A stretch of 64,000 nt of DNA from Photorhabdus heterorhabditis. GTDB lineage: Bacteria > Pseudomonadota > Gammaproteobacteria > Enterobacterales > Enterobacteriaceae. Shown here piece after piece: positions 1-64,000 of the stretch. Made by a program: the position numbers and the translations under genes. The stretch's first letter is position 1; each line of letters begins with the position of its first letter. The notes under the pieces were generated by a model. That model searched no databases and was not told where the DNA came from. It saw nothing but the letters and a program-made list of their open reading frames with translations. Location of the stretch: contig NZ_RCWA01000026.1 of NCBI RefSeq assembly GCF_018448905.1, positions 1-64,000 of the forward strand, in the 5' to 3' direction.

Positions 1-17
1 CAGATTGTCTGATTAAT

Positions 18-29
18 TGTTAAAGAGCA
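18..29 (-). promoter_or_regulatory. boxA antitermination element of an rRNA leader
   Basis: On the minus strand this reads TGCTCTTTAACA, the rRNA boxA core that loads the Nus antitermination complex. It is followed toward position 1 by the usual ATCAGACAATCTG leader sequence. An rRNA operon therefore starts just left of the window and runs leftward, away from oriC. This matches the rrn operon next to hsrA in E. coli. Confidence 0.88.
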
Positions 30-71
30 GGCCACCTTAAAATTTGATATTCTCGGTCAGCCGGGCTGCGT

Positions 72-99
72 ATATTACGCTTTTTGCCCGCAGAGTCAA
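72..99 (-). promoter_or_regulatory. rRNA operon promoter P2
   Basis: Minus-strand -35 TTGACT (94-99) and -10 TAATAT (72-77) are separated by 16 bp, and CTCTG follows the -35 as in E. coli rrn P2 promoters. It lies about 95 bp downstream of P1 and upstream of boxA, which is the standard tandem rrn layout. Confidence 0.85.
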
Positions 100-167
100 G
101 CGCTTATTTGCGCTCCCCTGCCCAACCTCACACGTTTTCTCAGCGTTGTGTCGGTCAGTGGTGGCGC

Positions 168-195
168 ATTATAGGGCGTTCTTCGGCGCTGGCAA
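168..195 (-). promoter_or_regulatory. rRNA operon promoter P1
   Basis: Minus-strand -35 TTGCCA (190-195), a 16-bp spacer and -10 TATAAT (168-173) are followed by the discriminator GCGCCACCACTGAC. That discriminator is the signature of growth-rate and ppGpp controlled rrn P1 promoters. The AT-rich stretch upstream (200-260) would hold the UP element and Fis sites; I did not resolve individual Fis sites. The remainder to 489 shows only the promoter region of hsrA. Confidence 0.88.
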
Positions 196-489
196 GTGTT
201 TATTTGAAAAAAGTTAACGACCGCGGTTTTTTTCAACAAATTTTGTATTTTTGGGAGTTTTTTATACAAAAACGGATGTTATCGACAGTAATTATTCTCA
301 AATTTCAAAATAGCTGCCAGTAATGGTCGTCTCTACTAGCAATTTAAAGAGCAAAAAAAAGCTTCCCAGAAAAACCTTTCTTAATTCTTTTCGCTGAAAA
401 AATCGGACAACAGAGAATGATCTTATATAGTAATGTGTTAGATTAATATCTAATCAAATACTGGTTAGATAAATAAGCAGGATTATTTA

Positions 490-1881
490 ATGGTAAAAAC
501 CGCTCGTAATATGGCGGGGCTACCCTGGATTGCCGCAATAGCTTTCTTTATGCAAGCTTTAGATGCAACAATTCTCAATACAGCATTGCCCGCTATTGCT
601 GAAAGCCTCGAACATTCCCCCCTAGCGATGCAATCTGCTGTTGTTAGCTATACTCTGACTGTAGCCTTACTAATTCCAGTCAGTGGCTGGTTAGCTGATC
701 GTTTCGGTACCCGGCGGATTTTTATTCTTGCTGTATCCTTGTTTTCTTTAGGCTCCCTTGCCTGTGCTTTATCAGGCAATTTAGCTTTTCTGGTGGTTTC
801 CCGGGTAATTCAGGGAATTGGTGGTGCAATGATGATGCCTGTTGCTCGTCTTGCTTTATTACGCGCATATCCACGTAGTGAACTTTTACCCGTTCTGAAT
901 TTTGTCACTATGCCGGGATTAGTAGGGCCTATTCTCGGTCCTATGCTTGGTGGATTATTAGTAACTTATGCCACCTGGCACTGGATATTTATTATCAATA
1001 TTCCAATCGGTTTATTGGGGATTATTTATGCTAAAAAGCATATGCCTAATTTCGCAATGCCAAAACGTTCATTTGACTTTTCCGGTTTCATACTTTTCGG
1101 ACTGAGTTTAGTCATGATTTCTGTCAGTTTGGATTTACTAGGAGAAAGTTCATTACCAAGTTACATACCACTCACAGCCATGATTGGTGGTTTTATAATG
1201 TTATTTGGCTACTTGATACATGCTAGAAAACACTCCCAGCCACTAATCAGTTTGAACTTATTTCGTACCCGCACATTTTCTATCGGTATCATCGGTAATA
1301 TCGTTACACGCTTGGGAACTGGATGTATTCCTTTTCTGATGCCTTTAATGTTACAAGTCGGATTTGGTTATCCAGCAGTCATTGCCGGGATGATGATGGC
1401 ACCAATAGCTATCGGTTCCATTATTGCTAAGTCTTTTGTGACTAACGTACTGACTCGCTTTGGTTATCGAAAGACCCTAGTTAGTATAACAGTCATTATC
1501 GGCCTGATAATTTCTCAATTTTCACTACAATCACCAGAAATATCCGTTGTTCTTTTAGTTATTCCGCTATTTTTACTGGGTATGGCTGTATCTATTCAGT
1601 TTACTTCAATGAATACTATCACGCTGGCTGATCTGACCAATAATAATGCTAGCTCAGGAAATAGTTTATTAGCTGTAACTCAGCAGTTATCTATTAGTTT
1701 CGGTGTTGCAGTAAGCGCCGCTATTCTCCGTTTCTATGATTCTATGCCTTATGGAACAACAGTTGATCACTTCCATAACACTTTTATCGCTGTAGGAATA
1801 ATGACTTTACTCTCTTCTTCCACCTTCCTGTTATTACATAAGGAAGATGGAGATAATCTAGTTAAGAAAAAGAGCACTTAA
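490..1881 (+). CDS. hsrA: MFS multidrug-type transporter HsrA
   Basis: Inner-membrane major facilitator of the DHA2 (14-helix drug:H+ antiporter) family, 463 residues, near the E. coli HsrA (YieO) length. Visible motifs are the antiporter motif in helix 1 ([14 protein letters not shown], near residue 25), the loop 2-3 motif A ([13 protein letters not shown], near 67), and the motif C-like [13 protein letters not shown] near 145. The start ATG has an AGGA ribosome binding site upstream. The gene converges on rbsR with a 4-nt overlap of the two 3' ends. It sits between rrn and rbsR exactly as in E. coli. Physiological substrates are not evident from the sequence. Confidence 0.9.
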
Positions 1882-2879
1882 GCGCGGAAAACTGAGTTAC
1901 GCTCAATTAATGTTGGAGTTAATACTAACAATTTAGGATCACTTTCCGGATTACTCATCCGATAAAGCAAAGTATCAATAGCTAATTTCCCCAGTTCATC
2001 TTTCGGCTGATGAATGGTTGTCAAAGGTGGGATCATATAAGGGGCAAGATCGATATCATCATACCCAATGATGGAAATATCATTTGGCACAGAAAGCCCA
2101 GCTTGGTAAATAGCCTGACAAGCGCCAATAGCCATTGCATCATTACCAGCAAAAACAGCTTCTGGGGGTTCTGGATGCTGCAACAACTTCTGCATTGATT
2201 CAAAACCACCAGCAAACTCAAAATCACTGTAAATTTCATATCCGTCAGGAATAACAAAGCCAGCGTTTACCATTGCCTTTCTATACCCTTCCAATCGATG
2301 GCGGGCAGGAGTTTTATCTTGTGGACCTGCAATACAGGCTATTTTTTTAAAACCACAGCTAATAAGATGATTAGTCGCCATTTCACCCCCCAACAAGGAG
2401 TTATCCTGGATAATATCGCCAATAATATCAAATGGAGACCAGTCCATCATAACCATTGGTAAAGGAGGATAACGACGCAAAACCTCGCAGGAAGTGCATT
2501 GGTTTTCAGTACACATGATAAGCAATCCATCTACCCGTTTTTGCAACAGAGTTTCCATGCTGTGGTCCATTCGTTTGATATCACCTTCTGTATTACACAG
2601 AATAAGACTGTAACCACGTTCATAACAGCTTCGTTCCACCCCTCTTACAATTTCAGCATAAAAAGGGTTATTACTGGTTGTTACCAGCATACCAATGGTC
2701 TTGGTTTGCTTGATTTTGAGACTTCGGGCAAGCGCCGATGGCGTGTAATTCAGTTGAACAATCGCATCATTAACTTTCTTTTTTACACCATCACTGACAT
2801 AACGGTTATTGTTAATAACATGAGACACAGTTGATGTAGAAACACCCGCAAAGCGAGCAACATCTTTGATTGTAGCCAC
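1878..2879 (-). CDS. rbsR: ribose operon repressor RbsR (LacI family)
   Basis: LacI/GalR-type repressor, 333 residues. The N-terminal helix-turn-helix and hinge ([20 protein letters not shown], then [15 protein letters not shown]) occupy about residues 1-62. A periplasmic-binding-protein-like ribose sensor domain follows. It is the last gene of the rbs operon, 2 nt after rbsK, so it is cotranscribed and autoregulated. Its probable operators are the two CGAAACGTTTCG palindromes upstream of rbsD. Ribose binding would release the operator. Confidence 0.95.
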
Positions 2880-2881
2880 TG

Positions 2882-3811
2882 TTAGTCCTGTTCAGTTAAA
2901 AAAATATCAATTTCATTTCGCCATGGAATAGATGGTTGAGCTCCCTGACGGGTTACTGCTATTGCAGCAGCAGAATGGGCAAATCGTACAGCAGATAACA
3001 TCTCTTTTCCTTCCAATAATGCCGTCACCAATGCACCATTAAAAGTATCTCCTGCCGCAATAGTATCTACAACTTTAACTTTAAGTCCCGGAACATGTTT
3101 TCCGTTCTGACCTTTCTCACTCAACCATGCTCCACGGCTACCCAATGTAATAATTACCGTTTCAATACCTTTACTATGTAATACTTGAGCCGCTTTTTCT
3201 GCATCAGAATTATCTTTTACTGTAATTCCGGTCAGATATTCAGCTTCAGTTTCATTCGGCGTAATAATATCCACCAAAGAGAGCAACTGATCAGATAATT
3301 TTTGTGCTGGTGCAGGATTTAGTATGACTTTCGTATTATTCTGTTTAGCTGTCTCTGCCGCAAGTTGTACCGTTTCCAATGGTGATTCAAGTTGTATTAA
3401 TAATGCATCTGCCTCTTTGATAATATTTTGGTAACGATGAAAATATTCTGGTGTTAATGCAGCATTGGCCCCTGCATTGATGCCAATAACATTTTCACCT
3501 TGTTGATTTACAAGAATTAACGCTACACCTGTTGTTTCCCCTTCAATAGCTTCAATGCCGGAGATTTTAATATTATCCATTGCTAATTGTTGGCAAATAC
3601 GGGAACCAATATCATCCTGACCTACACAAGCAATAAATGTAATGTCTGCGCCACTGCGACTTGCAGCTACAGCCTGGTTAGCACCTTTACCACCAAAAGC
3701 AATCTGATATTGTTTCCCGATCACCGTTTCACCCGGACGAGGGAATGATTCAAGGTTTAATATATGGTCAGCATTGATGCTGCCAACCACTGCAAGTTTT
3801 GCTGTACTCAT
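2882..3811 (-). CDS. rbsK: ribokinase
   Basis: PfkB-family sugar kinase, 309 residues, that phosphorylates D-ribose to ribose 5-phosphate in the cytoplasm, the first step after uptake. The substrate loop [13 protein letters not shown] lies near residues 41-53. The ATP/anion-hole motif [13 protein letters not shown] carries the catalytic base Asp255 (counted in this sequence), the same number as in the E. coli enzyme. It follows rbsB by 58 nt and precedes rbsR by 2 nt. Confidence 0.96.
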
Positions 3812-3869
3812 TCTTAATCCTTTTCCATCATGCCACTACTATTAATAGCAATGGCACAGTCACATTGGC

Positions 3870-4760
3870 TTATTTTTTAATAACTAACTCCAACTCCACA
3901 GGAATGATGGCATCAACTTTTTCACCTTTCAGCACCTTATCTGCGGTCTGAATACCAATAATACCAATCTGATCAGGACGCTGAGCGATCGTTGCTCCTA
4001 GTTTTCCAGCTTGAACAGCTTTGATACCATCTTCAGTACCATCAAAACCAACAACTAATACATCACTTTTCCCTGCCGTCTGCAAAGCACGCAGAGCACC
4101 CAACGCCATTTCATCATTTTGAGCAAACACAGCTTGCACATCTGGATGAGCTGTCAGTAAATTCTGCATAACGTTCAAGCCTTTTGTACGGTCAAAATCA
4201 GCAGGCTGACTAGTCAGCACATTAAATTTATGCTCTTGTGCTACTTTATTAAATCCTTCGCCACGTTCACGGGCAGCAGATGTGCCAGTAATACCTTCCA
4301 ACTGAATAATTTGTGCTCCATTCCCTAGTTTTTCAGCAATGAAATTGCCCACTATTTTACCCCCCCGTCGGTTATCAGAAGCAATATGGCTAGCAACGCT
4401 ACCTTTATTCGCCATCCGATCGAGAGTAATTACCGGAATTTTCGCATTGTTAGCCATGATAATGGCATTACCTACAGCATCAGAATCAGCTGGGTTAATT
4501 AACATCAATTTCGTGCCACGTACCGTTAGATCCTGAACATTGGCCAATTCTTTTGCGGGATTATCCTGAGAATCCAAGACAATCAAATTATAACCCAGCT
4601 TATTTGCTTCTTTTTGAGCACTATCTTTCATGGTGACAAAAAATGGATTATTCAGTGTAGAAATGACCAACGCGATAGTGTCTTTTGCTAGGGCGTTAGC
4701 ACTCATAGTCGCACTTAGTGCAACAACAGATAAAATAGCTGCCAATTTCTTCATTTTCAT
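3870..4760 (-). CDS. rbsB: periplasmic ribose-binding protein RbsB
   Basis: Solute-binding protein of the ribose ABC importer, 296 residues, the same length as E. coli RbsB. It has a clear Sec signal peptide: MKMKK, a hydrophobic stretch, and a cleavage site after ALA near residue 25, giving mature [10 protein letters not shown]. Ribose-contacting landmarks such as [12 protein letters not shown] and [10 protein letters not shown] are conserved. It is encoded between rbsC (26-nt gap) and rbsK, and in relatives also feeds the Trg chemoreceptor. Confidence 0.96.
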
Positions 4761-4786
4761 TGTGTTATTTCCTGTAGAGGATAAGG

Positions 4787-5758
4787 TTATTTACTATTTT
4801 TGTTATCAATCAGAACTGCCAACAATATTACAACTGCTTTAACGATCATCTGGTAGTTAGAAGAAATACCTAATAAGTTTAAGCCATTATTTAAAAAACC
4901 GAGGATCAGCGCACCAATTAGAGTACCAACAATTAACCCCTTACCACCTGCCAGACGGGTTCCTCCTAATACTACGGCAGCAATCGCATCTAGTTCATAA
5001 CCATTCCCTGCCATTGGCTGGGCAGAAGAGAGACGGGCTACCTCAATAATACTTGCCAGTGCAGTCAGTAAACCACATAAGGAATAAACAATAATCTTGA
5101 TTTTATCGATGCTGATACCGGACAAACGAGTAGCTGATTCATTACCGCCTAAAGCATAAATATAACGGCCCAAACGGGTATGGTGTAAGATGTACCAAGC
5201 AATAACAAAAACTATCAACATCAACCATACTGGAGTAGGGATACCCAATGGACGACCAATACCAAACCAGCTAAATAGATCTGCATTATCACTGAATCCT
5301 GTATTTATCGGGCTACCATCAGTATAGACGCGAGTTATTCCACGAAGTAATAACATCATGACCAGAGTAGCAATAAAGGCTTGTACCTTACCTTTAGCAA
5401 TAATTACTCCTGTACCAGCACCGATCGCAGCACCTAAAGCTAAAGCACCGACTATAGCCACCAATGCATTAACTTCCATTCCAACCAGCGAAGCTGCTAC
5501 TGCACCTGTTAACGCAAGCAATGAACCAACAGACAAATCAATACCCGATGTCAGAATAACTAGCGTCATCCCAACAGCCATAATGGCGTTAACCGATGTC
5601 TGTTGCAGAATGTTAAACAAATTATTTAAAGTGAAAAAATTCGGACTAAGAGAGGAAACTACTGCTATAAGTGCTAACAACGCAATCAGTGATTTTTGCT
5701 CCAGCAGCCATTCTTTAGTAAACCAACGTTTAGATGTCGGTGATACATTAGAATTCAT
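4787..5758 (-). CDS. rbsC: ribose ABC transporter permease RbsC
   Basis: Inner-membrane permease of the ribose importer, 323 residues, mostly hydrophobic with about ten predicted membrane segments. It carries the family signature [20 protein letters not shown]-like stretch near residues 62-82 (seen here as [20 protein letters not shown]). It begins 6 nt after the rbsA stop and precedes rbsB, the standard rbsDACBKR order. Confidence 0.95.
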
Positions 5759-5764
5759 ACTGAA

Positions 5765-7270
5765 TTACTCCTGAATCACATCATATTGTTTGCCAACAGC
5801 TGCCGCCATTAAAGCTTCTTGAGTTGCTTGCTCAGCAAGGAATTCTCCGCTGATATGACCTTCATACATGACCAAAATTCGGTCACTGATTCCTATCACT
5901 TCCGGCATCTCAGAAGAAACGAGTATGATGCTCAAACCTTCTTTTTTGAACTGATTAATTAGCTGATAAATTTCTTTTTTTGCACCAACATCTACACCTC
6001 GAGTAGGCTCATCCAAGATAAGAACTTTTGGTCTGGTCATTAATCCACGAGCAATTGCCACTTTTTGCTGATTACCACCAGAAAGTAGACCAACGGTCTG
6101 TTCCATTGAAGGCGTTTTAATATTAAACAACTTAATAAAGTTACTAACTGCTTTCCGCTCTTCTTTATGATTCAGACCACCTAATTTGTTACTGAAATAA
6201 CGTAAGGCAGTCAGAGACATATTATCTTTAACTGACATTTCCAAAATTAAGCCATCACGCTTCCGATCTTCTGAAATATAAACAATCCCATAAGCTAACG
6301 CATCCTGAGGGTTACGAGTTATAACGGGATTCCCATCCAAAGCAATCCTCCCTTGCGTTTTTGGCAATGCGCCATAAATAATTCTCATCAATTCCGTGCG
6401 GCCTGCCCCCATCAACCCCGATATACCCAGAATTTCCCCACTATAAAGGGAAAAACTGACATTTCTCACACCGGGACCAGAAATTTTTTCAACTTTGAGC
6501 CGTTTCTTACCACGAGGTAAATTCAGGTGGGGATATTGATCTTCCAATTTTCGACCAACCATCATTTCAATTAAGTCGTCTTCTTTTAATTCCTTTACCT
6601 GTTTTTCACTAATAAATTGCCCATCACGGAATACCGTAACATCATCACATATTTCAAAAATATCTTTCAATCGATGGGATATATAAACAATACCGCATCC
6701 CTGGAATTTCAGTTCATGTATCACTCTGAACAATGATTCGGTTTCTGTATCAGTCAGTGCATCTGTTGGCTCATCCATAATGATAACTTTGGATTCAAAA
6801 CTCAGTACTTTGGCTATTTCAACCATTTGCTGCCCACCGATAGAAAGTTCAGCTACCCGCCGGTGACTGCTATAACTCAGATTCAACTTTCTCAAAAGGC
6901 GATCAGCTTCCTGATACATTTTCCTCCAGTCAATGGTACCGAATTTATTAACAAATTCGCGTCCCAGAAAAATATTTTCAGCAATGGTCATTTGAGGAAT
7001 AAGATTTAATTCTTGATGGATAATTCCGATACCTGCCTCCTGAGAGGATCTAGGACTAGAAAAAGTCACTTCTTTGCCCAAATAATGAATCACTCCTGTA
7101 TCTCTGGTATATATCCCAGTCAATACTTTCATCATTGTGGATTTACCTGCACCATTCTCCCCTACCAATGCCATAACTTTGCCCGGGTAAACACGTAATG
7201 CCGCGTCGGATAATGCTTTGACACCAGGAAAGGATTTACCAATTCCTTTTAGTTCTAGTACAGGTTGCAT
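5765..7270 (-). CDS. rbsA: ribose ABC transporter ATP-binding protein RbsA
   Basis: Twin-ABC ATPase energising ribose uptake, 501 residues from the ATG at 7270, the same length as E. coli RbsA. A GTG two codons upstream is also in frame, but GAGG is well spaced for the ATG. The first domain has Walker [10 protein letters not shown] and Walker [12 protein letters not shown]. The second domain has a degenerate Walker A (GLMGAGRTE) typical of sugar ABC twins, plus the signature [15 protein letters not shown] and [12 protein letters not shown]. It lies 7 nt after rbsD. Confidence 0.95.
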
Positions 7271-7277
7271 AACCACC

Positions 7278-7697
7278 TCAGAAAGTTACACCAGCACAAA
7301 GGATAATATTGGCATAAGGAGAATTTTCTCCGGTACGAATCACCGCTCGGCTATGTTCCATTTTCTCTTTTAATGTATTATGACTAATATATTCTATAGT
7401 GATTGAATTCCCTTGCTGTTTCTCAAGCTCTTTAATTTGATCCAATATTAATTGATGAATCAAAGGATTATGGCTAATGATCTCCTCTGCTAAAAATGCA
7501 GCTTCAACCTGCATTTCCTGAGTAACGACTTTGAGAACAGATATAAAACAGGGAATCCCCTGGGTTAGCGCTAAATCAATCCGCTGGGCTGAAGAAGGAA
7601 TTGGTAATCCAGCATCACCAATTGTAATCTGGTCAGTATGCCCCAGCCGAGAAATGACGGCTGAAATTTCAGAATTAAGCAATACACCTTTTTTCAT
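7278..7697 (-). CDS. rbsD: D-ribose pyranase RbsD
   Basis: First gene of the ribose operon, 139 residues as in E. coli. The enzyme interconverts beta-pyranose and beta-furanose forms of ribose so that RbsK receives its substrate. The family N-terminus [20 protein letters not shown] contains the catalytic His (H20 here) and is followed by DAGLPIP. The C-terminus ends in [11 protein letters not shown]. The start is 11 nt from the proximal RbsR palindrome. Confidence 0.95.
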
Positions 7698-7707
7698 TTT
7701 TATTCCA

Positions 7708-7727
7708 TTAGCGAAACGTTTCGCTAA
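7708..7727. promoter_or_regulatory. RbsR operator, promoter-proximal
   Basis: A perfect 20-bp palindrome with core GCGAAACGTTTCGC, 11 bp upstream of the rbsD start. The core is the standard LacI/GalR-family half-site arrangement with a central CG step. RbsR encoded in the same operon is the obvious ligand. Confidence 0.85.
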
Positions 7728-7790
7728 TTAAGCAATATAGAAAGTAACATTTAAAATGCAACATTATTGATACAAAAGTGTGATCGTCAT

Positions 7791-7802
7791 CGAAACGTTT
7801 CG
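7791..7802. promoter_or_regulatory. RbsR operator, distal
   Basis: A second perfect CGAAACGTTTCG palindrome, about 79 bp (centre to centre) from the proximal operator. The spacing is near 7.5 helical turns, which would allow a loop. It lies between the divergent rbsD and ravA starts, so it could also affect ravA. The flanks match the proximal site on one side only (GCTAAT). Confidence 0.75.
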
Positions 7803-7973
7803 CTAATAAAAAAACAAAAAATAAACGTTAACTTATTGAATATTTGACGCTGAATCGATTTTTAAGGTAAATATTATCTTCATCAATAAATGATGACTAA
7901 AACCTATGATTAAGACTTATTTCACATATAGCTAATAATTTATTTAACCTCGTAGATAACATTGGTATGGATT

Positions 7974-9473
7974 ATGCAAATAGCAGAAAAAATAGCTTGT
8001 TTAAGTAACTATCTGGAAAGTGGCCTGTATGAAAGACAACAGGCTATTCGTTTATGTTTGCTAGCCGCATTGTGTGGGGAAAGTGTTTTTCTACTTGGTC
8101 CTCCAGGAATCGCTAAAAGTCTAATCGCCCGCCGATTAAAATTTGCATTTCATGATGCCAGAGCATTTGAATATCTGATGACCCGTTTCTCTACTCCTGA
8201 AGAAATTTTCGGACCTCTTTCTATCCAAGCGTTGAAAGAAGAAGGACGTTATCAACGCCTAACTGCCGGCTATTTACCTGAAACTGAAATTGTTTTTCTT
8301 GATGAGGTATGGAAAGCTGGCCCAGCAATTCTTAATACCTTGCTGACGGCAATTAATGAAAGAAAATTCAGAAACGGGGATATCGAAGAAAAAATTCCAA
8401 TGAGGTTACTGGTAACAGCCTCCAATGAATTACCTGAAGCAGATAGTAGCCTTGAAGCTCTTTATGACCGAATGCTAATCCGTATTTGGTTGGATAAAAT
8501 TCAGGAAAAACAGAATTTCCGAGCATTACTCATTAACCACAAAAATGAAATTGATAATCCTGTCCCTGAAAACATTCAGATAACAAGTGAAGAATTTCAC
8601 CAATGGCAAAATGAGATTAATAGAATAACTCTGCCAGATAGTTGTTTTGATATTATCTACCAACTACGTCAACAACTCGATATGACAGAACACTCACCTT
8701 ACGTTTCAGATCGACGCTGGAAGAAAGCAATTCATTTATTACAAGCCAGTGCTTTCTTTAATGGTAGAAAGGAAATATCACCGCTTGATTTAATATTACT
8801 AAAAGATTGTTTATGGCATGATCTTAACTCTTTCAAACTGTTGCCTCAATATTTAAATACTCTAATAACCGAGCAGGCATATCAGCAAAGAATATTATCT
8901 CAGAAAATTGATTCACTTCATCATCAATGGATTCAGGTCCTTCAGGATAAAAACAATCAGCAAGCATTCCAGATAGGAAAAAAAATCCGTCTGTTTGGGC
9001 ACAAAACACAATATTCTCTACCCGATCATATCAATGAAGAGAAATTGACTTTATTTCTGCATACACCTCTTTATATCCATGATATTCAGGTCAATTTCAT
9101 TGAAATAGAAAAAAAGACTCTGAATGTCTGGATAAAAAAAGGTGGAGAATTACCAGTTCGCCTGAACAGTATTGGTTTTCCACAAAGCATAACAGCCGAA
9201 ATTAATTCAGCATACCAGATAGAAATTTTCGATATTAGCCGTCGTTCATCCACTTTATATTTACCAGATAGCCAACACCAACAAAATGAAAAAAACAGCG
9301 AGTGGCAAGAGAGATTGGAAAAAATTAATCAAGAAATTTACCAACAACGCCAATTACTTAACCAACATAAACCATGCCTGTTTATTGAAAGTCATTGGCT
9401 TAATGCGATAGAAAAAAGCTTTATCCAACTAACAGATAAAGTAAACCAACTGAAAATAAAAATGAGAAACTAA
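7974..9473 (+). CDS. ravA: MoxR-family AAA+ ATPase RavA
   Basis: Cytoplasmic AAA+ ATPase, 499 residues from the ATG at 7974, aligning with the E. coli RavA start; an upstream TTG at 7962 is in frame but unneeded. Walker A GPPGIAKS is at residues 42-49 and Walker B IVFLDEVW follows. The LARA domain and coiled C-terminal part follow. In E. coli RavA forms hexamers, works with ViaA, and binds the lysine decarboxylase LdcI. viaA follows after 4 nt. The kup gene that separates ravA from rbsD in E. coli is not present here. Confidence 0.93.
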
Positions 9474-9477
9474 TTAA

Positions 9478-10935
9478 ATGATTAGCTTAACAACCCTTGA
9501 TCTTTTATTGTCAGTAAACGAAGGTGAACTGATAGAGGAAATCGTACTAATCCTCTTGGCTTCACCTCAGTTGGCTATCTTTTTTGAAAAATATCCTCGC
9601 TTGAAACGTGCATTGTTGAAAGACATTCCCGGCTGGAAACAAGATTTACAACAGAGGATCAAAGAAGCATTAATTCCTGCGACTCTGGCAGAAGAATTTC
9701 AGTTATACCAGCAATTACTGCCTGTCAGCACAGATAATTTTTACCTTAAACTCCCCGAAATTCTCAAAACGCTGAGCCGAATTAAATCACCTTTTTATGC
9801 AGAAGCCCAGAAGCTGGCAACTAATGCTATTGATCATTCAAATACACTGCAAACTTTGTTTATTCAACAATGGCGACTCAATTTGATACTGCAAACCACA
9901 AACTTCCACAAAGAGTTATTGGAACAAGAAAAAGAACAATTATTAGCGGAACTGGAACAGAGGCTGACACTCAGTGGTAATCTCGACCCCATTTTCAGTA
10001 AAAATGACAGAGCAGCAGGACGGTTATGGGATATGAGTAAAAGTCAGATAAATCATTCCCGAAATGATACACAGTTATTGATTCATTATAGTGAGTTTCT
10101 TCGCCAACAACCTGAACTGGAAAAACTGGCTCAATTACTTGGGCGCAGTCAATCTGCAAAATCAAAACTACAGGAAAGCCATCTTCTCGAACCATTTACC
10201 ACAATTGAACGAATACCATTTACCATTCCTGAACAGGTAAATGGTATAGGGCAAAGTGATGATATTTTGCGGTTGTTACCGACAGAATTGGCGATATTGG
10301 GAATCGAAGATCTAGAGTATGAATTTTATCGCAGATTGGTAGAAAAGCGTCTACTAACTTATCAATTACAAGGCGATAGTTGGAAACAAAAAACAACATT
10401 ACGGTCAGTCACTCACTACAGCCAAGAAGAAGAACCTCGAGGACCATTTATTGTCTGTGTCGATACTTCAGGCTCTATGGGAGGATTCAACGAAAAATGT
10501 GCCAAAGCCTTTTGCCTCGCATTGTTACGCATTGCACTGGCTGATGATCGCAACTGCCATATCATGTTATTTGCTACAGAAGTTGTACATTATGAACTAT
10601 CTTCACCAGATGGTCTGGAACAAGCTATTCGTTTTCTTAGTCAAACTTTCAGAGGGGGAACAGATTTAGCTTCTTGCCTAACAAACACAATAGAAAAAAT
10701 GAAAGAGCAACATTGGAAAGATGCTGATGCTGTTGTTATTTCAGATTTCATTGCCCAACGTTTGCCGGACTCACTAATCCATCAGATAAAAAATCTGCAA
10801 CAGCATCAGCAACACCGCTTCCATGCGGTCTCCATGTCCCAATATGGTAAGCCCGGTATTATGCGAATATTCGATCATATCTGGCGCTTTGATACCGGAC
10901 TCAAAAGCCGTTTACTACGAAAATGGCGTCACTGA
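9478..10935 (+). CDS. viaA: von Willebrand factor A domain protein ViaA
   Basis: Partner of the RavA chaperone-like ATPase, 485 residues. The C-terminal VWA domain carries the MIDAS metal-site motif DTSGSMGG near residue 329, followed by the Thr loop ([10 protein letters not shown]) and VISDF. The N-terminal two thirds is helical. It starts 4 nt after ravA and ends 5 nt before the convergent asnA stop. In E. coli the pair has been linked to aminoglycoside sensitivity and respiratory complexes; that role here is inferred from family. Confidence 0.93.
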
Positions 10936-10940
10936 GTGAA

Positions 10941-11933
10941 TCAGAGCATATCTTCCACAGCTTCGCGTACTTCAGGCGACCATATGCTACATTGAACTTG
11001 ACCAATATGTTTCATTTGCAGCAGTAACATCACCAAACGGGATTGACCAATCCCTCCACCAATTGACTGTGGCATATCGCCTTTAAGTAGCGCTTGGTGC
11101 CAGTCATATTGCAAACGATCTTCATCACCAGTCAATACCAATTGGCGTTCCAGTGTTTCTGCATCAACACGGATACCCATGGAAGAGATTTCAAAAGCAT
11201 CCTCTAGAACGGGGTTCCAAACAATGATGTCTCCGTTCAAACCAACAAAACCATCACTGTTTGGTGTTGTCCAATCATCGTAATCTGATGCACGAACATC
11301 ATGAGATTGCCCATCAGATAATTTTGCACCGATACCAATAAGGAAAACAGCGCCCAACTCTTTAGCAATAGCGCGTTCGCGTCCTTTTGCATCCAGCTCC
11401 GGATAACGGCTCAGAAGCGCTTCACTGTGAACAAAGTGAATTTGATCTGGCAGGAACGGTGCCAGACCAAACTCTTTGCTGACAGCTTTTTCTGTTTCTT
11501 TTATCGCTTCGTAGATTTTACCTACTGTCTGTTTAAGATAAGCAAGTGAGCGTTGCCCATCTCCCATCACTTTTTCCCAATCCCATTGATCAACATAAAC
11601 AGAGTGGATTGGTGTCAAGCGATCCTCATCTGGACGCAATGCTTTCATGTGAGTGTAAAGCCCTTGCTCTGGCTGGAAATCAAAACGTCCCAATGTCTTA
11701 CGTTTCCATTTAGCTAGTGAATGCACTACTTCGAAAGTTGAATCCGGTAAAGTCTTCACTTTTACCTGAACAGCTTTTTCATGGCCGGACAAGTTGTCCT
11801 GAACGCCATCCCCCAAGCAGCTCAGCATTGGCCCTTGTACTTCAATCAAACCCAATTTGCTTTCCAGCAGGCGGGAAAAGAAAGACTTCACAAAACTGAT
11901 TTGTTGCTGCTTCTCAATAAATGACTTTTTCAT
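10941..11933 (-). CDS. asnA: aspartate-ammonia ligase (asparagine synthetase A)
   Basis: ATP-dependent, ammonia-using asparagine synthetase with a class II aminoacyl-tRNA-synthetase fold. From the ATG at 11933 ([19 protein letters not shown]) it has 330 residues, the E. coli length. Longer in-frame reading to 12011 lacks homology to the family. Motif-3-like [14 protein letters not shown] is at the C-terminus, and DQWDWEKVM and [16 protein letters not shown] are conserved. It is divergent from asnC, whose product activates asnA when asparagine is scarce in E. coli. Confidence 0.95.
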
Positions 11934-12099
11934 AATATTATTCTCGAATTCTCTAAATGGCCCTGATGTCCTGTTAGAAACATTAAGCAATAGAATGGGG
12001 AATAAATTCAATATACTTTAATAAAAATAGTCTTTATTGTTTAAATAATTCATTTTTTAGATGATAAAAATGATGATTCAATAAAAAACGAGGTTAGAA

Positions 12100-12561
12100 A
12101 TGGCAGAAATTTATCAGATCGATAATCTGGACCGTGACATACTTCACGCTTTAATGGACAACGCACGTACACCTTATGCCGAGCTCGCAAAGAAATTTGC
12201 CGTCAGTCCAGGAACAATTCACGTTCGTGTAGAAAAAATGAAGCAAGCGGGGATCATCACTGGTACAAGGGTAGATATCAGCCCTAAACAGCTTGGTTAT
12301 GACGTCTGTTGCTTTATTGGTATTATCCTTAAGAGCGCTAAAGATTACCCATCAGCTCTAAAAAAGCTGGGCAATCTAGATGAAGTGGTTGAGGTTTATT
12401 ACACAACAGGTCACTACAGTATTTTCATTAAAGTTATGTGCCGCTCAATTGAGTCTCTTCAGGATGTACTTATCAACAAGATACAGACTATTGATGAAAT
12501 CCAGTCAACAGAAACCCTGATCTCCTTGCAAAACCCGATCATGCGGACAATCAAGCCATAA
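12100..12561 (+). CDS. asnC: Lrp/AsnC-family regulator AsnC
   Basis: Feast/famine transcription factor of 153 residues. An N-terminal helix-turn-helix (LDRDILHALMDNARTPYAEL, then FAVSPGTIHVRVEKM) is followed by a RAM/AsnC effector-binding domain. It is divergent from asnA (166-bp intergenic), where it is expected to act as asparagine-responsive activator and to autoregulate. mioC and oriC follow downstream as in E. coli. Confidence 0.95.
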   Translation: MAEIYQIDNLDRDILHALMDNARTPYAELAKKFAVSPGTIHVRVEKMKQAGIITGTRVDISPKQLGYDVCCFIGIILKSAKDYPSALKKLGNLDEVVEVYYTTGHYSIFIKVMCRSIESLQDVLINKIQTIDEIQSTETLISLQNPIMRTIKP

Positions 12562-12583
12562 TATAAAATTTGTTATAACCATA

Positions 12584-12592
12584 TTATCCACA
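12584..12592 (+). promoter_or_regulatory. DnaA box in the mioC promoter
   Basis: A perfect TTATCCACA DnaA box, 61 bp upstream of the mioC start. The E. coli mioC promoter is likewise repressed by DnaA at a box in this position. A hairpin-like repeat of CAACAGATT around 12601-12645 flanks the likely start site. Confidence 0.75.
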
Positions 12593-12652
12593 GGTAGATC
12601 CCAACAGATTCACAGCGTACAATAGCCGTTCTTGAAATCTGTTGGGATCACT

Positions 12653-13117
12653 ATGACCACTATTACTTTAATCAGCGGCAGTACTATGGGTGGCGCGGAA
12701 TACGTAGCTGAACATATGGCTGAAATTCTGGAAGATGCTGGTTTTTCCACTGAAATGCTGCATGGTCCTTCTTTAGATGAACTTCCCCAAGAAGGAGTTT
12801 GGTTGGTAGTAGCATCCACGCATGGTGCCGGAGAATTACCAGAAAACATACAGCCACTAGCAAAAGAAATTTCTGAACAAAAACCTGATCTCAGCAAAGT
12901 AACATTTGGGGCTGTTGGTCTTGGTAGTTCCGAATACGATACTTTTTGTGGAGCAATAAGATCATTAGATCAACTATTGATGGAAAATAGCGCTAAACGT
13001 CTCGGTGATCGTCTCGAAATTGATATCCAGCAACATGAGATCCCCGAAGATCCCGCAGAAGAATGGATTAAAATTTGGGCAAACTCACTCAGTATTGAGC
13101 AAAAAACACGCGGTTGA
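12653..13117 (+). CDS. mioC: FMN-binding protein MioC (flavodoxin family)
   Basis: Small flavodoxin-fold protein, 154 residues from the ATG at 12653 (MTTITLISGS); an upstream in-frame TTG at 12632 is not supported by family length (E. coli 147). The phosphate-binding loop SGSTMGGAEYVAEH and the flavin-stacking region STHGAGELPEN and LGSSEYDTFCGA are conserved. It was reported to act in biotin synthase electron transfer in E. coli. Transcription runs directly into oriC. Confidence 0.93.
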   Translation: MTTITLISGSTMGGAEYVAEHMAEILEDAGFSTEMLHGPSLDELPQEGVWLVVASTHGAGELPENIQPLAKEISEQKPDLSKVTFGAVGLGSSEYDTFCGAIRSLDQLLMENSAKRLGDRLEIDIQQHEIPEDPAEEWIKIWANSLSIEQKTRG

Positions 13118-13375
13118 CTGTGGATAACTTATATAAAAAGCCGGGGTTAACCCGTAGTTATCCATAGTATAACTATTTGTCCATGATCGCTCTGTGAATA
13201 ACTACCAATTTAGATCCCAGCTTATACCTGCTGGGATCACGGATCATTCACAGCAAATGATCCTTTACAGCTTTATGATCTTACTGAGGAAAAATAACTT
13301 ATCCACAAAAGATCATGATCCTAATAAAAGATCTAATAAAGAGATCTTTAAATAAAAAGATCTTCTTTTAATTAC
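13118..13375. other. oriC: chromosomal replication origin oriC
   Basis: The mioC-mnmG gap carries an enterobacterial oriC, reversed relative to the usual E. coli drawing. DnaA boxes are: R4-like TGTGGATAA (13119-13127), near-match TTATCCATA (13158-13166, R3 position), TGTGAATAA (13193-13201, R2 position), TCATTCACA (13244-13252, R5M) and TTATCCACA (13299-13307, R1). Three 13-mer unwinding repeats of type AATAAAnAGATCT lie at 13322-13334, 13335-13347 and 13351-13363. I count about 12 GATC Dam/SeqA sites between 13118 and 13400. The GATCCCAGCTTATACC to TCATTCACAG block closely matches the E. coli sequence. Confidence 0.95.
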
Positions 13376-13473
13376 CTGCGAGATCCCCTACTTGGTCTAT
13401 CGCTTAAACTTGAGTAGAATTCTCCTCCCTGTAATGCACACTTAGCATTCTTACAACGAAAGGTTCTATCACC

Positions 13474-15363
13474 ATGTTTTATCCAGAGCAATTTGACGTC
13501 ATCATTATCGGTGGTGGTCATGCCGGTACTGAAGCTGCTATGGCAGCCGCTCGTATGGGCCGTCAAACCTTATTACTGACTCACAATATTGATACTTTGG
13601 GCCAAATGTCATGTAACCCAGCCATCGGTGGGATTGGTAAAGGACATCTGGTTAAAGAAATTGATGCACTTGGTGGTCTAATGGCAAGGGCAACTGATCA
13701 AGCTGGTATTCAATTTAGAACCTTAAATGCCAGTAAAGGACCGGCTGTTCGAGCAACACGTGCTCAAGCTGACAGAGTCCTTTACCGTCAAGCTGTACGA
13801 ACAGCATTAGAAAATCAACCCAACCTGATGATTTTCCAACAACCCGTAGAAGATCTAATTGTTGAAAACAGTGCTGTCACTGGTGCAATAACCCGTATGG
13901 GGCTTAAATTTAGGGCTAAGGCAATTGTTCTAACTGTAGGTACATTCTTGGACGGTAAAATCCATATCGGCCTAGAGAATTACAGTGGGGGAAGAGCTGG
14001 TGATCCTCCAGCAATTTCATTGTCACAACGTTTACGTGAGCTACCTTTACGTGTAAATAGACTAAAAACAGGTACACCACCACGTATTGATGCCAGAACT
14101 ATTGATTTTAGCCAATTAACTCAACAAATAGGTGATGATCCAACACCAGTATTCTCTTTCCTTGGAAATGTGGGGCAACATCCACAGCAGATGTCATGTT
14201 ATATCACTCATACCAATGAAAAAACGCACGATGTGATCCGCAGCAATCTAGATCGTAGCCCTATGTATGCAGGGATCATTGAAGGGATCGGCCCGCGCTA
14301 TTGTCCTTCGATCGAAGATAAAGTCATGCGTTTTGCGGATCGTAATGCTCATCAGATTTTCCTCGAACCAGAAGGATTAACCAGTAACGAAATTTATCCG
14401 AATGGCATTTCTACCAGTTTGCCATTTGATGTACAGATGCAAATTGTTCACTCCATGAAAGGAATGGAAAATGCTCGCATCGTTCGACCTGGTTATGCAA
14501 TAGAATACGATTTCTTCGATCCAAGAGACCTGAAACAAACGCTGGAAAGTAAATTTATACACGGCTTATTCTTTGCCGGGCAAATTAATGGTACAACAGG
14601 TTATGAAGAAGCGGCTGCCCAAGGTCTTCTGGCTGGTCTGAATGCAGCTCGTTATGCTTCGGAAAAAGAGGGATGGTTCCCCCGCCGTGATCAAGCCTAT
14701 GTTGGCGTTCTGGTTGATGATTTGTGTACTTTAGGTACTAAAGAACCGTACCGTATGTTCACTTCCCGAGCGGAGTATCGCTTGATGTTACGTGAAGATA
14801 ATGCTGACCTTCGCTTAACAGAAAAAGGTCGCGAATTAGGATTAGTGGATGATTTCCGTTGGGAACATTATTGCCGTAAGGTAGAAATGATTGAACAAGA
14901 ACGCCAGCGCCTGCGTAATATTTGGGTCCATCCTCATTCAAGTAACCTTGATGACATCAACAAGATACTAAAAATGCCATTATCGAAAGAAGCTAATGGT
15001 GAAGATTTACTGCGTCGTCCTGAAATAAATTACGAACTGTTGACCTCATTACCTCTGTTCTCACCAGGTATTAAAGAGCTACAAGCCGCTGACCAAGTTG
15101 AAATTCAAGTCAAGTATGAAGGGTATATTGCTCGTCAACAGGAAGAAATTGAAAAACAATTGCGTAATGAAAATACATCATTACCGATTGATCTCGATTA
15201 TTGTCAGATTAGTGGTCTTTCCAATGAAGTTGTAGCTAAACTTAATGATCACAAACCAAGCTCAATTGGTCAGGCTTCGCGTATTTCAGGAATAACACCT
15301 GCTGCAATTTCAATTTTGCTTGTATGGCTGAAAAAACAAGGATTGCTGCGCCGCAGTGCCTAA
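13474..15363 (+). CDS. mnmG: tRNA uridine-5-carboxymethylaminomethyl modification enzyme MnmG
   Basis: FAD-dependent enzyme (GidA), 629 residues as in E. coli. With MnmE (encoded at 59.3 kb) it installs the (carboxymethyl)aminomethyl group at wobble U34 of several tRNAs. The FAD dinucleotide loop [17 protein letters not shown] is at the N-terminus. [11 protein letters not shown] and the family signature [12 protein letters not shown] are present, as is the C-terminal helical domain that binds MnmE and tRNA. First gene right of oriC; rsmG follows by 13 nt. Confidence 0.96.
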
Positions 15364-15376
15364 GAGGATCTTTATT

Positions 15377-15997
15377 GTGCTGAACAAACTGGAATTGTTG
15401 CTGACTAAAGCAAGAATAGAAATTTCACAACAGCAGAAACAACAGCTTATAGCCTATGTTGATATGCTCAATAAGTGGAATAAAACCTATAACCTCACGT
15501 CTGTTCGTGATCCTGAGCAAATGTTAGTACGTCATATCATGGATAGCATTATTGTTAGTCCTTATCTACAAGGTTATCGTTTTATCGATGTAGGAACTGG
15601 TCCGGGGTTGCCGGGTATTCCGTTAGCTATTGTTCGTCCAGATTCTTATTTTACATTGCTGGATAGTTTAGGTAAAAGAGTCAGATTTTTGCGTCAAGTT
15701 CAGCATGAACTTGGTTTGGCAAATATCGAACCAGTGCAAAGTAGGGTTGAAACGTATCCTTCTGAACCACCTTTTGATGGTGTTATAAGCCGAGCTTTTG
15801 CTTCACTACAAGATATGGTCTCTTGGTGCGGTCATTTACCTAAGTCTGTTCATGGGCGTTTCTATGCGCTTAAAGGTGTACTCCCTGAGGAGGAACTCAC
15901 TGTGTTACCTTCCGGAATTTCTGTTGATTCAGTTATTCGGTTAGATGTTCCTGAATTGGAAGGGCAACGGCATCTGGTTATACTTAAATCAAACTAA
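15377..15997 (+). CDS. rsmG: 16S rRNA (guanine527-N7)-methyltransferase RsmG
   Basis: SAM-dependent methyltransferase (GidB) modifying G527 of 16S rRNA; loss is known to give low-level streptomycin resistance. I chose the GTG at 15377 (VLNKLELLL aligns with the E. coli start), with AGAGGA 9 nt upstream; length 206 residues. The SAM-binding motif [14 protein letters not shown] is near residue 70, and [14 protein letters not shown] and VISRAFASL follow. It is cotranscribed with mnmG. Confidence 0.94.
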
Positions 15998-16606
15998 TTT
16001 TGTCATTTGTCAATAAAGTCATAAATAATTAGTGATGTTGAGCACAATTGTGTTGTGTTCAACATCGTCAATTATGATTTGTCTCGTTTCAGCTTTAATT
16101 TACCGAGTTATCACATAAAAATAACGTTATCTTGATATTAAGGTAGTTGAGTTTTTAAAAATCAGATAAAGCGTTTTTTCATCAGATTCACTTTTTTAAA
16201 ACAGCTAAAAATTAACTTGGTAATTTAAGTCAATAATATAATAACCTTATTTCCAATTTATGAAGTTAAGTTTTTGATTTTACTTATAATATATTTTATT
16301 TTTATTTGTTTAAAATGTTAAAAATAATTAATAAATGAAAATTTTATGTGATTTAACTCACATTTAAATTTGAAAGTATGAAATTATTAAAGATGAAGAA
16401 TCAGTACAATAATTAGCTTGTAATCTGGTGTCAAAGTAAAAAATTTAAATAATTGTTCACCTTTTCGCTACTTATGGATTGAATTCATTTTGGCTGCCCG
16501 TATAATTTGCACGTTTTTGTCACTTGACACTCTTAAGCAAAGGCAGTTTTATACAACATTCAGCAAAACCTGATATGCAAAGCGTGCAGGGGAGAAAACA
16601 AAAGTC
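15998..16606. other. AT-rich intergenic region before the atp operon
   Basis: 609 bp without a convincing gene. At 16034-16066 is a strong hairpin: a 14-bp stem GATGTTGAGCACAA pairing with TTGTGTTCAACATC (one G-U pair). It has no U-run after it, so it may be an RNA processing or Rho-assisted end of the mnmG-rsmG transcript. From about 16100 to 16450 the sequence is very AT-rich. The atp promoter is at the right end. Confidence 0.6.
16479..16506 (+). promoter_or_regulatory. probable atp operon promoter
   Basis: TTGAAT (16479-16484), a 16-bp spacer with TTTTGGCTGCCCG, and a perfect TATAAT (16501-16506) about 100 bp upstream of atpI. It is the best sigma-70 match in the region and occupies the position of the major unc promoter in E. 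coli. Confidence 0.6.
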
Positions 16607-17838
<1,232 letters not shown>

Positions 17839-17868
17839 TTTTTACCACAATAACTGTGTTTTAACTGA

Positions 17869-18126
<258 letters not shown>

Positions 18127-18183
18127 TTTGCAGAAAAAATTCGAAACTACGTCAACTCATTAATTTGAAAGAGGTATTGTGCT

Positions 18184-18654
18184 GTGAATCTTAATGCAAC
18201 AATCCTCGGCCAGGCCATTGCGTTTGTCCTGTTTGTTATGTTCTGTATGAAGTTTGTATGGCCTCCAATTATGGCGGCCATTGAAAAGCGTCAAAAAGAA
18301 ATTGCTGACGGTTTATCTTCTGCAGAACGTGCCAAAAAGGACCTGGACTTAGCGCAAGCCAATGCGACCGACCAAATGAAGAAAGCGAAAGCTGAAGCTC
18401 AGGTCATCATTGAACAGGCTAATAAACAAAAAGCCCAGATCCTTGATGATGCAAAAGCTGACGCAGAGCAGGAACGTAACAGAATCGTAGCGCAAGCTCA
18501 GGCAGAAATTGATGCCGAACGTAAGCGTGCTCGGGAAGAGTTACGTAAGCAGGTCGCTATGCTGGCTATCGCAGGTGCCGAGAAAATCATCGAACGTTCC
18601 GTGGATGAAGCTGCTAACAGCGACATCGTTGATAAACTGGTCGCTGAACTGTAA
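18184..18654 (+). CDS. atpF: F1Fo ATP synthase subunit b
   Basis: Peripheral stalk subunit of 156 residues. One N-terminal membrane helix ([18 protein letters not shown]) is followed by a long Ala/Lys/Glu-rich coiled coil that dimerises and reaches F1. The start is GTG, as in E. coli. It is followed by atpH after 12 nt. Confidence 0.97.
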
Positions 18655-18666
18655 GGAGGGAGGGGC

Positions 18667-19200
18667 ATGTCTGAATTCGCTACTGTAGCTCGCCCCTACG
18701 CCAAAGCAGCTTTTGACTTTGCTGTGGAAAAACAATCGCTCGAACATTGGCAGAATATGCTGGTGTTCACAGCTGAGGTGACTCGTAATGAGCAAGTTGG
18801 TGAACTGCTTTCCGGTTCATTGGCATCGGAAACGTTAGCCAATACTTTCATCGCAATTTGCGGTGAACTGGTCGATGAACATGCTCAGAACTTTATTCGT
18901 GTTATGGCAGAAAACGGCCGCTTATTGGCGTTACCGGAAGTTTTGCAGCAATTTATTCAATTGCGTGCGTCACTTGAATCAACTGTTGATGTTGAAGTGA
19001 TTTCTGCTACCGAACTGAGTGAGCAACAGCTGGCTAAAATTTCTGCAGCGATGGATAAACGTCTGTCACGCAAAGTTAAGCTGAATTGCAAAATTGATAA
19101 GTCTGTTATTGCTGGTGTGGTAGTCCGCGCAGGTGATTTGGTGATTGATGGCAGTATTCGTGGCCGTTTAGATCGCTTAACAGACGTCTTGCAGTCTTAA
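18667..19200 (+). CDS. atpH: F1Fo ATP synthase subunit delta
   Basis: Links the b dimer to the top of F1, 177 residues as in E. coli. The conserved N-terminus [15 protein letters not shown] and the C-terminal [17 protein letters not shown]-like segment (here [17 protein letters not shown]) are present. AAGGAGGG before the ATG is a strong ribosome binding site. Confidence 0.97.
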
Positions 19201-19214
19201 GGGGACTGGAGCAT

Positions 19215-20756
19215 ATGCAACTGAATTCCACCGAAATCAGCGAACTGATCAAGCAGCGCATTGCTCAGTTCAATGTAGTGAGTGAAGCTCACAATGAAGG
19301 TACGATTGTATCCGTTAACGACGGTATCATTCGTATTCACGGTTTAGCCGAAGTTATGCAGGGTGAAATGATCGCACTGCCTGGCAATCGTTATGCAATC
19401 GCATTAAACCTGGAGCGCGACTCCGTGGGTGCGGTTGTGATGGGTCCGTATGCTGATTTAGCAGAAGGCATGAAGGTTAAATGTACTGGCCGTATTCTTG
19501 AAGTACCTGTTGGTCGTGGTTTGCTTGGTCGTGTAGTGAACACTCTGGGCGAACCAATTGATGGTAAAGGCCCTGTTGAGCATGATGGTTTCTCTGCTGT
19601 CGAAATGATTGCTCCAGGCGTTATCGATCGTCAATCCGTAGATCAGCCGGTACAGACAGGTTATAAATCTGTTGACGCCATGATCCCTATCGGTCGTGGT
19701 CAACGTGAACTGATTATCGGTGACCGTCAAACGGGTAAAACTGCACTGGCTATTGATGCAATCATTAACCAGCGTGATTCAGGCATTAAATGTGTTTATG
19801 TTGCAGTTGGTCAGAAAGCTTCTACTATTGCGAACGTTGTTCGTAAATTAGAAGAGCATGGTGCTCTTGCTAATACTATCGTAGTGGTTGCGACTGCTTC
19901 AGAATCTGCTGCATTGCAATATCTGGCACCATATTCTGGTTGTGCAATGGGCGAATATTTCCGCGATCGCGGTGAAGATGCGCTGATTGTTTATGATGAT
20001 TTATCTAAGCAAGCTGTTGCTTATCGTCAAATTTCTTTGTTGCTCCGACGTCCACCAGGACGTGAAGCATTCCCTGGTGATGTTTTCTATCTGCACTCCC
20101 GTTTGTTGGAACGTGCTGCGCGTGTTAACGCTGAATATGTAGAAAAATTCACTAATGGCGAAGTGAAAGGTAAAACAGGTTCTCTGACAGCTCTGCCTAT
20201 CATTGAGACTCAGGCAGGGGACGTATCAGCATTCGTACCAACAAACGTTATTTCAATTACTGATGGTCAGATCTTCTTAGAATCCAGCTTGTTCAACGCG
20301 GGCATTCGTCCAGCAGTTAATCCAGGGATCTCTGTATCCCGTGTAGGTGGTGCTGCTCAGACTAAGATCGTGAAGAAATTGTCTGGTGGTATTCGTACTG
20401 CTCTGGCTCAGTATCGTGAACTGGCAGCATTTTCTCAGTTTGCTTCAGACCTTGATGATGCAACTCGTAAGCAGTTGGATCATGGTCAGAAAGTAACTGA
20501 ATTGCTGAAACAGAAACAGTATGCTCCGATGTCTGTTGCACAACAGTCACTGTCTCTGTTTTCTGCGGAACGTGGTTATCTGGAAGATGTCGAAATCGCT
20601 AAGATTATTGATTTCGAGTCTGCGCTGCTTGCGTATGCCAGCCGTGAACATGCTGATCTTCTGAAAGAGATTGACCAGTCTGGTGGTTACAATGAAGAGA
20701 TCGAAGCGAAGCTGAAAGCTCTGCTCGATTCTTTCAAAGCAACTCAGTCCTGGTAA
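19215..20756 (+). CDS. atpA: F1Fo ATP synthase subunit alpha
   Basis: Non-catalytic nucleotide-binding subunit of F1, 513 residues, equal to E. coli. The P-loop GDRQTGKTA is near residues 169-177, and the arginine-finger region [10 protein letters not shown]-like (here [10 protein letters not shown]) is present. It forms the alpha3beta3 hexamer with AtpD. Confidence 0.98.
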
Positions 20757-20814
20757 CACTATTCGGCCCGGTTTAATTAAACATGGGCCGTCTGGTTAAT
20801 GAGGAGAATCAGGA

Positions 20815-21678
20815 ATGGCCGGCGCAAAAGAAATACGTACCAAGATCGCCAGCGTGCAAAACACGCAAAAAATCACTAAAGCGATGGAGATGGTTGCTGC
20901 GTCCAAAATGCGTAAAACGCAGGATCGCATGGCGGCCAGCCGTCCTTATGCAGAAACCATACGCAGCGTGATTGGTCACCTTGCGTTAGGTAATCTGGAA
21001 TATAAACATCCGTACCTTGAAGAACGTGAAACTAAACGTGTCGGGTATCTGGTTGTTTCTACCGATCGTGGCTTGTGCGGTGGTTTGAATACTAATTTGT
21101 TCAAAAAACTACTGTTGGACATGAAAAGTTGGTCTGATAAAGGTGCCCAGTGTGATCTGGCACTTATCGGCTCTAAGGCTGTTTCTTTCTTTGCATCTGT
21201 TGGGGGCAATATTGTTGCTCAGGTTACAGGCATGGGAGATAACCCTTCACTGTCCGAATTGATCGGGCCGGTTAATATCATGTTGCGGGCATACGATGAA
21301 GGACGTCTGGATAAATTGTATGTGGTGACAAACAAGTTCATCAATACAATGTCTCAGGAACCGACTATTACTCAGTTATTGCCTCTGCCTGCCGGAGATG
21401 ATGAAACACTGAAGAAGAAATCCTGGGATTATTTATACGAACCTGATCCTAAGGCGTTGCTGGATATACTACTGCGTCGTTATGTAGAGTCGCAAGTTTA
21501 TCAGGGCGTTGTTGAAAACCTGGCTAGTGAGCAGGCCGCAAGAATGGTGGCGATGAAAGCCGCGACTGATAATGGTGGCAGCCTGATCAAAGAGCTGCAG
21601 TTGGTTTATAACAAAGCTCGTCAGGCCAGCATAACTCAGGAGTTGACCGAGATTGTCTCGGGTGCTTCCGCGGTTTAA
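20815..21678 (+). CDS. atpG: F1Fo ATP synthase subunit gamma
   Basis: Central rotor shaft of F1, 287 residues. N-terminal ([20 protein letters not shown]) and C-terminal ([19 protein letters not shown]) helices form the coiled coil inside the hexamer. GAGGAG precedes the ATG at 20815. The length equals E. coli AtpG. Confidence 0.97.
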
Positions 21679-21685
21679 CAGCTAG

Positions 21686-23095
<1,410 letters not shown>

Positions 23096-23116
23096 TACGG
23101 CTGACCGGAGGTTGAT

Positions 23117-23539
23117 ATGGCTGCAATGACTTACCATTTGAATGTTGTCAGTGCTGAGAGCCGGATGTTTGAAGGCTTGGTACAAAAAATTCAGGTGACA
23201 GGTAGTGAAGGTGAACTGGGTATTTACCCAGGACATGCACCACTACTTACTGCCATAAAACCTGGCATGGTACGTATTGTTAAGCAGTTCGGTGAAGAAG
23301 AGGTTATTTACCTTTCTGGGGGTATCCTTGAGGTACAACCGAGCGGCGTTATCGTACTAGCTGACACTGCGATCCGTGGTAAAGATTTGGATGAAGCTAA
23401 GGCGTTGGAATCTAAGCGTAAAGCTGAAGAACGCATCCGTAATTCTCACGGTGATGTTGACTATGCTCAGGCATCAGCTGAATTGTCTAAAGCGATTGCA
23501 AAACTTCGGGTAATCGAGTTGACAAAAAAGGCAATGTAA
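23117..23539 (+). CDS. atpC: F1Fo ATP synthase subunit epsilon
   Basis: Rotor subunit and intrinsic inhibitor of F1, 140 residues. A beta-sandwich domain ([21 protein letters not shown]) is followed by the C-terminal helical hairpin ([18 protein letters not shown]). Last gene of the operon; a hairpin terminator follows within 22 nt. Confidence 0.97.
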
Positions 23540-23560
23540 TACAGGCAGTTAAAGAAAAGA

Positions 23561-23591
23561 AGCCAGTTGGTGTGAGCTAACTGGCTTTTTT
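23561..23591 (+). terminator. Rho-independent terminator of the atp operon
   Basis: AGCCAGTT (23561-23568) pairs with AACTGGCT (23579-23586) around a 10-nt loop, followed by a T run. It lies directly after atpC. Confidence 0.9.
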
Positions 23592-23669
23592 GTATTGCGA
23601 AATATGTAGTAATTTATCTCGCAAACAGGTTTACTTTTTTTATCTTAAATTGGAGTTATCAGGTTTCTT

Positions 23670-25040
23670 ATGTCTAACAGTGCAAGAAGTGTTGTTATCC
23701 TTGCTGCGGGTAAAGGAACCCGCATGTATTCTGATCTCCCTAAAGTTTTACACTTGCTGGCAGGTAAACCTATGGTTCAGCATGTGATTGATACTGCAAT
23801 GGTATTGGGTGCTAAAAATGTTCATTTGGTGTATGGGCATGGTGGTGATCTGATGAAGCAGACCCTTTCTGAACAAAAGTTGAATTGGGTATTACAAGAG
23901 GAACAGTTAGGGACAGGTCACGCAATGCTGCAGGCAGCGCCACATTTTACTGATGATGAAGATATTCTGATGCTGTATGGCGATGTACCTCTTATTGGTA
24001 CAGATACCCTTGAGCGTCTGTTGGCGGCTAAACCTGAAGGTGGTATTGGTTTACTGACAGCAATTCTGGATAATCCAACGGGTTATGGTCGTATTATTCG
24101 TGAAGACGGGGATGTGACTGGAATCATTGAGCAAAAAGACGCAACTGATGAGCAGCGCAAAATTAATGAAATTAACACAGGTATTTTGGTTGCTAATGGT
24201 GGCGATTTAAAACGTTGGTTATCCCAATTGGATAACAACAATGTTCAGGGTGAATATTACATTACTGATGTGATTGCTTTGGCCTATAAAGAAGGTCAAA
24301 AAATTGAAGCGGTACATCCAAGACGTTTGAGTGAAATGGAAGGTGTGAATAACCGCCTACAGCTTTCCGCTCTTGAACGTATTTATCAATCTGAACAGGC
24401 AGAAAAATTATTGCTGGCTGGTGTTATGCTGCTAGACCCTACCCGTTTTGATTTACGTGGCACGTTGGCCTATGGCCATGATGTAGTTATTGATACTAAT
24501 GTTATTATCGAAGGCAATGTAACTCTCGGAAATAATGTACAGATTGGCACAGGTTGCGTACTGAAGAACTGCATTATTGGTGATGATTCTGTTCTTAGTC
24601 CATATACAGTCATTGAAGATTCTGAAATGGGGGTTGGTTGTACTGTTGGACCTTTTGCCCGTTTACGTCCCGGCTCTAAACTTGCTGAAAAAGCCCATGT
24701 AGGGAATTTCGTTGAAATGAAGAAATCTTATCTGGGTAAAGGTTCTAAGGCGGGACATCTAACTTATCTTGGTGATACTGATATTGGTAGTGATGTAAAC
24801 ATTGGTGCAGGTACTATTACCTGTAACTACGATGGCGCTAATAAATTCAAAACTATTATTGGCGATAACGTTTTTGTTGGTTCTGATACCCAACTTGTTG
24901 CTCCAGTGACAATTGCTAACGGCGCTACAATTGGTGCGGGGACGACAGTGACGAAAAATGTTGCTGAAGATGAACTGGTAGTAAGCAGAACTAAGCAAAC
25001 GCATATTCAGGGTTGGAAACGCCCTGTTAAGAAAAAATAA
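23670..25040 (+). CDS. glmU: bifunctional UDP-GlcNAc pyrophosphorylase / glucosamine-1-phosphate acetyltransferase
   Basis: Makes UDP-GlcNAc for peptidoglycan and LPS. 456 residues, the E. coli length. The N-terminal uridyltransferase has [18 protein letters not shown] near residues 12-29. The C-terminal half is a left-handed beta-helix of hexapeptide repeats with the acetyltransferase site ([12 protein letters not shown] and [13 protein letters not shown]). Cotranscribed with glmS, which supplies the upstream step. Confidence 0.97.
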
Positions 25041-25071
25041 AATAATAATCCCCACTCTACAGGCTCGGGGA

Positions 25072-25136
25072 CCGGCAAAGCCGGAAAACAATCAGGCTCG
25101 TGACATTATAAAGGGCTTTCATCAGCCCTGTTTTTA
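25072..25136 (+). promoter_or_regulatory. glmU-glmS leader with two hairpins
   Basis: CCGGC (25072-25076) pairs with GCCGG (25080-25084), and AGGGCT pairs with AGCCCT (25112-25117 and 25124-25129) just before a short T run. In E. coli this intergenic mRNA is processed by RNase E and the glmS leader pairs with the GlmZ small RNA. The hairpins are seen; the sRNA control is inferred from E. coli. Confidence 0.5.
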
Positions 25137-25148
25137 GGAATAAAACTG

Positions 25149-26978
25149 ATGTGTGGAATTGTTGGTGCAGTAGCACAACGAGATATTGCTGAAATCCTGA
25201 TTGAAGGGCTTCGTCGTTTGGAATACCGTGGTTACGACTCCGCTGGGTTGGCGGTTGTTGATAACGAAAAGAATATGCTCCGCCTACGTGAAGTCGGTAA
25301 GGTGCAAATGCTAGCTGATGAGGTTGATAAACAACCAGTCCTTGGTGGGACAGGTATTGCGCACACCCGTTGGGCTACACATGGTGAACCGAACGAGAAG
25401 AATGCTCATCCGCATATTTCCGATTATATTGCTGTTGTTCACAACGGCATTATTGAAAACTATGAAGAATTGCGGGTTCAATTAATTGAGCGTGGTTATT
25501 CATTTATATCGGATACTGACACAGAAGTTATTGCTCACCTTGTTCATTGGGAGCAAAAACAGAGTGGTACCTTGCTAGAGGCTGTCCAGCGTGTTATCCC
25601 CCAGCTTCGTGGTGCTTATGGCGCAGTTATCATGGATAGCCGTGATCCCGGAGCAGTAATCGCTGCAAGATCGGGTAGTCCTTTGGTTATTGGTTTGGGT
25701 GTGGGGGAAAACTTCCTTGCGTCTGATCAATTGGCGCTGTTGCCTGTTACTCGTCGTTTTATCTTCCTTGAAGAAGGCGATATTGCTGAAGTAACCCGTC
25801 GTACCGTGCGTATTTTTAATATTCACGGGGAGCCAATTGAACGGGAACATATTGAATCTAATATTCAATATGATGCTGGTGACAAAGGTATTTATCGTCA
25901 CTATATGCAAAAAGAGATCTATGAACAGCCAATGGCAATCAAAAGTACTTTGGAAAAGCGCTTAGGTTATGGACAAGTAGATCTGTCTGAACTTGGCCCT
26001 AATGCAGCTGAATTATTATCCAAAGTAGAACATATTCAGATTGTTGCCTGTGGTACATCCTATAACGCAGGTATGGTTTCCCGTTATTGGTTTGAAGCAT
26101 TGGCCGGTATTCCTTGTGATGTAGAAATTGCCTCTGAATTTCGTTACCGCAAATCGGCACGTCGTCCGGGAAGCTTATTAATTACATTGTCTCAATCAGG
26201 TGAAACCGCAGATACATTGGCAGCCTTGCGTTTATCTAAAGAACTTGGATATCTCACATCGTTGACAGTCTGTAACGTAGCGGGTTCTTCTTTAGTCCGT
26301 GAATCTGATTTTGCACTGATGACTAAGGCTGGTGCTGAAATTGGTGTTGCTTCAACGAAAGCTTTCACAACCCAACTGACAGTGTTGCTGATGCTGGTGG
26401 CTTATCTTGGACGCTTAAACGGTGTTGATGTAGAGCAGGAGCAAGAAATTGTTCATGCATTACATGCACTGCCGAGCCGCATTGAAAGCATGTTGTCGAA
26501 GGATAAAATTATCGAGGCGCTGGCGGAAGATTTTTCTGATAAACACCACGCTTTGTTCCTTGGCCGTGGTGATCAATATCCGATAGCGGTTGAAGGGGCA
26601 CTGAAATTAAAAGAAATTTCTTACATTCATGCTGAGGCTTATGCAGCAGGTGAATTGAAACATGGTCCATTGGCACTGATTGATGCAGACATGCCTGTTA
26701 TCATTGTGGCTCCAAACAATGAACTATTGGAAAAACTGAAATCCAATATTGAAGAAGTACGAGCCCGTGGTGGATTGTTATATGTATTTGCGGATCAGGA
26801 TGCCGGTTTTACGGACAGCGAAGGAATGAAGATTATCCCATTACCGCATGTTGAAGAACTGATTGCACCAATATTTTATACCGTTCCACTGCAACTACTC
26901 TCCTATCATGTTGCTTTGATTAAAGGGACTGATGTTGATCAGCCTCGTAACTTGGCTAAATCAGTAACTGTAGAATAG
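25149..26978 (+). CDS. glmS: glutamine--fructose-6-phosphate aminotransferase
   Basis: First committed step of amino-sugar synthesis, 609 residues as in E. coli. Cys2 ([10 protein letters not shown]) is the glutaminase nucleophile. Two SIS isomerase domains follow (ACGTSYNAG, then [19 protein letters not shown]). The C-terminus [11 protein letters not shown] includes the segment (about 26939-26978) that TnsD recognises as attTn7 in relatives. No Tn7 element is inserted here. Confidence 0.97.
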
Positions 26979-27006
26979 TCGTTTTATAAGTAATAAGTTG
27001 AAATAA

Positions 27007-27041
27007 GCCTCTGTACATTAAAAATACAGAGGCTTTTTTTT
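27007..27041 (+). terminator. glmS terminator
   Basis: GCCTCTGTA (27007-27015) pairs perfectly with TACAGAGGC (27025-27033), followed by eight T residues. Classical intrinsic terminator downstream of glmU-glmS. Confidence 0.92.
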
Positions 27042-27090
27042 GGTCTGAAAAAAATTTTCATTATTTTCTTGCTGATAAAAACGAACTGCA

Positions 27091-27113
27091 TTATTGCTAT
27101 ATTATAACATTAC
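27091..27113. promoter_or_regulatory. probable Zur box of rpmE2-rpmJ2
   Basis: The right half TATAACATTAC (27103-27113) fits the gammaproteobacterial Zur consensus half-site. The left half TTATTGCTATA (27091-27101) matches it at 7 of 11 positions, with one central base. It lies 15 bp before rpmE2, where Zur controls the paralogous ykgM-ykgO operon in E. coli. The consensus is from memory. Confidence 0.6.
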
Positions 27114-27128
27114 ATTTGTGGCGAAGTT

Positions 27129-27383
27129 ATGAAACCAAATATCCATCCAAACTACCGGGTAGTTGTATTTCACGATACCAGTACTAATGCCTACTTTACA
27201 GTTGGTTCCACTATCCGTACTGAGCGGACAATTACCTTGAATGGAGAAGAGTATCCGTATGTGACAGTTGATGTATCATCGGAATCACATCCTTTCTACA
27301 CAGGTAAGCAGAAAACTTTATCTCAGGAAGGCAGCACAGCACGATTCCAGAAAAAATTTGGGCGTTTTATTGGCAATAAATAA
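27129..27383 (+). CDS. rpmE2: ribosomal protein bL31 type B (zinc-independent)
   Basis: 84 residues and no CxxC zinc ribbon, unlike the housekeeping L31. This is the C-minus paralogue (YkgM) that replaces the zinc-bearing form under zinc starvation, freeing zinc from ribosomes. The family landmarks [16 protein letters not shown] and QKKFGRF near the end are present. rpmJ2 follows after 17 nt. Confidence 0.93.
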
Positions 27384-27400
27384 ATTGAAGGATCATAAAA

Positions 27401-27541
27401 ATGCAGGTGTTAAGTTCACTTAAAACGGCGAAAACCCGTCACCCAGATTGCAAAATCGTACGACGTCGTGGCCGGTTGTATGTTATTTGTAAATCCAATC
27501 CACGTTTTAAAGCAGTTCAGGGGAAGAAAAAGAAGCGTTGA
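27401..27541 (+). CDS. rpmJ2: ribosomal protein bL36 type B (zinc-independent)
   Basis: 46 residues ([20 protein letters not shown] at the start, VQGKKKKR at the end), the YkgO type of L36. It keeps only part of the zinc-ligand set of the standard L36. Encoded with rpmE2 as a zinc-starvation ribosomal protein pair behind the probable Zur box. Confidence 0.93.
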
Positions 27542-27562
27542 TACTTAATGCTAATGGTAGAA

Positions 27563-27588
27563 CTCGCAGCTTATAACTGCGGGTTTTC
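27563..27588 (+). terminator. rpmE2-rpmJ2 terminator
   Basis: CTCGCAG (27563-27569) pairs with CTGCGGG (27577-27583) with one G-T wobble, followed by TTTTC. It lies 21 nt after rpmJ2. The sequence from here to 27796 shows no gene I can support. Confidence 0.7.
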
Positions 27589-27796
27589 TGCCCTTGTTTA
27601 ACCATTTGGAAAATAGTTAGCATGAGATTTATTTGGGAAGAGAATTACATGACTTAGGTAGATAAGCTGTATTTTTTGTAAAGTAAAACTTCATGAGATA
27701 TTGATTGCACGGTACAAAATTAAACATTTAGTTGTCTGCTATTGCTACAGATTTTTCCCTCAAAAGTAGTTCGTTATTTATGCTTTTTAATGTGTT

Positions 27797-27856
27797 TCAT
27801 TGTAAATCACCATTCTGGTCATTTTTTGACACCCGAATATAGCCAATCTTTTCCAT
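27797..27856 (-). pseudogene. 5' fragment of a serine DNA invertase gene
   Basis: Minus-strand 19-codon fragment MEKIGYIRVSKNDQNGDLQ then stop. It matches the first 19 residues of the full invertase at 36351-35779, including the RVS catalytic region (the catalytic Ser is kept). It is part of the 130-bp repeat next to a crossover half-site. Not functional alone. Confidence 0.8.
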
Positions 27857-27930
27857 ATGTAACCCTGCTGAGTACCAATGAGAGACTACCCTTTCGGAAA
27901 TTTCACAGAATAGTGAGTTTTGAAAAATCT
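27801..27930 (+). repeat. 130-bp crossover-flank repeat, copy A
   Basis: Counterpart of copy C at 39633-39762 in inverted orientation, 124 of 130 positions identical by eye and no gaps. Copy B (36296-36423) is a more divergent third copy in the same orientation as A. Each copy holds the invertase 5' end and about 60-75 bp leading to a crossover site. In copy A only the left half of the site remains (TTTTGAAAAATC, 27918-27929). Confidence 0.9.
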
Positions 27931-28281
27931 TCTATATCAGGAGATGTATCAGCTTTTAACCCAGATGGAATGAGTGTAGCTGAGGTAAGTAATCTACCTG
28001 ATTCTTGTGATATTTCTGGCAAATGGCAATATATAAATGGTGCTATTGTTCCGCGTAAGTACACAAAGGTCGAGTTAATGGCTCAAGCAGAGAGACGTAA
28101 AGAAGAATTGCTATCCCTCGCCAGCAATAGTATTGCCTCTTTACAGGATGCCGTTGATCTAGATGAAGCAACTCTGGAAGAGATAGAACAACTCAAAGAC
28201 TGGAAAAAATACCGAATACAAGCAAACCGCATTGATCCCACCATAGCACCAGATATTGGGTGGCCCGCACAACCAGTATAA
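27930..28281 (+). pseudogene. 3' half of a tail fibre assembly (Tfa) chaperone gene
   Basis: In-frame C-terminal 116 codons of a Tfa-family chaperone (GMSVAEVSNLPDS, then the conserved AWKKY-like DWKKYRIQANRID and PDIGWP). The N-terminal 60 residues are missing; upstream sequence is crossover flank. The missing N-terminal half is at 38885-39063 on the minus strand. Joining the two around the shared TT gives one open frame of 177 codons including stop. See the inversion finding. Confidence 0.85.
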
Positions 28282-28288
28282 ATAATAT

Positions 28289-28320
28289 AGGCCCGCAGTT
28301 CACAAACCGCAGGCCTTTTT
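28289..28320 (+). terminator. terminator after the Tfa 3' half
   Basis: AGGCC-C-GC (28289-28296) pairs with GC-A-GGCCT (28309-28316), followed by TTTTT. Plus-strand intrinsic terminator 8 nt after the Tfa stop codon. Confidence 0.75.
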
Positions 28321-28458
28321 CTATCCTAGTTTTTAGGACAATCAATAAGTGCTTATTTGATGCGTCAGGCTTCACTGGAATGAAGAAAATACCAAATCAT
28401 ATTAACTGAATTGATACTTCAAAAACATCGGACTGGCCAACATAGCCAATCATAACTG

Positions 28459-28492
28459 AAAAAAGACCGGAGACAGAATAATGCCCGGTCTT
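28459..28492 (-). terminator. terminator of the H-collar-Tfa operon
   Basis: On the minus strand AAGACCGG pairs with CCGGTCTT (28485-28492 with 28463-28470), followed by a T run. It lies 11 nt past the tfa stop at 28503, closing the V-W-J-I-H-collar-tfa transcript. Confidence 0.8.
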
Positions 28493-28502
28493 GACAATTT
28501 TA

Positions 28503-29099
28503 TCATTCTGGTACTTGTGGCCAATCAATATCTGGGGTTATTGAAGTATCGACACGACTCAGTAATACCAAATACTTCTTCCAGGCAAGTAATAACGCTT
28601 TCTCTGCGTCTGAGGCCATTTCAGTCTCAACAGCATATTGTAATAAAGTCATAGCTTCATTAGCGTGTTGGCGAAGAGTGGCTCGTTGTAGTTCTACTTG
28701 TTCAATCTGACTGTTTTTTTGGGCTTCGATATCTGTTACCCATTTTTCGTCATCCCATTTATCAAAATCGGTAGCGGGTTGTTTAAATGTCAGTATTTCT
28801 GGTAATTCACCTAGTTCAATAATTTCCTGCTGTTTCCCAGTTTGGGTGTTGTAAGCTATTTTTCCGCGATAATCTGGTACAATCAACCAGTTGGTTAAAT
28901 CAGATGAACGGCAGATGACATACCCCTCTTGGGGATCAGGTGGTGCGTCTGTGCAGGAATTGGCAGGAAGACCAATACCAACGGAAAGATGTTCATCAGT
29001 ACTGTTTAGATATTCCAGTGTAATCGCATCGTAATTAAACACAACGATACTTCCGGTACTGATGGCAATATTATTTTTATCCAGTACAGCCTTATTCAT
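28503..29099 (-). CDS. tail fibre assembly chaperone (Tfa family)
   Basis: 198 residues. The N-terminal part is a DUF-type preamble (VLDKNNIAISTGSIVVFNYD), and the C-terminal part is Tfa-like with LLAWKKYLVLLSRVDTS and PDIDWP. These chaperones fold and trimerise the fibre tip encoded just upstream. The start overlaps the stop of the preceding collar gene (shared A of TGA/ATG), so the two are translationally coupled. A truncated paralogue of its N-terminus is at 38224-38397. Confidence 0.85.
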   Translation of the reverse strand: MNKAVLDKNNIAISTGSIVVFNYDAITLEYLNSTDEHLSVGIGLPANSCTDAPPDPQEGYVICRSSDLTNWLIVPDYRGKIAYNTQTGKQQEIIELGELPEILTFKQPATDFDKWDDEKWVTDIEAQKNSQIEQVELQRATLRQHANEAMTLLQYAVETEMASDAEKALLLAWKKYLVLLSRVDTSITPDIDWPQVPE

Positions 29100-29599
29100 C
29101 AGGCAATCCTCACAATGTAATTAAATGCTACGTTTCGCGGACGTGTTTCTGTTCCTGTTGAAGCAAGAATCGCATCGTCCATATAACCGGAACCACCATT
29201 TCCAATTCCGGTAGCGATACCCAATCCACGGCCATCAAATCCGTAGTTAGCATCTTTGGTGACACTATTGAGAATACAGCTCGGTGTACCCAAACCATCA
29301 GCTCCAGCATTTGAGTTAGACCACATTCGACTAAGCCTATGATTATGTGGAGCAATATCAGCCAATTGATTGGAAAGTAGATATCGACCAACATCCACCC
29401 CACGTCCATCATCCCAGCCACGGATAAATTCACCCCGTAAATCAGGTAATCTACCACTAGGATAAACTTCTGCTAATTTTGGATATAAGGATTTATCAAA
29501 GATTGCTCCATTACATTTTACCCATCCATTTGGTGGTATGTTAGTCGGCCAAGGAAGAGGTATTCCCACCGGGATTTCTTCGAGTACAGATGTACTCAT
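29099..29599 (-). CDS. stand-alone tail collar-domain fibre protein
   Basis: 166 residues consisting only of a collar domain (IPVGIPLPWPTNIPPNGWV, CNGAIFDKS, LPDLRGEFIRGWDDGRGVD, ending RPRNVAFNYIVRIA). It is a paralogue of the C-terminal domain of H but has its own start codon, overlapping the H stop by one base. The N-terminus SVLEEIP aligns with GLLEKLIP of H right after the crossover site, so it may derive from a cassette that gained a start. Possibly a second tip protein; function not shown. Confidence 0.75.
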   Translation of the reverse strand: MSTSVLEEIPVGIPLPWPTNIPPNGWVKCNGAIFDKSLYPKLAEVYPSGRLPDLRGEFIRGWDDGRGVDVGRYLLSNQLADIAPHNHRLSRMWSNSNAGADGLGTPSCILNSVTKDANYGFDGRGLGIATGIGNGGSGYMDDAILASTGTETRPRNVAFNYIVRIA

Positions 29600-30732
29600 T
29601 ATGCTGCCCTTACAATATAGTTAAATGCTAAGTTACGTGGCCTTGATACCCCGATGTAACCTGCATTGGTAGTCCAGGTTGTTGCTGAACCTACAGATCT
29701 GGCTCTTAGTGGAATACCGTTAGGTTGTGGTTGAGGAGTATCCCACTGTAACTTTATGCGCTCATTGAGCGAGAAATTAACAACATTATCAGCAGGCTGA
29801 CCAGCAATTTCCTGTAGTAAATAAGAACCTTCCTGCCATACCAATAATGGACGAGATGGATCGACTCCACGCCCAGCATCCCAACCACGGATAAATTCAC
29901 CACGCAAATCGGGCAAATTACCACTGGGATAAGCCTTGGCTAACTCCGGAAATTTCGACTTATCAAAGGCCGCCCCATTACACGGAACCCATCCTTCCGG
30001 TGGTATTTCAGTCGGCCAGGGAAGTGGCACACCGACCGGAATTAGCTTTTCCAATAAACCAAGGTTTTTCACAAAAGCATTTTTGTCAGGGATATCCGCT
30101 CCGTTTTGGTTTTTTGCCAATTTACTATTAGCATTATCATAAGCTGCTTTTACTGCTTTGGGTGTTGCCGCTGTGGTTTCATCATTACTATTAGTCGCAC
30201 TATTAAGTTTTGTAAAACCTTTCTCTGTCAACGTAGCATCTGGGTGATTGCGGCTTTTTTCATGTTTCAGAATTGAACTATCTACATATTCACGAGTTGC
30301 CAGAACTATAGAGGGATCAATTTTCAGTGTTACTGAATCAGTATTACTGATAATTAAGATCATTCTGACAGTTTGTGTTCTACCCGAACCTTCCTGTAAT
30401 TGTGGTTTATAAGTTTCCGGGCAGTTTGCCACCGCAATCAAGTTACCTTCACTGTCAAACAGACCAATTTCACGCATCCACCAGCCCCCCTCACCTTCAG
30501 GGATAATCTGTTCGGCAATAATTTGGTTGGTGTTTACCGGGTCGACACTCAATGTATTAATTGCGGCCCGACGCTTTTCATTAACTAGCTGTGTCTGATT
30601 AACGTCAGGATCAGGTAATTTACCGCCTCCATCACCAACAGCCATGTGAGTAATATCGACTTTTGTTCCCAAAGCAGCAGCATTTGCCAGCTTAGCCGCT
30701 CCCAGTTTGGTTAAAATTGCAAAGTATTTCAT
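29599..30732 (-). CDS. tail fibre protein H
   Basis: P2 gpH-type fibre, 377 residues. Residues 1-150 are the conserved baseplate-binding N-terminus (MKYFAILTKLGAAKLANAAA, THMAVGDGGG, EGGWWMREIGLFD). Residues 155-222 are fibre repeats (HPDATLTEKGFTKLNSATNS, TPKAVKAAYDNA). At KNLGLLE (222-228) the gene contains a crossover site (30049-30074), and the rest is a tail-collar tip. Starts 4 nt inside the 3' end of I. By analogy with Mu and carotovoricin fibres, the tip is exchangeable by inversion. Confidence 0.9.
   Translation of the reverse strand: MKYFAILTKLGAAKLANAAALGTKVDITHMAVGDGGGKLPDPDVNQTQLVNEKRRAAINTLSVDPVNTNQIIAEQIIPEGEGGWWMREIGLFDSEGNLIAVANCPETYKPQLQEGSGRTQTVRMILIISNTDSVTLKIDPSIVLATREYVDSSILKHEKSRNHPDATLTEKGFTKLNSATNSNDETTAATPKAVKAAYDNANSKLAKNQNGADIPDKNAFVKNLGLLEKLIPVGVPLPWPTEIPPEGWVPCNGAAFDKSKFPELAKAYPSGNLPDLRGEFIRGWDAGRGVDPSRPLLVWQEGSYLLQEIAGQPADNVVNFSLNERIKLQWDTPQPQPNGIPLRARSVGSATTWTTNAGYIGVSRPRNLAFNYIVRAA
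29891..30047. repeat. collar-domain DNA repeat, copy 1
   Basis: 157 bp nearly identical (one mismatch by eye) to 38713-38869 in the same orientation. It encodes the first part of the collar tip domain directly after the crossover site in H. The high identity of this block against divergent distal parts (tip ends) is the usual signature of recombining fibre cassettes. Confidence 0.9.
30049..30074. other. invertase crossover site D (inside H)
   Basis: 26-bp site with core AAACCAAGGTTT, flanked by TTCC on the left and CACAA on the right. By recall it matches Salmonella hixL at about 20 of 26 positions, and it matches site B at 23 of 26. The central dinucleotide is AA at 30061-30062 (TT on the coding strand, codon CTT of Leu224). 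It separates the constant N-terminus of H from its tip. Confidence 0.85.
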
Positions 30733-31349
30733 GGTGAAACCCTCAATGTATCTGTATCGATCAAATGAATTGCTGCCCCTAAAGGAGCATTGTCGCTAGT
30801 TGTGATGACGTCAGGGATATATTGGTAAACAGTGAGATCATCTCCACTATAACTTGTCGCAGCGCAATAAAATTCGCCCTTAACATCCAAATTGATTGAC
30901 AAACCTATCAGATGACGACTAACAGGCTTGGCATCAGAAATTAACCGTTCCAGCTCTAAAAAAGTTTCTTCGGTGATGCCGTTTTCCTGTACCCCTATCG
31001 CCAATCGGAATGTGCCTGGTGTTTCATTGTTCTCCCACCATTCCTTTATTTGAATGAGATAGCCTAACGGTTCTACCACGCGACGGACGGCACCAATGGT
31101 TCCTTTATGTTTGTGCAGAAACATCGAGTTTTTTATAACTTCCCGCTTAGTACTCACCGACCAGTTTTCATCCCAACGATCAACCGACCACGCCCATGCG
31201 AGATAGGGTAAAAACTCTGGAGGGCAAGTGTCAGGATTCCAGAGTTTACGGAGTCGTCGTACTTCTATATTTTGCAGTTGCGAACATGCTTTAGCAGCAG
31301 CCAACTCCAAAACGGTAGAACCTGTTGGTAACAGGCGGTCATTCATCAT
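30729..31349 (-). CDS. baseplate/tail protein I
   Basis: P2 gpI-family baseplate protein (wedge component next to J), 206 residues. Recognisable are LPTGSTVLELAAAKACSQ, LPYLAWAWSVDRWDE and the KHKGTIGAVRRVVEPLG motif. It overlaps the 3' end of J by 11 nt and the 5' end of H by 4 nt, as expected for a translationally coupled P2 late operon. Confidence 0.9.
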   Translation of the reverse strand: MMNDRLLPTGSTVLELAAAKACSQLQNIEVRRLRKLWNPDTCPPEFLPYLAWAWSVDRWDENWSVSTKREVIKNSMFLHKHKGTIGAVRRVVEPLGYLIQIKEWWENNETPGTFRLAIGVQENGITEETFLELERLISDAKPVSRHLIGLSINLDVKGEFYCAATSYSGDDLTVYQYIPDVITTSDNAPLGAAIHLIDTDTLRVSP

Positions 31350-32346
31350 AACCTCCCACTATTGGATCTGGCTTAGAGCAATCAGAAGTTTGAATTTTAC
31401 TCAGCTCTAATTTTTTACCAGTGCAGTAAGGAGCTTGATCTTTACACAGAATTATATCCTTCGTCGGAGCTTTCAATTCCACCTGTTTCACCCCAGTTAC
31501 ATGCAGTGCGGCATAGATGGCGGATAACCGAATATCTTTCCCTAACTTATGTTGATCTAGCACGTACTTATCCATATTTTCTTGAGCTAATTTACGGATA
31601 GGCTCAGACTCAGGTGTCCGCTCAAGATAGAGCACAGCATCAATCTGATATTCCATTATTTTGGCTGGTTGCACTTTTACCCGATCAGCAACCGGTCTGA
31701 CATCTTCGTCATTAAGTGCTATAACCACTTTATCCAGTAAGTCTTGTGAAGGTATACCGTTATGTGTTTCATCTTCCTTATCGTCCTTATCTTTTTCCCA
31801 TATCCATTTCTGTGACAAAATAGTGACGGTTACATTAGCCGGTGATGGACTGATGACAGAAACATCCGCAACAGTTTGATATTCACCTTTACCTTTTCCG
31901 TCACCTTTATTGACACTAATACCTTCATTAACTTTAAGGGCATGATATTCATATGCACCTATCGGCCCTGCAACACTTAGCCCTTCAAAGGCTCTCTGGA
32001 TACGGTTACGGAAGGTGCTATCAGGCTCCATAACGGCCCGAGTAACGTTATAGTTCGCACCTAATTGGTCTAAATCGCCATTGGTTGCATAGGCCAGCAT
32101 CACTGCACGAGCCGCTTCATTTACCCGCTGACGCAATATCAATTCTCGGTAAGCATTTTCTTCCAGCAACTTAACCAGAGGTTCGGATTCCAGCTCTAGT
32201 GTTCGAGTAATAGCATCTCGTTGTTCTTCAGGATAAAGAGATATTAATTTGGCTTTACGCTCAGCCAATAGTCTTTCATAATCCAGTGGCTCTACTACAT
32301 CAGGTGGTGGCAGTTGGCTTAGATCTACCAAGTCAATAGTCGGCAT
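31339..32346 (-). CDS. baseplate assembly protein J
   Basis: P2 gpJ-type baseplate wedge protein, 335 residues, a little longer than P2 gpJ. N-terminal signature LSQLPPPDVVEPLDYERLLAERK, then LREN-type helices and the membrane-distal domain (RVNEAARAVMLAYATNGDLDQLGA). The stretch around residues 145-200 (GDGKGKGEYQ, KDKDDKEDETHNG) is a charged, low-complexity insertion relative to what I recall of the family. 4 nt after W. Confidence 0.9.
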   Translation of the reverse strand: MPTIDLVDLSQLPPPDVVEPLDYERLLAERKAKLISLYPEEQRDAITRTLELESEPLVKLLEENAYRELILRQRVNEAARAVMLAYATNGDLDQLGANYNVTRAVMEPDSTFRNRIQRAFEGLSVAGPIGAYEYHALKVNEGISVNKGDGKGKGEYQTVADVSVISPSPANVTVTILSQKWIWEKDKDDKEDETHNGIPSQDLLDKVVIALNDEDVRPVADRVKVQPAKIMEYQIDAVLYLERTPESEPIRKLAQENMDKYVLDQHKLGKDIRLSAIYAALHVTGVKQVELKAPTKDIILCKDQAPYCTGKKLELSKIQTSDCSKPDPIVGGYDE

Positions 32347-32350
32347 TGTT

Positions 32351-32692
32351 TTACCTCACAGGGATGGATAGAGAAAACACCCCAGGAGACAGCTGATAAT
32401 GACCGGATATATCTATTGTCATTTTGCCGTCTTGTTGGGTATTTATGGTGATAGCTGTCAGATTAATTCGTGGTTCCCAGCGGCTGATAGCTGTATAACT
32501 GGCAGCCATAACTTGCAGACGTAGAGCCGCGTTTTGTGGCCAGTCAATTAATTCGGGTAGCAGAGAACCATAAGTGCGACGTTCTAAACGGCTACCTACG
32601 GGGGTTAGTAAGATATCGCTGACAGACTGGCGTACATGTTCCAAATCTGTCAGGCTACGACCGGTTTGCCGGTTCATTCCAAGATACATCAT
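32351..32692 (-). CDS. baseplate protein W (gp25-like)
   Basis: 113-residue wedge protein of the T4 gp25 / P2 gpW lysozyme-like family, needed to start sheath assembly on the baseplate. Conserved stretch: the MYLGMNRQTGRSL start, then VRQSVSDILLTPVGSRLERRTYGS and LIDWP. The start overlaps the stop of V by one base. Confidence 0.92.
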   Translation of the reverse strand: MMYLGMNRQTGRSLTDLEHVRQSVSDILLTPVGSRLERRTYGSLLPELIDWPQNAALRLQVMAASYTAISRWEPRINLTAITINTQQDGKMTIDISGHYQLSPGVFSLSIPVR

Positions 32693-33531
32693 TATACTGG
32701 ACCTCCTGTTGTCGCACCGCCTGCCATGACGCCGGAGTGTTGGTGAGAATGTAAGGTCACACCATTAGAACTGAGTTTTCCGCCTGTGTTTTCAACATCA
32801 CCTTCCAATTTAATTTTTGACGCTTTCAGACCCATTTCTTTTCCTGCTTTTAGTCCAATCTCGTTTTTTGAGTCCAATCCAATTTTATTAAGTGCTTCTA
32901 GTCCAATCTCGTTTTTTGAATTCAATCCAATTTTGTTGTACGATTCCAATCCAACTTTGTTGTATCCATTTATCCCAATTTCGTTGTACGACTCCAATCC
33001 AATTTTGTTGTATGCCTTTAGTGTTATATTCGTTGCCTCAAGTGTTATGGAATTTGCAGCTTTCACACTGGCAGTCTTAATACCTTTTACCACTAAAGCA
33101 CCAAATTTCGGCTCATACTCCATTACAGCCCCATCGGGGAAAGCAATATGAACAGCTTGTTCAGAACGAGGCGGTGATGCCAGAGATTGATCAGAATAAA
33201 TGGCCGGTAATCCACCATCAGGAAAATCAATATGGTCAGTTTCTGTAGGGAGAGTCGATGGCTCTGGAAATTGATTAGAATAAACAGCCGGTAATACAAA
33301 GGATGTGGTCAATTCACCGCCAACAGATAATAGCAAAACTTGCTCACCACGGCTGGGAGCCCACCAAGTACGGGAATTACCCGCTCGCATTGTCAACCAA
33401 GGTCTCCAGTCAGTTTCGAGATTACCTGTCGCAATTCGACACATTCCTCGCTGAGTATCTACCTCGGTAACAACACCAGTTCTGATCAGGTTACGTAATA
33501 AGCGTAGAAGTTCTGTTAGTTGTGTATCCAT
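32692..33531 (-). CDS. baseplate spike protein V
   Basis: P2 gpV-type membrane-piercing spike, 279 residues. An N-terminal OB-like domain (VVTEVDTQRGMCRI, RTWWAPSRGEQVLLLSVGGE) is followed by a beta-helical shaft and tip. Residues 174-237 are eight consecutive octads of type xNKIGLES (YNKIGLES, YNEIGING and so on), longer than in P2. The tip HSHQHSG carries the HxHxH-like motif that binds iron in P2 gpV. First gene of V-W-J-I-H. Confidence 0.93.
   Translation of the reverse strand: MDTQLTELLRLLRNLIRTGVVTEVDTQRGMCRIATGNLETDWRPWLTMRAGNSRTWWAPSRGEQVLLLSVGGELTTSFVLPAVYSNQFPEPSTLPTETDHIDFPDGGLPAIYSDQSLASPPRSEQAVHIAFPDGAVMEYEPKFGALVVKGIKTASVKAANSITLEATNITLKAYNKIGLESYNEIGINGYNKVGLESYNKIGLNSKNEIGLEALNKIGLDSKNEIGLKAGKEMGLKASKIKLEGDVENTGGKLSSNGVTLHSHQHSGVMAGGATTGGPV
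32821..33012 (-). repeat. 24-bp tandem repeats encoding spike octads
   Basis: Eight degenerate 24-bp units in gene V. Units read TCC-AAT-CC-AAT-TT-type on the plus strand, each encoding one turn xNxIGLxx. Octapeptide repeats with a conserved Gly build the triple beta-helix of T4 gp5-like spikes. The nucleotide similarity between units suggests recent expansion. Confidence 0.8.
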
Positions 33532-34033
33532 ATTCGGAAAAATGCCATGTAGGTAGTTATGGGTTTATGTTTGGAAGAATGACATTAAAGGTAGCGGTAG
33601 ACATTAAAGACGAATTGTAGGAAAGGTCAGACAAATTTCTTGGAAGGTAAAGACTATAACAATATGAATTAAAAAGCCTTTTCCTTAAAGGGAAAGGCTT
33701 TTTAATAATCTGTAGGTGGTTTTTCTATCAACGCTTAATGCAGTAATCTAAGGAATTCCAATGTTGTATTGTCTAATCGTATGCTGGATATAAGATACTA
33801 AAGGTAAGCTGATTACAGATAATTCTTGCTCGAATGTCGAAAACAATACAGTTACAATTTTTTTCCAGAATATCCTGTAAAATGCGGATAGGTTTTATTT
33901 GCTCTTAAAAGGCCAGTAGATCAAGCCATACTCCTGGCAACGCTGGTAAAAATAGAGTGATAATCCTTTGAAAAAACAATCAAACTAACACTACCATAAA
34001 TGGCATGGTTGTATTCACGCCCATTCGTTACCT
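33532..34033. other. gene-free gap between V and X
   Basis: About 500 bp without a supportable gene, in the place where P2 carries holin, lysozyme, lys genes and tail-completion genes R and S. It holds a strong bidirectional hairpin (33671-33703) and would also contain the promoter of V on the minus strand. I could not identify remnants of lysis genes. Confidence 0.6.
33671..33703. terminator. bidirectional intrinsic terminator between X and V
   Basis: AAAAAGCCTTTTCC (33671-33684) pairs with GGGAAAGGCTTTTT (33690-33703), with A and T runs on both sides. It can stop minus-strand transcripts from X, so V-W-J-I-H probably has its own promoter. Confidence 0.85.
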
Positions 34034-34276
34034 TTAATCCCAGAGTTGCAGAATAGGTTTTGTTGCAGTTGGCATAATTTCAGGCATTTCAACTTCAGTG
34101 CCATGTGGCAGGATTACGCTATATTCAGATTCGGACAATTCCGGAAATTTTTTAAATATCAATTCAACCAATCCTGGATTAGCTTCTAAAACACGTTCAG
34201 TCATACCCTGAGTTCGGCCATAGTGGCGCCAGCACAAGGCATCAACAGTATCATTTTGCTGTGCAATTATTTTCAT
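34034..34276 (-). CDS. tail protein X
   Basis: 80 residues, P2 gpX family, a small LysM-like tail protein thought to sit at the spike/hub or act in assembly. The typical start MKIIAQQNDTVDALCWRHYG and the LPHGTEVEMPE end are conserved. In P2 it lies upstream of the lysis genes; here it is followed by a gap and a terminator before V. Confidence 0.9.
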   Translation of the reverse strand: MKIIAQQNDTVDALCWRHYGRTQGMTERVLEANPGLVELIFKKFPELSESEYSVILPHGTEVEMPEIMPTATKPILQLWD

Positions 34277-34391
34277 TAGGTAATCTCTATTACAAGAAAT
34301 ATTGTTAAATTAGAGTACCATGGTGTGCCAATAAAAGAGGGGAAACAATGAAACAACATTGTTAGAGCCATAGTACAAATGAAAAGCAAGA

Positions 34392-34416
34392 AGCCACTTT
34401 TCAGTGGCTAATTTTT
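34392..34416. terminator. hairpin terminator between X and the small upstream gene
   Basis: AGCCACT (34392-34398) pairs with AGTGGCT (34403-34409), followed by AATTTTT on the plus strand and a TTCTTGCTTTT tail on the minus strand. On the minus strand it would end transcripts of the small gene at 34498-34662. Confidence 0.65.
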
Positions 34417-34497
34417 CAATACAATCATAACCAACTTAGAAACTCTAGATTATTTATCATACAAAAACTCCACATGCGTACTGTTTATTTGTCGCAT

Positions 34498-34662
34498 TTA
34501 TTCTTCACGTGTTTCGTGACAATTAATAAGTTGTTTCGTAAGTGGCGTCGATAATTCTGCAATCCAAGTCAAAGCTAGCTCTTTATCTTCAATATGATTA
34601 CATTCACAGCTTATTGCCATTCTGGCAATAAAATTAATACGTTGCGCTATTACTGATTCCAT
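34498..34662 (-). CDS. small hypothetical protein divergent from the repressor
   Basis: 54 residues from the ATG at 34662 (MESVIAQRINFIARMAISCE), with GGA at a workable distance; a longer reading from 34722 has a Cys/Tyr-rich start and looks less likely. Predicted mostly helical, no helix-turn-helix or membrane segment evident. It occupies the place of the first lytic gene opposite the CI gene. Family not recognised. Confidence 0.4.
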   Translation of the reverse strand: MESVIAQRINFIARMAISCECNHIEDKELALTWIAELSTPLTKQLINCHETREE

Positions 34663-34722
34663 AAGAAAGTCCACTGACAAACTTACCCCCGTATAACATA
34701 ACTGTATATAAGGACAGTACAC

Positions 34723-35059
34723 CTTGATTAGAAAAAATTAAAGGGATTTTTTATCTTTTTTAAGAACTATATTTGATAGTGTTAATATATTAATTATTGT
34801 TTTTATTGAAATAATTAATGATTAAAAAGGTTTCTTTCCTATCACAATCCGTTGTAATTAATAAGTTTTTCTTATTTTATTACTTAGAAGATTTTTGCTA
34901 TTTATTTAGATTGTATAGTTTCACAAAGTATATAGATTGAAATTTAGATGCCCATGATGCAATATCATTCGTTGGATCTAGTAAATTTATTTGGAATCAC
35001 TATAGCTCTTTAATTAGAGAGAGTTGTGGAGAAGAAAAACTCACTAAACTGTACTTTAA
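34723..35059. promoter_or_regulatory. divergent control region of the element
   Basis: 337 bp, very AT-rich, between the repressor gene (plus) and the small minus-strand gene. It should contain the repressor operator(s) and two divergent promoters. I see no clear palindromic operator set. AATTAAT-type repeats around 34788-34820 are the only pattern. Confidence 0.4.
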
Positions 35060-35674
35060 ATGAAAAAAAATGTAACTGAGATAAAAATGGGTGCAGATAG
35101 TGGAGGAAAACAAGCTATCGAACGCCTTGTTAGTGCATATGGGTTTAAATCACGTCAAGCACTAAGCGACCATCTAGGTGTGTCTAAAAGCACAATGGCA
35201 AACCGGTACTTAAGAGATAGCTTTCCAGCAGATTGGGTTATTCAATGCAACCTTGAAACCAATGCTTCATTGTTATGGCTAAGCACAGGGCAAGGAGACA
35301 TGTTCCCTGATGGAGAAAAGAAAAAGGAGTCTTTAGAAAACATTATCACTCCGACAATACAGCGGGTTAAATTAGTTGGTGGAAAGTTGAACGCTGACAA
35401 CCCTGTGACTTTAGATACTCAACTTATTGCCAGAGAAATAAGAAAACCTCTCATTGTAGATAACAATAACACTTGGTATTTGTTGGATACAAAAGAACCT
35501 GATGTTCAGGATGGTTTATGGTTAATTGATATTGAAGGAATGCATAGTATTAAAAAGATCACAAAAATCCCGGTCGGTAAAATCAGGGTATGTGATAATG
35601 ATGTGACCTTTGATTGTGCAATTGATGAGATTAACTTCATTGGTCGAGTTTACCTGATGATTTCCAGGTACTGA
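35060..35674 (+). CDS. CI-type phage repressor
   Basis: 204 residues. The N-terminal helix-turn-helix (GFKSRQALSDHLGVSKSTMANRYLRDSFP, residues about 29-57) and LLWLSTGQGDMF are typical of the Bacteriophage CI repressor family as in phage 186. The C-terminal half resembles a LexA/CI-like beta domain. I cannot confirm a Ser-Lys self-cleavage dyad. Probably keeps the tailocin silent until DNA damage. Confidence 0.85.
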   Translation: MKKNVTEIKMGADSGGKQAIERLVSAYGFKSRQALSDHLGVSKSTMANRYLRDSFPADWVIQCNLETNASLLWLSTGQGDMFPDGEKKKESLENIITPTIQRVKLVGGKLNADNPVTLDTQLIAREIRKPLIVDNNNTWYLLDTKEPDVQDGLWLIDIEGMHSIKKITKIPVGKIRVCDNDVTFDCAIDEINFIGRVYLMISRY

Positions 35675-35778
35675 AAGTTTTTTTCATTGTCGATAAATTA
35701 ATTTTTTCAGATATGTAAATCCATGCTTGATGGCAATCTGTTGTCTAAGTAAACGTTTAGTTAGCTGAACCTAAAATA

Positions 35779-36351
35779 TTAAGTTGATCGGTAATCTGTT
35801 TTATTTACCGGAAAATATTTATATATCGTGGATAACGATGTGTTGTAGATCAATGATAATTGTTTCCGCGAATGGCCTTTAGCCAACAATCTTGCGGCCT
35901 GTTGCTGTTCAGCAAATGAGAATGATACAGGTCTGCCACCTATTCTTCCCTGAGCACGAGCAGCTATTAATCCTGCATTTGTTCTTTCAACGATCAATTC
36001 CCGTTCCATTTCAGCCAGTGCACTCATAACGTGAAAGAAAAACCTCCCCATAGAGGTACTAGTATCAATACTGTCAGTCAGGCTTTGAAAATGAATACCA
36101 CGTTCACTTAAATCAGAAATTAAAGTAACCATATTTTTTACGCTACGTCCCAGTCGATCAAGTTTCCAAACAACTAAAGTATCCCCTTTTTTAAGTTGCT
36201 TTAAAGCTCGTTTTAAACCTGGTCTGTTGGCTGTTTTTCCACTGATTTTATCCTCAAAAATCTGCTCACAATTTATACTTATCAGAGCGTTTCGCTGTAA
36301 ATCACTGTTTTGGTCATTTGTTGACACCCTGACATAACCAATCTTCGCCAT
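35779..36351 (-). CDS. serine DNA invertase (Gin/Hin/Pin family)
   Basis: 190 residues. The resolvase catalytic domain starts IGYVRVSTNDQN with catalytic Ser10. RLGRS (the Arg cluster) lies near residue 68. The E-helix (FFFHVMSALAEMERELIVERT) is followed by GRIGGRP and a C-terminal helix-turn-helix (HSRKQLSLIYNTSLSTIYKYF). It should invert DNA between the crossover sites B and D. Its 5' end lies 63 bp from site B and it reads away from it, the Mu gin arrangement. Two 5' fragments are repeated at 27.8 and 39.7 kb. Confidence 0.95.
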   Translation of the reverse strand: MAKIGYVRVSTNDQNSDLQRNALISINCEQIFEDKISGKTANRPGLKRALKQLKKGDTLVVWKLDRLGRSVKNMVTLISDLSERGIHFQSLTDSIDTSTSMGRFFFHVMSALAEMERELIVERTNAGLIAARAQGRIGGRPVSFSFAEQQQAARLLAKGHSRKQLSLIYNTSLSTIYKYFPVNKTDYRST

Positions 36352-36423
36352 GTTTAATCCTGTTTAATACCAATAGGAGACTATTCTTATAGAAATTATC
36401 ACGTATTAGAGAATTTTGAAAAA
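36296..36423 (+). repeat. crossover-flank repeat, copy B (attached to the intact invertase)
   Basis: Third, more divergent copy of the 130-bp flank found at 27801-27930 and 39633-39762. It includes the invertase start and leads directly into intact crossover site B. I estimate roughly three quarters identity to A and C by eye. Confidence 0.75.
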
Positions 36424-36439
36424 CCTTGGTTTGATGGAA
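36414..36439. other. invertase crossover site B
   Basis: 26-bp site with core AAACCTTGGTTT (the reverse complement of the core in site D), central TT at 36426-36427. It differs from site D at 3 of 26 positions and is in inverted orientation to it. It is the upstream boundary of the knob fibre cassette and lies next to the invertase gene. Confidence 0.85.
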
Positions 36440-37420
36440 ACAGTAAATTTAGCGAAAAATGCGGTGCCTAATAGCAGGAAAGTGAATGGAAAGGTGTTGT
36501 CTGGGGATATCAATATTACGTCTCAGGATATCTTTGATGGGCAAGCAGTCACTATCCCTGAAAAAATCAATTTGAATGATTACAAAACACCAGGTGTTTA
36601 TGTTCAATATGCCAACGCCTCAGCAGAATCTGGTACTAATTATCCTGAACCTCTGGCCGGTTCGCTTATTGTGTTGAAAGCTGCGGGGATCATTCAACGC
36701 TATTTTGTTTATAACAGCAGCCGGATATATACTCGCTCCTTAAATGACATCGGAGTATGGACATCTTGGGCTAGGGAATATAATACACTGAATAAACCGA
36801 CTGCCGTAGATATTGGGGTTTATACACAAACGGAATCCGACTCTCGATATATTACAGGAATCCGTAAGATAAATGGTAAGGCTCTATCCAGAGATATCGA
36901 TATTACTTCTCAAGACATATTTAATGGGCAAGCTATTTATTTAGGTGATAAAGCGAATTTAGATAATTACAAAATACCAGGGGTTTATTATCAAGATTAT
37001 AATGTTCATGCCCAAAATGGTGCTAATTATCCTGAGCAACTTGCTGGTTCTCTTATTGTGTTGAAAGCTGCGGGGATTATTCAACGCTATTTTGTTTATA
37101 ACAGCAGCCGGATATATACTCGTAGCCAATATAATGATTTACCATGGACTCCTTGGACTAGGGAATATAATACATCAAATCCCCCTTCTGTTGGAAATTT
37201 GGGCGTATATACAAAAGAAGAATGCAATAGTCTTTACATTTCTAACATCCGCCTTGGTGTTGAAGTACAAATAGGAGCTGGTGGTGTGTTGGAATATCAC
37301 GGCCCTAATGTGTTAACTGGGTTTTATAATAGAGATAGGGATTATTCCGCTGAGACGTTATATTGGAGTCCTATTCAATTTCTTAAAAATGGTCAATGGA
37401 TCACTATTGTACGAGGATAA
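36416..37420 (+). CDS. silent alternative fibre tip cassette (pyocin-knob type)
   Basis: Open frame of 334 codons with no proper start or ribosome binding site; it opens in the crossover site (LKNLGLMETVNLAKNAV). Two tandem copies of a 145-residue unit (VNGKVLSGDINITSQDIFDG to TREYN, with PLAGSLIVLKAAGIIQRYF) resemble pyocin-knob fibre domains, then YTKEE-type repeats and the end FLKNGQWITIVRG. In the frame of H the join would be KNL/GLM, giving a 554-residue fibre. Probably expressed only after inversion between B and D. Confidence 0.8.
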   Translation: MKNLGLMETVNLAKNAVPNSRKVNGKVLSGDINITSQDIFDGQAVTIPEKINLNDYKTPGVYVQYANASAESGTNYPEPLAGSLIVLKAAGIIQRYFVYNSSRIYTRSLNDIGVWTSWAREYNTLNKPTAVDIGVYTQTESDSRYITGIRKINGKALSRDIDITSQDIFNGQAIYLGDKANLDNYKIPGVYYQDYNVHAQNGANYPEQLAGSLIVLKAAGIIQRYFVYNSSRIYTRSQYNDLPWTPWTREYNTSNPPSVGNLGVYTKEECNSLYISNIRLGVEVQIGAGGVLEYHGPNVLTGFYNRDRDYSAETLYWSPIQFLKNGQWITIVRG

Positions 37421-37425
37421 AAATA

Positions 37426-37962
37426 ATGAATTTGGTAAATCTTGGCCCATTTAAGCAATATATACCTGACAGTGAAGACGCTGTACAGTTTGCTCTTTAT
37501 CTTCAGGATAAGCAAGGTAATGATTGGTATACATCTCAAAATCAATTCTCAACAGAAACATTAAAGATTATGTATGATAATAATGGTCTCATTCGTGCAA
37601 TAACGACGGATGTATCTAAATTTGCACCGCTTGGTTTTTCTGTTGCAGAAATTAATAAGAATGATGTGCCTAAAGAGTTTGACGAAAACACCAATGAAAA
37701 ATGGGTATTTGATGGTTATAAAATATTTCCTTATGTCGCAACTAAAGAAGAATTAATTAGGAAAGCAGAACATGAAAGAATTCAGTTACTAGTTAAATCT
37801 AATAATATTATAGTTCCATTACAAGATGCCATTGATTTAAATATAGCGACAGAAGAAGAAAAAAACATTCTATTGGAATGGAAAAAATACCGAATAATGC
37901 TTAGTCGAGTTGATATTTCAACCGCACCAGAAATTGTCTGGCCAATTCCACCATTATCGTAG
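37426..37962 (+). CDS. tail fibre assembly chaperone (Tfa) of the knob cassette
   Basis: 178 residues from the ATG at 37426, 5 nt after the cassette stop. A typical Tfa start (LVNLGPFKQYIPDSEDAVQF), MYDNNGLIRAITTDVSKFAP in the middle, and LLEWKKYRIMLSRVDIS and PEIVWP at the end. It is intact and collinear with the knob cassette, so tip and chaperone would switch together. Confidence 0.88.
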   Translation: MNLVNLGPFKQYIPDSEDAVQFALYLQDKQGNDWYTSQNQFSTETLKIMYDNNGLIRAITTDVSKFAPLGFSVAEINKNDVPKEFDENTNEKWVFDGYKIFPYVATKEELIRKAEHERIQLLVKSNNIIVPLQDAIDLNIATEEEKNILLEWKKYRIMLSRVDISTAPEIVWPIPPLS

Positions 37963-37973
37963 CTTATAAAAAT

Positions 37974-38010
37974 GACCGGGGTTAGGATAACTCCCGGTCT
38001 TAATAAATTT
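37974..38010 (+). terminator. terminator of the knob cassette
   Basis: GACCGGG (37974-37980) pairs with CCCGGTC (37993-37999), followed by a T/A-rich tail. It closes the knob-Tfa cassette; the analogous GACCGG stem closes the H-tfa operon at 28.46 kb. Confidence 0.75.
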
Positions 38011-38223
38011 ATTGTAGTATCTTCAGTCACTTATTCAATAACAGAAGCCAGTGAAGTATTAACCTTGCTCAGTAATACCATATATTATCAGTGTGTTTGA
38101 ATGTCAACATTTCCGAGTGATTTTTTATTGTTCAAGGACTTTGATACTATAGGCTATTTTTACAAGATAATCAGATATCTATTATTAGCATGCTAATTTT
38201 GCACTATGACAAATAGCATATCC

Positions 38224-38397
38224 CTATCTTTCGGTAAGTAGCCATTCAACACCAGAGTGTACGGGAATTTCTATACCAATAGTCAGAAATTTTTTACTGT
38301 TATCTAAATATTCTCCGGTAACTACATCATAATTAAATACAGTGATATTACCTGGCCCTATAAAAATATTATTTCCATCTAAAATAGTTGTAATCAT
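38224..38397 (-). pseudogene. truncated Tfa-type gene after the orphan collar cassette
   Basis: 57 codons, MITTILDGNNIFIGPGNITV at the start, ending LLTER. It matches the N-terminus of the chaperone at 29099-28503 (same NNI...VFNYD...EYL order) but stops before the Tfa domain. The start overlaps the collar stop, mirroring the coupled arrangement at 29099. Likely a decayed copy of that gene. Confidence 0.65.
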
Positions 38398-38884
38398 TAT
38401 GCTGCTCTCACAATGTAGTTAAATGCGATATTACGCGGACGTACTCGAAAAGCAGATAATCCAACTGCACCACTTGGTACTAATGACGTGCTTGTCGTGT
38501 AATACGGGCCACTGCCGGTAGTACTATCTTCAAAATCACTGGCCATAATTTCTGATGGATAAGCACGGGAATACGTATTAACAGGAGGTGATACCAATAT
38601 CCCCCTATCAGCAGAAGCCGCGTGAACATAAACGCTGGGTAATCGTGTTGAATTTTGTTGTGACAGCAATGCACGTGATTGATCGACCCCACGCCCATCA
38701 TCCCAGCCGCGAATAAATTCACCACGCAAATCGGGCAAATTACCACTAGGATAAGCCTTGGCTAACTCCGGAAATTTCGACTTATCAAAGGCCGCCCCAT
38801 TACACGGAACCCATCCTTCCGGTGGTATTTCAGTCGGCCAGGGAAGTGGCACACCGACCGGAATTAGCTGTTCCACCAAACCAA
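38397..38884 (-). pseudogene. orphan collar-type fibre tip cassette
   Basis: 160-codon collar tip without an N-terminal fibre part (GLVEQLIPVGVPLPWPTEIP at the start, RVRPRNIAFNYIVRAA at the end). The first 157 bp are a near-identical copy of the H tip. It begins at a crossover half-site (AAACCAA at 38878-38884) that is now joined to a chaperone fragment instead of a full site. Silent unless moved behind H. Confidence 0.8.
38713..38869. repeat. collar-domain DNA repeat, copy 2
   Basis: Partner of 29891-30047 with one visible mismatch, same orientation, 8.8 kb apart. Confidence 0.9.
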
Positions 38885-39063
38885 CGGATTACATTATTAA
38901 AATCATACATTACTTTGATTGTGTCAGGATTAAAGCTTTTCTGGCATTCATACCAGTCTTGGTCGTCTTCTGACTTCAAATAAATGACATTAAAATCTTC
39001 AATGATTTTTCTGGCTTGTTTTGAGTCTGGTGTATATTGGGAAAAATTTTTAATGTTTTGCAT
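38885..39063 (-). pseudogene. 5' half of a Tfa chaperone gene
   Basis: Starts MQNIKNFSQYTPDSKQARKI at 39063 with an AGGGTG site upstream and stays Tfa-like to MYDFNNVIR, where it runs into the collar cassette and out of frame. The matching 3' half (SISGDVSAFNPDGMSVAEV) is at 27930-28281 on the plus strand. Compare the intact paralogue at 37426, which reads MYDNNGLIRAITTDVSKFAP across the same point. The break lies at a TT dinucleotide shared by both junctions. Confidence 0.85.
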
Positions 39064-39078
39064 ATATTCATCACCCTA

Positions 39079-39645
39079 CTAAATATTGGATATATTCATC
39101 CATATGCCGTTAACCTTTTTCTGTATTGGCCTCGATTTACGGTATCAACTAACTCATTTCTATTTCCATTTATTACAGCAGTAGTGGCATACCCACTTGT
39201 GTCTGTATCTCCATAATTTACCCGTACTTGTGCGTACTCTTTGGCACCAAAGCGAATGTCTTGAATATAACGCGTGTCTGATTCTGATTTTGTATAAGCG
39301 CCAATAATCGCAGCGGTTGGTCTATATCCTTCATGATAGACCTGATACCTCCTAACTCGAAGATTATCGTGTCTAAGGCTCATCCATTCATTAGTCGGTC
39401 CTCCAGAGAGGGCATGCTGCCATTTGAAATATTCGTTACCATTATCCCCCGTTTTAAACCACATATAGGAATCTGCATCACCATCTCCGGTGTTTTTAAA
39501 ACCGATAGAGGCAAAGTCGGTGTTTCTGTTCCAACTCAGCATAGAGTCAGTAGTAATAGTTATGTCACCTGTTACATTGCCCCCGCTACGTTGCAACGCG
39601 TCTGCGGCTTTAGTAACGGTTTCCACTAAACCAGATTTTTCAAAA
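39079..39645 (-). pseudogene. alternative fibre tip cassette with frameshift
   Basis: Opens at crossover site C in the frame FEKSGLVETVTKAADALQRS and continues with GGNVTGDITITTDS, YMWFKTGD and IIGAYTKSESDTRYIQDIRFG. The frame ends early with RGQYRKRLTAYG. In the adjacent frame the canonical fibre end RPIQKKVNGIWMNISNI followed by stop at 39079 is readable, so there is a one-base frameshift near 39135-39145. Tfa starts 15 nt further on. Confidence 0.8.
39621..39645. other. degenerate crossover site C
   Basis: Aligns with site B and the rebuilt A/E site but is 25 bp: one of the two central bases is missing and the core reads AAACCAGATTT. Serine invertases need matching central dinucleotides, so this site is probably inactive. 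It bounds the frameshifted fibre cassette. Confidence 0.75.
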
Positions 39646-39762
39646 CTCACTATTCTGTGAAATTTCCAAAAGAATAGTCTCTCATTGGTACTCAGCAGGG
39701 TTACATATGGAAAAGATTGGCTATATCCGAGTGTCAACAAATGACCAGAATGGTGATTTACA
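39633..39762 (-). repeat. 130-bp crossover-flank repeat, copy C
   Basis: Inverted partner of copy A (27801-27930), 6 differences in 130 bp by eye, 11.7 kb apart. Confidence 0.9.
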
Positions 39763-39805
39763 GAGAAATGTGTTGATATGTATAAATTACAATCTATTTT
39801 TGTAG
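39707..39805 (+). pseudogene. 5' fragment of a serine DNA invertase gene
   Basis: 32 codons MEKIGYIRVSTNDQNGDLQR, then divergent sequence and stop. The first 21 codons match the invertase N-terminus including the catalytic Ser. It reads away from site C, as the full gene does from site B. The 241 bp that follow to FI (39806-40046) hold the FI promoter region and no gene. Confidence 0.8.
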
Positions 39806-40046
39806 GAAAAATCTGTGAAAAAACAATTGATAAACAGAGATAAAAATTCCTAACAGCAAGAAATATGCATTGATTTATAGAGGTTCCATTTCCTGCTTAC
39901 CTATGAAGTGCTTAAGGTTAATTTATTAGAAAAAACAATAGATTAACTAACCTGATTTGTATCATCTGCCACACATTTCTAATCGAATGATTTAATAACT
40001 TGGATACCTCAACATAGCGGGACACCTTAATAGGAGAACCGCTAAT

Positions 40047-41219
40047 ATGGCACAAGATTATCATCATGGCGTCCGTGTACAGGAAATTAACGAAGGTACA
40101 CGCACCATCACCACAATTAGCACCGCTATTGTTGGTATGGTCTGTACTGGCCCTAAAGCAGACGCAGACGCTTTTCCATTAAACACCCCGGTTTTGATTA
40201 CTGATGTTTCGATGGCAATTGGCAAAGCGGGTGATGCCGGTACATTGCCTCAGGCACTTAAAGCTATCGCAGACCAAGCTAAACCCGTTACTGTTGTTGT
40301 CCGTGTAGAACAAGGTGAAACGGAAGGTGATACCACCACCAACATCATTGGTACTACAACTAGTGAAGGTAAGAAAACGGGCATGCAGGCACTGTTGGCA
40401 GCACAAGGCCAATTAGGTGTTAAGCCACGTATTCTGGGGGTTCCTGGGCTGGATACAAAAGCTGTTGCTGTTGAATTGGCGAGTATTGCGCAAAAACTAA
40501 GAGCAATGGCTTATATCAGTGCTTATGGTTGTAAGAATAAAGAAGAAGTTGCCGAATATCGTAAAAACTTCAGTCAGCGAGAAGTGATGCTGATTTGGCC
40601 TGATTTCTTAGGTTGGGACTCTGTTCTCAAAAAAGAATCTATCGCCTACGCTACTGCCCGAGCACTGGGCCTGCGGGCAAAAATTGATGAAGAAACGGGT
40701 TGGCATAAAACTCTGTCAAACATCGGTGTCAATGGTGTGACGGGTATTTCAGCAGACGTATTCTGGGATCTGCAAGATCCAGCAACTGATGCTGGTTATC
40801 TAAATGAAAAAGGCATCACGACACTTATCCGCAAAAACGGATTCCGTTTCTGGGGTTCTCGTACCTGCGCTGATGATCCATTGTTCCAGTTCGAAAGTTA
40901 CACCCGCACTGCTCAGGTGCTGGCTGATACCATGGCGGAAGCACATATGTGGGCAATCGATAAGCCTCTGACTGCTTCACTGGTACGAGACATTATCGAA
41001 GGTGTTAACGCCAAGTTCCGTGAATTGAGGTCCGGGGGGTACATCATTGATGGTAAATGCTGGTACGACGAAAATGCCAATGATAAAGACACTCTGAAAG
41101 CGGGTAAATTGACCCTCGATTACGACTACACACCTGTACCACCACTGGAAAATATGATGTTACGCCAGCGTATTACAGATCGTTACCTGATGGATTTCGC
41201 GAAAAGCATAAACGGCTAA
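40047..41219 (+). CDS. contractile tail sheath protein FI
   Basis: 390 residues, P2 gpFI family. N-terminus [20 protein letters not shown], the domain with [16 protein letters not shown], and the C-terminal [13 protein letters not shown] and [20 protein letters not shown] are conserved. Six-fold rings of this protein surround the tube and contract to drive the spike. A GGAG site lies upstream; FII follows after 10 nt. Confidence 0.95.
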
Positions 41220-41229
41220 GGGGACACAG

Positions 41230-41745
41230 ATGGCATTACCTCGCAAACTTAAATACCTGAACTTGTTTAATGACGGCAATAGTTATCAGGGAATAGTGGA
41301 AGAACTTATTCTGCCTAAGCTGAGTCGTAAACTAGAAACCTATCGTGGCGGTGGTATGAACGGTAGCGTGACGGTGGACTTGGGCTTGGATGAAGGTGCA
41401 TTGGATGTTGAATTTACTCTGGGAGGTATGGAAGCTCAGCATTATCGGCAGTGGGGAATAACTAAAGCCGACGGCGTAATGTTGCGTTTTGCGGGTTCCT
41501 ACCAGCGCGATGATACCAATGATGTGATTGCTGTTGAAATCGTGATGCGTGGCCGCTTCCATGAGTTTGACCATGGCACTTATAAGCAAGGGGATAATAC
41601 TCAGACCAAAATCAGCGCTAAAAACACCTATTTCAAACTGACATGGGATGGTGAAGTTCTGATCGAAGTGGATACCGTTAACATGGTTGAAATTGTTAAT
41701 GGTGAAGATCGTCTGGCAGATCATCGCCGCGCTATGGGTCTTTAA
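41230..41745 (+). CDS. tail tube protein FII
   Basis: 171 residues, P2 gpFII family, the inner tube. MALPRKLKYLNLFNDGNSYQ at the start and YRGGGMNGSVTVDLGLDEGAL in the first half are typical. GGGGACA precedes the start. Directly after the sheath gene as in P2 and R-type pyocins. Confidence 0.95.
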   Translation: MALPRKLKYLNLFNDGNSYQGIVEELILPKLSRKLETYRGGGMNGSVTVDLGLDEGALDVEFTLGGMEAQHYRQWGITKADGVMLRFAGSYQRDDTNDVIAVEIVMRGRFHEFDHGTYKQGDNTQTKISAKNTYFKLTWDGEVLIEVDTVNMVEIVNGEDRLADHRRAMGL

Positions 41746-41771
41746 TCTAATCGGATAAACAAGGTTGAACC

Positions 41772-42089
41772 ATGACAGAAACACTCATTACTCAAAACGA
41801 CGAGCAGCGCACAATCGTATTAGAAGAACCACTTGCACGTGGTAATAGCAACATCACTGAAGTGGTGGTGCGCAAACCTAACAGTGGAGCGCTGCGTGGT
41901 GCTCGGCTACAGGCTTTGCTGGAGATGGATGTGGACTCAATGATGCTAGTTTTGCCACGTGTTACCACTCCCGCTCTCACTAAAAGCGACCTGTTGGCAA
42001 TGACACCGGGCGATCTGATTAATTTCAGTGTTGAGGTGGTCAATTTTTTGTTACCGAAGTCGGCGAAATCCGGTTTCCAGACCGACTAA
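41772..42089 (+). CDS. tail assembly protein E (frame-0 product)
   Basis: 105 residues, P2 gpE family, a tape-measure chaperone. It contains the slippery heptamer TTTTTTG at 42044-42050 near its 3' end, the same heptamer used for the -1 frameshift in P2 E/E'. A fraction of ribosomes should shift and make E-E'. Confidence 0.88.
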   Translation: MTETLITQNDEQRTIVLEEPLARGNSNITEVVVRKPNSGALRGARLQALLEMDVDSMMLVLPRVTTPALTKSDLLAMTPGDLINFSVEVVNFLLPKSAKSGFQTD

Positions 42090-42223
42090 CCGTAGATGAC
42101 TTGGTGGCAGATATTGCCACCGTTTTCCACTGGTCTCCGGCAGTGACAAGTGAAATGTCATTGACAGAATTACTGGACTGGCGACATCGGGCCATCTTAC
42201 GAAGTGGTGCAGAAAATGAGTAA
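41772..42223 (+). CDS. frameshift product E+E'
   Basis: After a -1 slip at TTTTTTG (42044-42050) translation continues from 42050 as VTEVGEIRFPDRLTVDDLVA, then HWSPAVTSEMSLTELLDWRH and ends GAENE, stop 42221-42223. This C-terminal part is the P2 gpE' domain (W..LDEL..WR-type). The fused protein would be about 150 residues. Its end overlaps the T start by 8 nt. The dual E / E+E' arrangement parallels gpG/gpGT of lambda. Confidence 0.85.
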
Positions 42224-44624
42224 TACACAGTCACAGCTTAAATGGGTAATACAGTCCGTTAATAAGCTGACCAGCGTTTTGAAATCCGCACAGCGAAATA
42301 ATAAAAGGCTGGCGGATTCCATCCGGCAAAACCGTGGTGAACTCAAGCAGTTAAATCAGACTTGGGAAGCAATTAAACCTTATTCTGTTCCTGAATATGC
42401 GCAGGAAACTGCGCATGACAGTAGTAAAAAGGAAGAGAGCCGCTATAGCAAAACTAAAGATCTTCGTGATCGTATTAGCCAGCATGGTGCTAATGCAAAA
42501 TCGGCAGGTGTTAAAATACTGACAACCAGCAAAAACTTTTTAATGCCAGGTTACGATCTTAATGCTCAAATGGCCAAAATTCGGGTACAAACTAATATTG
42601 AAAAAAATTCTCCTGAATATGCCATGTTGCTCAATCAAAGTCGGGAGTTGAGCAAAAGTACCGGAATTGATGCCAGCAAAATTGCGCAAGGGCAGAGTCT
42701 TTATGCCTCTGCCGGTTATTCCCCTGCTCAGATAAAGAATATGATGCCCGGTACAGTATCAATGTCACAGGCTAGTGGTGCAGATTTCGCCGCTACCATT
42801 GATATTGGCACTAATGTGCTGGAAGGGTTCAAATTACAATCCGAAGAGATGAGCCGTGTGAGTGATGTTTTAACGGCAACGTTTACTGGTTCAAAAACGA
42901 CGTTGGCAGCATTGGGTGACACCATGAAATTTGTTGCGCCGACCGCTTCTTCTTTGGGGATTGATATTGAAACAGTTGCTGCTGCTACCAGAAAGCTGAG
43001 TGATGCTAATATCAAAGGAAGTGAAGCTGGAGAGATTCTGAATAGTGTGCTGGAATGGTTGGCTGAGCCACCTAAAGCCGCTACCGCTGCATTGGCGCAA
43101 CTAAGTATCAAGACCCGGGATGCTAAAGGTAATTTACGGCAATTACCTGACATCCTCGCTGAATTGGATGATAAAACCCGGTCAATGAGCAGTAAACAAC
43201 GTACAAGTTATTTCACAGCAATTGGTGGTGAAAAGTCCGTACCTGCTTTGGATGTGTTGGTAAATCAGGCTGGACAGGGAGGATTACAAGCTTTTATCGC
43301 TGCACTAAAAAATGTTCAAGGTGAATCCCAAAAAGTTGCATCAGTAATGACGAATAGCCTTACCGGTGATATTCAAAAGCTTAATGCCGCTTGGAGTGAT
43401 CTGGGCGTTCAGACGTTTTCCGGCGTAGAGGGACCTTTAAGAGAGGTCACTCAGCAAGTGACAAATGTCGTTAATAAAGTAAGTGAATGGATGAAAGCCA
43501 ACCCTCGTTTAGCTGCAATGCTTGCGACTATCACGATGGTCGTCGGAGGGATGTTAACTGTTTTTGGTGCATTAGCGCAGGCGATTGCTTCAATATTACT
43601 GCCATTAGCTGTAGCGAAATATAGTCTCACTCTCTTTGGCAGTACTGGTGTGAAAGCTTTTGGATTAGTTGGAAATGCTCTGAAAGTGTTGGGAAGTACC
43701 ATGATGATAGTTGGTCGTCTGATGATGGCTAACCCAATCCTTGCTATTGTTGGTTTAATTTCTATGGCTGCTGTTTATATTTGGCAAAATTGGGAAACAT
43801 TGGGGCCGAAATTTTCTCAGCTTTGGGAAAATATTAAAATCAGCTTGAGTGAGAAATGGGAATCAATTAAACAGAGTGCCTTACAAATCTGGGAGAATAT
43901 TAAAACTAATATAAGTAATGCCTGGGAGTTAGTTAAACAGAATACATTGGATATCTGGGAGAATATTAAAATATCGATCTCGGATAAATGGAATGAAATT
44001 ATTGCTGATGTAATGAACTTACCCAGTAAATTTAAAGAGGTTGGCACAGCGATAATTAACAGTTTGTTGGAGGGGATTAATGAAAAGTGGGAGGCATTGA
44101 AAAAGAAACTGACCTCATTGTCTGAGTATATCCCTGATTGGATGCGGCCAGGGGAAGATACTGCAAAAGGTACGGGTAATAACATGACTCCTAATGTCAG
44201 CTCGGTTCTGCCGAAACATGACAAAGGTGGAATTATCCCAGTTGGTGGATTTGGTATTGTTGGTGAATATGGACCGGAGATTGTAACAGGCCCTGTTAAT
44301 GTTATTAGTCGGCGTCAGACTGCTAAACTTGCAGCCGCTGCTGCGTTTTCTTTAAGTGTGATGGCGCCTTCTGCGGCAGCTAGAACAGCACCGTTGCATA
44401 TTCAGAGTTTACCTGTTGAGGCGTATCCACAAATTCAGGAGAAAACAGAGAAGCGCCAGATACAGTACCTTAGTGAATCCCCGGTCTATCATATAAATAT
44501 CTATGGCGCTCCAGAGCAGTCTGCGCAGGATATCGCTGCAATGGTCAGGCGCGAACTGGATGATCGGGACCGTAAACAGCAAGCTCGTTTACGCAGTTCA
44601 TTCTCTGACAGAGGAGAATTCTAA
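42216..44624 (+). CDS. tape measure protein T
   Basis: 802 residues from the ATG at 42216 (MSNTQSQLKWVIQSVNKL); an in-frame GTG at 42204 is less likely. The N-terminal third is a coiled coil. The TMP family core has GIDASKIAQGQSLYASAGYS and IDIETVAAATRKLSDANIKGSEAGE. Hydrophobic segments lie near residues 440-530. Next come WENIK repeats (LWENIKISLSEKWESIKQSA, IWENIKTNISNAWELVKQNT) and the C-terminal GGIIPVGGFGIVGEYGPEIV motif. It sets tail length and is short for P2 (815). Confidence 0.93.
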   Translation: MSNTQSQLKWVIQSVNKLTSVLKSAQRNNKRLADSIRQNRGELKQLNQTWEAIKPYSVPEYAQETAHDSSKKEESRYSKTKDLRDRISQHGANAKSAGVKILTTSKNFLMPGYDLNAQMAKIRVQTNIEKNSPEYAMLLNQSRELSKSTGIDASKIAQGQSLYASAGYSPAQIKNMMPGTVSMSQASGADFAATIDIGTNVLEGFKLQSEEMSRVSDVLTATFTGSKTTLAALGDTMKFVAPTASSLGIDIETVAAATRKLSDANIKGSEAGEILNSVLEWLAEPPKAATAALAQLSIKTRDAKGNLRQLPDILAELDDKTRSMSSKQRTSYFTAIGGEKSVPALDVLVNQAGQGGLQAFIAALKNVQGESQKVASVMTNSLTGDIQKLNAAWSDLGVQTFSGVEGPLREVTQQVTNVVNKVSEWMKANPRLAAMLATITMVVGGMLTVFGALAQAIASILLPLAVAKYSLTLFGSTGVKAFGLVGNALKVLGSTMMIVGRLMMANPILAIVGLISMAAVYIWQNWETLGPKFSQLWENIKISLSEKWESIKQSALQIWENIKTNISNAWELVKQNTLDIWENIKISISDKWNEIIADVMNLPSKFKEVGTAIINSLLEGINEKWEALKKKLTSLSEYIPDWMRPGEDTAKGTGNNMTPNVSSVLPKHDKGGIIPVGGFGIVGEYGPEIVTGPVNVISRRQTAKLAAAAAFSLSVMAPSAAARTAPLHIQSLPVEAYPQIQEKTEKRQIQYLSESPVYHINIYGAPEQSAQDIAAMVRRELDDRDRKQQARLRSSFSDRGEF

Positions 44625-44626
44625 TT

Positions 44627-45094
44627 ATGATGGCAGCACTGGGTTTATTTGTTTTTATGTTGAAAACCACGCCATACCAGAGCCTGCAATATCAGCAGTC
44701 ATGGAGACATGCTTTTAATAGCCGTATTGGGCTCCGGCCTGCCGGGCAATTTCTGGGGCCAGATAATGACACAATGATACTTTCAGGCTCGTTATATCCA
44801 GAAATTACCGGTGGTCGTTTATCATTGGTGGCTCTACAGGTTATGGCTGATAGCGGTAAAGCCTGGTCTTTTATAGATGGTAGTGGCACGGTTTACGGCA
44901 TGTTTGTCATTGAGAGCATCGACCAGACAAAAACGGAACTTATGTCGAATGGTGCTGCTCGCAAAATTGATTTTACTTTGAAATTGCGGCGAGTTGATAG
45001 CTCTTTGGGTGAAATGTTCGGTGATCTTCAGAATCAGTTCTCCATGCTTACAGAAAGTTTGGTGGGTAGAGTCAAAGAAAGAGGTATTGGATGA
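44627..45094 (+). CDS. tail protein U
   Basis: 155 residues, P2 gpU family, baseplate/tail-tip component between T and D. Typical stretches are MAALGLFVFMLKTTPYQSLQ, RPAGQFLGPDNDTMILSG and IDFTLKLRRVD. It starts 2 nt after T and overlaps D by 4 nt (ATGA). Confidence 0.92.
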   Translation: MMAALGLFVFMLKTTPYQSLQYQQSWRHAFNSRIGLRPAGQFLGPDNDTMILSGSLYPEITGGRLSLVALQVMADSGKAWSFIDGSGTVYGMFVIESIDQTKTELMSNGAARKIDFTLKLRRVDSSLGEMFGDLQNQFSMLTESLVGRVKERGIG

Positions 45095-46161
45095 TGTCTG
45101 AATTTGACAGGGTTCCAGAAAAAGGCAGTGCACCGGGATTTCTTCTGGAAATTGATAATAAAGATATCAGCGGGCGCATTCAATCGCGCCTGATATCACT
45201 GACGATGACGGATAATCGCGGTTTTGAGGCCGATCAGCTTGATGTTGAACTGGATGATGCAGATGGAAGCTTGATGTTACCTTCTCGAGGTAATGTGATT
45301 TCATTGGCATTAGGGTGGCGTGATCAGCCACTTATAGATAAAGGGCGTTTTACTGTGGATGAAATTGAGCACAGTGGAACACCGGATAAATTAACTATCC
45401 GTGCCCGTAGTGCTGATTTTCGTGAATCTCTCAATATGAGACGTGAAGTATCTTATCATGAGAAAACAATAGGTGAGATTGTCCATACTATTGCCGCCAG
45501 AAATAAACTCACCGCCGATTTGCATAAGGATATAGAGAAGGTATTTATTAATCATATTGATCAGACAAATGAGTCTGATGGCAGCTTTCTTACCCGGTTG
45601 GCAAATCAGGAAGGGGCAATTGCTTCAGTAAAAAATGGCAAATTGATATTTATTCGGCAAGGGCTGAACAAAACAGCCAGCGGTCAAGCTATCCCTGCAT
45701 TAGTGATCACTCGTCGGTTAGGGGACAGCCATAATTTTACTTTATCTGATCGTGAGGCTTATACCGGCGTGGTGGCAAATTGGTTAGATACCCGTAAACC
45801 GGAGAAAAAACACATTTTGTCAGTTCGAGGTACTGGTAACTCAAAATCATATCTGATTGGTAGTAAGGATAATGTATTGGAACTTTCCCGTGTTTATGCT
45901 GATGAAGCCAGCGCTAAGCGTGCGGCCAAAGCTACTTGGGAAAAAATACAACGTGGTACGGCGACATTTTCAATTCAATTGGCTCAAGGGCGTGCAGATC
46001 TTTACCCCGAAGTACCGATAAAAGTCATTGGTTTTAAACCTGAAATAGATGAAACGGAATGGACGCTAACAAAAGTTACTCACACGATGAATGGATCTAG
46101 CGGTGGTTTTACAACGGCACTGACTCTGGAATTAAAAATTGATGATCTCGATATGAAATAA
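45091..46161 (+). CDS. tail protein D (late control / hub)
   Basis: 356 residues, P2 gpD family (gp27/VgrG N-terminal-like hub that carries the V spike). MTDNRGFEADQLDVELDDAD, NRVGRQPLIDKG-type LALGWRDQPLIDKGRFTVDE and the FLTRLANQEG segment are recognisable. Last structural gene of the FI-D operon. Confidence 0.93.
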   Translation: MMSEFDRVPEKGSAPGFLLEIDNKDISGRIQSRLISLTMTDNRGFEADQLDVELDDADGSLMLPSRGNVISLALGWRDQPLIDKGRFTVDEIEHSGTPDKLTIRARSADFRESLNMRREVSYHEKTIGEIVHTIAARNKLTADLHKDIEKVFINHIDQTNESDGSFLTRLANQEGAIASVKNGKLIFIRQGLNKTASGQAIPALVITRRLGDSHNFTLSDREAYTGVVANWLDTRKPEKKHILSVRGTGNSKSYLIGSKDNVLELSRVYADEASAKRAAKATWEKIQRGTATFSIQLAQGRADLYPEVPIKVIGFKPEIDETEWTLTKVTHTMNGSSGGFTTALTLELKIDDLDMK

Positions 46162-46236
46162 TCGTTCTTTAAATAAGATCTTATTGCTATATTGTTCGCG
46201 AAATGAGATTTTATGTTTTAGTTAAGGGTAATAAAT

Positions 46237-46458
46237 ATGATCAAGTGTCCTCTTTGTGGTAAAGCTGCTCATGCACGCAGCAGCTTTGAGCATTCCAGTC
46301 AGACAAAAGAACGTTACAACCAGTGTCAAAATATCAATTGTGGTGCAACCTTCGTCAGCCATGAAACATTTGTTCGCTTTATTTCCAAGCCGGGTGAAGT
46401 GGTCAGTGTGAAACCGCATCCGAAAGAAAAGCCTAAAACTCAGTTGAATTTGGCTTGA
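46237..46458 (+). CDS. Ogr/Delta-type late gene activator
   Basis: 73 residues with the Cys2-Cys2 zinc finger CPLCGKAAHARSSFE...CQNINC (Cys4, Cys7, then CxxxxC near 31-36), the P2 Ogr family. It activates the sigma-70 late promoters of P2-type elements and would switch on the tail operons. Located after D as ogr is in P2. Confidence 0.92.
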   Translation: MIKCPLCGKAAHARSSFEHSSQTKERYNQCQNINCGATFVSHETFVRFISKPGEVVSVKPHPKEKPKTQLNLA

Positions 46459-46485
46459 AGAGTCACAAATTAGCTGTAAATGTTT

Positions 46486-46506
46486 GCCACCGATGGGTGG
46501 CTTTTT
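46486..46506 (+). terminator. terminator after ogr
   Basis: GCCACC (46486-46491) pairs with GGTGGC (46496-46501) around a 4-nt loop, followed by TTTTT. Marks the right end of the tail element. Confidence 0.85.
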
Positions 46507-46647
46507 ATTGTGTCCCCCGATTCTCTATCTTGCTGCTAGAGATATTGCTAAATATCTTATGAATAGCGAATAAATTCACTTGCGTCCCCGGCCATATTTT
46601 GTCAGCTTTAATGTAATCAGAGTACTCACCAAAGCAGGACAATAATG

Positions 46648-47754
46648 ATGAAAAATGTGGGTTTTATCGGCTGGCGCGGTATGGTCGGCTCAGTATTAAT
46701 GCAACGTATGATTGAAGAGCGGGATTTTGATGTTATTCGCCCTGTATTCTTTACAACATCACAATACGGACAGCCGGCTCCTGATTTTACGGGTCAACAA
46801 GGTACATTACAGAATGCTTTCGATATCGAAGCCCTTGGTGTTTTGGATATTATTATTAGTTGTCAGGGGGGAGATTATACTAATGAGATTTATCCAAAGT
46901 TAAGAGCAACAGGTTGGCAGGGATATTGGATTGATGCAGCTTCAGCATTGCGTATGAATGATGATTCTATCATTATTCTTGATCCGGTTAACCATGCTCA
47001 TATTCAGGAAGGTCTTAATAAAGGTATAAAGACTTTTGTGGGTGGTAATTGTACCGTTAGCCTGATGTTGATGTCTTTGGGCGGTTTGTTTGCTAATGAT
47101 TTGATTGAATGGGCTTCTGTTGCGACTTATCAGGCAGCTTCTGGTGCTGGCGCTCGTCATATGCGTGAACTCTTGGTTCAGATGGGATCTCTGCATGCTC
47201 AAGTAACAAAAGAACTACAAGATCCGGCATCGGCTATTTTGGAGATTGAAAGAAAAGTAACGGATTTTACCCGTAGTGGTGTTATGCCAACTTATCAATT
47301 TGGTGTGCCGTTGGCAGGTAGTTTGATTCCATGGATTGATAAGCAACTTGATAATGGTCAAAGCCGTGAAGAGTGGAAAGGGCAGGCAGAAACCAACAAG
47401 ATCCTCAATACCGGTAGAAATCTTATTACCGTTGATGGTTTGTGTGTCCGTATTGGTGCTTTGCGTTGTCACAGTCAGGCATTTACTTTGAAATTGAAAA
47501 AAGATATTTCGATTCCTGACATTGAGCAATTACTGGCTGCGCATAATGACTGGGTTCGTGTTATTCCAAATGATCGCGAATTGAGCATGCGCGAATTAAC
47601 CCCGGCAGCCGTAACCGGAACGTTGAATACTCCTGTTGGGCGTTTACGTAAGCTGAATATGGGCCCAGAGTATTTATCTGCTTTTACTGTAGGTGACCAA
47701 TTGCTGTGGGGAGCAGCAGAGCCTCTGCGTCGTATGCTACGTATCTTGATTTAA
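46648..47754 (+). CDS. asd: aspartate-semialdehyde dehydrogenase
   Basis: NADPH-dependent enzyme of the lysine, threonine, methionine and diaminopimelate pathway. 368 residues from the ATG at 46648 ([20 protein letters not shown]); an ATG one codon earlier is equally possible. NADP-binding GWRGMVGS, the catalytic Cys in [15 protein letters not shown] (near residue 136) and the active-site His in [13 protein letters not shown] (near 275) are present. Single gene between the tailocin and the gyrB side. Confidence 0.97.
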
Positions 47755-47780
47755 TAATTTTAATCTATCTATTTATGTGA

Positions 47781-47810
47781 AAATCCACTCGTTATCCGGG
47801 TGGATTTCTC
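47781..47810 (+). terminator. asd terminator-like hairpin
   Basis: AAATCCAC (47781-47788) pairs with GTGGATTT (47800-47807), followed by a mixed CTCTATAT tail. The stem is strong but the T run is weak. Confidence 0.6.
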
Positions 47811-47920
47811 TATATAGCTCTGTTCATTGTTTCTTTGTTGGTTTATTTTTGCTATGTTATATAAGCTATGTTAATGATTTTTTGGTTTGAAAATAAAAAA
47901 TCGGTTTTATAGGGGGAGAT

Positions 47921-48676
47921 ATGAAGCAAGATAACCTACTGAATTTAAAGGTAAGGGAATTAAGAGAGTTGGCGAAAACTTTATCTTTTCGCTATTTAAC
48001 TCATAGTAAAATAAGAATGGATTTTAATTCAAAAATAAATCTTTTTGTAGAGGATATATTAGGTCAGGTTCGTATTCACTGTTTATCTTCAAATGGTGCA
48101 ATTGAGATTATTCAGTTTGAAATAGATCACTTAAAAGAACAAGTTTTCTATTTGACAGCAAACAGAGTAAAGCAATATGCAATAATTGAAAGGGAAAAAG
48201 AGAAATCAAGTTATACTAATCTTATATTAAAACAGATCGGGTTTGTTGGTGGTGGTACTCAAATTCTTGCAGGTTATACAGTCTGTAAAGCTTCTTTAGG
48301 GTTAGCGTGTGCCTCATTCGGTGCGCCATTAATGGCTCATGGGTACAATAATGTTGTTGAAAATGGATATTATCTATTGTACAGAGAAAATATTAATGGT
48401 GGTGTCAGAGAAGGATACAGATATATTGCTAATAAAATCGGTTTAAGTGATAAAGATGCAGATATTGCTTATGCAACGGTTGATTTGGCTCTTTCAGGTT
48501 ATGGCGCTTTTAGAGAAGTCTTGAAGCCAAGAGAAAAGTCATGGAAGTTATTCAGAAATATAGATAATGATTTTATCAGAGGGTGGAGAGAAATGGGAAC
48601 TGTGAGCTTAACTACAGAAGGTATCGTTGATAGTTCTACAATTTTGAGTATTTATCAGTTACAAGAGGATAAATAA
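47921..48676 (+). CDS. DUF4225-like protein, candidate toxin/effector
   Basis: 251 residues with GGGGGAG upstream of the ATG. The middle has a Gly/Ala-rich hydrophobic stretch (GFVGGGTQILAGYTVCKASL, GLACASFGAPLMAHGYNNVV; about residues 107-147). After it comes the pattern GVREGYRYIANKIG, ATVDLALSGYGAF, KSWKLFRNIDNDFIRGWREM, which I associate with DUF4225 (recall, not searched). No signal peptide. The next gene overlaps by one base (TAATG). With hcp nearby and a small membrane protein coupled to it, an effector-immunity role is plausible but inferred. Confidence 0.6.
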   Translation: MKQDNLLNLKVRELRELAKTLSFRYLTHSKIRMDFNSKINLFVEDILGQVRIHCLSSNGAIEIIQFEIDHLKEQVFYLTANRVKQYAIIEREKEKSSYTNLILKQIGFVGGGTQILAGYTVCKASLGLACASFGAPLMAHGYNNVVENGYYLLYRENINGGVREGYRYIANKIGLSDKDADIAYATVDLALSGYGAFREVLKPREKSWKLFRNIDNDFIRGWREMGTVSLTTEGIVDSSTILSIYQLQEDK

Positions 48677-48990
48677 TGAATTATATCGATGTTACAATTT
48701 CCACTCAATCTACTTGGCAGGATATTTTTCTGTACTATCTTTTATCATTAACGCTTTTATTTTTTCTTTTTTTTATGAAAATTACCATAGAGAAAAGAAG
48801 AAGTTATATTCTCTCTGTTCTTGGGTTTTTTATTATAGTAATATTGGGCTCAATTCAATTGTTTATTGTTAAATATGGTGGTTATCATGAAATTATATCA
48901 ATGTTTATTAATTTAAATAGTGAGGTAATTAGGGTGGGTAGTGTGATTTTTTCTATTTTATATGCTTGCATGTTACCAAGAAAATATTGA
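48676..48990 (+). CDS. small three-helix membrane protein, candidate immunity protein
   Basis: 104 residues starting MNYIDVTISTQSTWQDIFLY. Three predicted membrane segments (about residues 18-36, 45-65 and 83-98). Low GC and rich in Ile, Phe and Leu. The start overlaps the stop of the upstream gene, so it is translated in coupling with it. It has a paralogue just downstream. No family recognised. Confidence 0.65.
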   Translation: MNYIDVTISTQSTWQDIFLYYLLSLTLLFFLFFMKITIEKRRSYILSVLGFFIIVILGSIQLFIVKYGGYHEIISMFINLNSEVIRVGSVIFSILYACMLPRKY

Positions 48991-49120
48991 AATTAGTTTT
49001 AGATTAGATGATTGTGAAATGAATTTGTTAATGGATAGGATAAGCTTATAATAACTATCTGATTACTGAAAAAACCATAATATGCTTGTTGAGTATTTGT
49101 TGATTAATATAGGAAAGAAT

Positions 49121-49438
49121 ATGGATTATATTGATGTTATAATTTCCACTAAGCCCACTTTGTGGGATATTTCTCTTTATTACATTATGTCTTTAGTTGT
49201 TTTTATCTCATTTTATTTTATAAAAAAGATTGTGGATAAAAAACGTAATTATATTTTGTCTGTTTTTGTTTCTATTTTAATAATTATATTTGGTTATATA
49301 CAGCTATTTGTTGTTGGTCTTAATGAGCACCATGATTTTATATCGAAATTCATTAATTTAAATAGTGAAGAGATTAAAATAGGAAGTATGATATTCTCTG
49401 TTTTATATGCTTTGGTCCTACCGAGAAAAGTTCGTTAA
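49121..49438 (+). CDS. paralogue of the small membrane protein
   Basis: 105 residues from the ATG at 49121 (MDYIDVIISTKPTLWDISLY), with AGGAAAG upstream; a longer in-frame reading from 49082 lacks similarity to the paralogue. It aligns over the full length with 48676-48990: YIDV.IST, the KKR/EKRR.YILSV loop, INLNSE.I..GS.IFS.LYA and LPRK at the end. Duplicated candidate immunity gene. Confidence 0.65.
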   Translation: MDYIDVIISTKPTLWDISLYYIMSLVVFISFYFIKKIVDKKRNYILSVFVSILIIIFGYIQLFVVGLNEHHDFISKFINLNSEEIKIGSMIFSVLYALVLPRKVR

Positions 49439-49440
49439 TG

Positions 49441-49471
49441 AAACAAGGCGTGAGGTTAAAACGCCTTGTTT
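49441..49471. terminator. bidirectional terminator between the membrane protein gene and hcp
   Basis: A perfect 11-bp stem AAACAAGGCGT (49441-49451) with ACGCCTTGTTT (49461-49471), with A/T runs on both sides. It lies between two convergent genes. Confidence 0.9.
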
Positions 49472-49478
49472 TGCTCTT

Positions 49479-49958
49479 TTAATAAATCCTATCATCCCAA
49501 ATACTATAACCGCCAGTACCTGCGATAAGGTGATTCCAGGTAATGTTTGTATATTTTAACGAAATACTTTCCTGTGGTGGAAGCTCATTATGATTCAAAG
49601 AATGTGGATGTAAGACACTTATTTCAGTGATTGTGGCGCCAGTGATCTTTATATTGTAATAACGTTCTTGAGCACCATTTGAATTAGTTCGGTAAAAATC
49701 AATAGAGCATTCAAGAGACTCATTCTCAGAAATAGCAACACCGAGTAATGGTGATGATTTGTCGATAGGTTTTTGGATAATAATGGGTTGATGGTCGACA
49801 TTTTGAGCCCGTGTTATCGCATGGCTTAAGCTATAAACTAATATCTGATCAAAGTGGTTTGCTTGATATTTATTACCAATAGAATCAACAGAAGAACATC
49901 CAGCCGATATTAATCCCTGTTTTTTTCCCTTTATTGTCATGTAAATCATGTCAGCCAT
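49479..49958 (-). CDS. hcp: type VI secretion tube protein Hcp (orphan copy)
   Basis: 159 residues, Hcp family: MIYMTIKGKKQGLISAGCSS, KPIDKSSPLLGVAIS, ISVLHPHSLNHNELPPQESI and the C-terminal NHLIAGTGGYSIWDDR. Hcp hexamers form the secreted T6SS tube and carry small effectors. No other T6SS structural genes are in the window, so it is an orphan. GAGGG lies 6-7 nt before the ATG. It faces the DUF4225-like module tail to tail. Confidence 0.92.
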   Translation of the reverse strand: MADMIYMTIKGKKQGLISAGCSSVDSIGNKYQANHFDQILVYSLSHAITRAQNVDHQPIIIQKPIDKSSPLLGVAISENESLECSIDFYRTNSNGAQERYYNIKITGATITEISVLHPHSLNHNELPPQESISLKYTNITWNHLIAGTGGYSIWDDRIY

Positions 49959-50041
49959 ATTATACCCTCAGATTATATTTAAGTGATGTTTTATAGAAAC
50001 ATTAAGTAAATTACACTTTATTGGTTATAAATAACAGATAA

Positions 50042-50079
50042 AAAAAGCGCCCAATAGAGAATCAATATGGGCGCTTTTT
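50042..50079. terminator. gyrB terminator (bidirectional)
   Basis: AAAAAGCGCCCA (50042-50053) pairs with TGGGCGCTTTTT (50068-50079). On the minus strand it closes the dnaA-dnaN-recF-gyrB operon 19 nt after the gyrB stop and insulates hcp. Confidence 0.92.
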
Positions 50080-50098
50080 GAATTTTTAATAATATCAG

Positions 50099-53624
<3,526 letters not shown>

Positions 53625-53645
53625 ATACCTGAAATGTAGATCCTG

Positions 53646-54746
53646 TTACAGGCGCATAGGCATCACGACATAAGCCGCATTGTGACTGGCACAGTCTTCT
53701 ATCTGAACACTGGAAATAGCATCGGTCAGCAGTAAACGAACCTCTTCACATCTTAATGTGTTGAGTACATCCAGAACATAACTGACGTTAAAACCTATTT
53801 CCATTTCAGTACCCTGATAACTAACATCTACAATTTCTTCAGCTTCTTCTTGTTCAGGGTTATTTGCTGTGATTTTCAGTTGGTTTTTACTGAAATAGAG
53901 GCGAACCCCCCGGAATTTCTCATTAGAAAGAATGGCAGCGCGTGAAAAAGCTTGTTTCAACATATCACAACTCGCTTCCAGGGTTTTATCTGGGTTCTTC
54001 GGTAATACGCGGCGATAATCAGGGAAACGCCCATCCACCAGTTTAGAGGTGAAAATAAAATCACCAACATGAGCACGAATATTGTTACTGCCGATTTGTA
54101 ACTGTAGCGGAGTATCGCCGCCATCCAGTAGTCTCATCAGCTCAATAACGCCTTTACGTGGCACGATTACCGAATGGGAGGGCAGATTTTGACCGATTCC
54201 CATAGAACAGACTGCCAGACGGTGACCATCCGTTGCCACTGTACGCAATTCTTCACCCTCGGTTTCAAACAACATACCGTTGAGGTAATAGCGGACATCC
54301 TGATGAGCCATAGAGAACTGCGTTGATTCAATAAGACGTTTCAGTGTGGCTTGTGGCAGTGAGAATTCAACTTCACTTTGCCAGTCATCAAGATTTGGAA
54401 AATCAGCCGCAGGCAATGTGGAAAGTGAGAAACGGCTGCGACCAGAACGCACTAATAGACGATCACCATCCAGTTCCACACTGATTTCGGCACCATCCGG
54501 CAAACCGCGCCAGATATCAAAGAACTTACGTGCCGGTACAGTGGTTGCACCTTTTTCGTGTGGTAATGAAAGCGTGACACGTGCCATCATTTCCATTTCT
54601 AAATCTGTACCGGTTAACAATAGAGAACTTTCTGTTACCTGTAGTAATAAATTACCAAGAATGGGCAGAGTAGGGCGCCCACCCAAGGGGCTACTGACCT
54701 GTTGCAGTGGTTTTAGTAATTGCTCACGTTCAATGATAAATTTCAT
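53646..54746 (-). CDS. dnaN: DNA polymerase III beta sliding clamp
   Basis: 366 residues, equal to E. coli. Three-domain clamp subunit: MKFIIEREQLLKPLQQVSSP at the start, FTSKLVDGRFPDYRRVLP in the middle and the terminal YVVMPMRL that lines the peptide-binding pocket. It begins 4 nt after the dnaA stop, in the dnaA-dnaN-recF-gyrB operon. Confidence 0.98.
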   Translation of the reverse strand: MKFIIEREQLLKPLQQVSSPLGGRPTLPILGNLLLQVTESSLLLTGTDLEMEMMARVTLSLPHEKGATTVPARKFFDIWRGLPDGAEISVELDGDRLLVRSGRSRFSLSTLPAADFPNLDDWQSEVEFSLPQATLKRLIESTQFSMAHQDVRYYLNGMLFETEGEELRTVATDGHRLAVCSMGIGQNLPSHSVIVPRKGVIELMRLLDGGDTPLQLQIGSNNIRAHVGDFIFTSKLVDGRFPDYRRVLPKNPDKTLEASCDMLKQAFSRAAILSNEKFRGVRLYFSKNQLKITANNPEQEEAEEIVDVSYQGTEMEIGFNVSYVLDVLNTLRCEEVRLLLTDAISSVQIEDCASHNAAYVVMPMRL

Positions 54747-54750
54747 AGCG

Positions 54751-56139
54751 CTAGGAAGACAATGTTCTGATTAAGTTAGAAAAATCCTCTTTGATGTCGT
54801 GACTTTCTTCGCGCAGTTGTTCTATTTTACGACAAGCATGCAGCACAGTTGTATGGTCACGTCCACCAAAGGCATCCCCGATTTCAGGCAAGCTGTGATT
54901 GGTTAACTCTTTTGCCAGCGCCATTGCCATTTGCCTTGGACGGGCAACGGAGCGAGAACGCCGTTTGGAAAGTAAATCGGCTACCTTGATCTTATAATAT
55001 TCAGCGACTGTTTTCTGAATATTATCAATAGTCACCAGTTTTTCCTGTAGTGCTAACAAGTCACGTAATGCTTCACGTACAAAATCAATAGTAATCGCTC
55101 GACCGGTAAAATTGGCATTGGCTATTACCCGGTTTAATGCACCTTCGAGTTCACGGACATTAGAACGCAGGCGTTTGGCGATAAAGAAAGCAACTTCTCC
55201 TGGTAACTGAATTTCGTTTTCGTCGGCTTTTTTCATCAAAATAGCGACACGAGTTTCCAATTCCGGTGGTTCAATTGCGACGGTTAAACCCCAGCCAAAA
55301 CGGGATTTTAACCGATCTTCTACTCCATTTATCTCTTTTGGATAGCGATCTGATGTCAGAATAATCTGTTGATTACCTTCTAGTAATGCATTGAATGTAT
55401 GAAAGAACTCTTCCTGAGAACGTTCTTTATTGGCAAAAAACTGAATATCATCGATCAGCAATGCATCGACAGAGCGGTAATAGCGTTTGAAGTCTTCTAT
55501 TGCATTGTTTTGTAATGCTTTGACCATATCTTGGACAAAACGTTCAGAATGCATATAAACCACTTTGGCATTTGCCTTACGTGCCATAATACTGTTACCT
55601 ACAGCATGTAACAGGTGGGTTTTACCCAAGCCAGTACCACCATAAAGAAACAGTGGGTTATAAGCGCCACCCGGGTTATCTGCTACCTGTCTTGCGGCAG
55701 CGCGGGCAAGCTGGTTGGATTTACCTTCAACAAAGTTATCAAAAGTATATTTTGGATTAACGTTAGAGCGATAAGATAGCTCTGGTTGTACCGCAGTATT
55801 ATCCCAACTGGGACGTACTGATGTGTTCTGTGGTGCAGGTGTAACTGGTGCATGAGCAACAACCCTTTGTGGTGGGTTGTCGTTTTGTGAAACAGGTTTA
55901 TTGCCAACTTCGAAACGTAATAACGGTACTTCTGCTCCACAGAAGTCATTCAACAATCCATTAATATTGTTGATATACTTTTCTCTGACCCAGTCCAAAA
56001 CAAACCGGTTAGGAGCATAAAGTGCCAGAGTGTTACCGCTTAGCTCTGCCTGAAGGGGGCGTATCCACATACTGAATTCTGTGGCAGGTAATTCATCCTG
56101 CAATCGGGCAAGACATTGCTGCCAAAGCGAAAGTGACAC
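54751..56139 (-). CDS. dnaA: chromosomal replication initiator DnaA
   Basis: 462 residues from the GTG at 56139 ([20 protein letters not shown]), as in E. coli, which also uses GTG; AGGGGAG lies 6 nt upstream. Domain I (1-90), a variable linker, AAA+ domain III with Walker [14 protein letters not shown] and Walker [12 protein letters not shown], and domain IV with the DnaA-box signature [18 protein letters not shown]. It is transcribed toward oriC, 43 kb away. Confidence 0.98.
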
Positions 56140-56976
<837 letters not shown>

Positions 56977-56992
56977 TAAAGCTAACCATCTA

Positions 56993-57352
56993 GTGGTTAC
57001 GCTCGCTTTTCCGAGGGAGTTACGCTTGTTAACTCCCAAGCATTTCACTTATGTTTTCCAGCAACCCCAACGGGCAAGTTCACCAGAGATTACTATCCTT
57101 GGTCGCCTTAATGAGCTGGGGCATCCCCGCATCGGTCTTACCATAGCCAAGAAAAATGTTAAACGTGCTCATGAGCGTAACCGAATTAAACGGTTGGCCC
57201 GTGAAAGTTTCCGTTTGAACCAACATAGTCTGCCTCCTATGGATTTTGTGGTATTGGTTAGGAAAGGGGTTTCTGAACTTGATAACCGTGAATTAACGGA
57301 AGCTTTGGGTAAATTATGGCGTCGTCACTGTCGCTTGGTTCGCGCCTCCTGA
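56993..57352 (+). CDS. rnpA: ribonuclease P protein component
   Basis: 119 residues, the E. coli length, with a GTG start at 56993. The RNR motif region [20 protein letters not shown] (residues about 53-72) binds the RNase P RNA. It processes tRNA 5' ends. It is 16 nt after rpmH and overlaps yidD by 37 nt. Confidence 0.97.
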
Positions 57353-57576
57353 TCGGATTAATCCGTGGATATCAGTTGGTGATAAGCCCGCTGCTGGGAC
57401 CCCGTTGTCGTTTTAATCCTACATGTTCTCAGTATGGCATTGACGCATTGAGCAGGTTTGGAATGATAAAAGGCGGTTGGTTAACAGTGAAACGCATATT
57501 AAAATGCCACCCTTTACACGAAGGTGGTGATGATCCCGTCCCACCTAAAAAAAACAACGATAATAGAGAACACTAA
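57316..57576 (+). CDS. yidD: membrane protein insertion efficiency factor YidD
   Basis: 86 residues. An amphipathic N-terminal part ([20 protein letters not shown]) is followed by the [11 protein letters not shown] motif and [15 protein letters not shown]. Membrane-associated helper near YidC. It starts inside the end of rnpA and is 2 nt from yidC. Confidence 0.96.
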
Positions 57577-57578
57577 CG

Positions 57579-59219
57579 ATGGATTCGCAACGCAATCTTC
57601 TTCTCATCGCTTTGCTGTTCGTTTCTTTCTTGGTCTGGCAAGCATGGGAAGCAGATAAAAATCCGCAACCAACTACAGTACAGGCCACGCAACAAACGGA
57701 TATGCCGAGTGGTGAGAATCAGGCAGTGCCAGGCAGTGGGAAAGGTAAACTGATCACGGTTAAAACTGATGTGCTCTCTTTGACCATCAATACTCGTGGT
57801 GGTGATATCGAAGAGGCTGATTTATTAGCCTACCCTGATACCTTGGGTTCAGACCAGCCATTTAAATTGCTGGAGACAACACCTGCTTTCACTTATCAGG
57901 CGCAAAGTGGGTTGACCGGTAAAGATGGCCCGGATAACCCGACGAATAGTGAGCGCCCGCTGTATACCACAGCACAGGATAGCTATGTATTGTCTAAAGA
58001 GCAGGATGAATTACGTATCCCGATGAATTTCGTCGCTAAAGATGGCGTTGTTTATGTTAAAACATTTGTCCTGAAACGGGGTGAATATGCGGTTAGTGTG
58101 GATTATCGCATTCACAATACGACAGAAAAGCCATTACAAATGACCTTCTTTGGTCAATTGAAACAGAATGTTGAACTGCCAAAACACCGTGATACGGGTA
58201 GCAGTAACTTTGCACTGCATACTTATCGTGGCGCGGCTTATTCTTCAGATGATAACAAATATAAAAAACACAGTTTCAGCGATATTGAAAGTGAACCTTT
58301 ATCTGTAACCACTAAAGGCGGTTGGGTTGCAATGTTGCAGCAATATTTTGCTACGGCATGGGTTCCTGCGGCTAATGAAACCAGCACCTTCTATACTACG
58401 GCATTAGGTAAAGAGATGGCTGCGATTGGTTATAAGAGTGCGCCAATTTCTGTTGCGGCTAATAGTGAAAAAACGATCTCGTCTACACTGTGGATTGGCC
58501 CGGAAATTCAAGATGAAATGGCCGCAGTAGCGCCTCATCTGGATCTATCTGTGGATTATGGTTGGTTATGGTTTATCTCTCAGCCATTATTTAAGCTACT
58601 GAAATTCTTGCATGGTTTTATTGGTAACTGGGGCTTCTCCATTATCGTTATTACCTTTATCGTGCGTGGTATCATGTACCCGTTGACCAAGGCGCAGTAC
58701 ACCTCAATGGCGAAAATGCGTCTGTTGCAGCCTAAGTTAGCGGCTATGCGTGAGCGTATTGGTGATGATAAACAGCGTATGAGTCAGGAAATGATGGCGC
58801 TGTATAAAGCAGAGAAAGTGAACCCGCTAGGAGGTTGCTTGCCTCTGTTGATCCAGATGCCAATCTTCCTTGCGCTGTATTACATGTTGATGGGTTCTGT
58901 TGAATTGCGTCATGCGCCATTCGCTGGTTGGATCAATGACTTGTCTGCACAAGATCCTTATTACATCCTGCCATTGTTGATGGGTGTGACGATGTTCGTC
59001 ATCCAGAAAATGTCTCCGACGACCATCACTGATCCGATGCAGCAGAAGATTATGACCTACATGCCTGTCATGTTCACCATCTTCTTCTTGTGGTTCCCGT
59101 CAGGTCTGGTTCTGTACTATATCGTCAGTAACTTGGTGACAATTATTCAGCAGCAGCTGATTTATCGTGGGTTGGAAAAACGTGGTCTGCACAGTCGCGA
59201 AAAGAAACCGGCGAAATAA
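57579..59219 (+). CDS. yidC: membrane protein insertase YidC
   Basis: 546 residues (E. coli 548). An N-terminal signal anchor ([17 protein letters not shown]), a large periplasmic domain to about residue 330, then five conserved helices with the Oxa1 core ([20 protein letters not shown], with the functional Arg in the hydrophilic groove). A basic C-terminal tail follows. It inserts Fo subunits among others. A GGCGG hairpin without a T run follows at 59262-59282. Confidence 0.97.
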
Positions 59220-59335
59220 AAATAGCTTCAACCAGTATTCATTCTGGTAGTTGTAATATAAAAGGCGGTCATTGGCCGCCTTAACTATTTGAGTTAAAAG
59301 TAAACGTTGAGCTAAAAAGTCAAAGGGAGATAGCC

Positions 59336-60700
59336 ATGAATACCACCGATACGATAGTCGCTCAGGCTACCCCACCAGGACGGGGTGGTGTTGGCATCTT
59401 ACGTGTTTCTGGCCCGAAAGCAGCACAAGTGGCGGAGGTGGTATTAGGTAAGTTACCCAAGCCCCGTTATGCAGATTATCTGCCATTTCGTGATGTAGAT
59501 AATCGGATACTCGATCAGGGAATTGCGATTTACTTTCCGGGGCCTAATTCCTTTACTGGAGAAGATGTACTGGAGCTTCAGGGGCACGGTGGACCGATTA
59601 TTCTTGATTTACTGTTGAAACGCATTCTGACTCTGCCTGGTGTACGCATTGCTAATCCTGGTGAGTTTTCTGAACGTGCTTTTCTTAATGACAAACTGGA
59701 TTTGGCTCAGGCGGAAGCCATTGCTGACTTGATTGATGCCAGTTCGGAGCAGGCTGCCCGTTCAGCGATGAATTCCTTGCAGGGTGCTTTTTCTACCCAA
59801 GTTCATCAGATGGTGGAAGCACTTACTCACTTGAGAATCTATGTAGAAGCTGCGATTGATTTTCCTGATGAAGAGATCGACTTTCTTTCTGATGGGAAAA
59901 TTGAAGCCAGTCTGGATAACGTCATTGCTGAACTTGAGCGTGTGCGTTCTCAGGCTCGTCAAGGCAGCCTTTTACGTGAAGGAATGAAAGTTGTTATCGC
60001 GGGCCGACCTAATGCTGGGAAATCGAGTCTGCTTAATGCACTAGCAGGTCGTGAAGCGGCGATTGTTACCGATATTGCGGGTACAACCCGTGATGTGTTG
60101 CGTGAACATATCCATATTGATGGCATGCCATTGCATATCATTGATACTGCGGGTTTGCGTGAAGCTTGTGATGAAGTGGAACGTATTGGTATTGAACGTG
60201 CATGGCAGGAAATTGAACAGGCTGATCGTGTACTGTTTATGGTAGACAGTACGACAACTGATGCGATTGAGCCTGTAGAAATCTGGCCTGAATTTATGGC
60301 TCGTTTACCGGCATCACTTCCTATCACTGTTGTCCGAAATAAAACGGATATGACCAATGAAGAAACGACTATTACTCAAGTAAGTGGTTACTCGCTAATT
60401 CGTCTTTCTGCTCGTAGTGGTGAAGGAATCGATTTGCTACGCGATCATCTAAAGGAAACTATGGGTTTCAACAGCAATACGGAAGGTGGTTTCCTGGCTC
60501 GTCGTCGTCATTTACAGGCATTAAATGCCGCAGCAGAGCATTTACAACAAGGTCATGAACAGCTGGTGGTTGCCCGCTCAGGGGAGTTGTTGGCAGAAGA
60601 GCTGCGTTTGGCACAACAAACATTGAGTGAAATCACGGGTGAATTCACTTCTGATGATTTGCTTGGAAGGATTTTTTCGAGTTTTTGTATTGGGAAGTGA
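59336..60700 (+). CDS. mnmE: tRNA modification GTPase MnmE
   Basis: 454 residues, as in E. coli. Partner of MnmG in U34 modification. An N-terminal tetrahydrofolate-binding domain is followed by a helical domain with inserted G domain: G1 [10 protein letters not shown]2/G3 GTTRD and DTAGLRE, and G4 NKTD. The C-terminal CIGK motif carries the catalytic Cys. Separate from yidC by 116 bp. Confidence 0.97.
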
Positions 60701-60732
60701 ATGGGTAAAATCATATTTAACTTTAACGGTTT

Positions 60733-60770
60733 TAGCGTGTAAAATTTGATTTACCTTCTATAGCGTGTAA
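60733..60770. promoter_or_regulatory. direct repeats upstream of hipBA, candidate HipB operator
   Basis: TAGCGTGTAA occurs twice (60733-60742 and 60761-60770) with 28-bp periodicity, just before hipB. E. coli HipB binds palindromic TATCC-N8-GGATA boxes, which I do not see here. The direct repeats are the best operator candidate. Confidence 0.45.
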
Positions 60771-60806
60771 CAATGAGGTTAATTGCTCAAATTGGTTGAC
60801 CGCAAT

Positions 60807-61088
60807 ATGAAAGTGACTAACTCGAAACAGCTCAGCGCATATTTAAAAGATGTCAGGCTCACTAAAAAGCTTTCCCAAGGTAAAGTGGCAAGGGAAGTGG
60901 GTATTCGGCAGGACACGGTATCAAGCTTTGAGCAGCACCCGGATTCTACCAAGTTGGAGACCTTCTTTAAAATTCTGTCAGCGTTGAATTTAGAACTCGA
61001 TATCCGGCCAAGAAACTCTACTGAAATAAATTCATCATTGGAAGATGATCGCACAGTGTCAGACCAAGTGTGGAAAGAGGAGTGGTAA
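60807..61088 (+). CDS. hipB: HipB-type antitoxin
   Basis: 93 residues from the ATG at 60807 (MKVTNSKQLSAYLKDVRLTK); an in-frame TTG lies 8 codons upstream. Xre-type helix-turn-helix LSQGKVAREVGIRQDTVSSF followed by LETFFKILSALNLELDI and an acidic tail ending KEEW. It neutralises and co-represses with HipA. The stop overlaps the hipA ATG by one base. Confidence 0.87.
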   Translation: MKVTNSKQLSAYLKDVRLTKKLSQGKVAREVGIRQDTVSSFEQHPDSTKLETFFKILSALNLELDIRPRNSTEINSSLEDDRTVSDQVWKEEW

Positions 61089-62407
61089 TGGCAGCGCTGG
61101 ATGTCTACATGAACGGTTACCAAGTTGGAGTATTCACTAAAACCAATACCGGCGCCCATCACTTCAAATATGATGAAGTCTGGCTCAAGTTACCAGGCAG
61201 CCGTCCTATTTCACTGTCTATGCCGCTGCGCTATCAGGCTTACCAAGGTGACGAGGTATATAACTTTTTCGATAATTTGCTGCCGGATAATCTAGAAGTC
61301 AGAAGACGAATCGTTGCCAGGCACAATGCAGAATCAACACAACCTTTTGATCTATTGGCTAAAGTGGGTCAAGACAGTGTTGGAGCTTTGCAACTGGTAC
61401 AACAAGGCACTCTCGTCAATGATATCAAGAAGATTGAATATAAGCCCTTATCTGAGGCGGAACTGGAGAAAGTGCTGACTGGCTATCAGGATGATGCGCC
61501 ATTGGGGATGATCAAAGACGAGGAAGATTTTCGTATATCCATTGCCGGCGCACAGGAAAAAACAGCGCTTTTAGATATTGATGGACATTGGTGTTTACCG
61601 TTAAATACCACGCCGACAACACACATCATTAAACTTCCCATCGGCAAAATTGAGAGTCATTCATACTCCATTGATATGTCTGACAGTGTGGAAAATGAAT
61701 ATCTATGCATGTTGATTGCGAGGGAGTTTGGGCTGTCTGTTCCTCACTGTTTCATGATGAAAGTGGGGGGAATAAAAGCACTGGCAGTAGAACGATTTGA
61801 TCGCAAGTATTCATCTGACAACAGCTGGATCATGCGGCTGCCTCAGGAAGACTTTTGTCAAACCTTGAACGTGCCTTCAGCGAAAAAATATGAGAGTCAT
61901 GGTGGTTCAGGGATTACCGAGATCATGTCCTATCTCTTGGGCTCGGTTAATGCTCAATTTGACCGTTATGAGTTTATGAAGGCCCAGGTGTTGTTTTGGT
62001 TGTTGGCCGCAACAGACGGCCATGCAAAAAACTTTTCACTGTTTATCGAGGCTGAGGGGTATTATCGGCTAACGCCTTTTTATGACATCCTTTCCATGTA
62101 TCCTGTATTCGGAGGCAGGGGGCTTCATCCCAGAGATGCCAAATTGGCAATGGGGCTAACGGGGACAAAAGGTAAGAAGTACAAGATAGAGCAGATCTTT
62201 CCAAGACATTTCTTTCAAACAGCCAAAGTTGTTGGGTTTGATAAGGATGCTATGGCAAGAATTCTTATTGAGTATGCTGAGACTGTTGATACAGTTATCA
62301 TTAATGTCAAAAGCCAGTTGCCTGTAGATTTCCCTGCCCATATCAGTGACTCGATATTGGGAGGATTGTACGCCAGAGCTAAACGTCTGGTAATTGGATG
62401 GGATTAA
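61088..62407 (+). CDS. hipA: HipA-type serine/threonine kinase toxin
   Basis: 439 residues from the ATG at 61088 (E. coli HipA 440). N-terminal HipA_N domain (MNGYQVGVFTK, FDNLLPDN), the flexible loop with the autophosphorylated Ser region (DFRISIAGAQEKTALL), and the catalytic ATDGHAKNFSLF (Asp of the HipA_C kinase) and Mg-binding PFYDILSMYP motifs. All landmarks are intact, so it should be active. E. coli HipA phosphorylates GltX; the target here is inferred. Confidence 0.9.
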   Translation: MAALDVYMNGYQVGVFTKTNTGAHHFKYDEVWLKLPGSRPISLSMPLRYQAYQGDEVYNFFDNLLPDNLEVRRRIVARHNAESTQPFDLLAKVGQDSVGALQLVQQGTLVNDIKKIEYKPLSEAELEKVLTGYQDDAPLGMIKDEEDFRISIAGAQEKTALLDIDGHWCLPLNTTPTTHIIKLPIGKIESHSYSIDMSDSVENEYLCMLIAREFGLSVPHCFMMKVGGIKALAVERFDRKYSSDNSWIMRLPQEDFCQTLNVPSAKKYESHGGSGITEIMSYLLGSVNAQFDRYEFMKAQVLFWLLAATDGHAKNFSLFIEAEGYYRLTPFYDILSMYPVFGGRGLHPRDAKLAMGLTGTKGKKYKIEQIFPRHFFQTAKVVGFDKDAMARILIEYAETVDTVIINVKSQLPVDFPAHISDSILGGLYARAKRLVIGWD

Positions 62408-62497
62408 CATTCTTGTCATCAATATTGTCTACTGTGGATGATGAAGCCCGGAAATAGTTATCCCCCAAAGAATATCACTCTGGGGGATAAGGGAACA

Positions 62498-63016
62498 TCA
62501 ACGCCCCAATGCTTTGTTTATTAACCCAGTAGCAATATTACAACCATTGGGTTTTGATATTTCTGAGTGGGCGCAATCTACCAATTCTACGGTTATTTTG
62601 TCAGAGCATTTTATCTTGTCGATAAAGTATTTTTCATCGTTGGAAAAAAACAACGATGTCGATTTTACTGATTGCACATCCAGGTAATCGCGGATACGTG
62701 AACCAAAGATGCAAATAAAATGCTGAACGGGTAAATCTCTGTCATTAGAAAGTCTCCAGGCTACTGTCGCGCCGATACTGAATCCAACCAATATCACAGG
62801 AGAATTGATATATGTAAGAGTATCCCTCACTTTGCATGTGTATTTTTCTATTGAGGACACACTATGAAAATATTGGTATACTTCGTTTTTATTATTTGGA
62901 ATTTCATTCTCTTTTTCGTAGGCAGAAATGAATGACACATCACGACCTAAATGTTGTGCAATTATTTTTACGTGTTCTGAAATTCCGTGAATATCTGTTA
63001 AAAATATAAATTTCAT
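62498..63016 (-). CDS. small alpha/beta hydrolase
   Basis: 172 residues, dienelactone-hydrolase-like. The nucleophile elbow VGFSIGATVAW has Ser80, a candidate Asp lies in FFSNDEKYF, and His is in DCAHSEISKPNG near residue 150. No signal peptide. Shorter than typical family members (about 200-240). Substrate unknown. It stands alone between hipA and fdhD. Confidence 0.65.
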   Translation of the reverse strand: MKFIFLTDIHGISEHVKIIAQHLGRDVSFISAYEKENEIPNNKNEVYQYFHSVSSIEKYTCKVRDTLTYINSPVILVGFSIGATVAWRLSNDRDLPVQHFICIFGSRIRDYLDVQSVKSTSLFFSNDEKYFIDKIKCSDKITVELVDCAHSEISKPNGCNIATGLINKALGR

Positions 63017-63229
63017 ATAATTATCATTGTCTTAATGTGATGATTATGATCGGTCATCTAGCTAAGAAAATCAATTAAATTGTGTTGATAGATGTTCATT
63101 TTTGTTCTTTTAGTAAAATAGAATAATTTATGTATTATAAAATTGAACGTTAAGTCATTTGGTTAAATAACTTGTGTAAGTAACCAGAGAGGAATAAAAG
63201 AATATAAACAATTTATTGTTAAAATATAA

Positions 63230-63469
63230 TTTCAGCTATTAGCCATAGATACGAGCGCATTGGCGGCTTGGTGCGAGGGTTATGCTATGCGTTCAATGTA
63301 TATAGATGCCACGCTTGATAAATGGCAGGAGTGGACAGAAATGAAATTCCCACAAAGTGGGCAGTACGTTATTCCTGGTGGTTTAGTGCCATTGCTAGTG
63401 GATGTACAACAGCAAACAGGTTATTACATTGAACCCAATTTATGGATGTTTTACAGCCTGAATGATTAA
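63230..63469 (+). pseudogene. 3' remnant of an unidentified gene
   Basis: 79 in-frame codons without a convincing start: LAIDTSALAAWCEGYAMRSM, then TLDKWQEWTEMKFPQSGQYV, VPLLVDVQQQTGYYIEPNLW and stop. It reads like the C-terminus of a real protein (conserved-looking W, G and P spacing) preceded by stop-rich AT sequence. Family not recognised. The stop codon overlaps that of fdhD. Confidence 0.5.
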
Positions 63470-64000
63470 TCTATTAACCGTTCAGGATGAGTATAAACCG
63501 TTGCTCTGCCGGGTTTGCAGAAACCGACCAGTGTCAGATTACATCGTTCAGCGACTTCCACTGCCAATGAAGTTGCTGCTGAAACAGCAAATAGAATCTC
63601 AGCGCCACAGATGGCAGATTTTTGTACCATTTCATAGCTGGCGCGGCTGGATACTAAAATGGCACCTTGCTGCCAGTCTGTTTTGGCTTTCATTCCCAGT
63701 ATCTTATCCAACGCGACGTGACGGCCCACATCCTCACAGCCACCCAATAACTCACCTTTTGGGTTGATCCAACTTGCTACATGGGTACATCCGGTCAGTA
63801 CACCAATATTCTGGATATTGGTTAATTGGGAAAGAGCATGGTCGAGATGGCTTAATGAAAAAGTTTGAGTGAAAGGTAGTGGCGTAATCGGGCGGAAAAT
63901 ATCAGAAAGTTGCTCTGTACCACAGATCCCGCAGCCCGTCCGTCCAGCCATATTGCGTCTGCGCTCTTTCAAACTAGCAAAACGACGGCTGGAAAGCTCT
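63466..64000 (-). CDS. fdhD: formate dehydrogenase accessory sulfurtransferase FdhD (3' part)
   Basis: Partial: the frame is open to the window edge, so the N-terminal third (about 100 residues of roughly 275) lies outside. The persulfide-carrying CxxC loop is in [46 protein letters not shown] and [20 protein letters not shown] are family signatures. It transfers sulfur from IscS to the molybdenum cofactor of formate dehydrogenases. Confidence 0.95.

What the first reader, a model, noticed from the sequence alone, without database searches (positions are those of the whole stretch)
27901..39063. A fibre chaperone gene was cut in two by a 10.95-kb inversion at a secondary invertase site
Seen: a Tfa 5' half (39063 to 38885, minus) ends after MYDFNNVIR, and a Tfa 3' half (from 27932, plus) begins at SISGDVSAF. 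Both junctions share a central TT (27930-27931; AA at 38883-38884 on plus). Joining 179 nt + TT + 350 nt gives 531 nt, an uninterrupted 177-codon Tfa that aligns across the join with the intact copy at 37426 (IRAITTDVSKFAP). The reciprocal join rebuilds a full 26-bp crossover site (TTTTGAAAAATC, TT, GGTTTGGTGGAA). Known: Gin/Hin enzymes cut with a 2-bp stagger at the central dinucleotide. Inference: the invertase used a quasi-site inside tfa and flipped 27931-38884. Undoing it makes X-V-W-J-I-H collinear with FI-D, as in P2.
Basis: partly seen in the sequence, partly recalled or inferred. Interest (0 to 1): 0.9.

Follow-up and report, generated by a model that had tools for sequence, protein, structure and literature searches.

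The report
Tailocin fibre-gene inversion splits a chaperone
In this Photorhabdus strain an 11-kb stretch of a phage-tail-like killing particle's genes has flipped, cutting a fibre-assembly gene in two exactly where the local DNA-flipping enzyme would cut; a near-identical strain still has the unflipped order.

Summary
Window 27931-38884 is inverted relative to a strain 99.8% identical over 19 kb (L083, IMG/VR). L083 1-9794 matches window 48676->38883 and L083 9793-19362 matches 27930->37517; the matches overlap by exactly the TT and are base-identical for 2,084 and 2,124 nt on either side. In L083 the fibre chaperone (tfa) is whole and V-W-J-I-H runs with FI-D. The other breakpoint is the TT core of a 26-bp Gin-type crossover site, whole in P. 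asymbiotica and P. australis. A Gin-like invertase (71% identical to Mu's) lies inside the segment. Invertase-made inversion is by far the best explanation.

Corrections: the locus is a four-site, four-cassette inversion system whose baseplate block flips between two intact sites (4 of 12 genome loci oppose FI), so V-H orientation proves nothing. The tfa "quasi-site" is not site-like in sequence (10 of 24 positions; 28 of 67 TT positions score as well). Yet CRCIA-P01 is broken at the same two bases, evidently independently. Outer site S4 (39620-39645) had already lost one core base, so the tfa cassette was probably silent beforehand. Two of four cassettes now look stranded.

The parts
27747..27930 (.). 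outer arm at the glmS end: remnant of an invertase 5' end plus the left half of crossover site S1
   Evidence: 88% inverted repeat of 39633-39816; tblastn match to invertase residues 1-35
27918..27931 (+). S1 left half-site plus TT core, now joined to tfa
   Evidence: left half exact; right half 8 of 12 positions wrong
27931..28281 (+). tfaB 3' half (fibre assembly chaperone)
   Evidence: Caudo_TAP 1.4e-34; contiguous with the 5' half in relatives
28503..29099 (-). tfaC, chaperone of the Hv cassette
   Evidence: Caudo_TAP
29099..29599 (-). fib2, second fibre tip gene (Collar)
29599..30732 (-). H fibre: constant part 30075-30732, switchable tip Hv 29599-30048
   Evidence: Phage_tail_fib, Phage_fiber_2, Collar; site S2 between the parts
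30049..30074 (-). crossover site S2, intact, TT core
   Evidence: 0 mismatches; mean 0.00 matches in 100 shuffles
30729..33531 (-). baseplate genes V, W, J, I (coding order V to I)
   Evidence: Pfam
34034..34276 (-). tail gene X
   Evidence: Phage_tail_X
35060..35674 (+). CI-like repressor
35779..36351 (-). Gin-family DNA invertase, full-length frame
   Evidence: Resolvase + HTH_7; 70.7% identical to the Mu invertase
36414..36439 (+). crossover site S3, intact, TT core
36416..37420 (+). fibA fibre tip cassette
   Evidence: position after S3; homologues in relatives; no Pfam match
37426..37962 (+). tfaA, intact chaperone of fibA
   Evidence: Caudo_TAP
38397..38882 (-). Hv3 fibre tip, apparently stranded by the inversion
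   Evidence: Collar; 93% identical to the tip next to S1 in P. asymbiotica
38871..38884 (-). orphan S1 right half-site plus TT core, joined to tfaB 5' half
   Evidence: right half exact, left half 6 of 12 positions wrong
38885..39063 (-). tfaB 5' half
   Evidence: 94-97% nt identity to seven intact relatives, 90% to P. tasmaniensis; identical in L083
39096..39635 (-). fibB fibre tip, partner of tfaB
   Evidence: 83-90% aa identity in G004, G007, G008, G009, G010; 73% in G011; partial in G005
39620..39645 (-). crossover site S4 with one T of the core missing
   Evidence: same loss in L083
39633..39816 (.). outer arm at the FI end, invertase 5' remnant
27931..38884 (.). inverted segment, 10,954 nt
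   Evidence: L083 against window
40047..46161 (+). FI, FII, E, T, U, D tail genes
   Evidence: Pfam for FI, T and D; the others named by order and size only

Best explanation
A P2-type R-tailocin locus of Photorhabdus carries four fibre-tip cassettes and four Gin-type crossover sites. S1 and S4 lie at the outer ends, S2 in the fibre gene H, S3 beside the invertase. Normal inversions between sites choose which tip is fused to the H stem. In the window strain the invertase paired the outer site S1, which then led into tip Hv3, with a TT inside tfaB near S4. It cut both at the two-base core and rejoined them reciprocally, inverting 10,954 nt without gain or loss of a base. This split tfaB and parted S1 into two half-sites. 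Shown: the two arrangements in two near-identical strains (one junction), core-exact breakpoints, a full-length invertase and intact sites. Inferred: that the invertase did it, the direction (the intact form is ancestral), the reciprocal S1|Hv3 junction in this species, and the consequence that Hv3 and fibB-tfaB can no longer be switched into H, leaving a two-way switch at S2 x S3.
For: L083 has the unflipped order, with matches overlapping by exactly the TT and 2,084 + 2,124 identical nt around it. Eight other species-level genomes have tfaB whole. The S1|Hv3 site is whole in P. asymbiotica. Both breakpoints lie at the core of one 26-bp site and no base was lost at the junctions. The invertase is full-length and Gin-like. 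S2 and S3 are perfect sites. Relatives' assemblies hold alternative forms, as expected if the system is active: two P. australis contigs share a 6,384-nt block (99.97%) with different tips at S3, and two P. luminescens DSM 3368 contigs differ by a flip at S2/S3 (true second copies are not excluded). CRCIA-P01 shows a core-exact break at the same tfa TT, joined to the other outer site.
Against: The tfa position matches the site at only 10 of 24 non-core positions; 28 of 67 sense-strand TT positions in the cassette score as well or better, and a weight matrix from 18 sites ranks it 75th-193rd of about 1,010 positions in nine intact copies. Other half-site fusions in relatives have cores TC, TA or AA, so not every broken site in this family fits a core-matched exchange. 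The S1|Hv3 junction was not seen in a conspecific strain. No reads were available to rule out an assembly error. A shared origin of the window and CRCIA breaks is not rejected by the tfa tree alone (p-AU 0.18 and 0.16), though L083 argues against it.
Confidence: 0.93

Rival explanations
1. Assembly error: a short-read assembler joined the wrong ends in a repeat-rich, heterogeneous fibre region.
For: Draft genome of 226 contigs; inverted arms of 184 nt at 88% and tip repeats at 93% in the region; relatives' assemblies do carry alternative forms.
Against: At both new junctions the joined pieces share only the TT, not a repeat that an assembler would confuse. Both fall on the enzyme's core. CRCIA-P01 has the same kind of junction. 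The own assembly holds no copy of the intact tfa junction.
Confidence: 0.04
2. Illegitimate recombination unrelated to the invertase that happened to break here.
For: The tfa side does not resemble a crossover site; other half-site fusions in relatives lack the TT core.
Against: The other side breaks exactly at the core of a known site; the exchange is reciprocal and conservative; a second species broke at the same tfa dinucleotide.
Confidence: 0.03
3. The inverted form is older in this species, and L083 is a later re-inversion between the two hybrid sites.
For: Each hybrid keeps one good half-site and the same core, so back-recombination is possible.
Against: tfaB is whole in eight other species-level genomes, so the whole form is most likely ancestral for the genus and this needs an extra step.
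Confidence: 0.04
4. The window and CRCIA-P01 breaks are one old event passed on, rather than two events at one hot spot.
For: Same two bases joined to the same kind of half-site; clade not rejected (p-AU 0.18 and 0.16).
Against: The window's 3' half is identical to the unbroken L083 copy over 348 nt and 10.3% different from CRCIA's. The window keeps tfa 5' and fibB; CRCIA has neither beside its half, and its genome has only one weak fibB match elsewhere.
Confidence: 0.06

Closest known systems
Mu Gin / P1 Cin tail-fibre inversion systems
   Same: Gin-family serine invertase (70.7% to Mu), 26-bp sites with a 2-bp core, tips swapped behind a constant fibre stem
   Different: Four sites and four cassettes; the flipping segment carries the baseplate genes and the invertase; the core is TT
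Cin quasi-site inversion (Iida and Hiestand-Nauer 1986, 1987)
   Same: Inversion between a true site and a non-site that shares the central dinucleotide (content recalled; only the two references were seen, in a reference list)
   Different: Here found as a standing difference between natural strains, and inside a fibre chaperone gene
p15B Min multiple inversion system (recalled)
   Same: Several crossover sites shuffling several fibre tips
   Different: Not compared here by sequence
Carotovoricin Er / Ein of Pectobacterium (Nguyen 2001, seen only as cited in passages of PMC13195805)
   Same: Tailocin with an invertase-switched fibre locus; complex rearrangements reported
   Different: No break of a chaperone at a non-site in the passages seen
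Xenorhabdicin fibre inversions (PMC13280938, passages)
   Same: Tailocin fibre segments found in both orientations in sister strains
   Different: Those loci lack an invertase gene, according to that paper

Membership tests
Gin/Hin/Cin-type DNA inversion system | Small serine recombinase with catalytic and HTH domains | tested here: met
   PF00239 and PF02796; solved DNA-invertase 4m6f E 7e-83
Gin/Hin/Cin-type DNA inversion system | 26-bp inverted crossover sites with a 2-bp core, flanking an invertible segment | tested here: met
   S2 and S3, TT core, in inverted orientation; alternative orientations among relatives
Gin/Hin/Cin-type DNA inversion system | Fis-bound recombinational enhancer | not tested
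   no search made
Gin/Hin/Cin-type DNA inversion system | Invertase-dependent recombination shown by experiment | not testable with these tools
   needs an assay
Quasi-site inversion | Breakpoint at the shared central dinucleotide, conservative and reciprocal | tested here: met
   overlap of exactly TT at the tfa junction, no base lost; the reciprocal site only in other species
Quasi-site inversion | Partner sequence resembles the crossover site better than chance | tested here: not met
   10 of 24 non-core positions; 28 of 67 TT positions equal or better; weight-matrix rank 75-193 of about 1,010 in 9 intact copies
P2-type R-tailocin | P2-like tail genes V, W, J, I, H, X, FI, T, D | tested here: met
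   Pfam; FII, E and U were not scanned
P2-type R-tailocin | No capsid or packaging genes in the locus | tested here: inconclusive
   ORFs of 60 aa or more listed for 18000-50000 and many translated, but not every ORF was scanned

The most novel reading that the evidence does not exclude
A cryptic hot spot inside a fibre chaperone: the tailocin invertase has cut the same TT of tfaB at least twice, once by inversion (this strain) and once with loss of the fibB tip (CRCIA-P01), although the spot does not look like a crossover site. Off-target use of the invertase would then be a recurrent natural route by which Photorhabdus prunes and freezes its tailocin fibre repertoire.
Probability: 0.45. Interest if true: 0.6.

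Novelty: new member of a known kind. Interest (0 to 1): 0.5.

Why it matters
Quasi-site recombination by Gin-family enzymes is known mainly from laboratory work (recalled). Here two near-identical natural strains show the before and after to the base, and a second species shows the same spot used, evidently independently. That makes it possible to ask what, other than site-like sequence, directs an invertase off target, and whether off-target inversion shapes tailocin killing repertoires.

Tried and rejected
P. tasmaniensis S1 (L052 about 3827) first looked like another hybrid site, but it aligns through with a normal site region at about 73%, so it is ordinary decay. P. bodei S4 joins the left half-site to the interior of fibB with AA at the core position: either a mismatched-core exchange or an unrelated deletion, left open. 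P. khanii S4 has left half + TT + sequence with no useful match outside itself (one 14-nt hit), partner unknown. P. khanii S1 is degenerate. Predicting the tfa break from sequence failed. A clade test of window + CRCIA was indecisive. One viral-contig pattern was badly written and could not have matched the S1|Hv3 site; searches replaced it. One search found only the CRCIA-like contig; one search found the S1|Hv3-type site in one contig (L185, IMG 644736399), not studied further. Structure prediction was not needed.
Full report
WHERE. The window is part of contig C26 of a Photorhabdus genome (13 genus genomes held). By glmS the strain groups with P. australis and P. asymbiotica. Between glmS-rpmE and an asd-like gene lies a P2-type tailocin: V, W, J, I, H, X on the minus strand, FI to D on the plus strand, a CI-like repressor and one full-length serine invertase. 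The invertase is 70.7% identical to that of phage Mu and matches the solved DNA-invertase 4m6f at 7e-83.

WHAT THE LOCUS IS. Perfect 26-bp sites with a TT core lie in H (S2, 30049-30074) and beside the invertase (S3, 36414-36439); none is expected by chance. Relatives have two more at the outer ends, S1 near glmS and S4 near FI, usually next to a remnant of an invertase 5' end. P. asymbiotica, P. noenieputensis, P. luminescens, P. namnaonensis and G007 show all four, and P. australis does over two contigs. Each site leads from a constant side into a fibre-tip cassette, so it is a four-site, four-cassette switch. Activity is suggested by P. australis, whose two contigs share a 6,384-nt block at 99.97% with different tips at S3, and by P. 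luminescens DSM 3368, whose two contigs differ by a flip at S2/S3; true second copies are not excluded. The baseplate block is opposed to FI in 4 of 12 genome loci (window, P. australis, P. noenieputensis, P. namnaonensis) and runs with it in 8 (P. akhurstii, P. asymbiotica, P. luminescens, P. khanii, CRCIA-P01, P. bodei, P. tasmaniensis, G007). Its orientation is therefore best read as a phase state, not a trace of the event in question.

THE BREAK. tfaB is in two pieces: 38885-39063 (-) and 27931-28281 (+). Of 10 species-level genomes with a close 3' half (9 of 13, plus P. akhurstii), 8 have both halves contiguous. In those, homology to the window switches from one side to the other at the TT, with a G for the first T in the divergent P. 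tasmaniensis. Aligned apart to the intact tfaA, the halves cover residues 5-56 and 58-177, residue 57 being the codon across the break.

THE DECISIVE COMPARISON. L083, an IMG/VR contig of a strain 99.8% identical, carries the unflipped order. L083 1-9794 equals window 48676->38883 with 21 mismatches; L083 9793-19362 equals window 27930->37517 with 6 mismatches and one 18-nt gap. The overlap is exactly two bases, the TT. The identical runs at the break are 2,084 and 2,124 nt. Its tfaB is whole and V-H runs with FI-D. The inversion therefore separates two strains of what is, by identity, one species, and since other species have tfaB whole, the window most likely has the derived form. L083 ends inside tfaA in 49 nt of other sequence, whose core occurs exactly six times in the window's own genome; four of the six lie 99 nt from a contig end, and the contig lengths of the other two were not seen. 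This looks like an insertion sequence. So the S1|Hv3 junction of that strain is not seen. That junction is whole in P. asymbiotica (L045 3460-3485) with a tip 93% identical to the window's Hv3.

MECHANISM. Both breaks fall at the core of a crossover site, on one side a true site. The exchange is reciprocal with no base gained or lost at the junctions, and the enzyme is encoded inside the segment. This is what a Gin-type enzyme makes (staggered cut at the central dinucleotide; established knowledge). That the partner in tfa is a quasi-site rests on the outcome, because its sequence is unremarkable: 10 of 24 non-core positions match, 28 of 67 sense-strand TT positions in the fibB-tfaB cassette score as well or better, and a weight matrix ranks it 75th to 193rd of about 1,010 positions in nine intact copies from eight genomes. 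The Cin quasi-site work of Iida and Hiestand-Nauer (1986, 1987) is the closest precedent; I saw only the two references, in the list of PMC4134206, and recall their content.

A SECOND BREAK AT THE SAME SPOT. In Photorhabdus sp. CRCIA-P01 (L048; also IMG contig L087, 100% identical over 16,948 nt and so probably the same strain) the tfaB 3' half is joined at the same TT to the left half of S4, and fibB and the 5' half are gone from there. Only these 2 of 13 genus genomes hold such a junction (up to 1 mismatch). The only fibB match in that genome is a weak one elsewhere. The window's 3' half is identical to the unbroken L083 copy and 10.3% different from CRCIA's, so the window's break is evidently a separate event; a tree test alone does not decide (p-AU 0.18 and 0.16). 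If any of the 67 TT positions were equally likely, the coincidence would be about 1 in 67: suggestive, not proof of a hot spot.

OTHER BROKEN SITES, FOR AND AGAINST. P. khanii has an outer left half-site with TT joined to sequence of unknown origin, and P. bodei one joined to the fibB interior with AA in the core. In P. noenieputensis, P. akhurstii, P. luminescens, G004 and some IMG contigs fibB itself starts with an orphan right half-site whose core is TC or TA. These show that sites in this family are fused to other sequence repeatedly, but also that not all such fusions carry the TT expected of a core-matched exchange.

CONSEQUENCE. Hv3 has lost its left half-site. S4, leading to fibB, lacks one core T, as it does in L083, so fibB-tfaB was probably unusable before the inversion, which would explain why breaking tfaB was tolerated. 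What remains is a two-way switch at S2 x S3 between Hv-fib2-tfaC and fibA-tfaA. This last step is inference.

LITERATURE. Searches of the held library, judged by the listed titles and abstract starts, showed no paper on this Photorhabdus switch or on a natural break of a fibre chaperone at a non-site; the lists were cut at 15 rows, and most subscription journals are not held. Passages only were read in PMC13280938, PMC5903667, PMC4134206 and PMC13195805.

Noticed in passing
window 39620-39645: Crossover site S4 lacks one T of the TT core, in the window and in L083; this one-base loss was not seen at outer sites of other loci, some of which are damaged in other ways.
   Followed up: yes
window 27747-27930 and 39633-39816: Remnants of an invertase 5' end flank both outer sites and recur at outer sites in relatives; they might be kept because they carry a regulatory or enhancer sequence.
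   Followed up: no
L043 15141; L044 8986; L046 2998; L065 418; L089 416: In several species fibB begins with an orphan right half-site (core TC or TA) behind the start of another tip, as if two tips had been fused at a half-site.
   Followed up: no
L045 13838-14488; L042 7925-8575: P. asymbiotica and P. australis carry what looks like a fifth kind of fibre tip at an outer site where other species have fibB-tfaB; the two are 90% alike and match none of the other loci compared beyond a short end.
   Followed up: partly
L083 19363-19411: The contig of the near-identical strain ends inside tfaA in sequence whose core occurs exactly six times in the window's genome, probably an insertion sequence that breaks tfaA there.
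   Followed up: partly
L048 14399; L087 10000: CRCIA-P01 has the tfaB 3' half joined to the S4 left half-site at the same TT.
   Followed up: yes
L051 8412; L047 14034: Outer half-sites joined to the fibB interior (P. bodei, AA core) and to unidentified sequence (P. khanii, TT core).
   Followed up: partly
window 32831-32998: Short repeats of 24-nt period inside the spike gene V; V varies more between species than the neighbouring gene W.
   Followed up: no
window 38119-38397: Remnant of a chaperone gene (40% to tfaC residues 1-93) behind Hv3, so Hv3's own chaperone was probably already lost.
   Followed up: no
window 27742-28281: Chance open frame running from the invertase remnant into the tfaB 3' half; easily misannotated as a gene.
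   Followed up: no
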